From assembly GCA_016929295.1 (NCBI GenBank), contig JAFGJB010000243.1, positions 1 to 52,015 on the forward strand: 52,015 nt of DNA. Reading direction: 5' to 3'. The position numbers were made by a program, and so were the translations under genes. Below the pieces are notes generated by a model. That model was not told where the DNA came from, made no database searches, and saw nothing but the letters and a program-made list of their open reading frames with translations. Below, in pieces: positions 1 through 52,015 of this stretch (position 1 is the first letter of the stretch; every line of letters begins with the position of its first letter). This DNA is from Candidatus Zhuqueibacterota bacterium (GTDB taxonomy: Bacteria > Zhuqueibacterota > Zhuqueibacteria > Residuimicrobiales > Krinioviventaceae).

Positions 1-810
1 AAAATGGAAGCGGTGTTTCATCACTCCAACTGGATTGCTGATATTAATTATAACTATATCGCCGCCGTCATACCCGTCGCGCGCCTGGGGAACATCGGCC
101 TCAACGCGACAGCCTTGAGCATGGCTGATATGGAGAGGACGACCATAGAAAATCCAGAAGGGACAGGAGAGACCTTCAGCGCCGGCAGCTATGCCTTTGG
201 CCTGGCGTTCGCGCGCAATCTGACCGACAGATTTGCCATCGGATTCAATGTCAAATACCTGTACGAATCAATTTACCACAGTTCTGCCCAGGGCGTCGCG
301 TTCGATATCGGCACCCTGTTCACGACCCAGTTCAATGGTTTGCGCATCGGCATGAGCATCACCAACTATGGGCCCAAGGTTCAGATGAGCGGGCGTGATA
401 TGCTGACACAAGTCGATATTGATCCGAATGTGAGCGGCAATAACGAGAACACCAACGCCTACCTGGTGACCGATCAGTTCAATCTGCCACTGATGTTCCG
501 CGTCGGCGTGTCGATGGATGTGTTGAAAGGCGTCGGCAACAGCAATCTGATCCTGTCAGTGGACGCCGTGCATCCCAACGATGATGTGGAAAGCCTCAAC
601 ATCGGCGCAGAGTACATCTTTAACGACCTGCTGGCGTTGCGAAGCGGCTACAACTCCCTGTTTGCAGCGGACGCCGAAGCCGGCCTGTCGTTTGGCGCCG
701 GCATCCACCAGAGCATGCTGGGCAGATTAGAATTCTATCTTGATTATGCCTTTAGAGATTTCGGATTGCTCAATAATGTGCAAATGTTCACGTTGGGAAT
801 AAAGTTTTAG
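1..810 (+). CDS. PorV/PorQ-family outer membrane protein (5' end missing)
   Basis: C-terminal part of a beta-barrel protein of the PorV/PorQ (UPF0164-like) family. In bacteria with type IX secretion these act at the outer membrane as cargo shuttle or barrel components. The frame is open to the window edge and the first visible ATG is at base 4, so the true start is probably upstream. Alternating hydrophobic/polar strands, the phrases GLAFARNLTDRFAIG and YIFNDLLALRSGY, and a terminal aromatic residue (LGIKF) are typical of the family. It fits the several sorting-domain proteins in this window. The family call is secure; the exact role (shuttle or simple porin) cannot be told from this fragment. 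Confidence 0.75.
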   Translation, partial: KMEAVFHHSNWIADINYNYIAAVIPVARLGNIGLNATALSMADMERTTIENPEGTGETFSAGSYAFGLAFARNLTDRFAIGFNVKYLYESIYHSSAQGVAFDIGTLFTTQFNGLRIGMSITNYGPKVQMSGRDMLTQVDIDPNVSGNNENTNAYLVTDQFNLPLMFRVGVSMDVLKGVGNSNLILSVDAVHPNDDVESLNIGAEYIFNDLLALRSGYNSLFAADAEAGLSFGAGIHQSMLGRLEFYLDYAFRDFGLLNNVQMFTLGIKF

Positions 811-874
811 GCTGTATTCCCGATTAACGAGAACATTTACTCTGTTCCAACATTTCAGAAGGGGATATCATCTT

Positions 875-935
875 GCGGGGCGGCTTGATGAGGCGATAGT
901 TACGGACAGTCAAGTCGCCCGCAGCAATCCTTGCT
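875..935 (+). other. Tandem RNA hairpins downstream of the PorV-like gene
   Basis: Bases 875-888 and 910-922 form a 13-pair stem with one bulged G and one G-T pair around a 21-base loop. A second hairpin follows at once (AGCAA at 923-927, TTGCT at 931-935, 3-base loop). There is no T-run directly after the stems, only TTTTTT some 20 bases on, so this could be a weak terminator, an mRNA 3'-end stabiliser or a small structured RNA. Confidence 0.35.
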
Positions 936-1014
936 ACAAACTAGCAACATCGTGTTTTTTCTGCAAATTTTTTGTACATCCGGCAAATCCGCACATAATC
1001 TTCCAATATTTTTC

Positions 1015-1152
1015 AACGCAGGCGCAAAGAACGCAAAGATTCGCAAAGAAATGATATTGATTTTTTTTACATTGATTATCTCGAAAAGTTTTTATGCCGC
1101 GGCACATTCATTTATCTCTGCGAACCTCTGCGGCTCTTTGCGCCTTTGCGTT
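1015..1152. repeat. Imperfect palindromic repeat, CGCAAAG family
   Basis: The arm at 1015-1050 is made of CGCAAAG-type units separated by two bases. The arm at 1116-1152 is its inverted copy, with only a 3-base indel and scattered A/G substitutions, around a 65-base AT-rich loop. It lies in the 571-base gap between the PorV-like gene (ends 810) and the ABC permease (ends 1382). I find no credible gene in that gap. A fragment with the same flavour (TCTCTGCGAGG) is at about 1344-1354. Confidence 0.7.
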
Positions 1153-1381
1153 TAGTTTTTCGTAATTGTTCCGTTGTATGGTTGCTGCCAAAGGCCGCGC
1201 CAAGGTCCTCGGCGTTCCCTGTGGTTATATTTTTATCTTCTATGCTCAAAAACTTGAATAAAACGATTTTGCTCGTTTGTTGCGCGGAGGAAAAGTCGCG
1301 CATTGATGAAACCAGGAGCGATTTTCACTCCTTAACTCTCTTTTCTCTGCGAGGACGATGAGGGATATTCATCCCGCCCGC

Positions 1382-2662
1382 TCAGGTATACTTGATCCAC
1401 CTGACCACCTCCGGCAACGTCGGTTTTTTGCCGTACATCAGGATGCCGACGCGGAAGATGCGGCCGGCGAACCAGATCATGCCCCACAATGACAAGCCCA
1501 TGATGACGATGCTCAGGCCGATCTGCCACAAAGGGGCGGCGTCATTCAGGACGCGCGCGAACATGAGAATGGGGGTGAAAAAGGGGATGAACGACAGGAT
1601 GGTCGCCAGCAGACTGTCCGGCTGATTGTTGATGAGGAACATCAAAAAGAAAGAGATGATGATCGGAAAGATCATGATCCACTGGTAGCTCTGCGCTTCG
1701 CTGTCGGTGTTCACCATGCTGCCGATCATGGCGCCGATGGTGGCGTAGAAAAAATAACCGGTCAAAAAGTAGATGCAAAAAGTGGCCAGTACCATGGGCG
1801 AGATCTCGGGCAGCGGCAGCCTGGTCATGTCCGGCGCAAACATCTGCGCCATGGTGAGGCCATAGGCGCCGATGAGCAGAAACGTCGCAATCCAGATGAG
1901 AAATTGCGTCAGACCAGTGGCGCCGATACCCAGCACCTTGCCGGCCATGAACTGCGACGGCTTGACCGACGAGATAATCACCTCGATGACGCGGGAATTT
2001 TTGTCCTCGATGATGGCGCGCACAACAAACTGGCCGTAAAGCAAGAGCATCATGTAGAGAATCATCCCCATGCCCATCGAATAGAGGAAAGAGGTTTCGG
2101 CGCGCTGCGCCGTGCTGCCTTCCTCGCCAATTTTAAAGGTAGTGACGCTGACCCAGCGATTCAGCCGGTGGACGAGCTCGCTGTCCAGCCCCGATTCCTC
2201 CAGGCGTAAATTGCGCACGATGCTGCTGACGGTTCGCTCCACCTGCTGGACGAATTCGAAATTGCCGACGTTTTTCGCATGCATTTCAAAGGTGTTGTCA
2301 CTAAAAATTGTCGACGAGATGATGAGATAGGCGTTCAATTCACCCCCATTCACCCGGCCGTTCAAGCGGTGCTTTGTTGATTCGAGATCATCGTCGGTGG
2401 TCAGCATCTCAACCTGAAAGCGCTGTTCTCCTTTGTCGTTTTTGATGTCGCCGAATGACTGCGCGAGTTTCTCAGCCAGTCGTCCCGTTTGATCGATGAT
2501 GGCAATTTTCTGCTGGGCGCTTTTGCCGGCGCGCGACATGAAAAAGGCGGGCATCAACATCATGGCGATCAGCATCACCGGCAGCAAAAAAGTGCCGATC
2601 AAAAAGCCCTTGGTCTTGACGCGTGTCAGATACTCGCGTTTGACGATTGTCATGACTTTCAT
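1382..2662 (-). CDS. ABC transporter permease, NatB-like (ABC-2 type)
   Basis: Membrane subunit of an ABC-2 exporter; relatives such as NatB export sodium or other small substrates, and the substrate here is unknown. The 426-residue protein has one N-terminal membrane segment (about residues 20-42), a roughly 150-residue extracytoplasmic domain, and five or six C-terminal segments between about 190 and 410, the usual layout of the family. The ATG at 2662 overlaps the stop of the ATPase gene by 4 bases (ATGA), and a GGGGGA ribosome site lies just upstream. The two genes are therefore translationally coupled and almost certainly form one transporter. Confidence 0.85.
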   Translation of the reverse strand: MKVMTIVKREYLTRVKTKGFLIGTFLLPVMLIAMMLMPAFFMSRAGKSAQQKIAIIDQTGRLAEKLAQSFGDIKNDKGEQRFQVEMLTTDDDLESTKHRLNGRVNGGELNAYLIISSTIFSDNTFEMHAKNVGNFEFVQQVERTVSSIVRNLRLEESGLDSELVHRLNRWVSVTTFKIGEEGSTAQRAETSFLYSMGMGMILYMMLLLYGQFVVRAIIEDKNSRVIEVIISSVKPSQFMAGKVLGIGATGLTQFLIWIATFLLIGAYGLTMAQMFAPDMTRLPLPEISPMVLATFCIYFLTGYFFYATIGAMIGSMVNTDSEAQSYQWIMIFPIIISFFLMFLINNQPDSLLATILSFIPFFTPILMFARVLNDAAPLWQIGLSIVIMGLSLWGMIWFAGRIFRVGILMYGKKPTLPEVVRWIKYT

Positions 2663-3564
2663 GCCTGTCCCCCTTTCTCGACGACGTTGATAAAGATTTC
2701 ATTCAGCGACGGCTCGGCCACTTGAAAGAGCTCGATCGTCACCTCCTGCAGGGCGCGCTCCAGTAGCCGCTGCGGCGTGACATTTTCCATCAGGCTGAGC
2801 TCGACATAGTTGCCATAATTATCATGCGAGGCGACGAGAGAGCGATCGTGCAAAAACGTCGCTTCTCCTGCGTAGTGCATGCGAACGCGATTCTTGCCAA
2901 AGCGCTTCTTGATGTCCGCGAGCGATCCCTGCAGCACGCTCATCCCTTCGTCGATCAGGCAAATGCCCTCGCACAGCTTCTCTGCCTGCTCCATCAGATG
3001 CGTCGAAAAAATGATGGTCGTGCCGCCGCCTTTGAGATCCAGGATGATATTTTTGAGCAGATTGGTGTTGATCGGATCGAGACCGGTGAACGGCTCATCC
3101 AGGATGATGAGCCTGGGTTCGTGCAAGATGGTGCAAATGAACTGCAGCTTTTGCTGCATGCCGCGGGAGAGCTCTTCGACTTTTTTGCTCCGCCACTCCA
3201 GCAGGTCCATTCTATCGAGCCAGCCGTGAGCGCGCTGCTGAACGCGTTTTTTTGCCACCCCCTTGATCTCGGCGAAAAATTGTATGACCTCGCTGACCAG
3301 CATCTTTTTGTACAGGCCGCGCTCTTCCGGCAGATAGCCGATCAGATCGCGCACCTTGTCCGAGTGAGTCGCACCGAGGATTTCGATGTTCCCTTGATCC
3401 GGCTTGATGATGTCCATGATCATGCGGATGGTGGTCGTCTTGCCGGCGCCGTTCGGCCCGAGCAGGCCAAATACCTGTCCCTCGTGCACGCTGAGCGTCA
3501 AATCATTGACGGCATGAACCTCGCCGTACGATTTGTGCACGTGCTCAATGTTCAGCGTTTTCAC
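2659..3564 (-). CDS. ABC transporter ATP-binding protein, NatA-like
   Basis: Cytoplasmic ATPase that powers the adjacent permease. It has Walker A GPNGAGKTT (residues 36-44), signature LSRGMQQK (132-139), Walker B LIILDE (152-157) and a switch histidine in FSTH (188). The stretch YLPEERGLY (78-85) replaces the usual Q-loop context and is typical of the NatA-like branch. About 80 C-terminal residues match the accessory domain (DUF4162-like) of that branch. The start is GTG at 3564, supported by GGAGGG five bases upstream. It is the first gene of the transporter pair, after the oxidoreductase gene and a 64-base AT-rich spacer. Confidence 0.9.
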   Translation of the reverse strand: MKTLNIEHVHKSYGEVHAVNDLTLSVHEGQVFGLLGPNGAGKTTTIRMIMDIIKPDQGNIEILGATHSDKVRDLIGYLPEERGLYKKMLVSEVIQFFAEIKGVAKKRVQQRAHGWLDRMDLLEWRSKKVEELSRGMQQKLQFICTILHEPRLIILDEPFTGLDPINTNLLKNIILDLKGGGTTIIFSTHLMEQAEKLCEGICLIDEGMSVLQGSLADIKKRFGKNRVRMHYAGEATFLHDRSLVASHDNYGNYVELSLMENVTPQRLLERALQEVTIELFQVAEPSLNEIFINVVEKGGQA

Positions 3565-3628
3565 CTGTCCCTCCAGAATGAGTGTGGGTAAGTTATTGCT
3601 ATTTTATAAACTTTCGATCATCAAAAAT

Positions 3629-4597
3629 TCAGTCTGGATGATATATTTTATCCAGGATGACATTCACCGCCCTGCCGTCGTGGCCGGTGACGCCGGGATT
3701 CTGTCCCAACGAGACAGCCCGGGTGAAATCATCGATGAGGAGTTCATGCGGATTTGTCTTCAGGGCATGTTCTTCAAGACGTTCGCCGTTTTCATCGACA
3801 ATGCGCAGATCACCGCTGTTCAGATTGCGGACATGCAGTGAACCACGGGTCCCATAGACTGCCAGCGTGTCTTGCGCTTCAAACGCAGCATGCGAGACAA
3901 ATAGCAATCCGTGCGCGCCATTGGCAAATTCAAAAAGAGCGGTGGCGGTGTCTTCGACCTCGCGGGCAAATGATAATTGATTCACCACGCTGCGCACTTT
4001 GACGATGGGACCGAAAAGATTGAGCATAACTTCGATGCGATGACAGCCAAAGTCCATCATCGGTCCGCCACCTGACTGTTCTTTTACCAGCAACCAATAT
4101 CGCGGTTCGCCGGGCAGAGCGTTAAAGTGGCTGGCGGCATTCATCTGTACCGAAACGATTTTACCAATGTCGCCGCGCGTGATGATGTTTTTGCTGCGGA
4201 TGATGACGGGATAGAAATGACGATAATAGGCGATGCCGAGCTTGACGCCGTTCGCGGTTGCGGCCGCGATCATGGCATCGCACTCCCGGACGTTCAACGC
4301 CATCGGCTTTTCGCACAGGATGTGCTTGCCCGCTTCGGCGGCGGCAATCGTCTGCCCGGCGTGCAGATGCACCGGCGTAGCGATATAGACCGCATCGATG
4401 TCCGGATCGCTGACCACCTCCTGCCACTCTTTGACCCATTTGCGGGCGCCAAATTCCGCTGCGAACGCTTCTGCCTTACTATGGTCTTTCCTGTTCACTG
4501 AAACGAACTCGCACTGTTGCAGGTCGCGCAACGCCGGCGCCACGCGCCGCCTGGCAATATCGCCGCAGCCGATCAATCCCCAGTTGAGCTTTTTCAT
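3629..4597 (-). CDS. Gfo/Idh/MocA-family oxidoreductase
   Basis: NAD(P)-dependent sugar or polyol dehydrogenase. The 322-residue protein opens with a Rossmann motif (GLIGCGDIARRR) and has the family motif EKPMA (in CEKPMALNVRECD). The central Y-R-H segment (YYRHFYP) and GGGPMMDFGCHRIEV are at the expected catalytic and substrate positions. The ATG at 4597 is preceded by a GAGGG ribosome site and lies 12 bases after the protease stop, so the genes are probably cotranscribed. The substrate cannot be predicted: relatives act on glucose, inositol, UDP-sugars or biliverdin. Confidence 0.88.
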   Translation of the reverse strand: MKKLNWGLIGCGDIARRRVAPALRDLQQCEFVSVNRKDHSKAEAFAAEFGARKWVKEWQEVVSDPDIDAVYIATPVHLHAGQTIAAAEAGKHILCEKPMALNVRECDAMIAAATANGVKLGIAYYRHFYPVIIRSKNIITRGDIGKIVSVQMNAASHFNALPGEPRYWLLVKEQSGGGPMMDFGCHRIEVMLNLFGPIVKVRSVVNQLSFAREVEDTATALFEFANGAHGLLFVSHAAFEAQDTLAVYGTRGSLHVRNLNSGDLRIVDENGERLEEHALKTNPHELLIDDFTRAVSLGQNPGVTGHDGRAVNVILDKIYHPD

Positions 4598-4609
4598 CGA
4601 CTTGCCCTC

Positions 4610-6289
4610 TCAGTGCAGCAAGGTGATTTTGCCGGTTTTGCGATATTCTCCGATCTGCAGTCGATAAAAGTAGACGCCGCTCGGGACGCTCCGCCCCGAC
4701 ACCGTTGCGCCATTCCAGCGCAGCGGTCGATGCTGGCCGGCTGGCGCTGTCGTCTGAATGATGGCGCCATAACTCTGGCCCAGCAAATTGTATAAATCGA
4801 CTCTGACCTGGCTTGTCTCCACCAAATCGACGATGAAGAAAAGAACGCCGTGGTCGCTATAGCTGTAAGGGTTGGGATAGAGGGAGACGAATTCGGTGGT
4901 TTCCGCCGGATCGCTGATGTTGCCGTGATAATTTGCGGCGTCCAGGGCGTTGATGAGACCAAAGCCGTAGGTGTTATCAGGCTGCGTCACTTGCGCGGCG
5001 GTCTGGATGAGGGCCTGGCGAACTTGTTTGGGTGTGAGCTGCGGGTGAGCGGAAAGGATCAGCGCCGCCGCGCCGGCGACCAAAGGACACGAAAACGAGG
5101 TGCCGTTAGCCGAGCCGAAGCCGCCGCCAGTATAGGCGACCGTGCAGCTCACGCCCATGGCGACGACCTCCGGCTTGATGCGTCCGTCACTCGTCGGGCC
5201 CCGCGAACTGAATGCGGCAATCGTGCCCGCCGAGTTGACCGCCCCGACGGCGATGACGTCAAAGCCGTCCGCCGGAGCGCCGATGTGATACCAGCTGGTG
5301 TTGCCCTCATTGCCGGCCGAGGTGACGACGACGATCCCTTTTTTGACCGCCATATCCGCCGCAATAGTGATCGGTGCTTTCTGGCCGTTCATGTCGCTGT
5401 AATCGTACCAGTCATAATAGCCAAGACTGGTGGTGATGATATCAGCGCCGTGCGCCTCGGCCCATTCGGCGGCCGCGATCCAGAAATCCTCTTCGATCTC
5501 TGTCTCGCTGCTGACGTCCTCGGTTTTCGCCAACAAAAAGCCGGCGTCAAAAGCCGGACCGATCAATTTGCCGGGGGCAAAGCCGCCGATGACAGACAAC
5601 ACCTGCGTGCCATGGCTGTTTTGATTGGGCGCGTCCCCCGGTTCATTATCCACATTTTCATCGTCGTTGATGAAATCGTACGTGGCGACAATGTCGATAT
5701 CGGTAAAAGCCTCGTTGTCGAGATTGAAACCCGCATCCAGGACCGCGATCAGGACGCCTTCGCCCGTTATGCCGGCGCTATGTACGTCAGGCACGCCGAT
5801 TTGCTCATTTTGCGTGATCGATGTGCCATAGTCAAACGAGCCGTTCCAGGTGGCACCCAGTGGCTTGGTGAGGTTTTCCGCTTCGTCGATGATCGGTTTT
5901 CTTTTCCCCTTGGCCACTTTTTTCACCTCGCGGATGAACGCAAGGGCTGCCAGATCGTGCGCCTCGCCGGCTGTCGCCTGGATGGTTACGGCGTTGAGCC
6001 ATCTGGAGGTCACGACAATCTCAAATCCTCGTGCGACGATCTCGTCGATATAAGGTTGATGGACGGGGAGATCCGTCAGATCGACTAGAGGCTCGCCGCT
6101 CGTCGTCACTTTGGCGCGACGCCACTTTGCCCGCTCATCCAGCTGATCTGCCAGTCGTTGTTGCGAAGTTTTGGAGAGGTCTTTGCCTTTGTCTTTGAAA
6201 AAGAGCCAGTACTTTTCTCTCTCGGCGGCAAAGGATAGACTGGCGGCAATCACAAAAATGATCGTCATTCGAAAGGGGAAATTTCTCAT
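4610..6289 (-). CDS. Secreted subtilisin-like serine protease (S8) with C-terminal sorting domain
   Basis: Secreted endopeptidase of 559 residues. A signal peptide (about 1-22) is followed by an inhibitor-like propeptide (about 25-125), the S8 domain (about 160-450) and a FlgD-like C-terminal domain (about 470-559) with SLYPNPYS and a final basic tail. The catalytic residues are visible: Asp185 (AVLDAGF), His226 (NSHGTQV), oxyanion Asn327 (SAGNEG) and Ser398 (NGTSFSCP). The C-terminal domain resembles type IX secretion signals. The start ATG at 6289 has AAGGA six bases upstream. It lies between the cyclophilin and oxidoreductase genes with gaps of 9 and 12 bases. Confidence 0.92.
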   Translation of the reverse strand: MRNFPFRMTIIFVIAASLSFAAEREKYWLFFKDKGKDLSKTSQQRLADQLDERAKWRRAKVTTSGEPLVDLTDLPVHQPYIDEIVARGFEIVVTSRWLNAVTIQATAGEAHDLAALAFIREVKKVAKGKRKPIIDEAENLTKPLGATWNGSFDYGTSITQNEQIGVPDVHSAGITGEGVLIAVLDAGFNLDNEAFTDIDIVATYDFINDDENVDNEPGDAPNQNSHGTQVLSVIGGFAPGKLIGPAFDAGFLLAKTEDVSSETEIEEDFWIAAAEWAEAHGADIITTSLGYYDWYDYSDMNGQKAPITIAADMAVKKGIVVVTSAGNEGNTSWYHIGAPADGFDVIAVGAVNSAGTIAAFSSRGPTSDGRIKPEVVAMGVSCTVAYTGGGFGSANGTSFSCPLVAGAAALILSAHPQLTPKQVRQALIQTAAQVTQPDNTYGFGLINALDAANYHGNISDPAETTEFVSLYPNPYSYSDHGVLFFIVDLVETSQVRVDLYNLLGQSYGAIIQTTAPAGQHRPLRWNGATVSGRSVPSGVYFYRLQIGEYRKTGKITLLH

Positions 6290-6298
6290 CTATAATCC

Positions 6299-7078
6299 TT
6301 ATCGTGTGACCATATAGGCATTCTTTATGTACACAGCCTCAACCGGCACAGACTTTTCGCCGAACCGGCTCGTTCGGGTCTGAACCTTGCCGATCGCTTT
6401 GACGTCAGCCAGACCGCCGACGACTTTGCCAAAGACGGTATATTGGCCATCCAGACCGCGCGTTCCTTCGCGGGAGAGGCAGATAAAAAACTGCGATCCG
6501 GCGCTGTTCGGATCTTGCGCGCGCGCCATGGACAGGATGCCCAGATCGTGCGGAATGCCGTTGAACTCGGCCGGCAGATTGTAACCGGGATCGCCTGTGC
6601 CATCGTTGTCCGGATTATCATCGCGTGTCAGCAAATCGCCGCCCTGAATCATAAAGCCGTCAATAATGCGGTGAAAACGAGTGCCGTTGTAATAACCAGC
6701 TGTGACTAAACGCTTGAAGCCTTTGCTATGTTCCGGGGCAATATCGCTGTAAAATGCAATGGCAATGGTTCCCATGCTGGTTTCGAGCAGTGCGATTTCG
6801 TTGGTCCCGACCTGATCGACCACGGTTTTGGCGACCTTGGCAAGAATAGCATCTATCTCGGCTGAAGACAGGACAGCCGTCGGATCGTTATTTTGATCGC
6901 CGGCCGCAGATTTTGCTTTTTCTAAAAGCTCGGCCACCTGGATCTCTGTCAGCGGGGCAAATTTTTTGTCTTCGGTCAAGGCCGGTTTTTGCGGCTGTTC
7001 CACGGGCGGTTCTTCCTTTCTGCTGCATGAAAAAATGATGACGAGTGACAAGATGAATAATGCTGATAACCTGCGCAT
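6299..7078 (-). CDS. Cyclophilin-type peptidyl-prolyl isomerase lipoprotein
   Basis: Extracytoplasmic prolyl isomerase. The chosen ATG (7078) has AGGAG upstream and gives a clear lipoprotein signal ending in IIFSC (Cys18). A longer frame to 7177 lacks such a signal. After a linker rich in P, E and K, the cyclophilin domain carries the catalytic arginine in RFHRIIDGFMIQGGD and the MARAQDPNSAGSQFFI segment. Most likely it helps fold envelope proteins. It heads the leftward protease-oxidoreductase-ABC operon and diverges from the OsmC gene. Confidence 0.9.
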   Translation of the reverse strand: MRRLSALFILSLVIIFSCSRKEEPPVEQPQKPALTEDKKFAPLTEIQVAELLEKAKSAAGDQNNDPTAVLSSAEIDAILAKVAKTVVDQVGTNEIALLETSMGTIAIAFYSDIAPEHSKGFKRLVTAGYYNGTRFHRIIDGFMIQGGDLLTRDDNPDNDGTGDPGYNLPAEFNGIPHDLGILSMARAQDPNSAGSQFFICLSREGTRGLDGQYTVFGKVVGGLADVKAIGKVQTRTSRFGEKSVPVEAVYIKNAYMVTR

Positions 7079-7228
7079 CTGAAACTCCTGATTTAGGGTT
7101 AAAAGTAGTCTATTTTCAAAATTTAACAATTTGAACAACAGTTGCAAAGCGAAATAACAGAATCGTGAATCTTTCATCTGCTCAATTCATCTCATTTAAA
7201 ATTGTTGAACCAGGAAAAGGAACAAAAA

Positions 7229-7612
7229 ATGAATCTTGAAGTAAAATTTCCAGGCGGGCTTGCTGTGGATGCTCAATACGGCCCATTCAATATATCGACC
7301 AATCAGGATGGCACGGCGCCGCCGCCGTTTGCGCTTTTTCTGGCATCCATAGGCACGTGCGCCGGCATCTATGTGCTTGGCTTTTGTCAGCAGCGCGGCT
7401 TGCCCACGGAGGGACTGCGCATCGAACAAAAAATGGTGACCGATCCGTTGACGAGAATGATCGCCAAAGTGACGCTTGATATTCATTTGCCCGCCGGATT
7501 TCCCGAAAAATATAAGGAAGCGATCGTCCGATCTGCCGATCAGTGCGCCGTTAAAAAGCACATGGTCTCGCCGCCGCAATTCGAGATCAACAGCGTCATT
7601 GCTCCTTCATAG
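7229..7612 (+). CDS. OsmC-family protein
   Basis: Small OsmC-like protein of 127 residues. Members with two reactive cysteines reduce organic hydroperoxides. Two cysteines are present, in GTCAG and GFCQQRG, separated by about ten residues. In classical OsmC/Ohr the second cysteine is further away and in a VCP context, so peroxidase activity is not assured. The ATG at 7229 was preferred over an upstream TTG because an AGGAAAAGGA ribosome site precedes it. It sits directly upstream of ferritin, consistent with an oxidative-stress or iron context. Confidence 0.82.
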   Translation: MNLEVKFPGGLAVDAQYGPFNISTNQDGTAPPPFALFLASIGTCAGIYVLGFCQQRGLPTEGLRIEQKMVTDPLTRMIAKVTLDIHLPAGFPEKYKEAIVRSADQCAVKKHMVSPPQFEINSVIAPS

Positions 7613-7635
7613 GAGCGGAGAAATTCCTGATTTAT

Positions 7636-7665
7636 TTGCACAAATCAAGACTAAAAAAATATAAC
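7636..7665 (+). promoter_or_regulatory. Candidate sigma-70-type promoter for ferritin
   Basis: TTGCAC at 7636-7641 and TATAAC at 7660-7665 are spaced by 18 bases in an A-rich spacer, just before the ferritin ribosome site (CAGGAG, 7674-7679). The leader would be short, about 14 bases. Motif match only. Confidence 0.4.
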
Positions 7666-7685
7666 CAAAGCGCAGGAGAAACGTC

Positions 7686-8201
7686 ATGATATCATCAGCA
7701 ATGGAAAAAGCCCTGAACGATCAAATCAACAAAGAGCTCTACTCCGCCTATTATTACTATGCCATGGCCGCCTATCTTGATGTTGAGGGATTTGAAGGCA
7801 TGGCGAATTTTATGAAAGCCCAGGCTATGGAAGAGACGGCCCATGCACAAAAATTTTACGATTATGTGAACGAGCAAGGTGGCCGGGTGATCCTGGAAGC
7901 CATTGACAAGCCGCCGGCTGAATATGACAGTCCGAAACATATTTTTGAGCTTGGGCTTGAGCACGAAAAATTTGTCACCAGCCGCATACACAGTCTGGTC
8001 AGTCTGGCGCTTGATGAAAAAGATTATGCCACAAAACAATTTTTGGACTGGTTTGTCAAAGAACAGGTCGAAGAAGAAGCGACCATGGACAACATCCTCA
8101 ATAAATTCAAAATGATCGGCAGCGGCGGTCATGGTCTTTACATGCTAGATGCCAAACTCGGAGAACGCAAGCCGGCATCTTCTGAAAGCGACGAGGATTA
8201 A
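7686..8201 (+). CDS. ftnA: Non-haem ferritin
   Basis: Iron-storage ferritin, 171 residues, a cytoplasmic protein that oxidises Fe(II) and stores it in a 24-subunit shell. The ferroxidase residues align by position with bacterial FtnA: Glu17, Glu50, His53 (in MEETAH), Glu94, Gln127 and Glu130. The FXXWFVKEQVEEE segment (about 119-131) is also as in FtnA. The start ATG has CAGGAG six bases upstream. The C-terminus ends in an acidic tail (SSESDED). It is probably expressed from its own promoter at 7636-7665. Confidence 0.95.
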   Translation: MISSAMEKALNDQINKELYSAYYYYAMAAYLDVEGFEGMANFMKAQAMEETAHAQKFYDYVNEQGGRVILEAIDKPPAEYDSPKHIFELGLEHEKFVTSRIHSLVSLALDEKDYATKQFLDWFVKEQVEEEATMDNILNKFKMIGSGGHGLYMLDAKLGERKPASSESDED

Positions 8202-8242
8202 GTCATACGCTGTAGAATTCACTTGGAATTGAGCTAATTTTG

Positions 8243-8258
8243 CTTTATATATATAAAG
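8243..8258. promoter_or_regulatory. Perfect AT palindrome upstream of the sigma factor gene
   Basis: CTTTATAT followed by ATATAAAG is a perfect 16-base palindrome in the 214-base gap between ferritin and the ECF sigma gene. A second inverted repeat, AGTGACAA (8266-8273) and TTGTCACT (8320-8327), lies further down. Either could bind a regulator of the sigma gene; nothing more can be said. Confidence 0.25.
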
Positions 8259-8415
8259 TTCCTTAAGTGACAAGGCCTGCAGGTTCAGGAGATCAAAGCG
8301 ACCATATTTTCACTGTTCTTTGTCACTGCCATCAAAAAAATTGGTTGAATGCCGGAGAAAAATCTTGAGCCCAGGCCAAAATAAAAACCAACAGCAATGT
8401 TGGGGGAGGTTTTAG

Positions 8416-8991
8416 ATGGCAGAAGATATCCAAAAAACAAGGGATTTTGAAGCCATCGCTTTTCAGTATATGGATTCGCTCTACAGCACCGCTCTTCGAT
8501 TCACGCGGAATACTGAAGAGGCCGAAGATCTTGTTCAGGACACGTACTTGAGAGCCTATCGATTTTTCGATAAATTCCAAGAGGGAACCAATTTTAAAGC
8601 GTGGATTTTCAAGATCCTGACAAACACCTTCATCAACAAGTACCGGAAAAAAACGCGTACACCGCAACAGGTGCAGCTCGATAAAGTGGCATATGGATTG
8701 GAAAATGAAGAGCCCCCGGAACGAGTCGGCGAGTGGAGCGGTTTTGATGAATCAAAGTACGACGAGCTATTTGACGATGACATTGCATCCGCTCTTTCAC
8801 AGCTGTCGGAAGATTTCCGCATGGTCGTGTTATTAGCGGACATTGAGGGATTTTCCTACAAAGAAATTGCCGAGATCATCGGCCGTCCGAGCGGTACGGT
8901 CATGAGCCGCCTGTTCCGCGGTCGACGAATGCTGCAACGCATTTTGGATAAATACGCGCGTCGTGAAGGATATATCAGCCAGATAGTCTAA
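8416..8991 (+). CDS. ECF-type RNA polymerase sigma factor
   Basis: Sigma-70 family, ECF group, 191 residues. Region 2 runs from about 15 to 85 (YSTALRFTRNTEEAEDLVQDTYL, with the promoter-melting segment around FKAWIFKILTNTFINKYRKK). Region 4 is about 130-180 (SYKEIAEIIGRPSGTVMSRL, the helix-turn-helix). It resembles the SigR/SigE-like branch whose anti-sigma is normally the next gene. Here the next gene is convergent, so no anti-sigma is visible. The ATG has GGGGAGG six bases upstream, just after a small CCAAC/GTTGG stem. It ends at a strong terminator. Confidence 0.93.
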   Translation: MAEDIQKTRDFEAIAFQYMDSLYSTALRFTRNTEEAEDLVQDTYLRAYRFFDKFQEGTNFKAWIFKILTNTFINKYRKKTRTPQQVQLDKVAYGLENEEPPERVGEWSGFDESKYDELFDDDIASALSQLSEDFRMVVLLADIEGFSYKEIAEIIGRPSGTVMSRLFRGRRMLQRILDKYARREGYISQIV

Positions 8992-9015
8992 AAAGCAATC
9001 AGAATGACAGTGAAA

Positions 9016-9048
9016 AAAAGCCTCGACAGCAAGTCGGGGCTTTTCTAT
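9016..9048 (+). terminator. Rho-independent terminator, probably bidirectional
   Basis: A 12-pair stem (9016-9027 with 9033-9044, one T-G pair) with a 5-base loop is followed by a T-rich run. The A-run on the left side gives a T-run on the minus strand. It therefore also serves the convergent gene that ends at 9051. Confidence 0.85.
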
Positions 9049-9050
9049 TT

Positions 9051-10253
9051 TCACGCGAACGCCACCGCCGCATCAATTTCAAACAGCAGATCGGCACGGC
9101 ACACATCGGCAATCAGAAGAATGGCCGGAAAATCGGGGACGCCAAATTCATCGGCGACGCGCCAGTATGTCTCCAGATCCTTCCCCTCTTTGAGAAAGAC
9201 CGTGGCTTCATTGATATCCCCCAGGCTAGCCCCTTCTTTGTCAATCAACGCTTGCACGACATGAAATGTCTTACGAATTTGCTCCCGCACATCGTCGGTA
9301 AAGGCGGTTTTGCCATGTTCATCAATGGATGCTGTGCCGGATAACAGGATGTGCGTGACATCCGCTTCTTTCAATGTCATGGCACGCGAAAAGGCGGAAC
9401 CATAGCGATAGGGTGACTTTTGCTGCACACCGGATGAGTGCGTAATCGTGATATTGCGCGAATCGGGCGCCACCGCAAAAACGTCCATTGTGCTCGCCGC
9501 ACCATGCGGATTTTCGCCCAGGATGCCCGTGCTGGCCGGCAGATAGATTTGCTCGGCTTCGGTATTCTCCTTCTCGGACAATCCGAGCAGGCCATACTCG
9601 GTGAATCGCGCATTGCGGGCGCGGTTGAACTCTCCATACCAATCGAGGATTTTCGAAAGATAAATCCAGGTGCGCAGCACATTTTTAAAGCTCGCGCCAT
9701 TCTGCTGCAATATCTTTTGCGTTCGGTCAAACATTTCACAAGACTCATGATAGCGATCAGCCGTGTCGCTCTCTCCATACATATTCTGCACAATTTGAAA
9801 TGATGCACCATTGCGCACCCAGCTTTTGCCGACAGGAAAATCTCCTTCATAGATTGTACGGACGCTGTCACCCGCTCTGTTCGGTCTGAATGCCCGCATC
9901 TGCACACCGGCCAGACCACGCCCGTGCGCCGGATGACCTTGAATGAATGTCAAAGGAGAACTCGCGTCCAGACCGTGCGCCCGCAGCGCCGCAGCGCGCG
10001 CAGCAATGATCTGATGGTGATATTGCAGACTGGCGAAAATCCGCTCGTGAATGATCTCATAACCATCCCTCACCAGCCTGCCGAGCAATTCCGTATAGAG
10101 GCGCTCGGTCAGCAGATGACTCTGCTCCGTTTGCCGGGTGACAGCGGCGGAAAGATAGAGCTGATCGCCACCCAGAACGGTTGAGTATATTTTAAAAGCT
10201 TCAAAATTGGTCGTTTCCCGGTTGTTCGCTCGCCTCATCACTTTATCCTTCAT
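9051..10253 (-). CDS. RidA-superfamily protein, FkbO/Hyg5/XanB2 chorismatase-like
   Basis: A 400-residue protein built from repeated RidA/YjgF-like folds. The C-terminal half carries features I associate with FkbO/Hyg5/XanB2 chorismatases: YLPASTGI, LSGTASIDEH followed by DVREQIRKT, and a closing ADVCRADLLFEIDA with the Arg and Glu expected at the active site. Those enzymes split chorismate to hydroxybenzoates or a dihydrodiol. The protein is longer than typical members (about 330-345), with an extra N-terminal RidA-like region of about 90 residues. Activity is not proven. The ATG at 10253 has GGAG upstream; a second ATG at 10238 is possible. It is the last gene after the TolB-like gene, 14 bases apart. 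Confidence 0.7.
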   Translation of the reverse strand: MKDKVMRRANNRETTNFEAFKIYSTVLGGDQLYLSAAVTRQTEQSHLLTERLYTELLGRLVRDGYEIIHERIFASLQYHHQIIAARAAALRAHGLDASSPLTFIQGHPAHGRGLAGVQMRAFRPNRAGDSVRTIYEGDFPVGKSWVRNGASFQIVQNMYGESDTADRYHESCEMFDRTQKILQQNGASFKNVLRTWIYLSKILDWYGEFNRARNARFTEYGLLGLSEKENTEAEQIYLPASTGILGENPHGAASTMDVFAVAPDSRNITITHSSGVQQKSPYRYGSAFSRAMTLKEADVTHILLSGTASIDEHGKTAFTDDVREQIRKTFHVVQALIDKEGASLGDINEATVFLKEGKDLETYWRVADEFGVPDFPAILLIADVCRADLLFEIDAAVAFA

Positions 10254-10267
10254 TCTGGCTCCGATTT

Positions 10268-11836
10268 TTATCCTTTGGGACGTGCTTTGTAGAGTGCATC
10301 GATCTCCTCATTGTCCCTTTGTGGCCGAGGCGAAACGCGCGGGTCCAGCCGGGCACGCCTGGTATGATTCTGGTCATTGGCAATTCTGACGAGCTCATGC
10401 GCGGTGACATCGACAGGACCGTTGACAAGTTCTGGCACATTATAATTTATAATAAAAGTCGCATAAAATTCGGGATCCTTCTGCGGCAGGAGAAAGGGTT
10501 TATGCACGTCGCCATTTTGGTCAATATAGGCGAAAAACGGCCGTCCTAACAGTCCGTCTCGCCGTTTGCTGGTGAAGACAAACCAGCGGCTATTGCTCGA
10601 CCAGCTGTGAAAGCTGTCGGTTTCATCACTGTTGATGGTGAGTCTCCGATACTCACCCGATGCAATATCGAAAAGATAGAGATCACTATGATCGTGGTAG
10701 ATCGGAAAACTGCCATATCTAGCCATGGTGAAAAGTACATATTTGCCATCGGGTGACGGCCGCGGCAATATTGCGCTCGCGGTGGTTTTTTGCGCCGGCA
10801 CTATCACTTCAGCATGCCCCCATTCATCGCTTTCAATGTCATAGTCGGCGCGCATGAGATCGTAGCGGATGTGATCGTAGGACAAGTCTTGCGTCTGTTC
10901 ATCGATGTACTCTTCCAACGGTTGTGCGGCGCAGAAATAGAGATGGCGGCCGTCCGCTGACCACGCCGGAAAAGTCTCCATGCGATTGATATCCGCGATA
11001 GGCGGCGCCGTCGAGATGACATTCGTCTCCACGTCGTATACAAACAGGTCGGATGTGCGGTCGAGGACGTCGCGACTCTCACCAACTGAATGGTAAAACA
11101 TGGTGAGTGAATTGACCGAGAAGGCTATCTTTTTGCCGTTCGGATGCCACGATGGATAGGCGCCGCCGGCGTTAAATTCGGTCTTTAAATTGACTTTGCT
11201 CCATTTTCCGTCGACAGAAATGTAGGTCCCCGAGCCGGCGCCGACGCGCATGTGAAAGACCATATTGTCCGGATCATTTGCGCAGAAATTGTGGCAGTTC
11301 ATGCAATTGCCGTCGGTCATTTTATTGGTGATAATGGCTTTTTCTTCAAAGCTTTGCAGATTGCGCTGGTAAATTCCCATTTTGGTCCAGTATTTAAAGG
11401 CCGGATTGATCAGACGATAGACAAGATGACTGTCAATAGTCTCGTCTGCGACGCGATTGCTGAACGACTCATACTTGCACCACTGTCCCGATTTTTTGAT
11501 ATAAATATCATAGCGTATGTCCTGGCCGCGATGAATGAAAAGAAAATGGCGCCACTTTTTGAGAGGAAAGCGGATGTCGCCATTTCTGCTCGTCACGATG
11601 ATGGGCTTGGCGTCGTTGCCGGACAGTCGAACAAGAAAGCGTTCGCCGTTTTCCTGAATGCGAAAATTGAGCGGGGCAATGTTCGGCGGCAAGACAATGT
11701 CCATATAATCGGGATCGATGGTAGCCCGTGACGCCACGACGCCTGCTTTATCGTCGATGAGCTGAGCCTGCTGGCAGGCTGCGATGAGAGCGCTCAGAAT
11801 GATCAAAATGATCGCAATGTGGCTTTTCAATAACAT
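10268..11836 (-). CDS. TolB-like PD40 beta-propeller lipoprotein with c-type haem motif
   Basis: Envelope protein of 522 residues. The lipoprotein signal ends at Cys21 (LIAAC). A single haem-attachment motif, C178-M-N-C-H182, is followed by NFC. The remainder contains several PD40/TolB propeller blades (for example SWHPNGKKIAFS, AWSADGRHLYFC, RPSPDGKYVLFT, SWSSNSRWFVFT). Similar proteins in Bacteroidota sit beside DUF6057 genes, as here. The function is unknown. The ATG at 11836 directly abuts the DUF6057 stop and has GGAGG four bases upstream, so the two genes are translationally coupled. Confidence 0.85.
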   Translation of the reverse strand: MLLKSHIAIILIILSALIAACQQAQLIDDKAGVVASRATIDPDYMDIVLPPNIAPLNFRIQENGERFLVRLSGNDAKPIIVTSRNGDIRFPLKKWRHFLFIHRGQDIRYDIYIKKSGQWCKYESFSNRVADETIDSHLVYRLINPAFKYWTKMGIYQRNLQSFEEKAIITNKMTDGNCMNCHNFCANDPDNMVFHMRVGAGSGTYISVDGKWSKVNLKTEFNAGGAYPSWHPNGKKIAFSVNSLTMFYHSVGESRDVLDRTSDLFVYDVETNVISTAPPIADINRMETFPAWSADGRHLYFCAAQPLEEYIDEQTQDLSYDHIRYDLMRADYDIESDEWGHAEVIVPAQKTTASAILPRPSPDGKYVLFTMARYGSFPIYHDHSDLYLFDIASGEYRRLTINSDETDSFHSWSSNSRWFVFTSKRRDGLLGRPFFAYIDQNGDVHKPFLLPQKDPEFYATFIINYNVPELVNGPVDVTAHELVRIANDQNHTRRARLDPRVSPRPQRDNEEIDALYKARPKG

Positions 11837-13606
11837 CTAACCTCCGCCGGCGCCCTGCAGGCCCTGGCCGATGTGTATAACCATATAGCACCAAAAGGTG
11901 TCGCCAAAATTTCTGGCCACTTCCCGCTGCGCTTTTTCCTTGTTGGCTCTGTTGCTCGCCATCGCGGCATGAAACGCGCGAAAGCGCTGCAGAGTTTCAG
12001 GTGAAAAATTCTTTTCGTCGATCGTCAGACCATGGTCCTGCACCTGTGACGTATAAATGAGCACGGCTTCCTGATAATGGCGCGGCAGCGGTTGTGTCAA
12101 GTCCACAAGCCGAACGAAACGAGACAACTTTTTTGTGAGCAACAACGCTGCCATCAAATAATCATGGGCCATCTTGTTCTGCGGGTTGGCTTGCAGCAAT
12201 CTGGGCAGATCGGGCAGCGGATTATTGACAAAGGAGAGAAAATTCTCACTCACCACGTTCTTGAGTAACGGAGCGATTGCCGGATCATTTTTTATTTCTT
12301 CACTATTGTGCAGATAATGCTCGTACTGTTGCGCCCACCTGCGCAATGGGAGTGTCTTTTTTAATTTGGTCAAATATGGCCGAGCGGCGTCCAGCTGTCC
12401 GTAGAGCAGGTAGATGATCGCCAATCGCTGTAAATTCCAGGCGGTCTCGCCAATGACGGACACCGCCTCGTGCGCCCAATGTTTTGCTTCATTATAATGG
12501 CCCAGATCAAAATAGATGTCGCTGCGAATGAGCGGCGTGGATATCGTCGCATCATCTGCGGGAAATAATCCTTCCAGGCCGAAATCCTGGGGATAGGAAA
12601 AGAGTCGGTTGCCCAATTGTCCCGTGTGGCCTAATGCGCGATTGATGAGAGAGACGATCTGCGGCGTATTGGGATAGGGCTTTTCACACTGGACCAACAG
12701 CTTGTGCCACTCGCCGCTGCGCCCGTAACAGGTTATTTGCCAGTAGCTTTTTTCAATCTTTTTTAAAGACAGAAGCGGAATGGTGAAAAAGAGCGTCAGC
12801 ACAAGCATGGATTGAAAAATCCATATTGGTTTTGTGGGCGATAGGATGGCCGGTTTTAGCCGTGCCGTCAAAAGGAGCAGCAGGGAGAAAACCGGGGCGG
12901 ACAGATAGATCAAAATGATTATGGCGCTGTGAGAGTCGGGGAAAGCCGGCTGCCAGAAGGCATCGTGCAATCGCACCATAAACAACCTCGATGCGGAAAT
13001 ATATGGGATGGAGATGGATACGAGTATGATGAGGATGGCGAGAAGAAAATCTCTTTTATGTAAAAGCTCAAACAAAACAGCGAACAATCCAAAAAGGAGA
13101 AAAGCGGCTCCGGTGGCATAATAGAGGAGCGGTCCGAGAATGAGCAGAAAAAGAATTCGCACAACTCTGCGCTGCGCCGACATGTAAATCGCGGCGAACA
13201 GCAGCGCAACAAGAAGAACAAGATCCACGACAAGAGAATGAGTATAGTCATTATGGGCCAGCAGGACAAACATCAGCGGCACAAGCGCTAAAGCCGATGG
13301 ATCAAACTGTATTGTTTTTTTCATGACCTGACGAAGAAGGACGAATAGCAGCATAAAAATGACCGAGATCATCGCCGCACCGGCCCATGGTGTGTAGGTG
13401 AATTGCGCCAATAAGGCGGAAACGTATTCCAGCATCCCCCCTGGATATTGCAGAAATTCTCTGAAAAAATAACGATCAAAGAAGAACACCGGCTCCTGCG
13501 CAGTGAAATAGAGCACTGGATTGATCACATATCTGAAATAAAACAGGCAACCGACGCCGGCGCATGTTGTGAGCGCAGCAAGTTTTTGCATAGGAACTTT
13601 TGCCAT
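11837..13606 (-). CDS. DUF6057-family integral membrane protein with C-terminal repeats
   Basis: Large protein of about 589 residues. Some ten membrane segments lie in the first 280 residues, followed by a soluble helical region with TPR-like pairs (for example AKHWAHEAVSVIGETAWNLQRLAIIYLLYGQLDAA). The opening with QEPVFFFDRYFFREFLQYPGG is characteristic of DUF6057. The first ATG (13606) was chosen; an upstream TTG at 13642 would add twelve residues, and neither has a convincing ribosome site. It is the first gene of the DUF6057-TolB-chorismatase-like operon. No biochemical role is known to me. Confidence 0.75.
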   Translation of the reverse strand: MAKVPMQKLAALTTCAGVGCLFYFRYVINPVLYFTAQEPVFFFDRYFFREFLQYPGGMLEYVSALLAQFTYTPWAGAAMISVIFMLLFVLLRQVMKKTIQFDPSALALVPLMFVLLAHNDYTHSLVVDLVLLVALLFAAIYMSAQRRVVRILFLLILGPLLYYATGAAFLLFGLFAVLFELLHKRDFLLAILIILVSISIPYISASRLFMVRLHDAFWQPAFPDSHSAIIILIYLSAPVFSLLLLLTARLKPAILSPTKPIWIFQSMLVLTLFFTIPLLSLKKIEKSYWQITCYGRSGEWHKLLVQCEKPYPNTPQIVSLINRALGHTGQLGNRLFSYPQDFGLEGLFPADDATISTPLIRSDIYFDLGHYNEAKHWAHEAVSVIGETAWNLQRLAIIYLLYGQLDAARPYLTKLKKTLPLRRWAQQYEHYLHNSEEIKNDPAIAPLLKNVVSENFLSFVNNPLPDLPRLLQANPQNKMAHDYLMAALLLTKKLSRFVRLVDLTQPLPRHYQEAVLIYTSQVQDHGLTIDEKNFSPETLQRFRAFHAAMASNRANKEKAQREVARNFGDTFWCYMVIHIGQGLQGAGGG

Positions 13607-13666
13607 AATCTTTAATATATTGAATATTAAGCCATGGTACAAACTCTTTCATCTCAAAGTGAACGT

Positions 13667-13905
13667 GGACGAACGGTGCTCGGTGGAATCAAGCAGATCA
13701 ACCGCCGGCGCCCCGATCCGCTCAGCCGCGTGACAGGACGGCCGTTGCCACGAGATGGCTAAGAGACGTTGGCGGCGTCGCATCGGTCAGATCATCGGCG
13801 GGAACAGATGAATCGCCAGACCTTTCCACCCATAAAGTGAGGACTGGGATTTTTTACAGGCGCTGCGGATGGTTAGATAAGCTTGAGCACGAACGGCACT
13901 CGTCC
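13667..13905. ncRNA. Possible structured RNA or decayed region between bactofilin and DUF6057 genes
   Basis: The 302-base gap 13607-13908 holds no gene. Its ends can pair over a long distance: GGACGA (13667-13672) with TCGTCC (13900-13905), then, past an internal loop, GTGCTC (13676-13681) with GAGCAC (13885-13890). The GC-rich interior offers further stems (CCGCC near 13712 with GGCGG near 13771 or 13797; AGCC with GGCT around 13724-13760). No known RNA signature (RNase P, tmRNA, SRP, 6S, common riboswitches) is recognised, so this is only a candidate. Confidence 0.25.
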
Positions 13906-13908
13906 GCT

Positions 13909-14307
13909 CTATTTTTGCAGATTATCAGATGACGCTGGATTTGGTCTGGCCGATGTGGAAGCTGCATCGCCCTGCTTCATGGAGCAACGGCCGTCGAAAA
14001 TAGCACCCTCATCAATGACAAGCTTGCTGGTCCTCATTTCGCCGTGAAATTCCGCTTTGATTTCAAGGACAATTTTGTCTTTTATTTTTGCTGTGCCGTT
14101 TATTTTACCGCCGACAATGAGCATTTTCGCCTCAATATTGCCGTTTATATTTCCCTCTTTACCGACAATGAGTGCATCCGTTGTAATGATATCGCCGGTA
14201 AATTTGCCATCAACGCGCAGCGTATGCTCAACTTTTAACTTGCCTTCGAAGACAGATCCTTTGCCAAGAATCGTGCTCAATTCGCCTGTTTTTTCATTGC
14301 CTTTCAT
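13909..14307 (-). CDS. Bactofilin
   Basis: Polymer-forming cytoskeletal protein of 132 residues. The central region (about 20-105) is a right-handed beta-helix with regular hydrophobic repeats (LKVEHTLRVDGKFTGDI, ALIVGKEGNINGNI, LIVGGKINGTAKI). Short disordered ends (C-terminus with TSARPNPASSD) are usual for bactofilins, which form non-polar filaments at the membrane and scaffold peptidoglycan enzymes or ParABS. The ATG at 14307 has GGAAG upstream. It follows the M23 peptidase gene by 27 bases, a common bactofilin partnership, within the parAB operon. Confidence 0.93.
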   Translation of the reverse strand: MKGNEKTGELSTILGKGSVFEGKLKVEHTLRVDGKFTGDIITTDALIVGKEGNINGNIEAKMLIVGGKINGTAKIKDKIVLEIKAEFHGEMRTSKLVIDEGAIFDGRCSMKQGDAASTSARPNPASSDNLQK

Positions 14308-14334
14308 AGTCGTCTTCCGTTTCGATTTGATATT

Positions 14335-15219
14335 TTAAATGTTTGAAAATGCCAAAATAAACTCTTTCGGATCATAGGATACACCGTCCTTCCAGATTTC
14401 GAAATGCAGGTGCGGTGCGGAGCTGATGCCTGTTGATCCCAGCATGGCAATGGCGTCGCCTTTTTCCACAAAGGAACCTCGTGGCAGCAGACACCGTTGG
14501 TTATGGCCATAATAAGTGTAGAAACCATTGCCGTGGTAGATGATCATGAGATTGCCGAGATCAAAAGTCCATCCGGAAAAAATGACGACCCCGTCAGCAG
14601 ATGCCCTGACCATGTCGCCCATATTGCCGGCGATGTCGATGCCGCGATGCTGGGATGTTCCAACGTTGGTTTTATTTTCATAGTCCGCGCTGAGCACTCC
14701 ATCGACGGGCAGCAATGTCGGGACGCTTTTCACATAGTCATGCAACGGGCTGGCGGAATTTTTTATCAGGAAATTGTATTTGCCCAATTCTGTTTCCGCT
14801 CTTTGAACTCGTTGATCCATGCGTCCATAGTCCGGCAAATAGTTGACCGTTCTATCTTCTTCGGGAATGAGGATTTCGGTGGCTGCTTTCTTGCCGTTGA
14901 GAGATCCCAGTCCAAGAGCATTTCTTATTTTGTCATGCCCGGTCTCCAGAACCTCAAACTCTGCCATCAGCGCATTGAGTTTAGCCATGTTCTCTTCAAG
15001 CTGGCGGTTGACTGTGAAGAGTTTTTTGTTCTTGTCGCGCAGCCTGAAAAATTGGCCGTAAAAGACCAGTCCGCCGATGAGGTGAATAACCAAAATGACA
15101 GCTACAATTTTCAAAATGTTGACAGCCCGCATGGAGAGATCGAATGCTATCGGTTCATCCTTGTCATCAGGAATGACCAGCACGCGGTAAAGCTGTCGAT
15201 GTCTCTTTTTTTTTGTCAT
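14335..15219 (-). CDS. M23-family (LytM) peptidase, membrane-anchored
   Basis: Predicted zinc endopeptidase acting on peptidoglycan, 294 residues. A short cytoplasmic head is followed by a membrane segment (about 33-55), a periplasmic coiled coil (about 58-105) and the C-terminal LytM domain (about 185-290). Zinc-site residues are visible in HRGIDIAG and in the final HLHFEIW. It resembles peptidases such as Csd1 or LmdC that work with bactofilins in shaping the wall. The ATG has AAGGTGG upstream, and the gene starts 15 bases after the parB stop. Confidence 0.93.
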   Translation of the reverse strand: MTKKKRHRQLYRVLVIPDDKDEPIAFDLSMRAVNILKIVAVILVIHLIGGLVFYGQFFRLRDKNKKLFTVNRQLEENMAKLNALMAEFEVLETGHDKIRNALGLGSLNGKKAATEILIPEEDRTVNYLPDYGRMDQRVQRAETELGKYNFLIKNSASPLHDYVKSVPTLLPVDGVLSADYENKTNVGTSQHRGIDIAGNMGDMVRASADGVVIFSGWTFDLGNLMIIYHGNGFYTYYGHNQRCLLPRGSFVEKGDAIAMLGSTGISSAPHLHFEIWKDGVSYDPKEFILAFSNI

Positions 15220-15234
15220 AATAAACCACCTTCA

Positions 15235-16098
15235 TTACTCGCCCAAAATCGTGTTGACGATGCGATCCAGATCATCATCATCATAATAGTCAATTTCAAT
15301 GGAACCACCTGTTGCTTTGGGTTTCAGTTTGACCTTGGTCGTCAAGGCTTTCCGCAGTCGATCTTCAGCATCCTTCACATAGGCGGACAAGCGAGTGGTC
15401 TCTTGCGTATCGGTCTTTTTCCTCGGCTCGCCAAGTTTTTTTACCGCCTGTTCAACCTGCCGAACCGACAAACTGGCCGCAATAATTTTTTTCCACAAAG
15501 TCAACTGATGTTCGGTATCAGTGACAGACAAAAGTGCACGCGCATGCCCCATTGACAGATCACCTTTTTGCGCACTCTCCTGTATCTGTCTTGGCAACTT
15601 GAGCAGACGCAGGAAATTTGCCACAGTCGCGCGATCCTTGCCGACTTTATGCGCCACTTGCTCCTGCGTCAGGTGACACTCTTCAATGAGCCGACGATAG
15701 CCGTTGGCAATGTCGATAGGATTGAGATCCTCACGGTGAATGTTCTCAATGATGGATAATTCCATCATCTCCGCATCGGTTGTAATGTCCAGAACATAGG
15801 CGGGTATTTCGTTTATACCGAGATCGCGGACACAGCGGAATCGTCTTTCGCCGGCGATGATCTGATAGCCATCCTCATGGCGGCGCACCGTTATCGGTTG
15901 GACGATGCCCTTTTCAGCGATAGAATTCGCCAGCTCTGCGAGCTTTTCAGCATCAAATACTTCACGAGGTTGGAACGGATTGGGCGCAATTCGATTGATG
16001 CGAATGAACTGAATGCTGTCTTTTCTTTCTTGACTTTCAGCAGCAATATCAGGAATTAACGCTGACAGTCCCCTCCCCAGCGCTTTCCTGTTCGTCAT
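15235..16098 (-). CDS. parB: ParB/Spo0J chromosome-partitioning protein
   Basis: DNA-binding CTPase that loads at parS and spreads to form the partition complex. The 287-residue protein begins with the conserved [13 protein letters not shown]. It has [10 protein letters not shown], the catalytic/CTP motif GERRFR (in IIAGERRFR), and the helix-turn-helix [21 protein letters not shown]. The coding region starts 50 bases before parA ends, an unusually long overlap supported by the conserved N-terminus and the GAGGAA ribosome site. The C-terminal end (about 240-287) is the expected dimerisation part. Confidence 0.96.
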
Positions 16099-16852
16099 TT
16101 TTCAATATTTCCTCGGCCAAAGCCATATAATGTTCAGCTCCTTTTGAGACAACGTCATATAAAATGATCGGTTTGCCGAAACTCGGCGCCTCACTCAGTC
16201 GTACGTTTCGAAAGATGACAGAGTCGAACACCCGGCCATCAAAATATTTTCTCACATCCGCCGCGACCTGGCGTGACAAATTGAGACGGGAATCGTACAT
16301 TGTCAACAAGACGCCCTCAATTTCCAGCGTTTCATTGAGATGCTTCTGCACCAGTCGGATGGTGTTGAGCAGCTGTCCCAGGCCTTCGAGAGCATAATAT
16401 TCGCATTGAATGGGCATCAGAACCGAATCGGAAGCCGTCAATGCATTGATGGTCAGCAGACCCAAAGAGGGAGGACAATCGATGATGAGGTACTTGAATT
16501 TATCCGTTATGCCCTCGAGAGCGTGCGACAATTTGTACTCTCGTGATATCGCGGAGACCAGCTCCACTTCAGCACCAACCAGATTGATGGAAGATGGCAG
16601 CAGTTTCAGATACTCCAACTCCGTGTCGATGATGAGATCATTGACATCATGTTCATTAATCAATGCATCATAGACCGTTTTGTCCAGTGTTCGCGAATCG
16701 ACACCCACGCCGCTGCAGCTGTTTGCCTGCGGATCCATGTCAATGAGCAACGTGGAATATTCGGCCACCGCCAAACAGGCCGCCAAATTCACCGCCGTCG
16801 TCGTCTTGCCGACACCACCTTTTTGATTCGCAATCGAAATGACCTTGCCCAT
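16049..16852 (-). CDS. parA: ParA/Soj chromosome-partitioning ATPase
   Basis: Walker-type ATPase that moves ParB-parS complexes. The deviant Walker A motif KGGVGKTT lies near the N-terminus ([18 protein letters not shown]), and [19 protein letters not shown] and the switch regions are intact; length about 268 residues. The ATG at 16852 was chosen because it gives the standard ParA N-terminus and has GGAGG about ten bases upstream. A frame extending to 16915 adds a non-conserved leader. It is first in the parA-parB-M23-bactofilin operon and diverges from the proline dehydrogenase gene. Confidence 0.96.
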
Positions 16853-16957
16853 TCTCGGGCATCCTCCATCATAGAAAAATCCAATAAATATAACTTGAAT
16901 GCATTTCAAAATCAATAGAAAGTTTGAAGCAGCTGACGCTGAAACGCTTGTTTAACC

Positions 16958-16986
16958 TTGACAATTTTTTAAAAATCAGCTATTTT
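16958..16986 (+). promoter_or_regulatory. Sigma-70-type promoter for the proline dehydrogenase gene
   Basis: A perfect -35 TTGACA (16958-16963), a 17-base spacer and TATTTT (16981-16986) are followed by a leader of about 50 bases to the ATG at 17045. It is the best promoter match in the window and lies between the divergent parA and proline dehydrogenase genes. Confidence 0.7.
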
Positions 16987-17044
16987 GAGTAGCCGGAACT
17001 GCGATGCGAACGGAGTCGAATACCTTAACGGATAGGATGCGATT

Positions 17045-17941
17045 ATGAAATGGTTCAACAGCGTCATTATTTTTTTTATGCCTCTTGTTCCGAAACCTGT
17101 CGTGCGGCTTTTCTCTAAAAGATATGTCGCAGGGGACAAACTGGATGATGCGGTCAAGACGGTTCGAGAGCTAAACAGCAATAATATCATGGCCACGCTG
17201 GATGTCCTCGGAGAAAGCACAACCGATGAAAAAGAGACCTATTTGTATGTCGAAGAATATCTGCGCGTGCTGCACACCATCGAGAGCGAAAATTTGAACT
17301 GCAATGTTTCCCTGAAACCAACCCAACTCGGGATGCTCATCGATAAAGAGCTGGCTCTCTCCAATATCAGACGGATTGTCCAGGAAGCAAAAAAATACGA
17401 CAATTTTGTTCGCATCGATATGGAGAATACGAGCTGTACAACAGCGACGATCGATATCTACGCGCGCTTGCGCAGTGAATTTGATAACGTCGGAATTGTG
17501 CTGCAAGCCTATTTACGCCGCAGTATCGATGATCTGGTCAAATTGGCGCAGCAGCCGAGCAATTTTCGCTTGTGCAAAGGCATCTATATTGAGCCGCGCG
17601 AGCTCGCCTATAAGGATCCGCATCTCATCAACGAGAATTTTGCCTTTCTGCTGGAAACAGCGCTGCAAGCCGGCAGGTATGTCGGCATCGCCACGCATGA
17701 TGAAAAGGTGGTCTGGCACGCGCTGCGCATCATTGAACAACTCGGCCTCAAGCGTGATGACTATGAATTTCAAATGCTCCTCGGCGTCGATGAGCAGTTA
17801 CGGCACATTTTGGTCAAGGCCGGGCATCGCTTGCGCGTTTATGTGCCGTATGGCAAGCAGTGGTACCAGTATGTGATGCGTCGCCTGAAAGAAAATCCGC
17901 AAATCGCCATTTATGTATTGAAAGCACTATTTAAAAAATGA
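17045..17941 (+). CDS. Proline dehydrogenase (PRODH)
   Basis: FAD enzyme that oxidises proline to pyrroline-5-carboxylate and passes electrons to quinone. The 298-residue length fits the stand-alone monofunctional form. Recognisable parts are ATLDVLGES near the N-terminus, NVSLKPTQLG, VRIDMEN, and the closing RVYVPYGKQWYQYVMRRL that holds the substrate-binding arginines. The ATG is preceded by AGGA and a strong promoter. The pyrroline-5-carboxylate dehydrogenase partner is not in the window. The stop overlaps an in-frame start of the next gene by 4 bases. Confidence 0.93.
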   Translation: MKWFNSVIIFFMPLVPKPVVRLFSKRYVAGDKLDDAVKTVRELNSNNIMATLDVLGESTTDEKETYLYVEEYLRVLHTIESENLNCNVSLKPTQLGMLIDKELALSNIRRIVQEAKKYDNFVRIDMENTSCTTATIDIYARLRSEFDNVGIVLQAYLRRSIDDLVKLAQQPSNFRLCKGIYIEPRELAYKDPHLINENFAFLLETALQAGRYVGIATHDEKVVWHALRIIEQLGLKRDDYEFQMLLGVDEQLRHILVKAGHRLRVYVPYGKQWYQYVMRRLKENPQIAIYVLKALFKK

Positions 17942-17952
17942 GGAGTTCAAGC

Positions 17953-18438
17953 ATGAAAACAACAATGATCACCGGCATCCTTCTCGTTCTGCTGGGAATT
18001 CTATTCCTGGGACCGACATTTGGTCTCTTCACATTGGCCAATATTTGGCCGACGATATTATTGCTCGTCGGCGTCGGATTCTTCATGGCTTTTTTCGCCG
18101 CACCCAAACTTTACGGTCTGCTGATGCCGGGAGCAGTGCTCTTGATTTCCAGCGTCCCTCTGCTCATATGCGCTCTATCGGGTGACTGGCGTCAAATGTC
18201 CCAACTCTGGCCAATTTTCATCCTCTCAATTTCCATAGGCTTTTTTCTCATGTATTTTTTGGGCAAGCGGCAGAACGGCCTCTTCATTCCGGCACTCGTT
18301 CTATTGGCTGTCGGAATCATTTCGTTTCTGATATTCAATTATATAAAGTATGTTTTTCCCATTCTCTTTTTAGCCGCCGGGCTCATCCTCATTTTTGGCA
18401 GTCTCATATCAAGACGAAAAGCCAAAAGCGCCACATGA
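17953..18438 (+). CDS. Small multi-pass membrane protein (DUF5668-like)
   Basis: About 161 residues with four or five hydrophobic segments, among them ITGILLVLLGILFLGPTFG and IWPTILLLVGVGFF. The pattern of repeated glycine-rich helices with a LANIWPTILLLVG phrase resembles DUF5668/LiaI-LiaF-like membrane proteins of unknown function. The ATG at 17953 is preferred over one at 17938 because GGAG sits seven bases before it. It is probably cotranscribed with the proline dehydrogenase gene. A GC-rich 7-pair hairpin (18440-18457) follows its stop. Confidence 0.7.
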   Translation: MKTTMITGILLVLLGILFLGPTFGLFTLANIWPTILLLVGVGFFMAFFAAPKLYGLLMPGAVLLISSVPLLICALSGDWRQMSQLWPIFILSISIGFFLMYFLGKRQNGLFIPALVLLAVGIISFLIFNYIKYVFPILFLAAGLILIFGSLISRRKAKSAT

Positions 18439-18477
18439 TGGCCTGGCGGCCCAGGCCGATGGCTGTCCTGGTGATAA

Positions 18478-20492
<2,015 letters not shown>

Positions 20493-20493
<1 letters not shown>

Positions 20494-21317
20494 TGTCTTT
20501 TTGCAACCGACATATCTGCCCTGTGCCGATCTCCCTGTTCTTCCTCCTGCTCCTTCACTGCGCCGGCACGACATCGAACGAGAGAGACACGCTCAGCTTC
20601 ATTACGATCGAAGAAGAGCTCAGCCTGGGGGAAGAGCTCAATTCTTTCACGGTCAAACATCTGAACATCATTCGCAACAGTCAGCTGAACAGTTTTTTGG
20701 ACGACATGGCCGAGAGAATTGGCGCGGTATCGCACTGGCGAGGCCTCGATTACGCCGTCTTTATCATCAATCAACAGGATATCAATCACTTTTCTCTGCC
20801 CGGCGGCAATATATTCATCTTTCGTGGTCTGCTTGAACAAGCTCTGAATGCCGACGAAATCGCATCCATCATTGCGCACGAAATCGTGCATTTGTCCCAG
20901 CGAGATGCCGTGGCGCAACTCGGAAAAAAATACAGCTATTCTTTTGCTGCTCAACAGGTTATCGGTGAGAATCCCGAGATTGCCGAACATATCATCATGT
21001 CACTGTATCGAAAGGACACTATACTCGATTATCCGCAGGAGCAGGAGACCGCCGCGGACAAGACAGCGTTGCGGTATACGCTGGATGCGGGATATGATCC
21101 GCGCGGGATGATCACTATATTGGAAAAAATGAAAGAGGTCGAAAGACAACAACCGCAGCGCCTCGAACTCCTGCGCATGACGCACGCCTCCACATCCTCC
21201 CGCCTGCGACGAATTCAGAAGGAAGCGCGCAAACTCGCCATTGATCCAGCACGCTTTCATGATGATACCGAGCACTTTTCCTTTTTAAAGACTACTCTCG
21301 CCAAAATTCCTCAATAA
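20493..21317 (+). CDS. M48-family metallopeptidase lipoprotein (BepA/LoiP-like)
   Basis: Envelope zinc protease of about 274 residues. A lipoprotein signal ends at Cys23 (LLLLHC). The zinc motif HEIVH (129-133, in ASIIAHEIVHLSQ) and the third ligand Glu185 (QETAAD) are intact. Preceding LPGGNIFIFRG is the typical M48 substrate-side strand. Related proteins degrade or help assemble misfolded outer-membrane proteins. The start is GTG at 20493, overlapping the ligA stop by one base, so translation is probably coupled. The absence of TPRs makes it closer to LoiP than to full-length BepA. Confidence 0.9.
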
Positions 21318-21502
21318 CTCACTATCTCTGGCTTTATAGTTGCTGTCTCTTCCCCTGAAGTGGAGAAGGATAATCTCGTTCTCTTTCTTTCTCTTCGGGA
21401 GTGTGCTTTTTTTCTGGCAACACGGGTCAGGTTCCACGATGAGGTGATATTTTTGTTTTAAAATATTAAATAACAAAATATTACACCCAAACAGGATCGC
21501 CA

Positions 21503-23377
21503 GTGAAAAGAGAAGGAATTGGCATTTTACTGCTGTTAGCTCATATCTCGCTCGCCCGCGCAGTGACAAACCTGTGCATCAATGACACATCCGACCATAC
21601 GATTGGAACGGTTCCGGCAAAAATTGTACTATCGTGCGATATTGCCTCAGTTGGAAACAGTTTGGTATGTGAGATTTTTGTCGACATGAACGGCAACCAG
21701 CTGATCGATCTGTCCGACGAACGAATTCGGTATTTAAATTTTGTCGATGGCCTTGGCTGGATTCATGATGGCGAACTGGCCGAAAACGGCATTCCCGGTG
21801 ATGAAACGGCACGGGACGGCCACATTCGTTCGACCTTGCAGTTCAGCGAGCATTTACGGCCCTACAGTCCGCAAACCTGGATCGTTCGCATGACGGATCA
21901 GGATCACAGTTCTGCTTGTGCCCTGCTGCGTTGGGACCTCGCTCTCTCCCCGGCGCGCGTGACCGGGACGGTGCGAGATGCTGAGGCGAACGAGTCGTTG
22001 CCACATGTGCTCGTCCATTTTAGAGATGCGCGCTATCCCGAAATCGAACGCCTGGCCATAACCGATGGGGAAGGAAATTTCGTCATTCAGCTGACCAGCG
22101 GCGACTGGCAGGTTTTCACCAGCCATCCCGAGCAGAAACACTACAAACGCACGGCGGCGCGCATCAAAGTGACGGATGAGAAGAACGCACCTCTCGATCT
22201 CCGCGTCAGTCGCTACGATGCCTATATTGATGGTTGCGTTCGTTTTGAAAACCATTCTCCGGCCGAAAATATAACTGTCGCGCTGCAAAATATCGCTACG
22301 CTCGAGTTTTACAATATCCGCACGGATCAGCATGGTCACTTTAAGGTCGGAGTTGAACCGGGCTGCTATGTCGTCACAACCAGTCAGTACTATTCAAGAT
22401 ACCTGGGCAACAGTCACTGGCCGGATGGATTTTTCGCCGAGCCCGCTGTAGACACGCTGATCATTCAAAACGACCAGGTCATTTCCGAGGACATCACCCT
22501 CATTCGCTATCCGGCTGCAATTCGCGGCCACTGTCTGCTGCAGGGCGCACCTCTCGGCGATGTTCTCGTCCAGGGCGTTGCCATCGATCCGCGGACAAAG
22601 AGACAGAAGCTTTACCAGACATTTTCCAAATCAGACGGCAGCTATGAGCTGGGGATTTTTCCACATGAAATAAAATCGGTCATTGCGCAGAAAGAAGGAT
22701 TTATCGCAGCGCCTGCTGTATTTCAAAAGATCGAAATGAATGAGAAAGAGACAGTTGAAAATTACAATTTTCAGTTCATCAAGCAGACGGGGCTGATGAA
22801 ACTGAGCGGTTTTGTCTATGATCCGTCCGAACAACCGTTGGAGGACGTTTATGTTGTTGCCTATAATATTTGGGAAGATAGTCCGGACGGCCATCTCGTG
22901 ACGCAAACGAATGAAAACGGATACTACTGCTTTGACCTCAAGGTGGATGGCGATTGGCAAATTGGCGCTTACCGGGAGGGGGCGAACATTCAGCCGGAAA
23001 TTTACTACAAATTCATGTCGCCGGGCCTGCAATATGATCGGTTGAATTTTCACGTCTCCGAAGATAAAATCGCCATCGGCAGCGGCCAACTCCAGCTGGC
23101 AGATTTCAATTTTATGCCGCATTTCCCCAACCCCTTTTTCAAGGAAACAGTGATCGATTTCGTCCTCCCCAAATCGAGTCATACACAAATAAAGCTTCTC
23201 AGCATCGACGGTGATGAATTGACGACGCTCCTGGATCACAACCTGTCAAGTGGATACCAAAAATTCAGCTGGAACGGCGCCGATCGAGCCGGCAATCTTT
23301 TTGCCAACGGCATTTATCTGTGCCGAATCGAATCGCACGAGCATACCAGCATTTTGCCGATCACATTGTTGCGCTGA
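21503..23377 (+). CDS. Large secreted protein with carboxypeptidase-regulatory-like repeats and FlgD-like C-terminus
   Basis: Secreted protein of 624 residues without a recognised enzymatic domain. A signal peptide (about 1-20) is followed by an N-terminal domain with FVDMNGNQLIDLSDERI, then three or four CarboxypepD_reg/CNA-B-like beta-sandwich repeats (for example VTGTVRDAEANESLPHVLV, LSGFVYDPSEQPLEDVYV). The last 90 residues are FlgD-like with HFPNPFFKETVIDF and KFSWNGADRAGNLFANGIYLC. The start is GTG with GGA upstream, in an AT-rich leader. It is likely exported as a surface protein by a type IX-like route. It ends at a terminator. Confidence 0.8.
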   Translation: MKREGIGILLLLAHISLARAVTNLCINDTSDHTIGTVPAKIVLSCDIASVGNSLVCEIFVDMNGNQLIDLSDERIRYLNFVDGLGWIHDGELAENGIPGDETARDGHIRSTLQFSEHLRPYSPQTWIVRMTDQDHSSACALLRWDLALSPARVTGTVRDAEANESLPHVLVHFRDARYPEIERLAITDGEGNFVIQLTSGDWQVFTSHPEQKHYKRTAARIKVTDEKNAPLDLRVSRYDAYIDGCVRFENHSPAENITVALQNIATLEFYNIRTDQHGHFKVGVEPGCYVVTTSQYYSRYLGNSHWPDGFFAEPAVDTLIIQNDQVISEDITLIRYPAAIRGHCLLQGAPLGDVLVQGVAIDPRTKRQKLYQTFSKSDGSYELGIFPHEIKSVIAQKEGFIAAPAVFQKIEMNEKETVENYNFQFIKQTGLMKLSGFVYDPSEQPLEDVYVVAYNIWEDSPDGHLVTQTNENGYYCFDLKVDGDWQIGAYREGANIQPEIYYKFMSPGLQYDRLNFHVSEDKIAIGSGQLQLADFNFMPHFPNPFFKETVIDFVLPKSSHTQIKLLSIDGDELTTLLDHNLSSGYQKFSWNGADRAGNLFANGIYLCRIESHEHTSILPITLLR

Positions 23378-23389
23378 CGCGCCCTAAAG

Positions 23390-23430
23390 AGCCTCTTGTC
23401 GCGACAACGAGAGGAGGCCTTTTTCTATTT
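23390..23430 (+). terminator. Rho-independent terminator
   Basis: The segment beginning at 23391 forms an interrupted stem (GCC with GGC, CCTCT with AGAGG, TGTCG with CGACA; a 3-base ACG bulge) followed by a T-rich run at 23420-23430. It closes the transcription unit of the secreted repeat protein. Confidence 0.75.
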
Positions 23431-23559
23431 ACATCCTCACACAAAATTTTTCTAATGCGGAGAATTTTCGCGAGATCAAAATCGGTAGCTGATTCGACAG
23501 GGGGACGTGACCGTGAGATTCTAGCCTGGATTATTCCTGGTGCAGCATAGCTGCAAGTC

Positions 23560-23650
23560 AAAAGTGAAACGTGAAAAGTGAGATGTGTTATCGCCTGGAA
23601 CGAGCCGAATTGTAACGTCTCACGTTTGACGTTTCACGTTTCACTCTTTT
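23560..23650. repeat. Palindromic heptamer repeat, GTGAAAC family (copy 1)
   Basis: The left arm (23560-23587) and the inverted right arm (23614-23650) are strings of the 7-base unit GTGAAAC and variants (GTCAAAC, GTGAGAC). The right arm carries at least one more unit than the left. The arms surround a 26-base centre. The same family recurs at 29462-29549. It fills most of the 296-base gap between two sorting-domain genes; the rest of the gap shows nothing else. Confidence 0.75.
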
Positions 23651-23673
23651 AACTTTGTGTGGAATTTTTCAGG

Positions 23674-24504
23674 CTAGTCAAGCACGATCATTTTCCTGTC
23701 ACTCGTCTGGACATTGCCTCTGTGATCTCGAAATTTTAGCCGGCATAAATAGAGACCGCTGCCTAGTTTGTCTCCCGTTTCATCAGTCGCATCCCACACG
23801 ACAACGTGGGCGCCGCCGCTTTTATATTCGCTCAAGAGAGAGTTCACAACTTGGCCGCTCAAATTATAAATGGCGATTGTCACATCGCCTTCTTCAACCA
23901 GTTGAAAGCGAATGACAGTGGTGGAATTGCATGGATTGGGATAGTTCTGTAGCAAAATAGAGCTGGCGGGTGGAGCTTGTCCGTGCCCGACAGCGGTTGC
24001 GTCATCGCTGATGACGAATGAGTGAACCTGTGCACACCATTGGCTCGCGCCGGCACTGTTCGTTGCTTTCACTTTCCAGTAATAGAACCTATCCGGCGCT
24101 AAATCGCAAACTTGCACTGTCGTCGTTTTGCCACGCGTCATCAAGATGGTTGGATTTTCGAATCCGGCGTTTTTATCAACAAATATCTCATAGTGAATGG
24201 AATGTGGGGAGTGTATTTCTGCCGCGGTCGCCGATTCCCACATCAGCATCGGACACGTTGTGTAGACGATCTGCCCATCGATCGGATAGGTAAGAGAAAA
24301 ATTCTGCAACGAAATGAGCTCCGCCTCGCGGCAGGACAGCTCGGCGTCTCCCAGGAGAGCGCCATGATGGCCGTTGCCGGACAAGTCCTCGACGCCGAGC
24401 CAATGAATATCGTTTTTGCAGAACTCATAATAGTCATCGAAATTCCAATAAGCAAGCAAGCCGGCTCGAATCCTTTCATCATCGACGTCCAGAGGGCTTG
24501 TCAT
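23674..24504 (-). CDS. C-terminal part of a frameshifted LamG-domain protein, with FlgD-like sorting domain
   Basis: A 276-residue frame that begins in the middle of a LamG domain: its opening (SPLDVDDERIRAGLLAYWNFDD) is the standard last strand of LamG, continuing without loss from the upstream frame. A fibronectin-III-like segment (about 75-165, with YYWKVKATNSAG) and a FlgD-like sorting domain (about 190-276, LLQNYPNPCNSTTVIRF) follow. It has no signal peptide of its own. The frame starts at ATG 24504 inside an ATGA overlap with the upstream stop. I read the two frames as one gene with a single-base deletion, or a coupled or slipping pair. Confidence 0.75.
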   Translation of the reverse strand: MTSPLDVDDERIRAGLLAYWNFDDYYEFCKNDIHWLGVEDLSGNGHHGALLGDAELSCREAELISLQNFSLTYPIDGQIVYTTCPMLMWESATAAEIHSPHSIHYEIFVDKNAGFENPTILMTRGKTTTVQVCDLAPDRFYYWKVKATNSAGASQWCAQVHSFVISDDATAVGHGQAPPASSILLQNYPNPCNSTTVIRFQLVEEGDVTIAIYNLSGQVVNSLLSEYKSGGAHVVVWDATDETGDKLGSGLYLCRLKFRDHRGNVQTSDRKMIVLD

Positions 24505-25082
24505 TCTTCTCTTATTTCCTGTGCTGATCGCGCATGATTCCAGATTCTGAGATCATCGATGAAGCCGTTTAAATATCCGGCAACGACGTCGAGATAGGCA
24601 TGCCGGCCAATGGTGACATGATCGTAGTCAAGGTGGTACGGTCCGGTTTGCTCGTTGATCGTCGAATCAACGGGCTGCCCGTCGATGTAGAGGGTGAGTT
24701 TCTCCGGAGTGACAACGCCGGCAAAATGATGCCATTCGAGATGGGGCGGCTGAGGCGCTTTTGCGCGATTGAGATAGTGCTCATAGTCACGAATCGTCCA
24801 GGCGGTGAATCCCTCGCCATTTTGGGCATTCAATAATATGGCGGAGGCGTGCATGACAGTCTCCAGACTTCGCTGTTCAAAAATGGGATTTTGCGCATAG
24901 ACGCCGCCTCCTGGGCCATACAAATAGGCCCACGCCTCAACGGTGAATGGCGCATCATAAATCACCGGCGCCAACAGTTGCACAAAATCACATTGTCCAT
25001 CCAGATACAGAGCTTTGCCAAAATAGTTTTCGCCGCGCAGCAACAGTGGAAAAAGCAGCACGAAAATGAAGCATTTATGCAT
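24501..25082 (-). CDS. N-terminal part of a frameshifted LamG-domain secreted protein
   Basis: Signal peptide (MHKCFIFVLLFPLLLRG) followed by most of a LamG/concanavalin-like domain, a beta-sandwich usually used for carbohydrate or protein binding. Visible hallmarks are FGKALYLDGQCDFVQL, WHHFAGVVTPEKLTLYIDG, VTIGRHA and FIDDLRIWNHARSAQEIREE, where the frame stops. In LamG proteins the next residues are a methionine-led MTSPL-type stretch, which is exactly what the following frame encodes. The ATG at 25082 has GGGGAG upstream and was preferred over one at 25109. Alone, the product would be a truncated domain. Confidence 0.78.
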   Translation of the reverse strand: MHKCFIFVLLFPLLLRGENYFGKALYLDGQCDFVQLLAPVIYDAPFTVEAWAYLYGPGGGVYAQNPIFEQRSLETVMHASAILLNAQNGEGFTAWTIRDYEHYLNRAKAPQPPHLEWHHFAGVVTPEKLTLYIDGQPVDSTINEQTGPYHLDYDHVTIGRHAYLDVVAGYLNGFIDDLRIWNHARSAQEIREE

Positions 25083-25157
25083 TGAACTCCCCTCAAAACA
25101 ATGTGACATTTGAAATCAGCGAAATATTCCCTACCTTGTTCTTTAATATAGAGAACC

Positions 25158-26714
25158 ATGAATCAAATGTCAAATCAGAATTCCTACACCAGCACCATTG
25201 TGACCATGGCGCGCGGCGCCGGCATCGTTTTTTTCGGCATCTTTATCAGCCGGGTCCTCGGTTATATTTTGCGCGTCGTCCTCAAACATTTTCTCGGCCT
25301 CGAGATGTTTGGGCTGCTGTGGTCAAGCTTCAATGTCATTGAAATGGTCACCTTTTTCTGCCTGCTGGGCATCCCGGCGGCCCTGTCGCGCTACATCGCC
25401 TTTTACAAAGCTCGCAACAATCCGCGCCGGGTGGGCGGCTTTATGTTTATGAGCTTTTTGTACCTGCTGCCGATCATCGGCATCGTCACGGTCGTTTTAG
25501 GCTGGCAGACCGACTATATCGCCACGACGCTGTTTGGAAAACCTGACATCAAGCCGTTTTTGAAAATTCTGAATTTCGGCATCCTGCCGCTGGCGCTGAT
25601 GTATTTTTTCGGCAGTATCTTTCGCGGCTTCAAATTGATGCCGCAGATGGTCTTTACGCAACAGCTCAGTCGAAATATTTTCATGTTTACCTGTCTGGGC
25701 GTCTTTATGCTGCTGGGAATCGGCAGAGAATCTGCTGTCTGGGCCATGCTTCTGGGCCTGGTTCTGACAGCGCTGGCAGCTATCCTGCTCTTCTTCCGCC
25801 ATGTTGAAAAAAAGTATTTCCGCAATATTGACCTGGCCGGCGTGTTTGGCGAGCTCTTCTCCTACTCCTGGCCGCTGGTCTTCACCACGCTGTTCTGGAA
25901 TATGAGCGGCAGAATCGATGTGTTTTTTCTGACCATCTACGAAAACGAGAGCAATGTCGGCGTCTACAATGCCATCCTGCCTTTGGCGCAATTCGTGCCG
26001 GTGATCATGCAGTCGTTCACCAGCATCTTGATGCCGATATTCGCCGGAATTTTCGCTGACTATGAAGAGAACGCGCTCTACACCATGCAGCGCGCCGCAT
26101 CAAAATGGATCATTGCATTGACTGTCCCTTTATTTCTGCTGCTGGTCGTTTTTTCTGATCATATTCTTCTGACATTACTGGGCCGGGACACGCTCATCGG
26201 CACGATGCCGCTGCGCATCGCCCTGGCCGGCTATTTCATCAATGGCGCTTTTGGCGTATTCAGCATCATTCTGAGTGCGGCCGGCAAGACAAAACTGACG
26301 CTCCTCGACACATCCGTTTATATAGCGGCAAACATTTTGCTCGCTATTCTCCTCATCCCGCGATATGGACTCGTTGGTGCGGCGATGGCTGGCGCTTTGA
26401 GCATGTTGATCATGAACATGCTGGCTATCTGGCAAAATTACAGGCTATATCATCTGAAACCGGTGACCGGGCAAATCATGCGGCTTGTTGTGATCGGCTC
26501 TATTGCGGCGGGCGTGAGCCTTTTAATTAAAATCGCCATCCCCTCGCATTTGGAGCTGGTGTCCATCGTTGCCGGGGGGTGTATTTTCATATCGCTCTAT
26601 GTCCTCGGTTTGAAGAAAATCCGCATTTTTGATGAGCATGATATAGCGATCATCGCTGCGGTGGAGAAGAGAATAGGCAGAAAGTTGACTCTGTTGCGAC
26701 GGATGATCGATTAA
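25158..26714 (+). CDS. Wzx-like polysaccharide flippase (MOP superfamily)
   Basis: Integral membrane protein of 518 residues with about fourteen hydrophobic segments. The N-terminal TMARGAGIVFFGIFISRVLGYILRV and GLLWSSFNVIEMV are typical of polysaccharide-transport/MATE-like flippases. Such proteins turn lipid-linked oligosaccharide repeat units across the inner membrane. It is the only rightward gene of the glycan locus and diverges from the LamG gene across 75 bases. No polymerase (Wzy) is obvious; the YfhO-like protein at 36457-38931 is a different family. The ribosome site is weak (AGAGAAC) before ATG 25158; an ATG at 25167 is an alternative. Confidence 0.88.
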   Translation: MNQMSNQNSYTSTIVTMARGAGIVFFGIFISRVLGYILRVVLKHFLGLEMFGLLWSSFNVIEMVTFFCLLGIPAALSRYIAFYKARNNPRRVGGFMFMSFLYLLPIIGIVTVVLGWQTDYIATTLFGKPDIKPFLKILNFGILPLALMYFFGSIFRGFKLMPQMVFTQQLSRNIFMFTCLGVFMLLGIGRESAVWAMLLGLVLTALAAILLFFRHVEKKYFRNIDLAGVFGELFSYSWPLVFTTLFWNMSGRIDVFFLTIYENESNVGVYNAILPLAQFVPVIMQSFTSILMPIFAGIFADYEENALYTMQRAASKWIIALTVPLFLLLVVFSDHILLTLLGRDTLIGTMPLRIALAGYFINGAFGVFSIILSAAGKTKLTLLDTSVYIAANILLAILLIPRYGLVGAAMAGALSMLIMNMLAIWQNYRLYHLKPVTGQIMRLVVIGSIAAGVSLLIKIAIPSHLELVSIVAGGCIFISLYVLGLKKIRIFDEHDIAIIAAVEKRIGRKLTLLRRMID

Positions 26715-26741
26715 CTGATCGCCTCGGCAAAATGGAAAAGT

Positions 26742-27560
26742 TTACAATTTGAAATGTTTGAGCCCACATGCAAACCGGCGCATGCCGAAGGCGCGATAGT
26801 GTTTAAAATACTTGGCAAAGCTGCCGATATCCGCCCGAATCATTTTGGAAACGGCAAGATATTCTGCGAGATTGAATTGAACATAATCATTAAAGATGCC
26901 CTCGCGCCACGATCTTTCTTCCCCAATATGAAAGGTCAGGTGCAAGTTTTCGAAAATTTTTATCTTATGGGCATAGCTGATGAGATTCGTTATCAGGGTC
27001 AGACCGATCCGGTTGGTTCCGATGACGACCCTGGCGAGCTTGAACCTGGGGTACAAATCCTTTTTGAAAATAAAACAATCATACCCCGGGTGCTTTTTTC
27101 CAAGATCTTGATACATCTTTGGCAGCTCCTGCGCACTTGAATATGCCGCCGAGATCGTTCGCCGGTTGATCACCAGGGCATCAAAGCCGTGATCGAGCAA
27201 GTGATTCACTTCAATATAGAAATGCGGTTGCAGGGCAATGTCGACGTTGGTGTAGATTAAGAAATCGGCATCACTGTTTTCATATAGCCTGTCCAATATA
27301 TCTTTGATGAGGGGCAACTTTTTGGCTTTTTTAAAACTGCCGAAATCAAGAATGGATCGTTCCAGATCAGGGGTTCGGGTGAAAAAAGGCGGGATGAGGG
27401 GGATATCTTCCTTGAATTGGGCAGTGAGCAATTGTATATCAACTCCAGCTGCTTTCTCTCTGGCCGCTTTCATCGAGGCAAAAGTGATGGGTTGGGCGAT
27501 GTAAAGATCGGAAGAAGGTGGTACAATGACCGGATTGATTATATGGGCGATTCTTCTCAT
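26742..27560 (-). CDS. Protein of unknown function, possibly GT-A-like
   Basis: A 272-residue soluble protein that I cannot assign to a named family. The N-terminal third looks like a nucleotide-sugar-type alpha/beta fold, and DFLIYTNVDIALQPHFY (about 97-115) resembles the metal-binding acidic motif and following strand of GT-A glycosyltransferases. DALVINRRTI and KHPGYDCFIFKKDL would suit an acceptor region. It has no signal peptide or membrane segment. It is the last gene of the glycan locus, 18 bases after an FkbM methyltransferase, so a role in glycan assembly is likely by context only. Confidence 0.55.
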   Translation of the reverse strand: MRRIAHIINPVIVPPSSDLYIAQPITFASMKAAREKAAGVDIQLLTAQFKEDIPLIPPFFTRTPDLERSILDFGSFKKAKKLPLIKDILDRLYENSDADFLIYTNVDIALQPHFYIEVNHLLDHGFDALVINRRTISAAYSSAQELPKMYQDLGKKHPGYDCFIFKKDLYPRFKLARVVIGTNRIGLTLITNLISYAHKIKIFENLHLTFHIGEERSWREGIFNDYVQFNLAEYLAVSKMIRADIGSFAKYFKHYRAFGMRRFACGLKHFKL

Positions 27561-27578
27561 CTCTGGATGATGGCGAAA

Positions 27579-28511
27579 TCAGTTCTTTATGTAAGGATTT
27601 AGCCTGGACTTTTTGGATTGATGAACGAAGAAAAAATCTTCTTTGGCATTCGAATAGCCGCTCAAAGAATCGACTTTTATCAAGCCGCCGGGTTTTGCGA
27701 CATAATATAGATAGTTGTTCTCCCAATAAAAATCATCCAGCTCTTTTTCTATTTTGCCCGGCAAAACTTCCGATATGATGATGGGTTTGTCATGAGCTAT
27801 GAGTTCTCTGCCGCCGTCGAGGATGAGGTGTTCCGTTCCCTCGGTATCCAATTTTAAAAGATCAACTGACCGGATGGCATGTTCCGTGACAAAGTTGTCC
27901 AGGGTCTGGGTGCTGACCTTGATGGTCTCGGCATAGCCATCTTTTGCCCGCGCCAGATTGCTCGTGCCGCTGATGTGATGTTTGAGGTACATGGCTTTGG
28001 GCATTTTGGTGGCAAAAAATTCCGCCTCCCCCGCTTTTTCCGCCAGGGCAAGACGGCAGGGTTTGATGTTGTCTAGCTTGTTCAATTGAATGTTTTTTTG
28101 CAGAAAAAGAAAAGCGCTTGGCAAAGGTTCAAAAGCATAGACGGTGATGTGAGGAACAAGTCGGGCTGCCATGAGCGAGTAGTAACCGATGTTTGCGCCG
28201 ATATCCATAAAACAGTTCATATCTTGAATCAGTTTCATGAAAACGCTCACGGTGGGGAATTCATAATCCTCAATTCCCCCCCAAAAAACTTTTTTGGTGA
28301 GATAATTGGTTTGATTGGTGGCCATGCGGATAAATTGATCATCCACAAGCTTGATCCTGACGGTGCCCGAAACAGGAATCATGCAACTGGAGGGCAACCA
28401 GGACCGAAAAGGCTTTAAAATGCTCCTCAGCAAATAATTTATAACAGGGGTGTAAATAATCCTTCTTATGAATGGCATCATGAACTTGTCCAGAGTTGAT
28501 GTTTTCCGCAA
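27579..28511 (-). CDS. FkbM-family methyltransferase
   Basis: SAM-dependent O-methyltransferase; relatives methylate sugar hydroxyls in polysaccharides. Motif I MDIGANIGYYS, then VYAFEPLPSAF and the family signature LLKLDTEGTEHLIL are all intact, and IISEVLPG follows. The length is 310 residues from TTG 28511, seven bases after the preceding gene, or 300 from ATG 28481; neither has a strong ribosome site. The first 60 residues are outside the conserved domain. It is the second of two tandem FkbM genes that share little sequence outside the motifs, so they likely act at different positions. Confidence 0.9.
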   Translation of the reverse strand: MRKTSTLDKFMMPFIRRIIYTPVINYLLRSILKPFRSWLPSSCMIPVSGTVRIKLVDDQFIRMATNQTNYLTKKVFWGGIEDYEFPTVSVFMKLIQDMNCFMDIGANIGYYSLMAARLVPHITVYAFEPLPSAFLFLQKNIQLNKLDNIKPCRLALAEKAGEAEFFATKMPKAMYLKHHISGTSNLARAKDGYAETIKVSTQTLDNFVTEHAIRSVDLLKLDTEGTEHLILDGGRELIAHDKPIIISEVLPGKIEKELDDFYWENNYLYYVAKPGGLIKVDSLSGYSNAKEDFFFVHQSKKSRLNPYIKN

Positions 28512-28518
28512 TTGTCAG

Positions 28519-29247
28519 CTATAAAGTCCTGGTAAAAAAAACATCGGCATTCAGGAACGTGCCATCTTTCATGCTGCGGGCAATATTCTCGACGCCGGCG
28601 ATATGAAACCCTCTTTTTCGTAAAAAATCAATAATGTCATCAAATAGAGGTTGTTCCTCGTACAGCTTGTTAAAACAGACCTCCGAATAAATACATCGAA
28701 TGTACTTTAACAACTCCTCCGCGCCCTTTAGCACTTCAATTTCATAGCCCTGCACGTCCAGTTTCAACAGGATATTCGGCGTTAATTCTTCGATCTTGAT
28801 CAAATTGTCCAGTTTTTCCAAAGCCACGCTAATTTTAGAATAGTTTTTGGTGTAGGGATGAGCGTCTATATGCAAATTGGATATTCTGAGGAAGGAGGAT
28901 GCCCCGATATGCTCGTGCAGATGAAACTCTGATTGTCCGACTGTATTACCCAGGGCAACATTGAACGCCCTGAAATTTTTGTCAGATGCAAATTTTTTTG
29001 TCAGAATTTTATACGAACTGGGGATAGGCTCAAAAGAAAATATTTTTGCTCCCCGAAATAATTCCCGGGCCTTGGCAGCAAAACCACCGTCGGAAGCGCC
29101 CACATCAATGACAGAGTTGATATGTTGATCGGTCAACCAGTTATAGCGCACCTTTTCCAGTTGCGCTTCCCTGCTGTCAAAAGAAACAATGGTCAGACCT
29201 TTTTCGTTGAGATATCTAACGACCTTTGTTTTTAAAAATTGTTTCAA
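28519..29247 (-). CDS. FkbM-family methyltransferase
   Basis: SAM-dependent O-methyltransferase of 242 residues. It has VIDVGASDGGFAAKARE (SAM motif I), FSFEPIPSSYKIL, and the FkbM signature LLKLDVQGYEIEVLKGAEELL, with IYSEVCF after it. The start appears to be TTG at 29247, with CGGAAAAG just upstream; no in-frame ATG occurs before motif I. It begins a short leftward group (two FkbM genes and an unknown), separated from the sulfotransferase gene by a 313-base gap that contains a heptamer palindrome. Confidence 0.9.
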   Translation of the reverse strand: MKQFLKTKVVRYLNEKGLTIVSFDSREAQLEKVRYNWLTDQHINSVIDVGASDGGFAAKARELFRGAKIFSFEPIPSSYKILTKKFASDKNFRAFNVALGNTVGQSEFHLHEHIGASSFLRISNLHIDAHPYTKNYSKISVALEKLDNLIKIEELTPNILLKLDVQGYEIEVLKGAEELLKYIRCIYSEVCFNKLYEEQPLFDDIIDFLRKRGFHIAGVENIARSMKDGTFLNADVFFTRTL

Positions 29248-29461
29248 GTGCTTTTCCGAATTTTTACCTGCAGCGTCTTGTCAAATTGATAGGGTTTGCA
29301 ACATTCCCTGAAGAGCTTGCCATTAATGGACGATAATATAACCACCAAAGAAGCGAAAATCAAGTAAAACACTTAAAGCGAGAGTTATCCAGGATCATGA
29401 TTTTGGCGGCATTTTTGAGATTGAGTTTAAAATCAGAAGAATTGATTGCATGCGAAAAAAT

Positions 29462-29549
29462 AAAGTGAGACGTGAAACGTCAAACGTGAGACGAAATCTA
29501 GGCCGGATCTGACGTTTGACGTTTGACGTTTCACGTTTCACGTCTCACA
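29462..29549. repeat. Palindromic heptamer repeat, GTGAAAC family (copy 2)
   Basis: The left arm (29462-29492) consists of the units GTGAGAC, GTGAAAC, GTCAAAC, GTGAGAC. The right arm (29511-29549) is the inverted series with an extra unit, around a short centre. It belongs to the same family as 23560-23650. It lies in the 313-base gap 29248-29560; the rest of the gap is AT-rich and shows no gene. Confidence 0.78.
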
Positions 29550-29560
29550 TCCTGGACATT

Positions 29561-30448
29561 TCATACATAGCCATAGTCTTCCATCAGCGGTGCGATCCGA
29601 TGTAATGACTGCTTATCCTCGTCCGGCCATTCTCGATACGGAGGATAGTCGCCCTTTTTCTGCACATTTTCCGGCCGCAAGTTTTTTGCGATCGCATTCA
29701 GAGACGGTGCGGGCGTGCCCAGGAACGAAAAGATATCTCGGGTGATGCCGGCATCGGCAAAAAGATCCTCCGCCTTGACGAACAGAAAATCATCCGGGGG
29801 GACAGCGCTTTTCACCTCCTCGATGAAGAGGTTCGTCTCATTCCACAGCCAGCCGATCTTTTCGATCAACGTCCATGCGGCCCACAAATTTCTGGCCTGG
29901 CTCGTCGGCACGATCCGGCCGATATCATGCTCGTGCTTTTCAGAGTACCAGCCGCGCCGGATGCCGCTGCGCACAAAATCGCCGGGATGCCGGACGAGGT
30001 GAATGAATCTGGCGTGCGGAAAAACATCGCGAATGATGGGCGAAAAAAAGGTGATGCGGTTGTTGGTCTCGACGAAAATCTGATCATGTCGCAGCACTTC
30101 GAGCAGCAGCTCTTCGCGAGCGCTCTTGAACGTCTCGCGGAATACCTCGGGGGCGATTTTCACCTTCTCAAAAGCCAGTTTTGACGCCCGGATCAACTCG
30201 GGACGCGGTTGGTGGGCGACGGCGACGTGCGGCGACAAGGACAATAATTTGCTCAGTAAGAGCGTGCCGCTGCGGCCGGTCGACAGGACAAAGCATGGGC
30301 GGACGTTTTGCCACTTTTGCGCTTCGCAGTGCGCCAATGAAACCTGCCGGGCCGGCAAAAGTCGCTGTGCGGCGCCGTCCGCTTTGCGAGTCAGATCAGT
30401 GAAAGAATCAGCAACCTTTAAGAGCAATCGATAAATGAATAATTTCAT
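29561..30448 (-). CDS. Polysaccharide sulfotransferase (PAPS-dependent)
   Basis: Transfers sulfate from PAPS, here most likely to a surface glycan. The 5'-phosphosulfate loop STGRSGT (residues 56-62) and the 3'-phosphate site FIHLVRHPGDFVRSG (about 148-162) are both intact, with a conserved histidine region PHVAVAHQPRPE between them. The length of 295 residues is normal. It is predicted cytoplasmic; the N-terminal helix is amphipathic rather than a signal. The ATG at 30448 has GGTGGA upstream and overlaps the deacetylase stop by 4 bases. It follows deacetylase and C5-epimerase genes, matching heparan-type modification. N- and O-sulfation cannot be told apart. Confidence 0.9.
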   Translation of the reverse strand: MKLFIYRLLLKVADSFTDLTRKADGAAQRLLPARQVSLAHCEAQKWQNVRPCFVLSTGRSGTLLLSKLLSLSPHVAVAHQPRPELIRASKLAFEKVKIAPEVFRETFKSAREELLLEVLRHDQIFVETNNRITFFSPIIRDVFPHARFIHLVRHPGDFVRSGIRRGWYSEKHEHDIGRIVPTSQARNLWAAWTLIEKIGWLWNETNLFIEEVKSAVPPDDFLFVKAEDLFADAGITRDIFSFLGTPAPSLNAIAKNLRPENVQKKGDYPPYREWPDEDKQSLHRIAPLMEDYGYV

Positions 30449-31914
30449 CGCAATGTCCACCAGTCATATACTTGATTCAGCGAGGCAAGCCAGCCGTCAT
30501 TTTCCTGCACCCAGCCCAAAATTTTGCTGTAAAGCAGCGAATAGCCATAGACGTCAACGGGATGCAATTCCGAGCTGTGCCAGTTTATTGTCAACAAGCT
30601 ATTATTGTCTCTCGTCTCTTCGAGATGTTTTTCAATCACGCGCCACGCCTCGGCAGCCGAGAGAAATTGTTTGCTCTCCAATAAAAGCACCGTATCCATC
30701 AAAATCAGCGGGATTTCCAGCAACGGCACAGGCCTTTCGCCATCGTGCAGCTGAAATGGAAAACCGGTGCCGCATCGGTAGCCGGTGTGGTTGGAAAATC
30801 CCAGGGTGGAATCATATTTTAATTTGGCATCCTGCCACAACTGCAGGGTATCATGGGTGTAACAGAGGTAATGCTGGCGGCCGCCGGGAATGTCCTTGTC
30901 GATAAAAAATTCCAGATCTTCTTTTTCCAGCTCCAAAAAGCCACTCTCGGTAGCGGAAGGAATGGTGCCATGCAAACCTATGTCGCAGCCGCGTTTTTGC
31001 ACGATTTCCATTCCTTGGCGAATCAATTGCGAATTCATTTTGTATTTCGGATCAAGCTCGTGTCGGTGGCGGGAGATGAAGAAAAATGTCGAAGCCGCGT
31101 CGAAACGTTGTTCCAGTCGACTGATAAAGTTGAAATTGCCAAGCCAGTTCTCCGGACAGGCCAATGACTGCGCCAGGCGAAATGTGCGTATGAGCGCATT
31201 TGCATAGGGCGAGTGATCGGCGCGTAAAACTCTTTTCATCTTTGTGATGGTCCACGTCGGGATGCGGTCGACATCATGTGATAGCGCCAGCGCGAATGAC
31301 TTGTTGTCAGGCCAAAGCGGACTGGTCTGCAAGTGAGGAGCCAGTTGCAGTAACAGCTTTTTCAGCATCTTCGCATAGCGGTCCACCACGGGACTCTCAT
31401 AGACAACCTCGCCCACAGGACTGAAAGGGCGCTGGAAGCGATGAAATACATCGCGATCTGTGGCGCGCCGTTCATTTTCAAGCGAGAGAAAATAAAAACA
31501 GGTGGAGATGATATCGACGGCGCACTGCACTTTTTTTTCACTCCAGCTGATCATGACATCAAGAGTTTTTTCGTCGGCATATAGCGGATTTTGCTGTTGC
31601 GGAATATCGCTGGAAAAGAGATAGCTGATTTTTGCCGGGAGATCCGGCTGAGCCGTCACAATCGTGCGCACGTCGTGCGGGGTGAGGCCGGCGGCTCCGG
31701 CATAATTGACCTGCGCACAGTAAATGATCGGCAGGTCGACATCAATGGTCGGCACCGATCGACCATAGAACAACAATGCATCAACAAGGGGGAGCCGCTC
31801 GGACAGGTCGTTGATTTCGATCATTTTGACGCCCATCATTTTGCCCAGTTGCTGCAAAACATATCGCGCCTGCTTGGCGAATGTCATTTTCTCTTGTAAG
31901 AAAAATCCGATCAT
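30445..31914 (-). CDS. Polysaccharide deacetylase-family protein with extended N-terminal domain
   Basis: Putative NodB-type deacetylase removing acetyl groups from N-acetyl-hexosamine residues. The N-terminal 180 residues resemble the DUF7033-type domain of glycan-cluster deacetylases. The catalytic half starts with ALSHDVDRI, where His213, Asp214 and Asp216 match the T(F/S)DDG-like metal/acid motif in its HDVD variant. IGLHGT (His315), GGRQHYLCY and the late INWHSSELHP provide the remaining conserved sites. Its 489 residues are long for the family. The start overlaps the epimerase stop, and its stop overlaps the sulfotransferase start, each by 4 bases (ATGA). Confidence 0.87.
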   Translation of the reverse strand: MIGFFLQEKMTFAKQARYVLQQLGKMMGVKMIEINDLSERLPLVDALLFYGRSVPTIDVDLPIIYCAQVNYAGAAGLTPHDVRTIVTAQPDLPAKISYLFSSDIPQQQNPLYADEKTLDVMISWSEKKVQCAVDIISTCFYFLSLENERRATDRDVFHRFQRPFSPVGEVVYESPVVDRYAKMLKKLLLQLAPHLQTSPLWPDNKSFALALSHDVDRIPTWTITKMKRVLRADHSPYANALIRTFRLAQSLACPENWLGNFNFISRLEQRFDAASTFFFISRHRHELDPKYKMNSQLIRQGMEIVQKRGCDIGLHGTIPSATESGFLELEKEDLEFFIDKDIPGGRQHYLCYTHDTLQLWQDAKLKYDSTLGFSNHTGYRCGTGFPFQLHDGERPVPLLEIPLILMDTVLLLESKQFLSAAEAWRVIEKHLEETRDNNSLLTINWHSSELHPVDVYGYSLLYSKILGWVQENDGWLASLNQVYDWWTLR

Positions 31915-32870
31915 AACCGATGCATCTTTTTTAGTGCTTTATATTTAAGGGCATACATTTTTAATATATTCTTCGCTTGATCGTATCGCTCAAAGTGGTC
32001 TGCCCACGATTTGAAATCCTGGTCGCCGGTCAGGCGGGCAAACATTTTCAATTGGGTGATCACCAGTCGCAAATAGCCGATCGTCGCCGGATCCGGATCG
32101 GGATAAAAATCCTCGCGACAATAATTATAGCGCATCCAATAGCCGAGATCATAGCGCGGCAGCCAGCGACGCACGGCGGTCAGACCGGCGTCAAACAGCG
32201 CTTTCGCCCTGGCGGAGTGCAAAGCGCGCACGGCATCGTAGAGACCGCAGAGCGAAAAGAGGCAGCCGTCGAGCACCATGGTCGGAAAGACGGTCGGATA
32301 CTCCTCGTAAAAGGGACCGAGGTCTGTGAACGTCGTGACGCCGCCATCGCGCGCCGAAATGTCAAAAATGGCCAGCGCCCCTTCGGCAGCGCGGCGATAC
32401 TCTTCCTCACCGGTCATCTGCCAGGCGCGCAACAAGATCGATATTCCGCGGCTCTGCGAAAAAGCCGATGGCCAGGGCCGGATGATGCCGTATTCCGGTT
32501 TCGGCACATCGGTGAGCCAGTAGACGCCTTTGTCATCCTCACGGCGATGGCCGTAAAACCAGTCGGCGATGTCCAAAAATCGTTTCGCATCGGATTCAGC
32601 CTCTGTTCTCAACCATGCATGAAAGATCGCCAAACCGTACTGGCCGATGGAAATCGGATAATAGATGAGCCGGTCATCATCGACGTCGATGTAGCTGGGG
32701 ATGACCGGAATGCCTTTGTCATCGAAATGATAATTCTGACTGTGCCCCGCCAGCAATTCCTTTTCATCGATGAGAAAATAGTACTCGCCGAGCTCTTCGC
32801 CCTGCAGATCGTCCGTCAGTTGATAGATATCTTTGTCTCGCGACAGATCTTTGAGTAGCTTGCGGGACAT
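31911..32870 (-). CDS. D-glucuronyl C5-epimerase-family protein
   Basis: Predicted to invert C5 of glucuronate in a polymer, giving iduronate. The protein (about 319 residues from ATG 32870) matches the C-terminal domain of heparan C5-epimerases: YYPISIGQYGLAIF, RPWPSAFSQSRGISILLRAW, then FYEEYPTVFPTMVLDGCLFSLCGLYD, which closely parallels the animal enzyme's YEEYP and GLYD region. The extra N-terminal 36 residues up to 32978 are not conserved, so the internal ATG is used, although no clear ribosome site precedes it. There is no signal peptide, unlike animal Golgi enzymes. It is the first gene of the coupled epimerase-deacetylase-sulfotransferase trio. Confidence 0.88.
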   Translation of the reverse strand: MSRKLLKDLSRDKDIYQLTDDLQGEELGEYYFLIDEKELLAGHSQNYHFDDKGIPVIPSYIDVDDDRLIYYPISIGQYGLAIFHAWLRTEAESDAKRFLDIADWFYGHRREDDKGVYWLTDVPKPEYGIIRPWPSAFSQSRGISILLRAWQMTGEEEYRRAAEGALAIFDISARDGGVTTFTDLGPFYEEYPTVFPTMVLDGCLFSLCGLYDAVRALHSARAKALFDAGLTAVRRWLPRYDLGYWMRYNYCREDFYPDPDPATIGYLRLVITQLKMFARLTGDQDFKSWADHFERYDQAKNILKMYALKYKALKKMHRL

Positions 32871-32985
32871 GAAAAAAAATTTGTTGATTTTAGTCACAGA
32901 AACTCGATGCTGAGTGCGTAGTAATATTGGCAAGAAAGGTAAGAAAAATTGATCTGATTTTAAACACGAAATATGCATATGATTT

Positions 32986-33024
32986 ACCGTGAAATATTAA
33001 AATCGATATTTAATATTTCACGGT
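32986..33024. repeat. Perfect 16-pair AT-rich palindrome after the GT4 gene
   Basis: Bases 32986-33001 and 33009-33024 are perfectly complementary (outer ACCGTG/CACGGT, AT-rich inside) around a 7-base loop. It starts at the stop codon of the minus-strand glycosyltransferase gene and lies before the C5-epimerase gene. There is no T-run, so it is either an mRNA 3'-end hairpin or a further dispersed repeat. Confidence 0.75.
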
Positions 33025-34304
33025 TAATCCAATGAATGGAAAATATCGGCGAGCGCTTTTGTCAGTCGCGCACGCGTAAATGGCTTTGTATCGTTGTTTT
33101 GCAAAAATATTTCCTGTTCTTGCAATTGAATTAAAAATGAGCGCATTTGCTCGTGATCAGCGTCATTTATCATCCTGCCAATACGCGTCTGACGAAGGAT
33201 TTTCGCTGCATCCCCATCTTCCGGGCCGATGCCGAGGATCGGCCGACCGGCGCCCATGTAATCGAACAGCTTGCTGGTGAGAATGCCCTTGGCATACGAA
33301 GTGTCGGGCACGACAAAAAACAGCAATGCGGCGCGTTTCATGACGGCGACCAACTGGTCATGGGGGATATAGTCGAAAAAAACGGCGTGATGTTCCAGTC
33401 CATGTTCTGCGAGTGAGCGATGCACCTCTTCGTGTATGGCGCCGTAAAAATCGAGCTGCAGCTTGCCTTTCAGGAAGGGGCCATCGACTATTTTTTTCAG
33501 CGTCCGCCACAGTCCTGCGGGATTCTGATTGCTCGCCAGATGGCCGGCGTGCACAATATGGAATTTGCCATCATCCGGCAAAGGCGCTATCCCATGAAAA
33601 TCATCTTCATCAAAACCATTGGGAATAACGTAGTAAACATTCAATGCTTTGGACTCGAGCAATTTGGCCAGAGTCGAGCTCACCGTGATGATGCCATTGG
33701 CCGATCGCAGCACCGATTTTTCTAGCTGTCGATCGCGCGTGACAGCCATTCCGCTGCGTTTGAGACGGTGATAATAAAAGATGTCGGTCCAGGGATCGCG
33801 GAAATCGGCGATCCAGGGCAGAGCGGATTTTTTCGCCAGCGCTCTGGCGATGAGGTGGGCGCTCATCGGCGGCGCAGTGCTAAAGATGAGGTCGATTTTT
33901 TCCTCTTTGATGAGTCGCCGTCCCTCATTGACGGCAAAGGGCTTCCAGCCGATGCGCGCATCGGGGATGAACAGATTAGCGCGGATGAACGATGCGAGCT
34001 TTTTGCCGGGGCCGCGGCTGTTTTCCGTCAATACAAAGGTGGTGATTTTATCAGTTGATTTTTTGCCGGTCAAGGCGCGATAGAGGGCGTAGGGTTCAAG
34101 CGACGACGTTTTTCGGACGACGAGCGACGCGCTGATATCTCTGAACAAGGTCTCGTCGATGGCCGGATATTCGCCATTCTCGACCGTCAGGATGATCGGG
34201 CGCCAGCCGAATGCCGGCAGATATTTGGCGAATTTCAGGGCGCGCTGCACTCCTGGTCCGCCCGCCGGCGGCCAATAGTAGGTGATGATGAGGACTGATT
34301 TCAT
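33024..34304 (-). CDS. Glycosyltransferase family 4 protein
   Basis: GT-B glycosyltransferase that builds the surface glycan from a nucleotide sugar. The N-terminal part has VLIITYYWPPAGGPGVQRALKFAKYL, a common opening of GT4 capsule enzymes, and WIADFRDPWTD. The C-terminal Rossmann part has VIPNGFDEDDF, IVHAGHLASNQNP, and the donor-site region near DYMGAGRPILGIGPEDGDA. It has about 427 residues. The ATG at 34304 gives this opening; a frame to 34334 adds ten poorly conserved residues. The sugar and linkage cannot be predicted. Confidence 0.9.
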   Translation of the reverse strand: MKSVLIITYYWPPAGGPGVQRALKFAKYLPAFGWRPIILTVENGEYPAIDETLFRDISASLVVRKTSSLEPYALYRALTGKKSTDKITTFVLTENSRGPGKKLASFIRANLFIPDARIGWKPFAVNEGRRLIKEEKIDLIFSTAPPMSAHLIARALAKKSALPWIADFRDPWTDIFYYHRLKRSGMAVTRDRQLEKSVLRSANGIITVSSTLAKLLESKALNVYYVIPNGFDEDDFHGIAPLPDDGKFHIVHAGHLASNQNPAGLWRTLKKIVDGPFLKGKLQLDFYGAIHEEVHRSLAEHGLEHHAVFFDYIPHDQLVAVMKRAALLFFVVPDTSYAKGILTSKLFDYMGAGRPILGIGPEDGDAAKILRQTRIGRMINDADHEQMRSFLIQLQEQEIFLQNNDTKPFTRARLTKALADIFHSLD

Positions 34305-34345
34305 CTTTTTCTCATTTGTGCACATCGGCCGCAACCGAAAACATC

Positions 34346-34438
34346 TAAACCGCCGAGGGCGGCGAGAATCACAGAGGAAAAGAAATGAAATCGGGCAATA
34401 TCTCTGCGAATCTCAGCGCCCTCAGCGGTTGGCTTTAA
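34346..34438. repeat. Palindromic repeat, AACCGCYGAGGGCG family
   Basis: The left arm (34346-34378) and the inverted right arm (34399-34438) match except for a few transitions: AACCGCCGAGGGCGGCGAG against AACCGCTGAGGGCGCTGAG, then GAATCACAGAG against GATTCGCAGAG. The 20-base centre is AT-rich. It is related in style to the repeat at 1015-1152 (shared TTCGCAGAG segment). It fills the 150-base gap between the AsnB and GT4 genes. Confidence 0.75.
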
Positions 34439-34454
34439 AACTTTGCTAATTCCG

Positions 34455-36395
34455 TCAGCCATAGAACGATTCAATAGGCGAATTTTTATCCGCTATGGTG
34501 GCCGATTCGATGAACATGGCTTTCCAGATATAAAAACCGGTCAACAACCAGATGTAATTATAATGCCAGCGCAGACGCGGATGTGGCCTGGCGTCCAGAA
34601 TGGAGCGGATATAATCATATTGAAAGATGCCATCACCTTGAATGCGCTTTTTGGTCAGAATTCGCTCAGCCGTCACTTTCAAATCTTTTTGAAACTGCAG
34701 ATAGGGATTGAAGGTGAATCCCCACTTTTTCTTTTTCAATATCGGCGTCGGCAGATAAGGCGCCAGGGCTTTGCGCAGCAAACCTTTGGTTTCGCCGCCG
34801 ACCATTTTCATTTTTGCCGGAATGGAGAGTCCAAGTTTGACGAGATCGAGATCAAGGAATGGCACGCGCTCCTCCAGAGAATGACTCATGGACATGCGGT
34901 CCTCGACGAGCAGATAGTCGTTCACCATCTTGCTGCCGAACTCGACGACATAGACCCGCTCGAGCGCGGTCATGTTGTCATACCTGACGAACAGGTCGTC
35001 GAACTCGTTCGCCACCGGTATTATCCGGTTCTGCAAAAAGTCGGGGTGGTAAATGCGTTTGAGATGGGCGCGATCGTAATCCCAGACATTCCGCAAAATG
35101 AGATAAAACTTTTTTACATTTCCGGTCGCCAGAGCCATCTGCAGGCCGCGACGGTACTCGTCGAATCTCATTGGCGACAGTCGAGTCTGTAAATGATACA
35201 GGAGCCCGCTCAACCTGGATGTGAGCGCTGATTCCACTTTCGCCGGAAAGAGCCAATGCAGTCTGTCGAACGGCAAGATAAATTTGTGAATGTCATAACC
35301 GGAGAACAGCTCGTCGCCGCCGAGTCCGCCAAGTGCCACCTTGACGTGCTGCGAGACAAATTGCGACATCGCATAGCCCTGCAAGAGATTGATTTTGGGT
35401 TCCTCTGCATGCCAAATCACCTCCGGCATGCGCCGCATCGGCTGCATATCCAGGCGCAAGACGCGATGGTTCGTCTCATAGCGGGCGGCGGTCAGCTGCG
35501 CGTCGTCGATCTCGTCGGTTGGTTCGTTGAATCCGAGGGTGAAGGTGTTGATGTCCGCGACGCCGGCCTGACGCATCATGGCGACGATCGCGCCGGAGTC
35601 CAGGCCGCCGGAGAGATAGACTCCGATCGGCACATCCGCAATGAGCTGCCGCCTGACGGCCTGACTGAGAGAGAAGCGGATTTCCTCCAGCCACGCCGCC
35701 TCGGACTTTTCATGATCGATCTGCGCGGCGAGCTGGTAATAGCGCTCGACCTTTTGTATGACGCCGTCCTCAATGATGGCATAATGGGCCGGCGGCAGCC
35801 GGTGAATATTTTTGATGAGCGTCTCGTTTGTCTGGTTGTAGCGGAGGTTCATTTGATGGTGCAAGGCCTGCGGATTCAGTTGCCGTTCCACTGCCGGATG
35901 CAATAAAATGGCCTTGTATTCGGAGGCGAACAGAAACAGACCATCCTTCTGATAGTAATGCAACGGCTTGATGCCAAAGTGGTCCCGCGCTAAAATAAGT
36001 CGGCACCCCTGCCGTTCATCGAGGATGGCCAATGCAAAGATGCCGTTGAGCCGGGCAAAAGAATCGGGGCCATCGAGCTCGAACAATTTCAAAATGACTT
36101 CGGTGTCGGAACGGGTGAAAAAAGAGACGCCGCGTTTGACGAGTTCGTCACGCAGCTCTCGATAGTTATAAATCTCGCCGTTGTAGACAATGGCAAGGCT
36201 TTTATCACCATTGAAAATCGGCTGGTCACCGGTGGCGAGATCGATGATGCGCAAGCGACGATGGCCGAGACAGACATTGCCGGATTGATAGACGGCGGCC
36301 TTGTCCGGTCCGCGATGGGCGAGCATGTCGCACATGCGGCGGACGAGCTGCCGGTTATCCCCTTTTTTTTCGACTATACCGCAGATGCCGCACAT
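34455..36395 (-). CDS. asnB: Glutamine-hydrolysing asparagine synthase-type amidotransferase
   Basis: ATP-dependent amidotransferase, 646 residues. The N-terminal class II glutaminase starts with the catalytic Cys2 (MCGICGIVEKKGDN). The synthase domain has the PP-loop YLSGGLDSGAIVAMM and later VEDRMSMSHSLEERVPFLD. It may make asparagine, but AsnB-like genes in O-antigen and capsule clusters are thought to amidate uronic acids of the polymer, which would fit this uronate-related locus. The start ATG lies directly against an AT-rich repeat and has no recognisable ribosome site. Confidence 0.9.
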   Translation of the reverse strand: MCGICGIVEKKGDNRQLVRRMCDMLAHRGPDKAAVYQSGNVCLGHRRLRIIDLATGDQPIFNGDKSLAIVYNGEIYNYRELRDELVKRGVSFFTRSDTEVILKLFELDGPDSFARLNGIFALAILDERQGCRLILARDHFGIKPLHYYQKDGLFLFASEYKAILLHPAVERQLNPQALHHQMNLRYNQTNETLIKNIHRLPPAHYAIIEDGVIQKVERYYQLAAQIDHEKSEAAWLEEIRFSLSQAVRRQLIADVPIGVYLSGGLDSGAIVAMMRQAGVADINTFTLGFNEPTDEIDDAQLTAARYETNHRVLRLDMQPMRRMPEVIWHAEEPKINLLQGYAMSQFVSQHVKVALGGLGGDELFSGYDIHKFILPFDRLHWLFPAKVESALTSRLSGLLYHLQTRLSPMRFDEYRRGLQMALATGNVKKFYLILRNVWDYDRAHLKRIYHPDFLQNRIIPVANEFDDLFVRYDNMTALERVYVVEFGSKMVNDYLLVEDRMSMSHSLEERVPFLDLDLVKLGLSIPAKMKMVGGETKGLLRKALAPYLPTPILKKKKWGFTFNPYLQFQKDLKVTAERILTKKRIQGDGIFQYDYIRSILDARPHPRLRWHYNYIWLLTGFYIWKAMFIESATIADKNSPIESFYG

Positions 36396-36398
36396 AAA

Positions 36399-36432
36399 TA
36401 ATTACGAATTACAAATTACAAATTATGAATTG
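36399..36432. repeat. AT-rich short tandem repeat (AATTACRA units)
   Basis: Three to four consecutive 8-base units (AATTACGA, AATTACAA, AATTACAA, AATTATGA) occupy the leader of the AsnB gene. This is a third repeat style, different from the heptamer and CGCAAAG families. Confidence 0.65.
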
Positions 36433-36456
36433 ATAAAAGGGATTTTGGATATCCCT
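36432..36456 (-). terminator. Rho-independent terminator of the YfhO-like gene
   Basis: Read on the minus strand, AGGGAT (36456-36451) and ATCCCT (36443-36438) form a 6-pair stem with a 7-base loop, followed by TTTTATC. It begins one base after the stop codon of the gene ending at 36457. Confidence 0.65.
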
Positions 36457-38931
36457 TCACGATCTCTTTCCAAACTTGCGGATAATGGGAAGCAGGCCGA
36501 TGAGCAGCGCTGCGTAGACGATTGTAATGGAGCCGGCCATCATGGCCACGCTGATCTTGTAGGTGGCTGGTTCGAGTTTGAAATGCACGGTATTCGAGCC
36601 GGCCGGCACGAGCACGCCGCGCAGAATGTGGTTCACTTTGTAGATTTCAACCTCTCTGTCATCGATGAATGCCTGCCAGCCGGCGGGATAATAGATCTCG
36701 CTCAGCACGAGCAGCGTCTGTTCATCGGTCGAGATGTTGACATCGATATAGTTTGGCTCATAGCGGCTGATGACCGCTGACCAGTTAGCCGGTGCAGCGA
36801 TCGATGCCGGCAGCGCTGCTTCGACGATGGCGACGGAATCCGGACGAAATGACGCCTGATTGAGCCGGGCAAGACGAGCCGGTCGCTCCGGGATCACCTC
36901 GGTTTGGCCGACGCAAAAGGCGCGCGGCAGGGCGGCGCTGTTTTTGTAGACGATTATTTTCTGCGATTGATCGACCGTGACCGGCTGGAGGTTCGCATGC
37001 GTCATATTGCCCTGCGCCAGCAGGTATCTGGCATTCAGCATATTGACAATGTTCCAGTTGATCGGCACTTCAGTCGCATTGTTAAAGCCAGGATCTGTGC
37101 CGTTCCGCAAACACGATTCCAGAATATCCTGATAGATGCGCAGCTTGGCGGGATGGTATCCCTCGATGGACTGATGAAAGTAAGACCAGTGCGCCTGGCC
37201 GCTCAAATCACCGAGCGGGTAGATGCGGTGTGGCTCGGCATCGTCCTGCAACAGCTTGTCAATTGGCGTCTCGTTGAAATAGCTGTCCATTTGCGCCCTT
37301 GGAATGAGATCCCGCAGGTAGCGCCTGTCGATGGGCAGCACGTCGATGAGAAGAAGGACGATGGCCATGGCGATGAAGGTCGGTTTCTTCAGCCAGCCTT
37401 GCAGATGCGCGAAAGAGAGTCCGAAAGCTGCGGCGACGAGCGCCAGCATGCGGATGGCGTCTCCTTTTAAAAGATCGAAACGCACCGTTTTCAACATCGC
37501 CAGCACATCGGCGCTGTAGCTTTGAATTTCATTCGGTCGCGCGAGCGGCAAGGCGTGGCGCAGCAGCAACGGTCCTGCGCCGAGCAGCACAAAGATCCCA
37601 AAGATAACGGCCAGAATCTGACGCGCCTTTTTCTGCTTCAACCGCTGCGAAAGCTCATCGATGCCAAAGCCGGCGAGCGCGGCGACGCAGAACATCACCA
37701 GGACGACGATCATCACCGGCACACGAAATTTATTAAAGAACGGCACCAGGTTGAAAAAGAGTTTATATAATGCCGGAAAGTGCTGGCCAAAGGCCATGAG
37801 CGTGGAAAAAATCAACAGCGCAACAAGCACCTTGACTTCACTGTGACGCCAGCCCAAAATCATTCCGAAAAAAGCAAAAAAGACGGCCACGGCTCCCAGA
37901 TAGTCGGTTGTCGAGGTGAAAGGCATATGTCCCCAGTAACCCGGGATCGTCCTCCCCTTCAGCTGCGGCACAGCGTCGCCGGTGTAAAGCTGGCTCGAGT
38001 GGCCGCCCCAAAAGCGCGGAATGATAAAATTGTACATTTCTCCCGGATGCAGCGACCATTGCGTCGCGTAATCGAAATCGAGTCCGGTCGAGCCTTCCTC
38101 GCCCGTGCCGCCGCGGATCGAATATTTGGAATATTCGCGCACTTGCAGAGAATTGAATGCGGACATGGCGATGCCGAGGACGAGGCCGATGACGACAACG
38201 GCCGTAGCCAGAGCTGCGCTGCTGACCTGTTTGTCGCGGATCATCTCGACAATTCGGACAATACCAAAGAAAGCCAGGGCTAAACCCAAATAAAAGACGA
38301 TCTGGTAGTGACCGGCGCGCACGGCCAGGCCGAAGGCGATGGCAAAAAGTGAAAAGTTGAGCAGGTTGGCTTTGCGCAGGAGCCGCAAGAACAAAAAGAG
38401 CACGATGGGAATGCACATGATGGTCTGCACTTTGCTGTTGTGGCCAGCCTCGATCTTGCCGATCAGGTCCGGCCACCAGATGAATGCCAGCGCGGCGAAC
38501 ATGGCGGCGCCGATGTGCAGACGCCAAAAGCGCAGCAGCAGCAACATACCGCAGGCGCCAAGCAGAAAATATATTGGCTGCCATTGCAGGATTTTCGTCA
38601 GGTTATCGATGAGCAGCCGGACGGGCTGATCAAACGGCGGCCGCAGCGTTATCAGATGCGTCGGCATGCCGGAAAAGACATTGTTGGCCCACAACGGCGT
38701 ATAGTGCAGCTCCTTTTTGGCCTGTAGAATGGATTGCGCATTGCCCTTCCAGGCGATGATATCTGTGCTCGGCGGCACCTTTTTCTCAAAGACGATCGGT
38801 GCAAAGTAGATCAGCACCAGCAGAAAAATCAATCCTGCCGCGATGAGAAATTGCGTCGCCGGCGAGAGGGCGCGGCGGGGCGCCCGCGTCACTTTTTTTG
38901 TCTGCTTTTTTTTATATTCTTTTTTGGCCAT
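36457..38931 (-). CDS. YfhO-like multi-pass membrane protein
   Basis: Large integral membrane protein of 824 residues. A basic N-terminus (KKEYKKKQTKKVTRAPRR) is followed by twelve or so membrane segments and a C-terminal periplasmic domain (about 540-780). The YfhO family (GT-C-like fold) is linked to glycosylation of lipoteichoic acid or other envelope glycans in Firmicutes. WKGNAQSILQAKKELHYTPLW and FSGMPTHLITL are typical of the large FCB-type members. By context it may add a side-chain sugar on the outer face of the membrane. It has an AAGG ribosome site at ATG 38931. Confidence 0.85.
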   Translation of the reverse strand: MAKKEYKKKQTKKVTRAPRRALSPATQFLIAAGLIFLLVLIYFAPIVFEKKVPPSTDIIAWKGNAQSILQAKKELHYTPLWANNVFSGMPTHLITLRPPFDQPVRLLIDNLTKILQWQPIYFLLGACGMLLLLRFWRLHIGAAMFAALAFIWWPDLIGKIEAGHNSKVQTIMCIPIVLFLFLRLLRKANLLNFSLFAIAFGLAVRAGHYQIVFYLGLALAFFGIVRIVEMIRDKQVSSAALATAVVVIGLVLGIAMSAFNSLQVREYSKYSIRGGTGEEGSTGLDFDYATQWSLHPGEMYNFIIPRFWGGHSSQLYTGDAVPQLKGRTIPGYWGHMPFTSTTDYLGAVAVFFAFFGMILGWRHSEVKVLVALLIFSTLMAFGQHFPALYKLFFNLVPFFNKFRVPVMIVVLVMFCVAALAGFGIDELSQRLKQKKARQILAVIFGIFVLLGAGPLLLRHALPLARPNEIQSYSADVLAMLKTVRFDLLKGDAIRMLALVAAAFGLSFAHLQGWLKKPTFIAMAIVLLLIDVLPIDRRYLRDLIPRAQMDSYFNETPIDKLLQDDAEPHRIYPLGDLSGQAHWSYFHQSIEGYHPAKLRIYQDILESCLRNGTDPGFNNATEVPINWNIVNMLNARYLLAQGNMTHANLQPVTVDQSQKIIVYKNSAALPRAFCVGQTEVIPERPARLARLNQASFRPDSVAIVEAALPASIAAPANWSAVISRYEPNYIDVNISTDEQTLLVLSEIYYPAGWQAFIDDREVEIYKVNHILRGVLVPAGSNTVHFKLEPATYKISVAMMAGSITIVYAALLIGLLPIIRKFGKRS

Positions 38932-38941
38932 TGTTACGCCT

Positions 38942-39997
38942 TCATCTATAGTATTTTTTCACAAACCCGGTGAACTCGCCCTGTCGCAAGAGCACACGAC
39001 GATAAAATGCCAGCGAAAATCCCAGCCCATAGCCGGCGACTTGCAGCGGCATGACAATGGGGACGAGCAGGCCGGTCCGCAAATTTTTCCATTTTATCGC
39101 CGCATCGACGGCTGACAGAAAAACGGCGACAAGGACGATCAGGGCAAAATATTTCCACACCGCGAATACCGCCGGAAAAATGAGCGCTGCAAGTGTGAAA
39201 ATAAGAATGAACCAAAAACCGATCGCCGGAGCAAAATGCAGCGGCTCGAGCATGGATGAGTCTATTTTATAAAGATTGATTCTCGCGACGCCCCAATTGA
39301 AAACCTGGCGGAAAAATGTCCGCAACGATGTTCGCCGTTTATGATAGACGACGGCATCGTGAATGTACACCACCTTTTCGCCGCTTTTGAGAATGCGATT
39401 GCTGAGCTCGATATCCTGGCCGTGGCGCAATGCGCCGAAACCGCCGATTTTTTCATAAAGTTTTCGATGCATGCCCATGTTGAAACTGCGAGGGTAAAAT
39501 TTCGCCAGCCTCTTTCTCCTGCTCCCGCGCAGGCCGCCGGTGGTCAAGAACGAGGTCATCGAATAGTTGATCGCCAGCAGCAACGGCGGGAAATCGGCTC
39601 GCGCATCGTCGCGGCCGCCAAAGGCGCGCATGGTCGGATCTTCATCAAAGGTCTTTTTGATGAGTTTCAACCAATCGGGCGGCGCCAGACAGTCGGAATC
39701 AATGAAAATGAACAAGTCCCCTCTGGCCGCCAGCATGCCGAGATTGCGCGCCGCGCCCGGACCCTGGTGATCCTGGCGGACAAAATTGATATGGAGCCTG
39801 GAATTTTTGCTGAAATTGTACAACCAACTATCCGTCCCGTCCGACGAACCGTCATCGACAATGATGACCTCAAATTTGTCGACACCCAGCTCCTGCTCTT
39901 CGAGGGAGGTTAGCAAAGCCTCAATTTCATCTTTACGATTATAGGAGGGTACGATGACGGAGAGAAAATTGTCTGATGTATCCGCCACTACTCCCAC
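38942..39997 (-). CDS. Glycosyltransferase family 2 with C-terminal membrane segments
   Basis: GT-A inverting glycosyltransferase, 351 residues. SVIVPSYNRKDEIEALL opens the fold. VIIVDDGSSDGT and the metal-binding DSD (FIFIDSDCLAPPDWL) are intact, and GMHRKLYEKIGGF with RHGQDIELSNRIL marks the acceptor/catalytic region. Three hydrophobic segments in the last 120 residues anchor it to the inner membrane. The start is GTG at 39997, overlapping the stop of the upstream GT2 gene by 10 bases. Its membrane anchoring suggests a lipid-linked or exported acceptor. Confidence 0.9.
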   Translation of the reverse strand: MGVVADTSDNFLSVIVPSYNRKDEIEALLTSLEEQELGVDKFEVIIVDDGSSDGTDSWLYNFSKNSRLHINFVRQDHQGPGAARNLGMLAARGDLFIFIDSDCLAPPDWLKLIKKTFDEDPTMRAFGGRDDARADFPPLLLAINYSMTSFLTTGGLRGSRRKRLAKFYPRSFNMGMHRKLYEKIGGFGALRHGQDIELSNRILKSGEKVVYIHDAVVYHKRRTSLRTFFRQVFNWGVARINLYKIDSSMLEPLHFAPAIGFWFILIFTLAALIFPAVFAVWKYFALIVLVAVFLSAVDAAIKWKNLRTGLLVPIVMPLQVAGYGLGFSLAFYRRVLLRQGEFTGFVKKYYR

Positions 39998-40944
39998 CCG
40001 AGATATTCTTTTACCAGGTAGTTATCGACCTCGGAACGCGATTCGGTGATCATCTCGCCCAGCAAGCCAATGGAAAAGAACTGAATGCCAACGATGACCA
40101 TCAGCAGCCCCAGAAAGAGCAGTGGGCGGCGACTGAGATGGGCATCGTAGAATATTTTTTGTGCTGCCAGGATGGCGAGAATGACCAGCCCGGCAAAAGT
40201 CGATAGCAGGCCCCACGAGCCGAACAGATGCAGCGGTCTTTTTCGATAGCGGCTCAGGAACGAGATGGTGAGCAGGTCAAAGGCGCCGCGGGTGAATCGG
40301 GCGACACCATATTTCGAGCGGCCATATTTGCGGGCGCGGTGGGAGACCGGAATTTCCGTCACCTTGTAGCCATTGCGAAAGGCGATGACCGGCAGGTAGC
40401 GATGCAGCTCGCCGTAGATCGCCATTGTTTTGACGACTTGACTGCGATAGGCCTTCAGGCCGCAGTTGAAATCGTGCAGGCGAATGCCGCTGAACAGCGA
40501 GGTGAAATAGTTATAGATTTTGGATGTCTGCGTTTTGATGAACGGATCGCGTCTGACTTTTTTCCAGCCCGATACGAGATCATAACCGTCATGCAATTTA
40601 TCGATCAGATGCGGAATCTCTTTCGGATCGTCCTGCAAATCGGCGTCCATGGTGATGACAATGTCGCCCGCCGCCATTTTAAAGCCGGCGGCCAGTGCGG
40701 CGGCTTTGCCATAATTTTTGCGAAACTGCACGAGTTTGGCGCGCGGATCCTGGGTGTTGAGCTCGCGTACAATGGCGGCCGAACGATCGGTTGACCCATC
40801 GTCAACGAATATGACCTCGAATGCCGCTTTGAGCTCCATCAGGACCGCTTTGATCTGGGCAAAGAGCTCTCCCAGCGATTCCTGCTCGTTGAAGAACGGC
40901 ACAACAATGGATATATCGATCTGAGGCGCTGATGCCATACTCAC
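39988..40944 (-). CDS. Glycosyltransferase family 2, polyprenyl-phosphate sugar transferase type
   Basis: DPM1/GtrB-like enzyme of 318 residues, which usually transfers a sugar to undecaprenyl phosphate. SIVVPFFNEQESL, VIFVDDGSTDRS, MDADLQDDPKEIP and FNCGLKAYRSQVV are standard; two membrane helices at the C-terminus (about 235-290) also fit the GtrB type. The product would be the donor for a GT-C enzyme such as the YfhO-like protein two genes on. The start is GTG at 40944 with GGAG eight bases upstream, overlapping the DUF4292 stop by 4 bases. Confidence 0.92.
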   Translation of the reverse strand: MSMASAPQIDISIVVPFFNEQESLGELFAQIKAVLMELKAAFEVIFVDDGSTDRSAAIVRELNTQDPRAKLVQFRKNYGKAAALAAGFKMAAGDIVITMDADLQDDPKEIPHLIDKLHDGYDLVSGWKKVRRDPFIKTQTSKIYNYFTSLFSGIRLHDFNCGLKAYRSQVVKTMAIYGELHRYLPVIAFRNGYKVTEIPVSHRARKYGRSKYGVARFTRGAFDLLTISFLSRYRKRPLHLFGSWGLLSTFAGLVILAILAAQKIFYDAHLSRRPLLFLGLLMVIVGIQFFSIGLLGEMITESRSEVDNYLVKEYLGWE

Positions 40945-41750
40945 AGCTTTATCTCCAAAACATCATGCGGCATTTTGATATAGAAATTTCCCGGCGCCAG
41001 TTGTCGATTGATGGTGAGCCGGTCGTAAAAAATCGTCAACGATTCCTTTTCCCGCGGTCGCGTGAATCGCATCATCTGCGGTATTCGCACGCCCCGGATG
41101 GTGGTGAAGCGTTTGTATTCCTCGATGCGCAGGACATGTCCGACAAAGTCTTTCATTTCCACCCGCGATATCAGGCCGACCCGGGTGTCAATAGTATAGT
41201 CATAAAAAATACTATCCGCAACTCCGATGATGTGAAGCTCGTCGTCCTTCATTTTTGTCCTGGCAGCGCTCAGCTCTTTGATGGCAGCCAATCCGGATAG
41301 AGACTGCATCATCTCTTGAAATGTCAGATCAAATCCGAGAAAGGATTTCAACCGCAGCGTATCACTGGCATCGCCGGTGTAGGCAAGATTTTCCATCGGC
41401 GAATAGATGAGAAAACGTTCTTTATTGGCAAACACAACGCCGACATCGAGTCCAAGAATGGCCTCGATGCGAACAAAGATGGAATCCGGATTAACAATAT
41501 TGACGATGGCATTGCCGGAGAAGGATTGTCGCGATGATTGCACGACCAGCTTGCCGCGTCCCTGAAGTGTCGAAAATTTGCGCATGTTCTGATCGAGGAT
41601 GTCGCGCACAACCTGCAGACGCGTTTCGCCGCGTTTCATGACGGGTCCGGGCGCCGTCGAGCAGCCGCTCAACCAAATCAAAGCAAAAGATAAAAATGTG
41701 AGGATCGGAAAGAAAAGGCGCTTTTTTATCGCGTTCTGATTGGTGCGCAT
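40941..41750 (-). CDS. DUF4292 lipoprotein (LolA/LolB-like fold)
   Basis: Outer-membrane or periplasmic lipoprotein of 269 residues. The signal ends at the Cys of WLSGCSTAP (about residue 30). The mature part is a beta-rich, LolA/LolB-like half barrel (GRGKLVVQSSRQSFSGNAIV, DSIFVRIEAILGLDVG), as in DUF4292 proteins of Bacteroidota-related phyla. A lipid or lipoprotein transport role is plausible but unproven. The start codon shares one base with the stop of the TPR gene (TAATG), so translation is coupled. Confidence 0.8.
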   Translation of the reverse strand: MRTNQNAIKKRLFFPILTFLSFALIWLSGCSTAPGPVMKRGETRLQVVRDILDQNMRKFSTLQGRGKLVVQSSRQSFSGNAIVNIVNPDSIFVRIEAILGLDVGVVFANKERFLIYSPMENLAYTGDASDTLRLKSFLGFDLTFQEMMQSLSGLAAIKELSAARTKMKDDELHIIGVADSIFYDYTIDTRVGLISRVEMKDFVGHVLRIEEYKRFTTIRGVRIPQMMRFTRPREKESLTIFYDRLTINRQLAPGNFYIKMPHDVLEIKL

Positions 41751-43741
41751 TATTTTGACTGATCCAGTTTCTCCAATAAATTCACCCGTCGGTCATCGAG
41801 TTCATACGCCCTGCGCCACAGTTCCTCGGCCAGCGCCTGCTCGCCCAGTTTCTCATACACATCACCGAGATGCTCGACGACCTCGGCGGTGTCAGGACTC
41901 TTTTCCAGCGCTTTTTCGATGTACTGTTTCGCCCGCGCATAGTCGCCCATCTGATAATGAATCCAGCCCAGCGTATCGAGGTACGGGGCATTCTCCGGTT
42001 CTGCGGTCACAGCTTTCATTGACATCTGCAGAGCAGCATCCAGTTCCTTGGCCTGCACCGACAAATGATAGGCATAGTTGTTCAAAATAATCGGACTCTC
42101 GGGATTGGCTTTCAGCAGCTGTTGATACAGTTTTTCAGCCCGGTCATACTGTTTGAGCTCATCATAAGCGCCGGCGAGCGAGAGCGCCACCTGATCATTT
42201 TTCGGATCATTCTCCAGCGCTGTGAGGAGATAGGATGCGGCCCTGGCGAATTTTTTCTGTCGACTCGCAAGAGTGCCGGCATAGTAGTGAATTTCCGACT
42301 CTTGAGGAAATTTTTCCGCTGCCTTTTCAAAGTTGTTCAACGCACTGTTCAGGCTGTCCATTTGCATGTAGGTCAAGCCGCGCAGCACCCAGAGATGCGG
42401 CAGATCATCCCGTCTCTCGAGCGCCTGTTCGAAATAGCCGAGCGCGGTCGCATGATCGTCGGAGATGAAATAGAAACGCCCCAGCGTCGTCGGAACTCGC
42501 CAGTCATCACCGTGCGTACTCATCAGAGGCTCGATCAAACTGATCGCCTGCAGGGTATCGCCCTTGTCGATGAGCAAATGCGCGATTTCAATGCGCGCGC
42601 CGACATAGGTCGTGTCGTTGTCTTTCAGCGGTTCGAACAAGGCGATAGCATCGTCCCATCGTTCCTGCGCCGCATATATTTCGCTCAACGTGCGCCGTGC
42701 GCGATAAAAGGAGGTCTTTTTATCGATCGCCTGACGCAGGGTTTCGATCGCTGCAGCAGTATCCTCCTGCGCCATGTGCAGGGCGCCGAGCGTCAGATAG
42801 GCGCGCTCGCTCAAGGGATGTTCTTTAAGCGCCTGACTGTAAGTGGCCATGGATTTGGCATGTTCGTCGTTCAGATAATAATACTGTCCGAGTTGCAGCT
42901 TGTCAGAGAGATTGGTGCTGTCCGCTGCGACCAGCTTTTCGTACATCGCGATGGCGGCAACCCAGTTTTTATCTTTATCGTATATTTTCTTCAGCTCCGC
43001 TTTGGCGTCATCAAAAGCGGGATTGTGAGCCAGCGCCTTTTTGTACCACTCGACAGCCTTTTCATCATCCTTCTGCGTTTTGCTCGTAGTGGCAAGGGCG
43101 AGATAGACCGCCTCGACATCAGGATTGCGATCGTAGATATCATGATAGACCTGCTCCGCCTCCTCATAGGCGCCGCTGCGCAGAAAGAGATTGCCGACAC
43201 CTATGAGATAGTGCGGATCATCCAGGCCGGCTTTGACCATCTGTTTATATGTTTTGAGAGCCTCTTTCGGATGTTGTGAGAGAATTTGCAGGGAGGTCAA
43301 ATAAAAAAGGGCTTCAATGTCGTTGGGCACGATTTCGACAATATCTTCATAGACAGCCATCGCCTGAACGTGTTGTTTGTTGGCTTCATAGGCGGCAGCA
43401 AGAATGTGCAGCGCGTCCATGTTCTGCGGATCGAGTCGCAGCGCTTTTTTTGCCAGGCTGATGCTGAGATCCGGTTTTTCCAAAAGATAATAAATCTCCG
43501 CCATGGTGATATAAATACCCGGCGATGTCGAATCCAGCTCGGCCGCCTGATGATAGGACAGCAATGCCTCGTGCGGATTTTCCAGCAGCTCCATGATCGC
43601 GCCATCGATCATGTGGTTCATGGCGGCCTTGTTGTAGCTGAGCGCGGGTTTTACACCGGCCATTTTACGACTGCTGCTGCAGGCGCTCAACAACACCCAG
43701 ACCGACAGGACAAGGATGACTAGGTTTACAGATTTTTTCAC
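41750..43741 (-). CDS. Tetratricopeptide-repeat lipoprotein
   Basis: Envelope lipoprotein of about 663 residues. Starting at GTG 43741 gives a standard signal ending in VWVLLSAC; the TTG at 43759 gives a less suitable N-terminus. The mature protein consists almost entirely of TPR units (about 16 or 17; for example SPGIYITMAEIYYLLEKPDLS and NAPYLDTLGWIHYQMGDYARA). It is probably a scaffold at the outer membrane. Such proteins often occur beside DUF4292 or glycan-export genes, as here. It heads the leftward glycan transcription unit and diverges from the HAD phosphatase gene. Confidence 0.88.
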   Translation of the reverse strand: MKKSVNLVILVLSVWVLLSACSSSRKMAGVKPALSYNKAAMNHMIDGAIMELLENPHEALLSYHQAAELDSTSPGIYITMAEIYYLLEKPDLSISLAKKALRLDPQNMDALHILAAAYEANKQHVQAMAVYEDIVEIVPNDIEALFYLTSLQILSQHPKEALKTYKQMVKAGLDDPHYLIGVGNLFLRSGAYEEAEQVYHDIYDRNPDVEAVYLALATTSKTQKDDEKAVEWYKKALAHNPAFDDAKAELKKIYDKDKNWVAAIAMYEKLVAADSTNLSDKLQLGQYYYLNDEHAKSMATYSQALKEHPLSERAYLTLGALHMAQEDTAAAIETLRQAIDKKTSFYRARRTLSEIYAAQERWDDAIALFEPLKDNDTTYVGARIEIAHLLIDKGDTLQAISLIEPLMSTHGDDWRVPTTLGRFYFISDDHATALGYFEQALERRDDLPHLWVLRGLTYMQMDSLNSALNNFEKAAEKFPQESEIHYYAGTLASRQKKFARAASYLLTALENDPKNDQVALSLAGAYDELKQYDRAEKLYQQLLKANPESPIILNNYAYHLSVQAKELDAALQMSMKAVTAEPENAPYLDTLGWIHYQMGDYARAKQYIEKALEKSPDTAEVVEHLGDVYEKLGEQALAEELWRRAYELDDRRVNLLEKLDQSK

Positions 43742-43965
43742 CGCTTCTCTATTCTTCAAATGAACAAAAAATATATCACTATTTCGCTTCTTTCACAAGC
43801 AAAAACTGTGCTGTCGTGAGAGTTAAAACCAATAATTTCTGTAATTTGTTCCATAAGCAGTGGAAAGAATAATTTCAATTTCTGAATAAATTACTTATAT
43901 TGCGTCATCACAGTTTTTCGAATATCTTGCAGACAAAAGCAGTGGCCATCACTAAACTTACGCAT

Positions 43966-44769
43966 ATGGAAGCATTGTCCCGCTGTGGCGCCATCGTTTG
44001 CGATCTGGACGGGACGCTCTGTCTGGAAGAGCGCCCCATTCACGGCGCTGGCGAATTTCTTTATCAAGTCATCCACTCGGGTCGACAGCTCTATTATTTC
44101 ACCAACAACAATTCCCTTTCCAGAAAAACGTGGGTGGCAAAGCTCGCCGCAATGAATTTTCCGGTGCAGGATCAGCAGTTGATGACATCCGCAGATTGCG
44201 CGGATGCTTATCTCAAACAGCACGATCTCTACCCGCGAATATATCTTGTCGGCAACGCAGATTTGCAGCAGGAATTCACCTCCCGCGGCTACCTTTGTCT
44301 GGATGAAAATGAAGCATTGCGCGACGAACCGCACGCCGTCGTGCTGGGCTTTGACACAGAACTCGATTATAAAAAAATCTGCACCTGCTACGACCTGATC
44401 CTGCGAGATGTACCCTATGTCGCCACGCATCCCGACGTGCTCTGCCCGGTGACGCGCCGCACATTCAAGCCGGATGTGGGATCCTTCATCTCCCTGTTCG
44501 AGACGGCCACGCAGGGGCGACGCCCGGTCATTGTCGGCAAGCCGACGCCACAGGCGGCTCGCTTCATTATCGGCAAGACGCGGTTACCGGCGCAGCGCAT
44601 CGCTTTCATCGGTGACCGGCTATATACCGACATCCGCATGGCCGTGACGTGCGGCATGACGGGTGTGCTCGTGCTCAGCGGCGAAACGACCGCCGAGATG
44701 GTCAGCACTTCGCAAGATCAGCCACACATCATAGTCAATTCTGTTGCCGAGCTTGTGCAGTATCTGTGA
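43966..44769 (+). CDS. HAD-IIA family phosphatase
   Basis: Haloacid-dehalogenase hydrolase with a C2 cap, NagD/phosphoglycolate phosphatase type; about 267 residues. The nucleophile motif AIVCDLDGTLCLEE is at the N-terminus, then motif II YYFTNNNSLSRKTW, the lysine of VGKPTPQAARF and motif IV GDRLYTDIRMA. The substrate is unknown: a small phosphate ester such as a nucleotide or sugar phosphate. The start is uncertain: ATG 43966 gives the usual length, and GTG 43942 is possible; no strong ribosome site is seen. It precedes the aldolase gene by 10 bases. Confidence 0.87.
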   Translation: MEALSRCGAIVCDLDGTLCLEERPIHGAGEFLYQVIHSGRQLYYFTNNNSLSRKTWVAKLAAMNFPVQDQQLMTSADCADAYLKQHDLYPRIYLVGNADLQQEFTSRGYLCLDENEALRDEPHAVVLGFDTELDYKKICTCYDLILRDVPYVATHPDVLCPVTRRTFKPDVGSFISLFETATQGRRPVIVGKPTPQAARFIIGKTRLPAQRIAFIGDRLYTDIRMAVTCGMTGVLVLSGETTAEMVSTSQDQPHIIVNSVAELVQYL

Positions 44770-44779
44770 GAAGGACGTC

Positions 44780-45703
44780 ATGAACAATATCTTTCCTGAT
44801 GGCATTTGGCCGACGATGATCACACCGTTCACCAGCAACAATGAAATCGACTTTCGCGCCCTGGAGCAGATGATCGAGTGGTACACCGAACTCAAGGCGG
44901 ACGGTCTGTTCGCCGTTTGCCAATCGAGCGAGATGTGGCAACTGTCCCTGGCCGAACGCGTGGCGCTGTCGCAATTTGTCGTGCGCCAGGCGGCCGGACG
45001 CCTGCCGGTCATTGCGTCGGGACATATCAGCGAGAGCGAAGCGGAGCAGCTTGATGAACTCGAGCGGATTGCAGAGACCGGCATTCAGGGACTTGTACTC
45101 GTCACCAATCGGCTGGCCGCCATCAATGAGGACGATGATCAGGTGAAGAGGAATATCGAGACGATCCTGCGACGTCTGCCCGATTCCATACCGCTCGGCT
45201 TGTATGAATGTCCCTATCCCTACAAGCGTCTTTTTTCGCCGGATTTATTGCGTTTCTGCGAAGATGCGGAACGATTCTATTTCCTCAAGGATACCAGCTG
45301 CAGCGTCGACGACATGCGCGCCAAGATGCGCGCCATAACAGGCAGACTGAAAATCTATAATGCTAACGCCGCGACCCTCGACGAGTCGTATCGTGCGGGA
45401 GTGGCGGGCTATAGCGGCGTCATGGCCAATTTTCATCCGCACCTCTACCGCTGGCATTTTGAGAATTTCACGAATGATTCGCCGTTGATCAAAGAAACGG
45501 CTGATTTGCTCGGCGTCGCCTCTCTCATTGAGCGACAGTTCTATCCTGTCAACGCCAAATATCACATGCAGCTGGAGGGCATTGAAATCGGCTTGTTTTC
45601 GCGCATTCAAAATTCGCACTATTTCACCCGCGCCCAGCAATTAGAGGTCGAGCAGTTGCGATCGTTCGTCAATTGCTTCATGGAACGTCTGCCATATTTT
45701 TAG
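44780..45703 (+). CDS. DapA/NanA-family aldolase (dihydrodipicolinate synthase superfamily)
   Basis: Pyruvate-type class I aldolase of 307 residues. The Schiff-base lysine is Lys170 (YFLKDTSCS) and the partner tyrosine is Tyr142 (LYECPYP). The usual GxxGE substrate motif is replaced by CQSSE (47-51), so the keto-acid specificity differs from DapA or sialate lyase. ATG 44780 has AAGGA five bases upstream. It lies between a HAD phosphatase gene and a sodium:solute symporter gene (9-base gap), like sialic or aldonic acid catabolic operons, and likely splits an imported sugar acid. Confidence 0.88.
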   Translation: MNNIFPDGIWPTMITPFTSNNEIDFRALEQMIEWYTELKADGLFAVCQSSEMWQLSLAERVALSQFVVRQAAGRLPVIASGHISESEAEQLDELERIAETGIQGLVLVTNRLAAINEDDDQVKRNIETILRRLPDSIPLGLYECPYPYKRLFSPDLLRFCEDAERFYFLKDTSCSVDDMRAKMRAITGRLKIYNANAATLDESYRAGVAGYSGVMANFHPHLYRWHFENFTNDSPLIKETADLLGVASLIERQFYPVNAKYHMQLEGIEIGLFSRIQNSHYFTRAQQLEVEQLRSFVNCFMERLPYF

Positions 45704-45712
45704 GAGAATCGA

Positions 45713-47188
45713 ATGACCGGGAGATTGCACCCACTGGATATCGGCATGCTTTTTCTCTATGCCACAGTTCTCGTCGGCATGGGAATTTACTATTTCCGTA
45801 AATCGAAAACATCGGCGCAATTCATGGTGGCGGACCGGAGCATACCCGCGTGGGCGGCCGGTCTGGCTGTCATGAGCGCCTACACCAGCAGCATCTCCTA
45901 CATCGCCACGCCGGGCAAAGCGTTTGACGACAACTGGCATCCGTTCATCTTTTCGCTCTGCATACCGCCCGTCGTCCTGCTGGTCAACAGGTTCGTCATC
46001 CCCTATTATCGCAAGATGAAAATGATCTCGGTCTACCAGTTTCTGGAGGAACGACTGGGATCCTATGGCCGCATCTATGCCGCCTTTTCATTTGTCCTCT
46101 ATATGATCGGTCGCGTTGCCGTGATTCTCTATCTTGCCAGCCTCTTGTTGTATACGTTCGTGCCCTGGGACATCGCCATCATCATCCTCGTCATCGGTCT
46201 CGTCACCATCGTTTATACCATGCTGGGCGGCATGGAAGCGGTCATCTGGACGGATGTCATGCAGTCGGCCATCATGATCATCGGCATTCTCTTCTGCGCC
46301 GTCTCGCTCACCATTGCCGTCTTTTCCAAGCCCGATTTTCTCATCCACAATGCGCTCGCAGTGAACAAGTTCAGCCTGGGCAGCGTCGGTCTGTCGCTTT
46401 CCTCGCGCACAATCTGGGTGATGATAATTTATGGCGTGACGGAAAATCTGCGCAATCTCATGGCCGATCAAAATTACGTGCAAAAATATGCCTCGGTCGC
46501 CACCGAGGCTGAAGCCAAACGCTCGGTGTGGATTGCGATGCTGATCTATATCCCGCTGACAGCCATTTTCCTCTACATCGGCACAGCCCTGTTCGCTTTT
46601 TATTCCGGCGGTGCGCAACTCGGCCCCGAGATCACCAAAGGGGATCAGGTATTTCCCTATTACATTGCCACCCAATTGCCGATTGGCCTCAAAGGTTTGA
46701 TCATCGCCGCCATCCTCGCCGCGGCCATGAGCACGATCGACTCGGCGCTCAACTGCTCGGCGACGGTGCTGTTGCTGGATTTTTACAAGCGCTATTTCAA
46801 GCCGGATATCAGTGAAAAGAGCAGCGTCCGCATCCTTCGTGGTGTGAGCCTGTTATGGGGAGCGCTGGGAATTGTCTTTGCGCTGTTGATGATTCGCGCC
46901 CAGAGCGCTCTCGATGTCTGGTGGGAGATTTCCGGCATCTTTGGCGGTGGCATTCTGGGACTATTCCTGTTAGGACTTTTTCGCGTTAAACTGCACGTCT
47001 GGCAGGGAGTTGTGAGCGTCGCCGTCAGCATCGCGCTCATTAGCTGGGGCACTTTTGCCAGAAATTTGCCGCCATCGGCAGAATGGCTCGCATGCACCAT
47101 CGACCCGATTTTGATGGGCGCCCTGGGCACCGCCGGTCTGCTGCTGACGGCGACGCTCTTTCACTTTTCAACTAATCGGACGAAATAA
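45713..47188 (+). CDS. Sodium:solute symporter (SSS family)
   Basis: Membrane transporter of 491 residues with about thirteen helices. The family signature region is present (AGLAVMSAYTSSISYIATPGKAFDDNWHPF), and VWTDVMQSAIMI matches TM5. SSS members take up sugars, sialic acid, proline or organic acids with sodium. It is directly downstream of the DapA/NanA-family aldolase gene and has a clear AGGAG ribosome site, so it probably imports the aldolase substrate or its precursor. Confidence 0.92.
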   Translation: MTGRLHPLDIGMLFLYATVLVGMGIYYFRKSKTSAQFMVADRSIPAWAAGLAVMSAYTSSISYIATPGKAFDDNWHPFIFSLCIPPVVLLVNRFVIPYYRKMKMISVYQFLEERLGSYGRIYAAFSFVLYMIGRVAVILYLASLLLYTFVPWDIAIIILVIGLVTIVYTMLGGMEAVIWTDVMQSAIMIIGILFCAVSLTIAVFSKPDFLIHNALAVNKFSLGSVGLSLSSRTIWVMIIYGVTENLRNLMADQNYVQKYASVATEAEAKRSVWIAMLIYIPLTAIFLYIGTALFAFYSGGAQLGPEITKGDQVFPYYIATQLPIGLKGLIIAAILAAAMSTIDSALNCSATVLLLDFYKRYFKPDISEKSSVRILRGVSLLWGALGIVFALLMIRAQSALDVWWEISGIFGGGILGLFLLGLFRVKLHVWQGVVSVAVSIALISWGTFARNLPPSAEWLACTIDPILMGALGTAGLLLTATLFHFSTNRTK

Positions 47189-47279
47189 CTATACCTCTTT
47201 TTCCTCGCATCTGCCTGTGGTATAGACGGTTACAGATATTGACCGTCGGGAGCGAGATGGTAGAGTTCAGCCGACAGCC

Positions 47280-47939
47280 TCATCGCAGCAGCAGCATGCG
47301 AATCGTTCGATCGATGCCATCGCTCTGCAGGCGAGCCAAATAAATGCCTGAATCCACCACTTCGGCCAGATCATTTTTGCCATTCCATGACAACTGGTAT
47401 TGACCCGGTTGCAGATGTTCATTCAGCAGGTCGCGAATCGGCTGACCGAGCGCATTATAAATTCGCAGGGTGACGGCGGCGGTGTGCGGAACGGTGAAAG
47501 AGATCGTCGTTACCGGATTAAACGGATTGGGAAAATTTTGCTGTAACGTGAATGAAGCTGGTACAGTAAAAGCTGCGACAGCAATGCCGACCGTGCTATT
47601 GGGATCGCCCGGATTCGACACCAGGTTGGCGTCGCCGGGATTGGCCTGGCCCATCGCCCAGGCGCCGCCGGCATCCTGCAACTCTTCCCCATTGGTTTTG
47701 CCGTCGTTATCGGAATCGAGCGCGGCCAGCGCCTCACCCCAGAGGACATCGCCGCTGCCGTTCAAAAAACCGTTTTCAATTTGTCTGCCAAAATCGTTTC
47801 TCGGCCCGCCAAAACCGGTGTGGCAGGTCACACATTGAAATTTGTTGCCATTGGGCACCTGATTGACGCGTTTTTCACGCGCGACGGCGTCGATGGTCAC
47901 GAGTGTAGAAACAGATAATAGGATGGCAATCATTTTCAT
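47280..47939 (-). CDS. Secreted CxxCH protein with EF-hand-like motif and sorting domain
   Basis: About 219 residues. Signal peptide (about 1-20), then CVTCH (36-40) with GFGGPRNDFG, then a calcium-type loop DSDNDGKTNGEE (75-86), and a FlgD-like C-terminal sorting domain (about 128-219, LQQNFPNPFNPVTTISF). The CxxCH suggests a single covalent haem. The ATG at 47939 has GGAGGA six bases upstream, whereas a longer frame to 48050 would run into the DUF2892 gene. It is the last gene in the haem-lipoprotein/YceI/DUF5777/DUF2892 cluster, possibly a surface-exposed electron carrier. Confidence 0.85.
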   Translation of the reverse strand: MKMIAILLSVSTLVTIDAVAREKRVNQVPNGNKFQCVTCHTGFGGPRNDFGRQIENGFLNGSGDVLWGEALAALDSDNDGKTNGEELQDAGGAWAMGQANPGDANLVSNPGDPNSTVGIAVAAFTVPASFTLQQNFPNPFNPVTTISFTVPHTAAVTLRIYNALGQPIRDLLNEHLQPGQYQLSWNGKNDLAEVVDSGIYLARLQSDGIDRTIRMLLLR

Positions 47940-47950
47940 AAAAAATCCTC

Positions 47951-48136
47951 CTATGGCTTTTTTCTGGCCGTGTTGATCTTGAAAGGAACGTACAAAGGAC
48001 AGAAGTTCAGGAGAGCGGTGATGAGCAACACCAATCCGACCAGACCCCACCAGCTTTTAAAGACAACTCCAGCGATGATGACGACTATGCCCAGGACAAG
48101 TCGCACCATTTTGTCAGTTTTGCCCACATTTTTCAT
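47951..48136 (-). CDS. DUF2892 small membrane protein
   Basis: A 61-residue inner-membrane protein of the DUF2892/YgaP-tail type. KNVGKTDKMVRLVLGIVVII and the second helix ending NFCPLYVPFKI are characteristic. In other bacteria this domain often accompanies rhodanese or sulfur and redox proteins; here it sits in a cytochrome-like cluster. The ATG at 48136 has GGAGG upstream; an ATG at 48151 is part of that ribosome site. The start is 15 bases after the DUF5777 stop. Confidence 0.88.
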   Translation of the reverse strand: MKNVGKTDKMVRLVLGIVVIIAGVVFKSWWGLVGLVLLITALLNFCPLYVPFKINTARKKP

Positions 48137-48151
48137 CGTCTTCTCCTCCAT

Positions 48152-48979
48152 TTAAAAGGTTCTAGTGATCAAAAAACCGATACGAATATCGCCGGCGAAG
48201 AAATCCTTGTCCGCGCCGGCGATATATTGTGCTGTATTCACCTTGTCATTATTGGTCAAAAAGATCTTGAAAAAATGGCCGCCGGTCTCCAGTTCGAATC
48301 CCAGCGTCAGCGAATCATACGACCGCCGCCAGCCGCTCACCGTCGGATTCCATTCCGCCAGCACGCTCCATCGCGGCGAGACGTAATATTGCACATAGCT
48401 GCCAAAGGTGAAGGAGTATTGCGGGTCGACGCAAAAGATGTGCGCGTTGTAGAGATAGGTTGGCGCCAGGCCGACGCCGATTTTCTTTTGCACCAGGGTG
48501 TTGGCGATGAGCTGGGCGTAATACTGGAATCGCCGTGCATCGCTCTTCACCGGATCGTAAATCTCGCCATTATAGGCGATGCCGCCGCGCACGCTGAAAC
48601 CGATGGGAAAGCTCTTGTTGTCAAGTTGCGTGGCTTTATATTTTGCAGTCAGTTCGACATTGTCCATCGCATTGGTCCTGCCGATGTGCAGCATGAGCGC
48701 ATCGCTCACCGCATAGCCGAGCGCCAGGCGAATGGTGGCCGGTCCATCCATGCCCCAGAACGAGCTGCTGCCCTGGCTGACCGGCGTGGTGAAGCGGTGC
48801 GACACCTCGAATTCCCAGTCGCCTTTTTGCAGCGTCTCCGCTGTCGGCAACATGGCGGCGATCGGCGAGTGAAACAGCTGCAGCTCCCCGAGCATTGGTT
48901 CGGCGCGCTTCCAGCTGGAGCCCTGCGCCAGAGCCAGCGTCGTCAGTGAAAAGATGATGAAAATGGATTTTTTCAGCAC
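48152..48979 (-). CDS. DUF5777-family outer membrane beta-barrel protein
   Basis: A 275-residue predicted barrel. The signal peptide ends about LALAQG, and the C-terminus is IRIGFLITRTF with a terminal aromatic residue. KGDWEFEVSHRF and FWGMDGPATIRLALGYAVSDALMLHIGRT are typical of DUF5777. The function is unknown; in Bacteroidota such barrels lie beside YceI and haem proteins, the same combination as here. The start is GTG at 48979 with AGAGG six bases upstream, 10 bases from the YceI stop. Confidence 0.83.
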   Translation of the reverse strand: MLKKSIFIIFSLTTLALAQGSSWKRAEPMLGELQLFHSPIAAMLPTAETLQKGDWEFEVSHRFTTPVSQGSSSFWGMDGPATIRLALGYAVSDALMLHIGRTNAMDNVELTAKYKATQLDNKSFPIGFSVRGGIAYNGEIYDPVKSDARRFQYYAQLIANTLVQKKIGVGLAPTYLYNAHIFCVDPQYSFTFGSYVQYYVSPRWSVLAEWNPTVSGWRRSYDSLTLGFELETGGHFFKIFLTNNDKVNTAQYIAGADKDFFAGDIRIGFLITRTF

Positions 48980-48988
48980 GTCAGACCT

Positions 48989-49552
48989 CTATTCCTTGGC
49001 TTTTTTGACAAAAAAGGTGACATCCAGCAGAATTTCTTCGCCGACCTTGAGCAGCATGAGCTGCGGGCGTTCAATTTTATGATCGGCCAGTTTGATGCTG
49101 AATCGGCTTGTCGCTTTAAAGCCGTCACCGCTTTGCGTTATTTTCCCGTCTATTTGCATTTTGCGTTCGACGCCGTGCAGTTTGAACGTACCCGAGCTTT
49201 TGATATCAATGCTGCCGTCCTGCTGGACAACGGCTTCGACGATACGGCCCGCATACGAAGCAAAAGGATATTTATCGGTCTCGAGGTAATTGTCGCGCAT
49301 ATGCCTGTTGCGCAGGCCGATGCCCGTATCTATGGAGGCGAGATCGACTTCAAAATAAAAGTCGCTCTCGGCGGTCAGATCGTCCCCTTGCCACATGACA
49401 TAGCCGTCGATTTTCTCCGTCGTGCCGACGATCTCTTCCAGCGGCGCCGCCGAGGTGAATTTGACCAGATTGCTCTGCTCCTTGTCGACATGGAATTCCG
49501 CGGCCAAGCCAATCATGCTGAACACAAGCATGAATAATGCAGTCATCTTCAT
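48989..49552 (-). CDS. YceI-family periplasmic protein
   Basis: Lipocalin-like protein of 187 residues that binds polyisoprenoids or other hydrophobic molecules. Signal peptide MKMTALFMLVFSMIGLA; then FHVDKEQSNLVKFTSAAPLEEIVGTTEKIDG and the standard SIDTGIGLRNRHMRDNYLETDKYPFASY. GTFKLHGVERKMQIDGKI is also diagnostic. GGAG precedes ATG 49552. It follows the haem lipoprotein gene by 49 bases and probably belongs to the same operon. Confidence 0.93.
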   Translation of the reverse strand: MKMTALFMLVFSMIGLAAEFHVDKEQSNLVKFTSAAPLEEIVGTTEKIDGYVMWQGDDLTAESDFYFEVDLASIDTGIGLRNRHMRDNYLETDKYPFASYAGRIVEAVVQQDGSIDIKSSGTFKLHGVERKMQIDGKITQSGDGFKATSRFSIKLADHKIERPQLMLLKVGEEILLDVTFFVKKAKE

Positions 49553-49601
49553 TCTTACTCCAGGTTATATGTGAACAGGATCCGCCTTTGTCAGCGTTGC
49601 G

Positions 49602-50018
49602 CTAGTCATTCGCAGCGCCGCGATCGATCCACGCTTTCACCGAGTCTATTTTAGCGCTCCCCAAAGGCGCCCCGGGAGGCATCAAAGGAGCGTCCGTGCC
49701 TTCCAGCACTTTGACCAGATAACTGGCATCGCTATTGAACGGTTCGACCCGTTTCAACGCCGAGCCGTTGCTCGCAACATTCACCAGATTCCCATAAGCA
49801 GCGCCTGCCGACAGATTGAGGCCGCCGGACGGCAGGCTGCCGCTATGGCAAGCGATGCAGGCGGCGTTAAAGATGGTGCTCTGGATATCGGCAAAGGTCG
49901 TTTTTCCGGCCGGCACATCCCCGCAGCACAGCTCGCATTCGGAGATGATGTTGTCACTGCAATTCACGGCCGAGAGAATGATCAACAGAGTGATAAAAAA
50001 GAATAATTTACGTTTCAC
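49602..50018 (-). CDS. c-type haem lipoprotein
   Basis: About 138 residues. Starting at GTG 50018 (GAGG eight bases upstream) gives a lipoprotein signal MKRKLFFFITLLIILSAVNC. A CELCCG cluster close to the anchor is followed by CIACH (haem attachment) and a late PLMPPGAPLG with the probable axial methionine. The pattern of CIACHSG, an LV-VEP loop and an MP-PG motif is that of planctomycete-type cytochrome C domains. It is probably an electron-transfer protein on the envelope surface and the first gene of the redox-like cluster. Confidence 0.85.
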   Translation of the reverse strand: MKRKLFFFITLLIILSAVNCSDNIISECELCCGDVPAGKTTFADIQSTIFNAACIACHSGSLPSGGLNLSAGAAYGNLVNVASNGSALKRVEPFNSDASYLVKVLEGTDAPLMPPGAPLGSAKIDSVKAWIDRGAAND

Positions 50019-50068
50019 TTGTACAGGCCTCAATAAAATAGTTCAGTAGAAATTAATAACCCACTTTT

Positions 50069-50138
50069 ATCTGGCAATTATTCCGCCAGATGTTTAAATT
50101 ACGGCCGGAAAAATCCGGACGCTCTCATCCATATGGAT
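50069..50138. promoter_or_regulatory. Divergent regulatory region with inverted repeats
   Basis: Between the divergent haem-lipoprotein (start 50018) and parvulin (start 50236) genes lie ATCTGGC/GCCAGAT (50069-50075 and 50085-50091) and a perfect palindrome ATCCATATGGAT (50127-50138). A later CTCTC/GAGAG pair occurs at about 50160-50177. These could be operators or hairpins in the leaders; no specific regulator is known. Confidence 0.3.
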
Positions 50139-50235
50139 AAAATATCACTCTGCTTTCGCTCTCGCACGCGCGATGAGAGTAGCAGAAATTATCGACAGTT
50201 ATCGCTCTTGGCAAAACCGCACAGGAGATAAAACA

Positions 50236-50628
50236 ATGAAACATGCATCGATTTGTTTGCTCGTCTTTGCCGCTTTGATTTTGCTGGCCTGCAGTGACCG
50301 CGAGCCGGCGGAGATCACCGCCCGGCACATTTTGATCATGTACCAGGGCTCGACGCGCGCGCCGGAGACGGTGCAACGCACCAAAGAGCAGGCGCAGGAG
50401 CAGGCCGCCGAGCTGCTGGATCAGGTTGAGGCCGGGGCGGACTTTGCTGCGCTGGCGACGCAACACTCCGATTGTCCAAGCAAGGCTCGCGGCGGCCTGC
50501 TGAGCCCATTCGGCCGCGGCGTCATGGCCGCACCTTTTGAAGAGGCGGCGTTTGCGCTCAAAAAAGGCGAGATCAGCGGCGTGGTGGAGACCGAGTTTGG
50601 TTTTCATATCATCAAACGGGAGAAATAG
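50236..50628 (+). CDS. Parvulin-type peptidyl-prolyl isomerase lipoprotein
   Basis: About 130 residues. The ATG at 50236 has AGGAG and gives the lipoprotein signal MKHASICLLVFAALILLAC. A single parvulin domain follows (EITARHILIMYQGS, FAALATQHSDCPSKARGGLLSPFGRGVMAAPFEEAAF, GVVETEFGFHIIKRE), as in PpiC/PrsA-like folding factors in the envelope. It lacks the flanking SurA/PrsA chaperone regions, so it is a minimal form. It stands alone, divergent from the redox cluster. Confidence 0.93.
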   Translation: MKHASICLLVFAALILLACSDREPAEITARHILIMYQGSTRAPETVQRTKEQAQEQAAELLDQVEAGADFAALATQHSDCPSKARGGLLSPFGRGVMAAPFEEAAFALKKGEISGVVETEFGFHIIKREK

Positions 50629-50831
50629 AGCGGTGGCACGACGGTCAATGGCATCTGCATTGGTGTTGAGAGCCTAAAATGGACGTTCATATCGATGTGA
50701 TTCCCTCTGCTCCAACATGATCGACTGCCTGCTTCACACCATGGCCGCTGAAAACAATCCGGACAGTATCCACCACAGCCACTTATATGCCCAAATAAGG
50801 TTTCTCTCTGCCAAATAATATGTAGCAAGTT

Positions 50832-51210
50832 CTATTTTCCATTCGAGTTATTTTTCTTATCAATTCCGAAAACAACCGGAATACCGACCCAGGTTCTGAC
50901 CGGTTTCGACTTTTGTTTGGCAGGATTCCATTTCGTCGCTCTAATTGCTGCAACTGCAACGCTATCGCACTCATTGCCTAATGACTTTGATATCAATTAA
51001 TTTTTCATCCGGTGGAGCATCAATCTCTTCCGCTTCTAACTTGGATATCTCAACTCTAACTGAATCGAGTTTTGCTTTTAGAGAAATCTCCAGTGCTCTC
51101 AAGCTATCAATATCTGCTTTTTTATCGGTTTTGCATTCACACGCACCTGTTCCTAAAAAAGCAAAGAATAATAGAAATGACAGTACTGAGTAAAATAGTG
51201 TTACTTTCAT
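50832..51210 (-). pseudogene. Frameshifted TonB-like (C-terminal domain) lipoprotein gene
   Basis: The first frame (51210-50971, 79 codons, AAGGAG upstream) encodes a signal with a possible lipobox (LGTGAC), a coiled-coil segment and ends LIDIKVIRQ-stop. Skipping one base after the AGG codon, the other frame reads on to 50832 with NECDSVAVAAIRATKWNPA then KQKSKPVRTWVGIPVVFGI. That is the characteristic final helix and strand of the TonB C-terminal domain. The earlier TonB strands (YP..A...G) are not evident, so there may also be an internal deletion. Reading as one decayed gene is an inference; a sequencing error is possible. Confidence 0.65.
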
Positions 51211-51294
51211 TTTCTCAATCTCCTTTTTAACAGATTTTGAGGATTTTTAAATTCAGGCAGACGAAAGATCATCTGTATTGAGACGTGCAAATAT

Positions 51295-51323
51295 ATTTTA
51301 GCGGTTTGCAGCTAAAGAATCAA
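51295..51323 (-). promoter_or_regulatory. Candidate promoter for the TonB-like gene
   Basis: On the minus strand TTGATT (51323-51318), a 17-base spacer and TAAAAT (51300-51295) make a good sigma-70-type match, with a leader of about 78 bases to the ATG at 51210. This AT-rich region (51211-51410) shows no gene. Confidence 0.45.
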
Positions 51324-51410
51324 AAATATGTGTATGGAAATCTTGGCGCATTTTTTATTCTAAGCTGACGTCAAGCCTTAACACAAATCTGCGTGAATAC
51401 GTTTCATTGG

Positions 51411-51626
51411 TCATTTTGCCAACGCACCCATTATTAGTATAATTACACCTTTAGATGATCCATATTTTTGAATAGCCAATATAGTATAGTTTGAACAGCT
51501 TGGTTCAAAACGGCAAGCCTGTCTTAATCTTTTTGGTGCAATTCTTTGGTAGACATGAATGAGTTTAATGATTACTGTTTGAATTAGTTTTACCTCCTTG
51601 TTTAATGCCCGATTAGCATATCGCAC
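51411..51626 (-). CDS. yidD: YidD-like membrane-insertion factor, short and with an unusual start
   Basis: YidD helps YidC-dependent insertion of membrane proteins. IKLIHVYQRIAPKRLR followed by CRFEPSCSNYTILAIQKYGSSKG is diagnostic. The protein ends at GALAK and lacks the usual RCNPWHPGGYDPVP-type tail, so it is truncated or divergent. No ATG is available near the 5' end. The coordinates use a GTG at 51626, but a strong AAGGAGG sits eight bases before an in-frame ATT (51584) that would give the normal YidD N-terminus, so ATT may be the real start or a mutated ATG. It is normally found by rpmH-rnpA-yidC, which are absent here. Confidence 0.75.
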   Translation of the reverse strand: MRYANRALNKEVKLIQTVIIKLIHVYQRIAPKRLRQACRFEPSCSNYTILAIQKYGSSKGVIILIMGALAK

Positions 51627-51675
51627 AATTATTTTATGTATTAATTTCTATTTGATGATAAGTACAGTTATAACG

Positions 51676-51712
51676 AGAAGAAAAAGGCGGTTCCAGGACC
51701 TGAAATCGCCTT
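51676..51712 (-). terminator. Rho-independent terminator
   Basis: On the minus strand AAGGCG (51712-51707) pairs with CGCCTT (51689-51684), with an inner TTCAGG/CCTGGAA extension, followed by TTTTCTTC. It ends the sorting-domain gene to its right. Confidence 0.8.
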
Positions 51713-51741
51713 CACCTCAGAGAGGATTTTAGAGGAACTGA

Positions 51742-52015
51742 CTAACGAATCAGCATTAGTTTATGGGTTCGTATTTGATTTTCTGTCTTTATTTGACAGA
51801 GATAAACACCGGATGGCATATCCTGCCCCTCTTGATCTGTACCGTTCCACGTTTGTGTGTGTTCACCCGAACGTTGGAATCCTTCTGCGAGTCGGGTCAC
51901 AAAACGACCGAGTGCATCAACAATCTTTAACTCGACATGAGTATCACGCGGCAGTGAGTACACGATTTCCGTGGAGGGGTTGAAGGGATTGGGGTAGTTT
52001 TGAAGCAAAAGGCAT
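51742..52015 (-). CDS. C-terminal sorting domain of a secreted protein (5' part outside window)
   Basis: The frame is open to the window edge. The visible 90 residues are a FlgD-like/type A sorting domain: LLQNYPNPFNPSTEIVYSLP, then VELKIVDALGRFVTRL, the TQTWNGTDQEGQDMPSGVYLC turn and the basic end KLMLIR. The remainder of the protein lies beyond base 52015, so its function cannot be inferred. Confidence 0.85.
   Translation of the reverse strand, partial: CLLLQNYPNPFNPSTEIVYSLPRDTHVELKIVDALGRFVTRLAEGFQRSGEHTQTWNGTDQEGQDMPSGVYLCQIKTENQIRTHKLMLIR

Follow-up and report, generated by a model that had tools for sequence, protein, structure and literature searches.

According to PMC13308652, a single C5-epimerase from bacteria has so far been characterised. 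The enzyme of Bermanella marisrubri (Raedts 2013, as cited in PMC13308652 and PMC12834895) ranks with animal GLCE among the closest known counterparts of the epimerase described below. As of 2020, no prokaryotic glycosaminoglycan sulfotransferase was known (PMC7356697). In the literature that we searched, which leaves out most subscription journals, we found no bacterial locus that couples epimerisation, deacetylation and sulfation. The window described here (the whole 52,015-nucleotide stretch of contig JAFGJB010000243.1, from a Candidatus Zhuqueibacterota bacterium) contains a glycan gene cluster in which genes predicted to encode all three activities lie side by side. The relevant features are as follows.

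23674-24504, minus strand: protein with a T9SS sorting tail (TIGR04183, 33.5 bits, cut-off 23; PF18962)
25158-26714, plus strand: Wzx-type flippase (PF01943, E 2.4e-25)
26742-27560, minus strand: protein with a GT-A-like stretch, DFLIYTNVDIAL, conserved in a sister species (L082); no match in Pfam or NCBIfam
27579-28511, minus strand: FkbM-type methyltransferase 2 (PF05050, E 2.4e-23)
28519-29247, minus strand: FkbM-type methyltransferase 1 (PF05050, E 9.2e-23)
29561-30460, minus strand: PAPS-dependent sulfotransferase, lineage A (PF13469); coupled start ATG 30448, in-frame GTG 30460
30445-31914, minus strand: VimE-like CE4-type N-deacetylase with DUF7033 (NF053580, PF23019)
31911-32978, minus strand: GLCE-type glucuronyl C5-epimerase homologue, 355-aa open reading frame (PF06662, GLCE fold, catalytic residues)
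33024-34334, minus strand: GT4 glycosyltransferase (PF13439); in most relatives it is the immediate upstream neighbour of the epimerase
34455-36395, minus strand: AsnB-like amidotransferase of WbpS/XrtA type (PF00733 and PF13537; TIGR03108, 423.8 bits, below the cut-off of 816.9)
36457-38931, minus strand: YfhO-family membrane protein, strongly hydrophobic, probable GT-C (PF09586, E 2.8e-08)
38942-39997, minus strand: GT2 glycosyltransferase (PF00535; best NCBIfam match EpsD, below cut-off)
39988-40944, minus strand: GT2 of the polyprenyl-phosphate glycosyltransferase type (PF00535; ArnC NF007986, E 7.6e-61, and PgfS, E 2.4e-46, both below cut-offs)
40941-41750, minus strand: DUF4292 protein (PF14125, E 1.6e-16), a conserved cluster neighbour
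41750-43759, minus strand: TPR protein (TPR models), a conserved cluster neighbour

The three central genes form a single conserved and apparently translationally coupled cassette within the glycan cluster. The target of its enzymes is probably an acidic sugar of a surface glycan, which they would flip, deacetylate and sulfate. As the earlier note had reported, all three lie on the minus strand and are joined by two ATGA overlaps, one between the TGA of the epimerase and the ATG of the deacetylase (31914-31911), and the other between the TGA of the deacetylase and the ATG of the sulfotransferase (30448-30445). The search for the trio across genomes that the note had proposed shows the order epimerase-deacetylase-sulfotransferase in the window's genome (G000) and in five others (G001, G004, G006, G007 and G072, with only the C-terminus of the G006 epimerase present, at a contig edge); because it recurs in these five, which span two families of the phylum, the order is not due to chance. 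Other arrangements also occur. G071 has the epimerase and deacetylase genes, with methyltransferases in place of the absent sulfotransferase; G013 and G019, of the same phylum, pair the deacetylase and sulfotransferase without an epimerase; G005, also of this phylum, has an epimerase without the deacetylase; and G046 has an epimerase plus an unrelated sulfotransferase. The ATGA junction between epimerase and deacetylase is kept in 6 of 7 loci, and for this reason we rejected chance open-reading-frame effects as the origin of the overlaps.

By sequence and predicted structure, the epimerase is a genuine member of the GLCE family, to which the heparan-sulfate epimerase of animals belongs; its substrate and catalysis are predicted. 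It matches PF06662 (C5-epim_C; E 1.3e-35, 123.1 bits, cut-off 23.3) and the human GLCE structure 6hzz (E 1.8e-17). Modelling against human GLCE, which the earlier note had also suggested, gives a GLCE fold (mean pLDDT 74.7, with low confidence in the N-terminal part) that superposes on 6hzz with a Z of 30.4 and 2.8 Å over 277 residues, as compared with 14.9 for the next unrelated fold. The YEEYP motif noticed earlier (residues 224-228) has its counterpart in the YEEYP of the human enzyme in the alignment, and catalytic residues are kept: E226, Y227, Y284 and Y302 correspond to human E499, Y500, Y560 and Y578, and are invariant in 12 cluster-type homologues. These are four of the five named GLCE catalytic residues; the fifth, N510, is replaced by D237. 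This mismatch is not decisive, since the position varies within the bacterial family (D or N, 7 to 5, among cluster-type homologues; N in 47 of 51 others). The protein is approximately 150 residues shorter than solved GLCE (355 aa versus about 510), and therefore much of the GLCE N-terminal beta region, the beta-hairpin/beta-sandwich dimer domain, is probably missing. The gene had been recognised correctly, but not its start, which was placed at ATG 32870: the open reading frame reaches 32978, and the true start is probably upstream of that ATG, for example at GTG 32897 or nearby, because relatives conserve residues that precede it. A hydrophobicity scan showed no outstanding export segment in either the epimerase or the sulfotransferase, and one marginal internal window only in the deacetylase.

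The deacetylase had been described as NodB-type with an HDVD motif. The motif is present (residues 213-216). Across 18 homologues its H213, D214 and D216 do not vary, nor do H315, RxH348, R380 and H446. The canonical NodB H(S/T)xxH motif is absent, as is any match to the generic polysaccharide-deacetylase Pfam model; in place of the former there is one conserved His in LHGS/LHGT, plus the RxH. DUF7033 (PF23019) is matched with an E of 3e-12, above the Pfam cut-off. The best curated match is VimE (NCBIfam NF053580; E 3.3e-29, profile positions 79-430 of 431), and the score of 101.8 bits, against an equivalog cut-off of 440, marks the protein as a VimE homologue, not an equivalog; with the score so far below the cut-off, its substrate may differ from that of VimE. 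Homology to VimE is also found in the deacetylases of G006 and G007. VimE itself, from Porphyromonas, is presumed to deacetylate UDP-diacetamido-glucuronate, and its family has been linked to a cytosolic step involving this compound. Neither profile nor structure-sequence searches matched an NDST (N-deacetylase/N-sulfotransferase) model or structure, and the profile match to the polysaccharide deacetylase 3rxz is weak (E 0.009); in the literature searched, we found no paper on an NDST structure. The predicted model, from a three-sequence alignment, has low confidence (pLDDT 36.7).

The sulfotransferase matches PF13469 (Sulfotransfer_3; E 5.7e-13, 50.1 bits, cut-off 27), and the two PAPS motifs attributed to it (5'PSB and 3'PB) are both found, in the loops FVLSTGRSGTLLL and RFIHLVRHPGDFVRSGI. 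A sequence search against solved structures, in which NDST and the glycosaminoglycan O-sulfotransferases would be expected, gave no match. Two unrelated lineages, A and B, which score no more than 31 BLAST bits against each other, fill this slot of the cassette, and the window's enzyme belongs to lineage A (531 bits with the sulA HMM, 20 with the sulB HMM). Counting both lineages, a sulfotransferase lies near 12 of the 18 DUF7033 loci of the phylum. A VimA-like GNAT acyltransferase is nearby in 6/6 complete lineage B loci and in 0/5 lineage A loci (Fisher p = 0.002, valid if these 11 related loci are independent), and an HMM found no hidden VimA-like gene in the lineage A loci. The window's genome has other PF13480 acyltransferases elsewhere, which could act in trans. 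This two-lineage pattern, A without the acyltransferase and B with it, is new here; given the split, the freed amine may be re-acylated in B, and left free or N-sulfated in A.

Other parts of the genome bear on precursors and secretion. An APS kinase for PAPS supply (PF01583, 240.5 bits) is on contig C350 of the window's genome, together with a second sulfotransferase, and in G063 an APS kinase adjoins the deacetylase. The type IX secretion translocon SprA is present in the window's genome and in relatives; we found no paper on T9SS in KSB1 in the literature searched. UDP-glucose dehydrogenase was not found in the window's genome (96% complete) or in G001, and the sole dehydrogenase found in the former is HexNAc-type, with WecB, elsewhere in the genome. 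UGDH-type enzymes occur in four family members (G004, G005, G006 and G007). As for the Wbp/Vim set, VimE and WbpS homologues are in the cluster and a VimA-like gene is in sister loci only; the DegT aminotransferases of G000, G004 and G007 include no clear WbpE beside WbpB, and the WbpB/WbpE/WbpD steps are not established in G000.

We give roughly even chances to a scheme in which the cassette modifies an amino-uronate surface glycan in the cytoplasm, inside a conserved cluster of KSB1/Calditrichota-type bacteria. The VimE-like deacetylase would remove one N-acetyl group from an amino-uronate, either as a UDP-sugar or as a lipid-linked intermediate; the GLCE-fold epimerase would invert the uronate C5 in a cytoplasmic lipid-linked glycan before export by the Wzx flippase; and the sulfotransferase would sulfate the product, using PAPS. 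In the window's lineage, whose cluster lacks the VimA-like acyltransferase, the freed amine may be the target (N-sulfation), while in the sister lineage the amine would probably be re-acylated and the sulfate placed on oxygen. The AsnB-like enzyme may amidate the carboxyl group, the FkbM enzymes would methylate, and the ArnC-like GT2 and YfhO GT-C might add a further sugar after export. We counted for this scheme the conserved order and overlaps, the fold and residues of the epimerase, the VimE homology, the WbpS/XrtA-type amidotransferase, the sulfotransferase lineages and their GNAT pattern, the APS kinase, the glycan genes of the window and the absence of export segments. We counted against it the low VimE score, the WbpB/WbpE/WbpD steps, the PF13480 genes elsewhere, the small set of 11 related loci behind the lineage pattern, and that the epimerase and deacetylase may act on different residues.

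The earlier note had read the trio as a heparan-sulfate-like module, acting on a polymer whose sugars would be GlcA and GlcNAc and which would undergo the animal steps of N-deacetylation, N-sulfation and C5-epimerisation. The gathering of a GLCE-family epimerase, a CE4-like deacetylase and a PAPS sulfotransferase in one cassette holds, and it is this epimerase, with its E499, Y500, Y560 and Y578 equivalents, that argues for the pathway, along with the UGDH-type enzymes of the four family members and the sulfated, glycosaminoglycan-like polymers, mainly N-sulfated, reported from Pontiella (PMC7356697). The pathway itself is not supported: "bacterial heparan sulfate" is unproven because the deacetylase, which is VimE-like, and the sulfotransferase, which matches neither NDST nor other solved sulfotransferases, are not heparan-sulfate enzymes. 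In addition, the annotated cluster genes include no recognisable heparosan synthase, UDP-glucose dehydrogenase is missing from the finds in G000 and G001, and the G013 and G019 loci do without the epimerase, so that we consider this reading very unlikely.

A special case of the amino-uronate scheme is that the product is an A-LPS-like glycolipid that anchors T9SS cargo through a linking sugar, a Wbp/Vim-type amino-uronate that in this case is epimerised and sulfated as well. The VimE-like deacetylase, the WbpS-like amidotransferase and the VimA-like GNAT of relatives match the Wbp/Vim pathway (PMC7468200), and SprA, the T9SS-tail genes at 23674-24504 and 47280-48050 and the HexNAc-type dehydrogenase with WecB also speak for this case. 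However, the window's cluster lacks VimA, the Wbp B/E/D steps were not located, and the gene set is not T9SS-specific, because it is found in exosortase EPS loci too (PMC7468200); T9SS cargo genes also occur frequently in genomes of this sort, and chance may account for their being nearby. We regard this case as possible but doubtful. Slightly less probable is that the three enzymes are bystanders in one surface-glycan operon, modifying different residues with no shared substrate logic: each gene has been gained or lost separately (G005, G046, G013, G019 and G071), but different families keep the gene order and the ATGA overlap, and unrelated sulfotransferases have been recruited beside the same deacetylase. 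A further reading that we think unlikely is that the cassette does in the bacterial cytoplasm what NDST and GLCE do together in animals, with a VimE-type deacetylase and a PF13469 sulfotransferase as its building blocks, and would make an N-sulfated, C5-epimerised amino-uronate surface glycan, possibly anchoring T9SS cargo; deacetylation and sulfation would then have evolved independently of animals.

The conserved cassette provides concrete enzymes to test, both for the surface-glycan biology of uncultured bacteria and as tools for making iduronate-containing sulfated glycans, and the lineage A/B pattern makes N- versus O-sulfation directly testable.

Among known systems, the epimerase resembles animal GLCE (PDB 6HZZ, 4PW2) in its Pfam family, fold, YEEYP motif and four catalytic residues, and differs from it in length, in the Asp for N510 and in having no signal anchor. 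As with animal NDST, deacetylation is genetically coupled to a sulfotransferase, but here by two separate proteins of the VimE and PF13469 families, with no sequence match to NDST. Another prokaryote, Halobacterium salinarum, likewise epimerises uronates at C5 and sulfates them, on a short glycan, with the epimerase Agl32 and the sulfotransferases Agl30/Agl31 (PMC13308652, PMC11980604). The catalytic residues of GLCE are absent from Agl32, whose alignment to the GLCE fold is only partial, and no deacetylase is described for that system. The putative cluster for the Pontiella exopolymer (PMC7356697) also has a PF13469 sulfotransferase among bacterial glycosyltransferases, and its polymer is largely N-sulfated; that paper mentions no epimerase, and deacetylases only for fucoidan breakdown. 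The Wbp/Vim pathway of Porphyromonas gingivalis and Tannerella forsythia (PMC7468200) shares with this locus the VimE-like deacetylase and WbpS-type amidotransferase, the T9SS of the window's genome and, in sister loci, the VimA-like GNAT; unlike that pathway, the window has no VimA in its cluster and no located Wbp B/D/E steps, and it adds a C5-epimerase and a sulfotransferase.

The cassette comprises three adjacent minus-strand genes in the order epimerase, deacetylase, sulfotransferase, all with Pfam matches above cut-off:

31911-32978, minus strand, epimerase (PF06662, E 1.3e-35)
30445-31914, minus strand, deacetylase (DUF7033, E 3e-12)
29561-30448 (in-frame GTG at 30460), minus strand, sulfotransferase (PF13469, E 5.7e-13)

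Both ATGA junctions described in the earlier note are present: the epimerase stop overlaps the deacetylase start at 31914-31911, and the deacetylase stop overlaps the sulfotransferase ATG at 30448-30445. The epimerase start it placed at 32870 probably makes the gene too short, because residues 5' of this position are conserved among relatives. Directly 3' of the sulfotransferase gene, 29440-29560 carries a short repeat, both tandem and inverted (GTGAGACGTGAAACGTGAAACGTCAAACGTC ... CGTTTGACGTTTCACGTCTCAC), which may be a terminator or a repeat element.

The gene order, whose conservation had been left to be checked, is shared by the window's genome (G000), its sister species (G001), two genomes of the same family (G004 and G007) and G072, from another family of the phylum. 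The G006 contig breaks off within the epimerase, whose last residues (YTVKYKALKKMNRL, stop) are legible ahead of the deacetylase, and in G071 the epimerase-deacetylase pair is followed by methyltransferases. The epimerase/deacetylase ATGA overlap is retained in six of seven loci, and conservation of the cassette is far beyond chance adjacency. PF06662 proteins above cut-off occur in 49 of 60 relatives, the majority belonging to another subfamily located in other clusters; epimerases of the window type are less frequent. Among named records, close homologues carry the label KSB1 or Calditrichota, apart from one deltaproteobacterium and one CSSED10-310 record.

The epimerase matches human GLCE (6hzz) in sequence (E 1.8e-17), and its AlphaFold model (pLDDT 74.7) superposes on 6hzz with Z 30.4 over 277 residues, the next fold scoring 14.9; a Foldseek search agrees. 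The GLCE catalytic residues E499, Y500, N510, Y560 and Y578 (PMC13308652) align with E226, Y227, D237, Y284 and Y302. All but D237 are identical, including the three active-site tyrosines, and invariant among cluster-type homologues, about half of which have Asn at the N510 position. On this predicted fold and these residues, with one substitution, we regard the protein as a genuine GLCE-type family member with putative epimerase activity.

The deacetylase, previously read as NodB-type with an HDVD motif, retains the conserved HDxD, together with H315, RxH348, R380 and H446, which suggests a CE4-like active site lacking the canonical HxxxH pair. Its sole curated NCBIfam match is VimE, a UDP-2,3-diacetamido-2,3-dideoxy-glucuronate deacetylase (E 3.3e-29 across most of the profile, yet its 101.8 bits fall short of the cut-off, 440); the G006 and G007 homologues match equally well. 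In the published model, an amine of a Wbp-pathway uronate is released by VimE, a step termed putative; VimA then attaches an amino acid, and WbpS turns the carboxyl into an amide, which gives the T9SS linking sugar (PMC7468200). In G063, a distant relative, an APS kinase gene directly adjoins a VimE-like deacetylase (L131, 9049-11066), which suggests that this pathway and the supply of PAPS are encoded together.

The sulfotransferase has both PAPS motifs, as first read, and the window's genome encodes an APS kinase (C350:32357-32809), about 8 kb from which lies a second, unrelated sulfotransferase (L096, 9333-10445). Across the phylum, 12 of 18 DUF7033 loci have a sulfotransferase nearby. Those beside the deacetylase form two lineages, which score no more than 31 BLAST bits against each other:

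Lineage A: G000, G001, G013, G064, G074
Lineage B: G004, G006, G007, G019, G026, G031, G072

That unrelated sulfotransferases were recruited next to the same deacetylase is a sign of functional coupling. A VimA-like GNAT gene is present at each of the six complete lineage B loci versus none of five lineage A loci (Fisher p 0.002, ignoring relatedness of loci), a pattern suggesting that in lineage A the amine may stay free or be N-sulfated. A third unrelated type follows a window-type epimerase at L048 (10485-11465, G046) and L104, where there is no deacetylase.

Upstream of the cassette, TPR, DUF4292, two GT2 (one of polyprenyl-phosphate type), YfhO, AsnB-like amidotransferase and GT4 genes recur; FkbM methyltransferases and a Wzx flippase lie downstream. 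The AsnB protein scores 423.8 bits with TIGR03108, the model for XrtA amidotransferases (cut-off 816.9), a family to which P. gingivalis WbpS has been linked (PMC7468200). The protein at 26742-27560, kept in the sister species, has no Pfam or NCBIfam match and, from its GT-A-like DFLIYTNVDIAL stretch, may represent a new glycosyltransferase family. The T9SS translocon protein SprA is encoded elsewhere in G000 and found in all eight genomes tested (one below the family cut-off), and two sorting-tail proteins flank the glycan cluster:

23674-24504, T9SS type A sorting-tail protein
47280-48050, T9SS type A sorting-tail protein

No hydrophobic export segment was found in the epimerase or sulfotransferase sequences, and the deacetylase has a single marginal internal hydrophobic window; the three enzymes thus probably work in the cytoplasm, prior to export.

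The most parsimonious interpretation is an amino-uronate surface glycan, which the cassette would deacetylate, C5-epimerise and sulfate and which might also be amidated and methylated. The heparan-sulfate-like module proposed in the earlier note keeps its GLCE-type epimerase and conserved trio, but a heparan-type GlcA-GlcNAc polymer is improbable: the deacetylase is VimE-type, no similarity to NDST was seen, no heparosan synthase was recognised among the annotated cluster genes, and no UGDH-type enzyme was found in G000 or G001, the window's genus. The sole strong nucleotide-sugar 6-dehydrogenase found in G000 is HexNAc-type, beside WecB. UGDH-type enzymes, assigned from sequence motifs, occur in G007, G005, G006 and G004 (L138-L141, respectively); these UDP-glucose dehydrogenases (~460 aa, GAGYVGGPTMA...GFGGSCFKKD) are apparently of a eukaryote-like type.

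A literature search, with most subscription journals outside it, found no described bacterial locus combining all three steps. Parts of the combination have known parallels in the Bermanella epimerase, the N-sulfated polymers of Pontiella (PMC7356697) and the sulfated IdoA glycan of Halobacterium (PMC13308652, PMC11980604).
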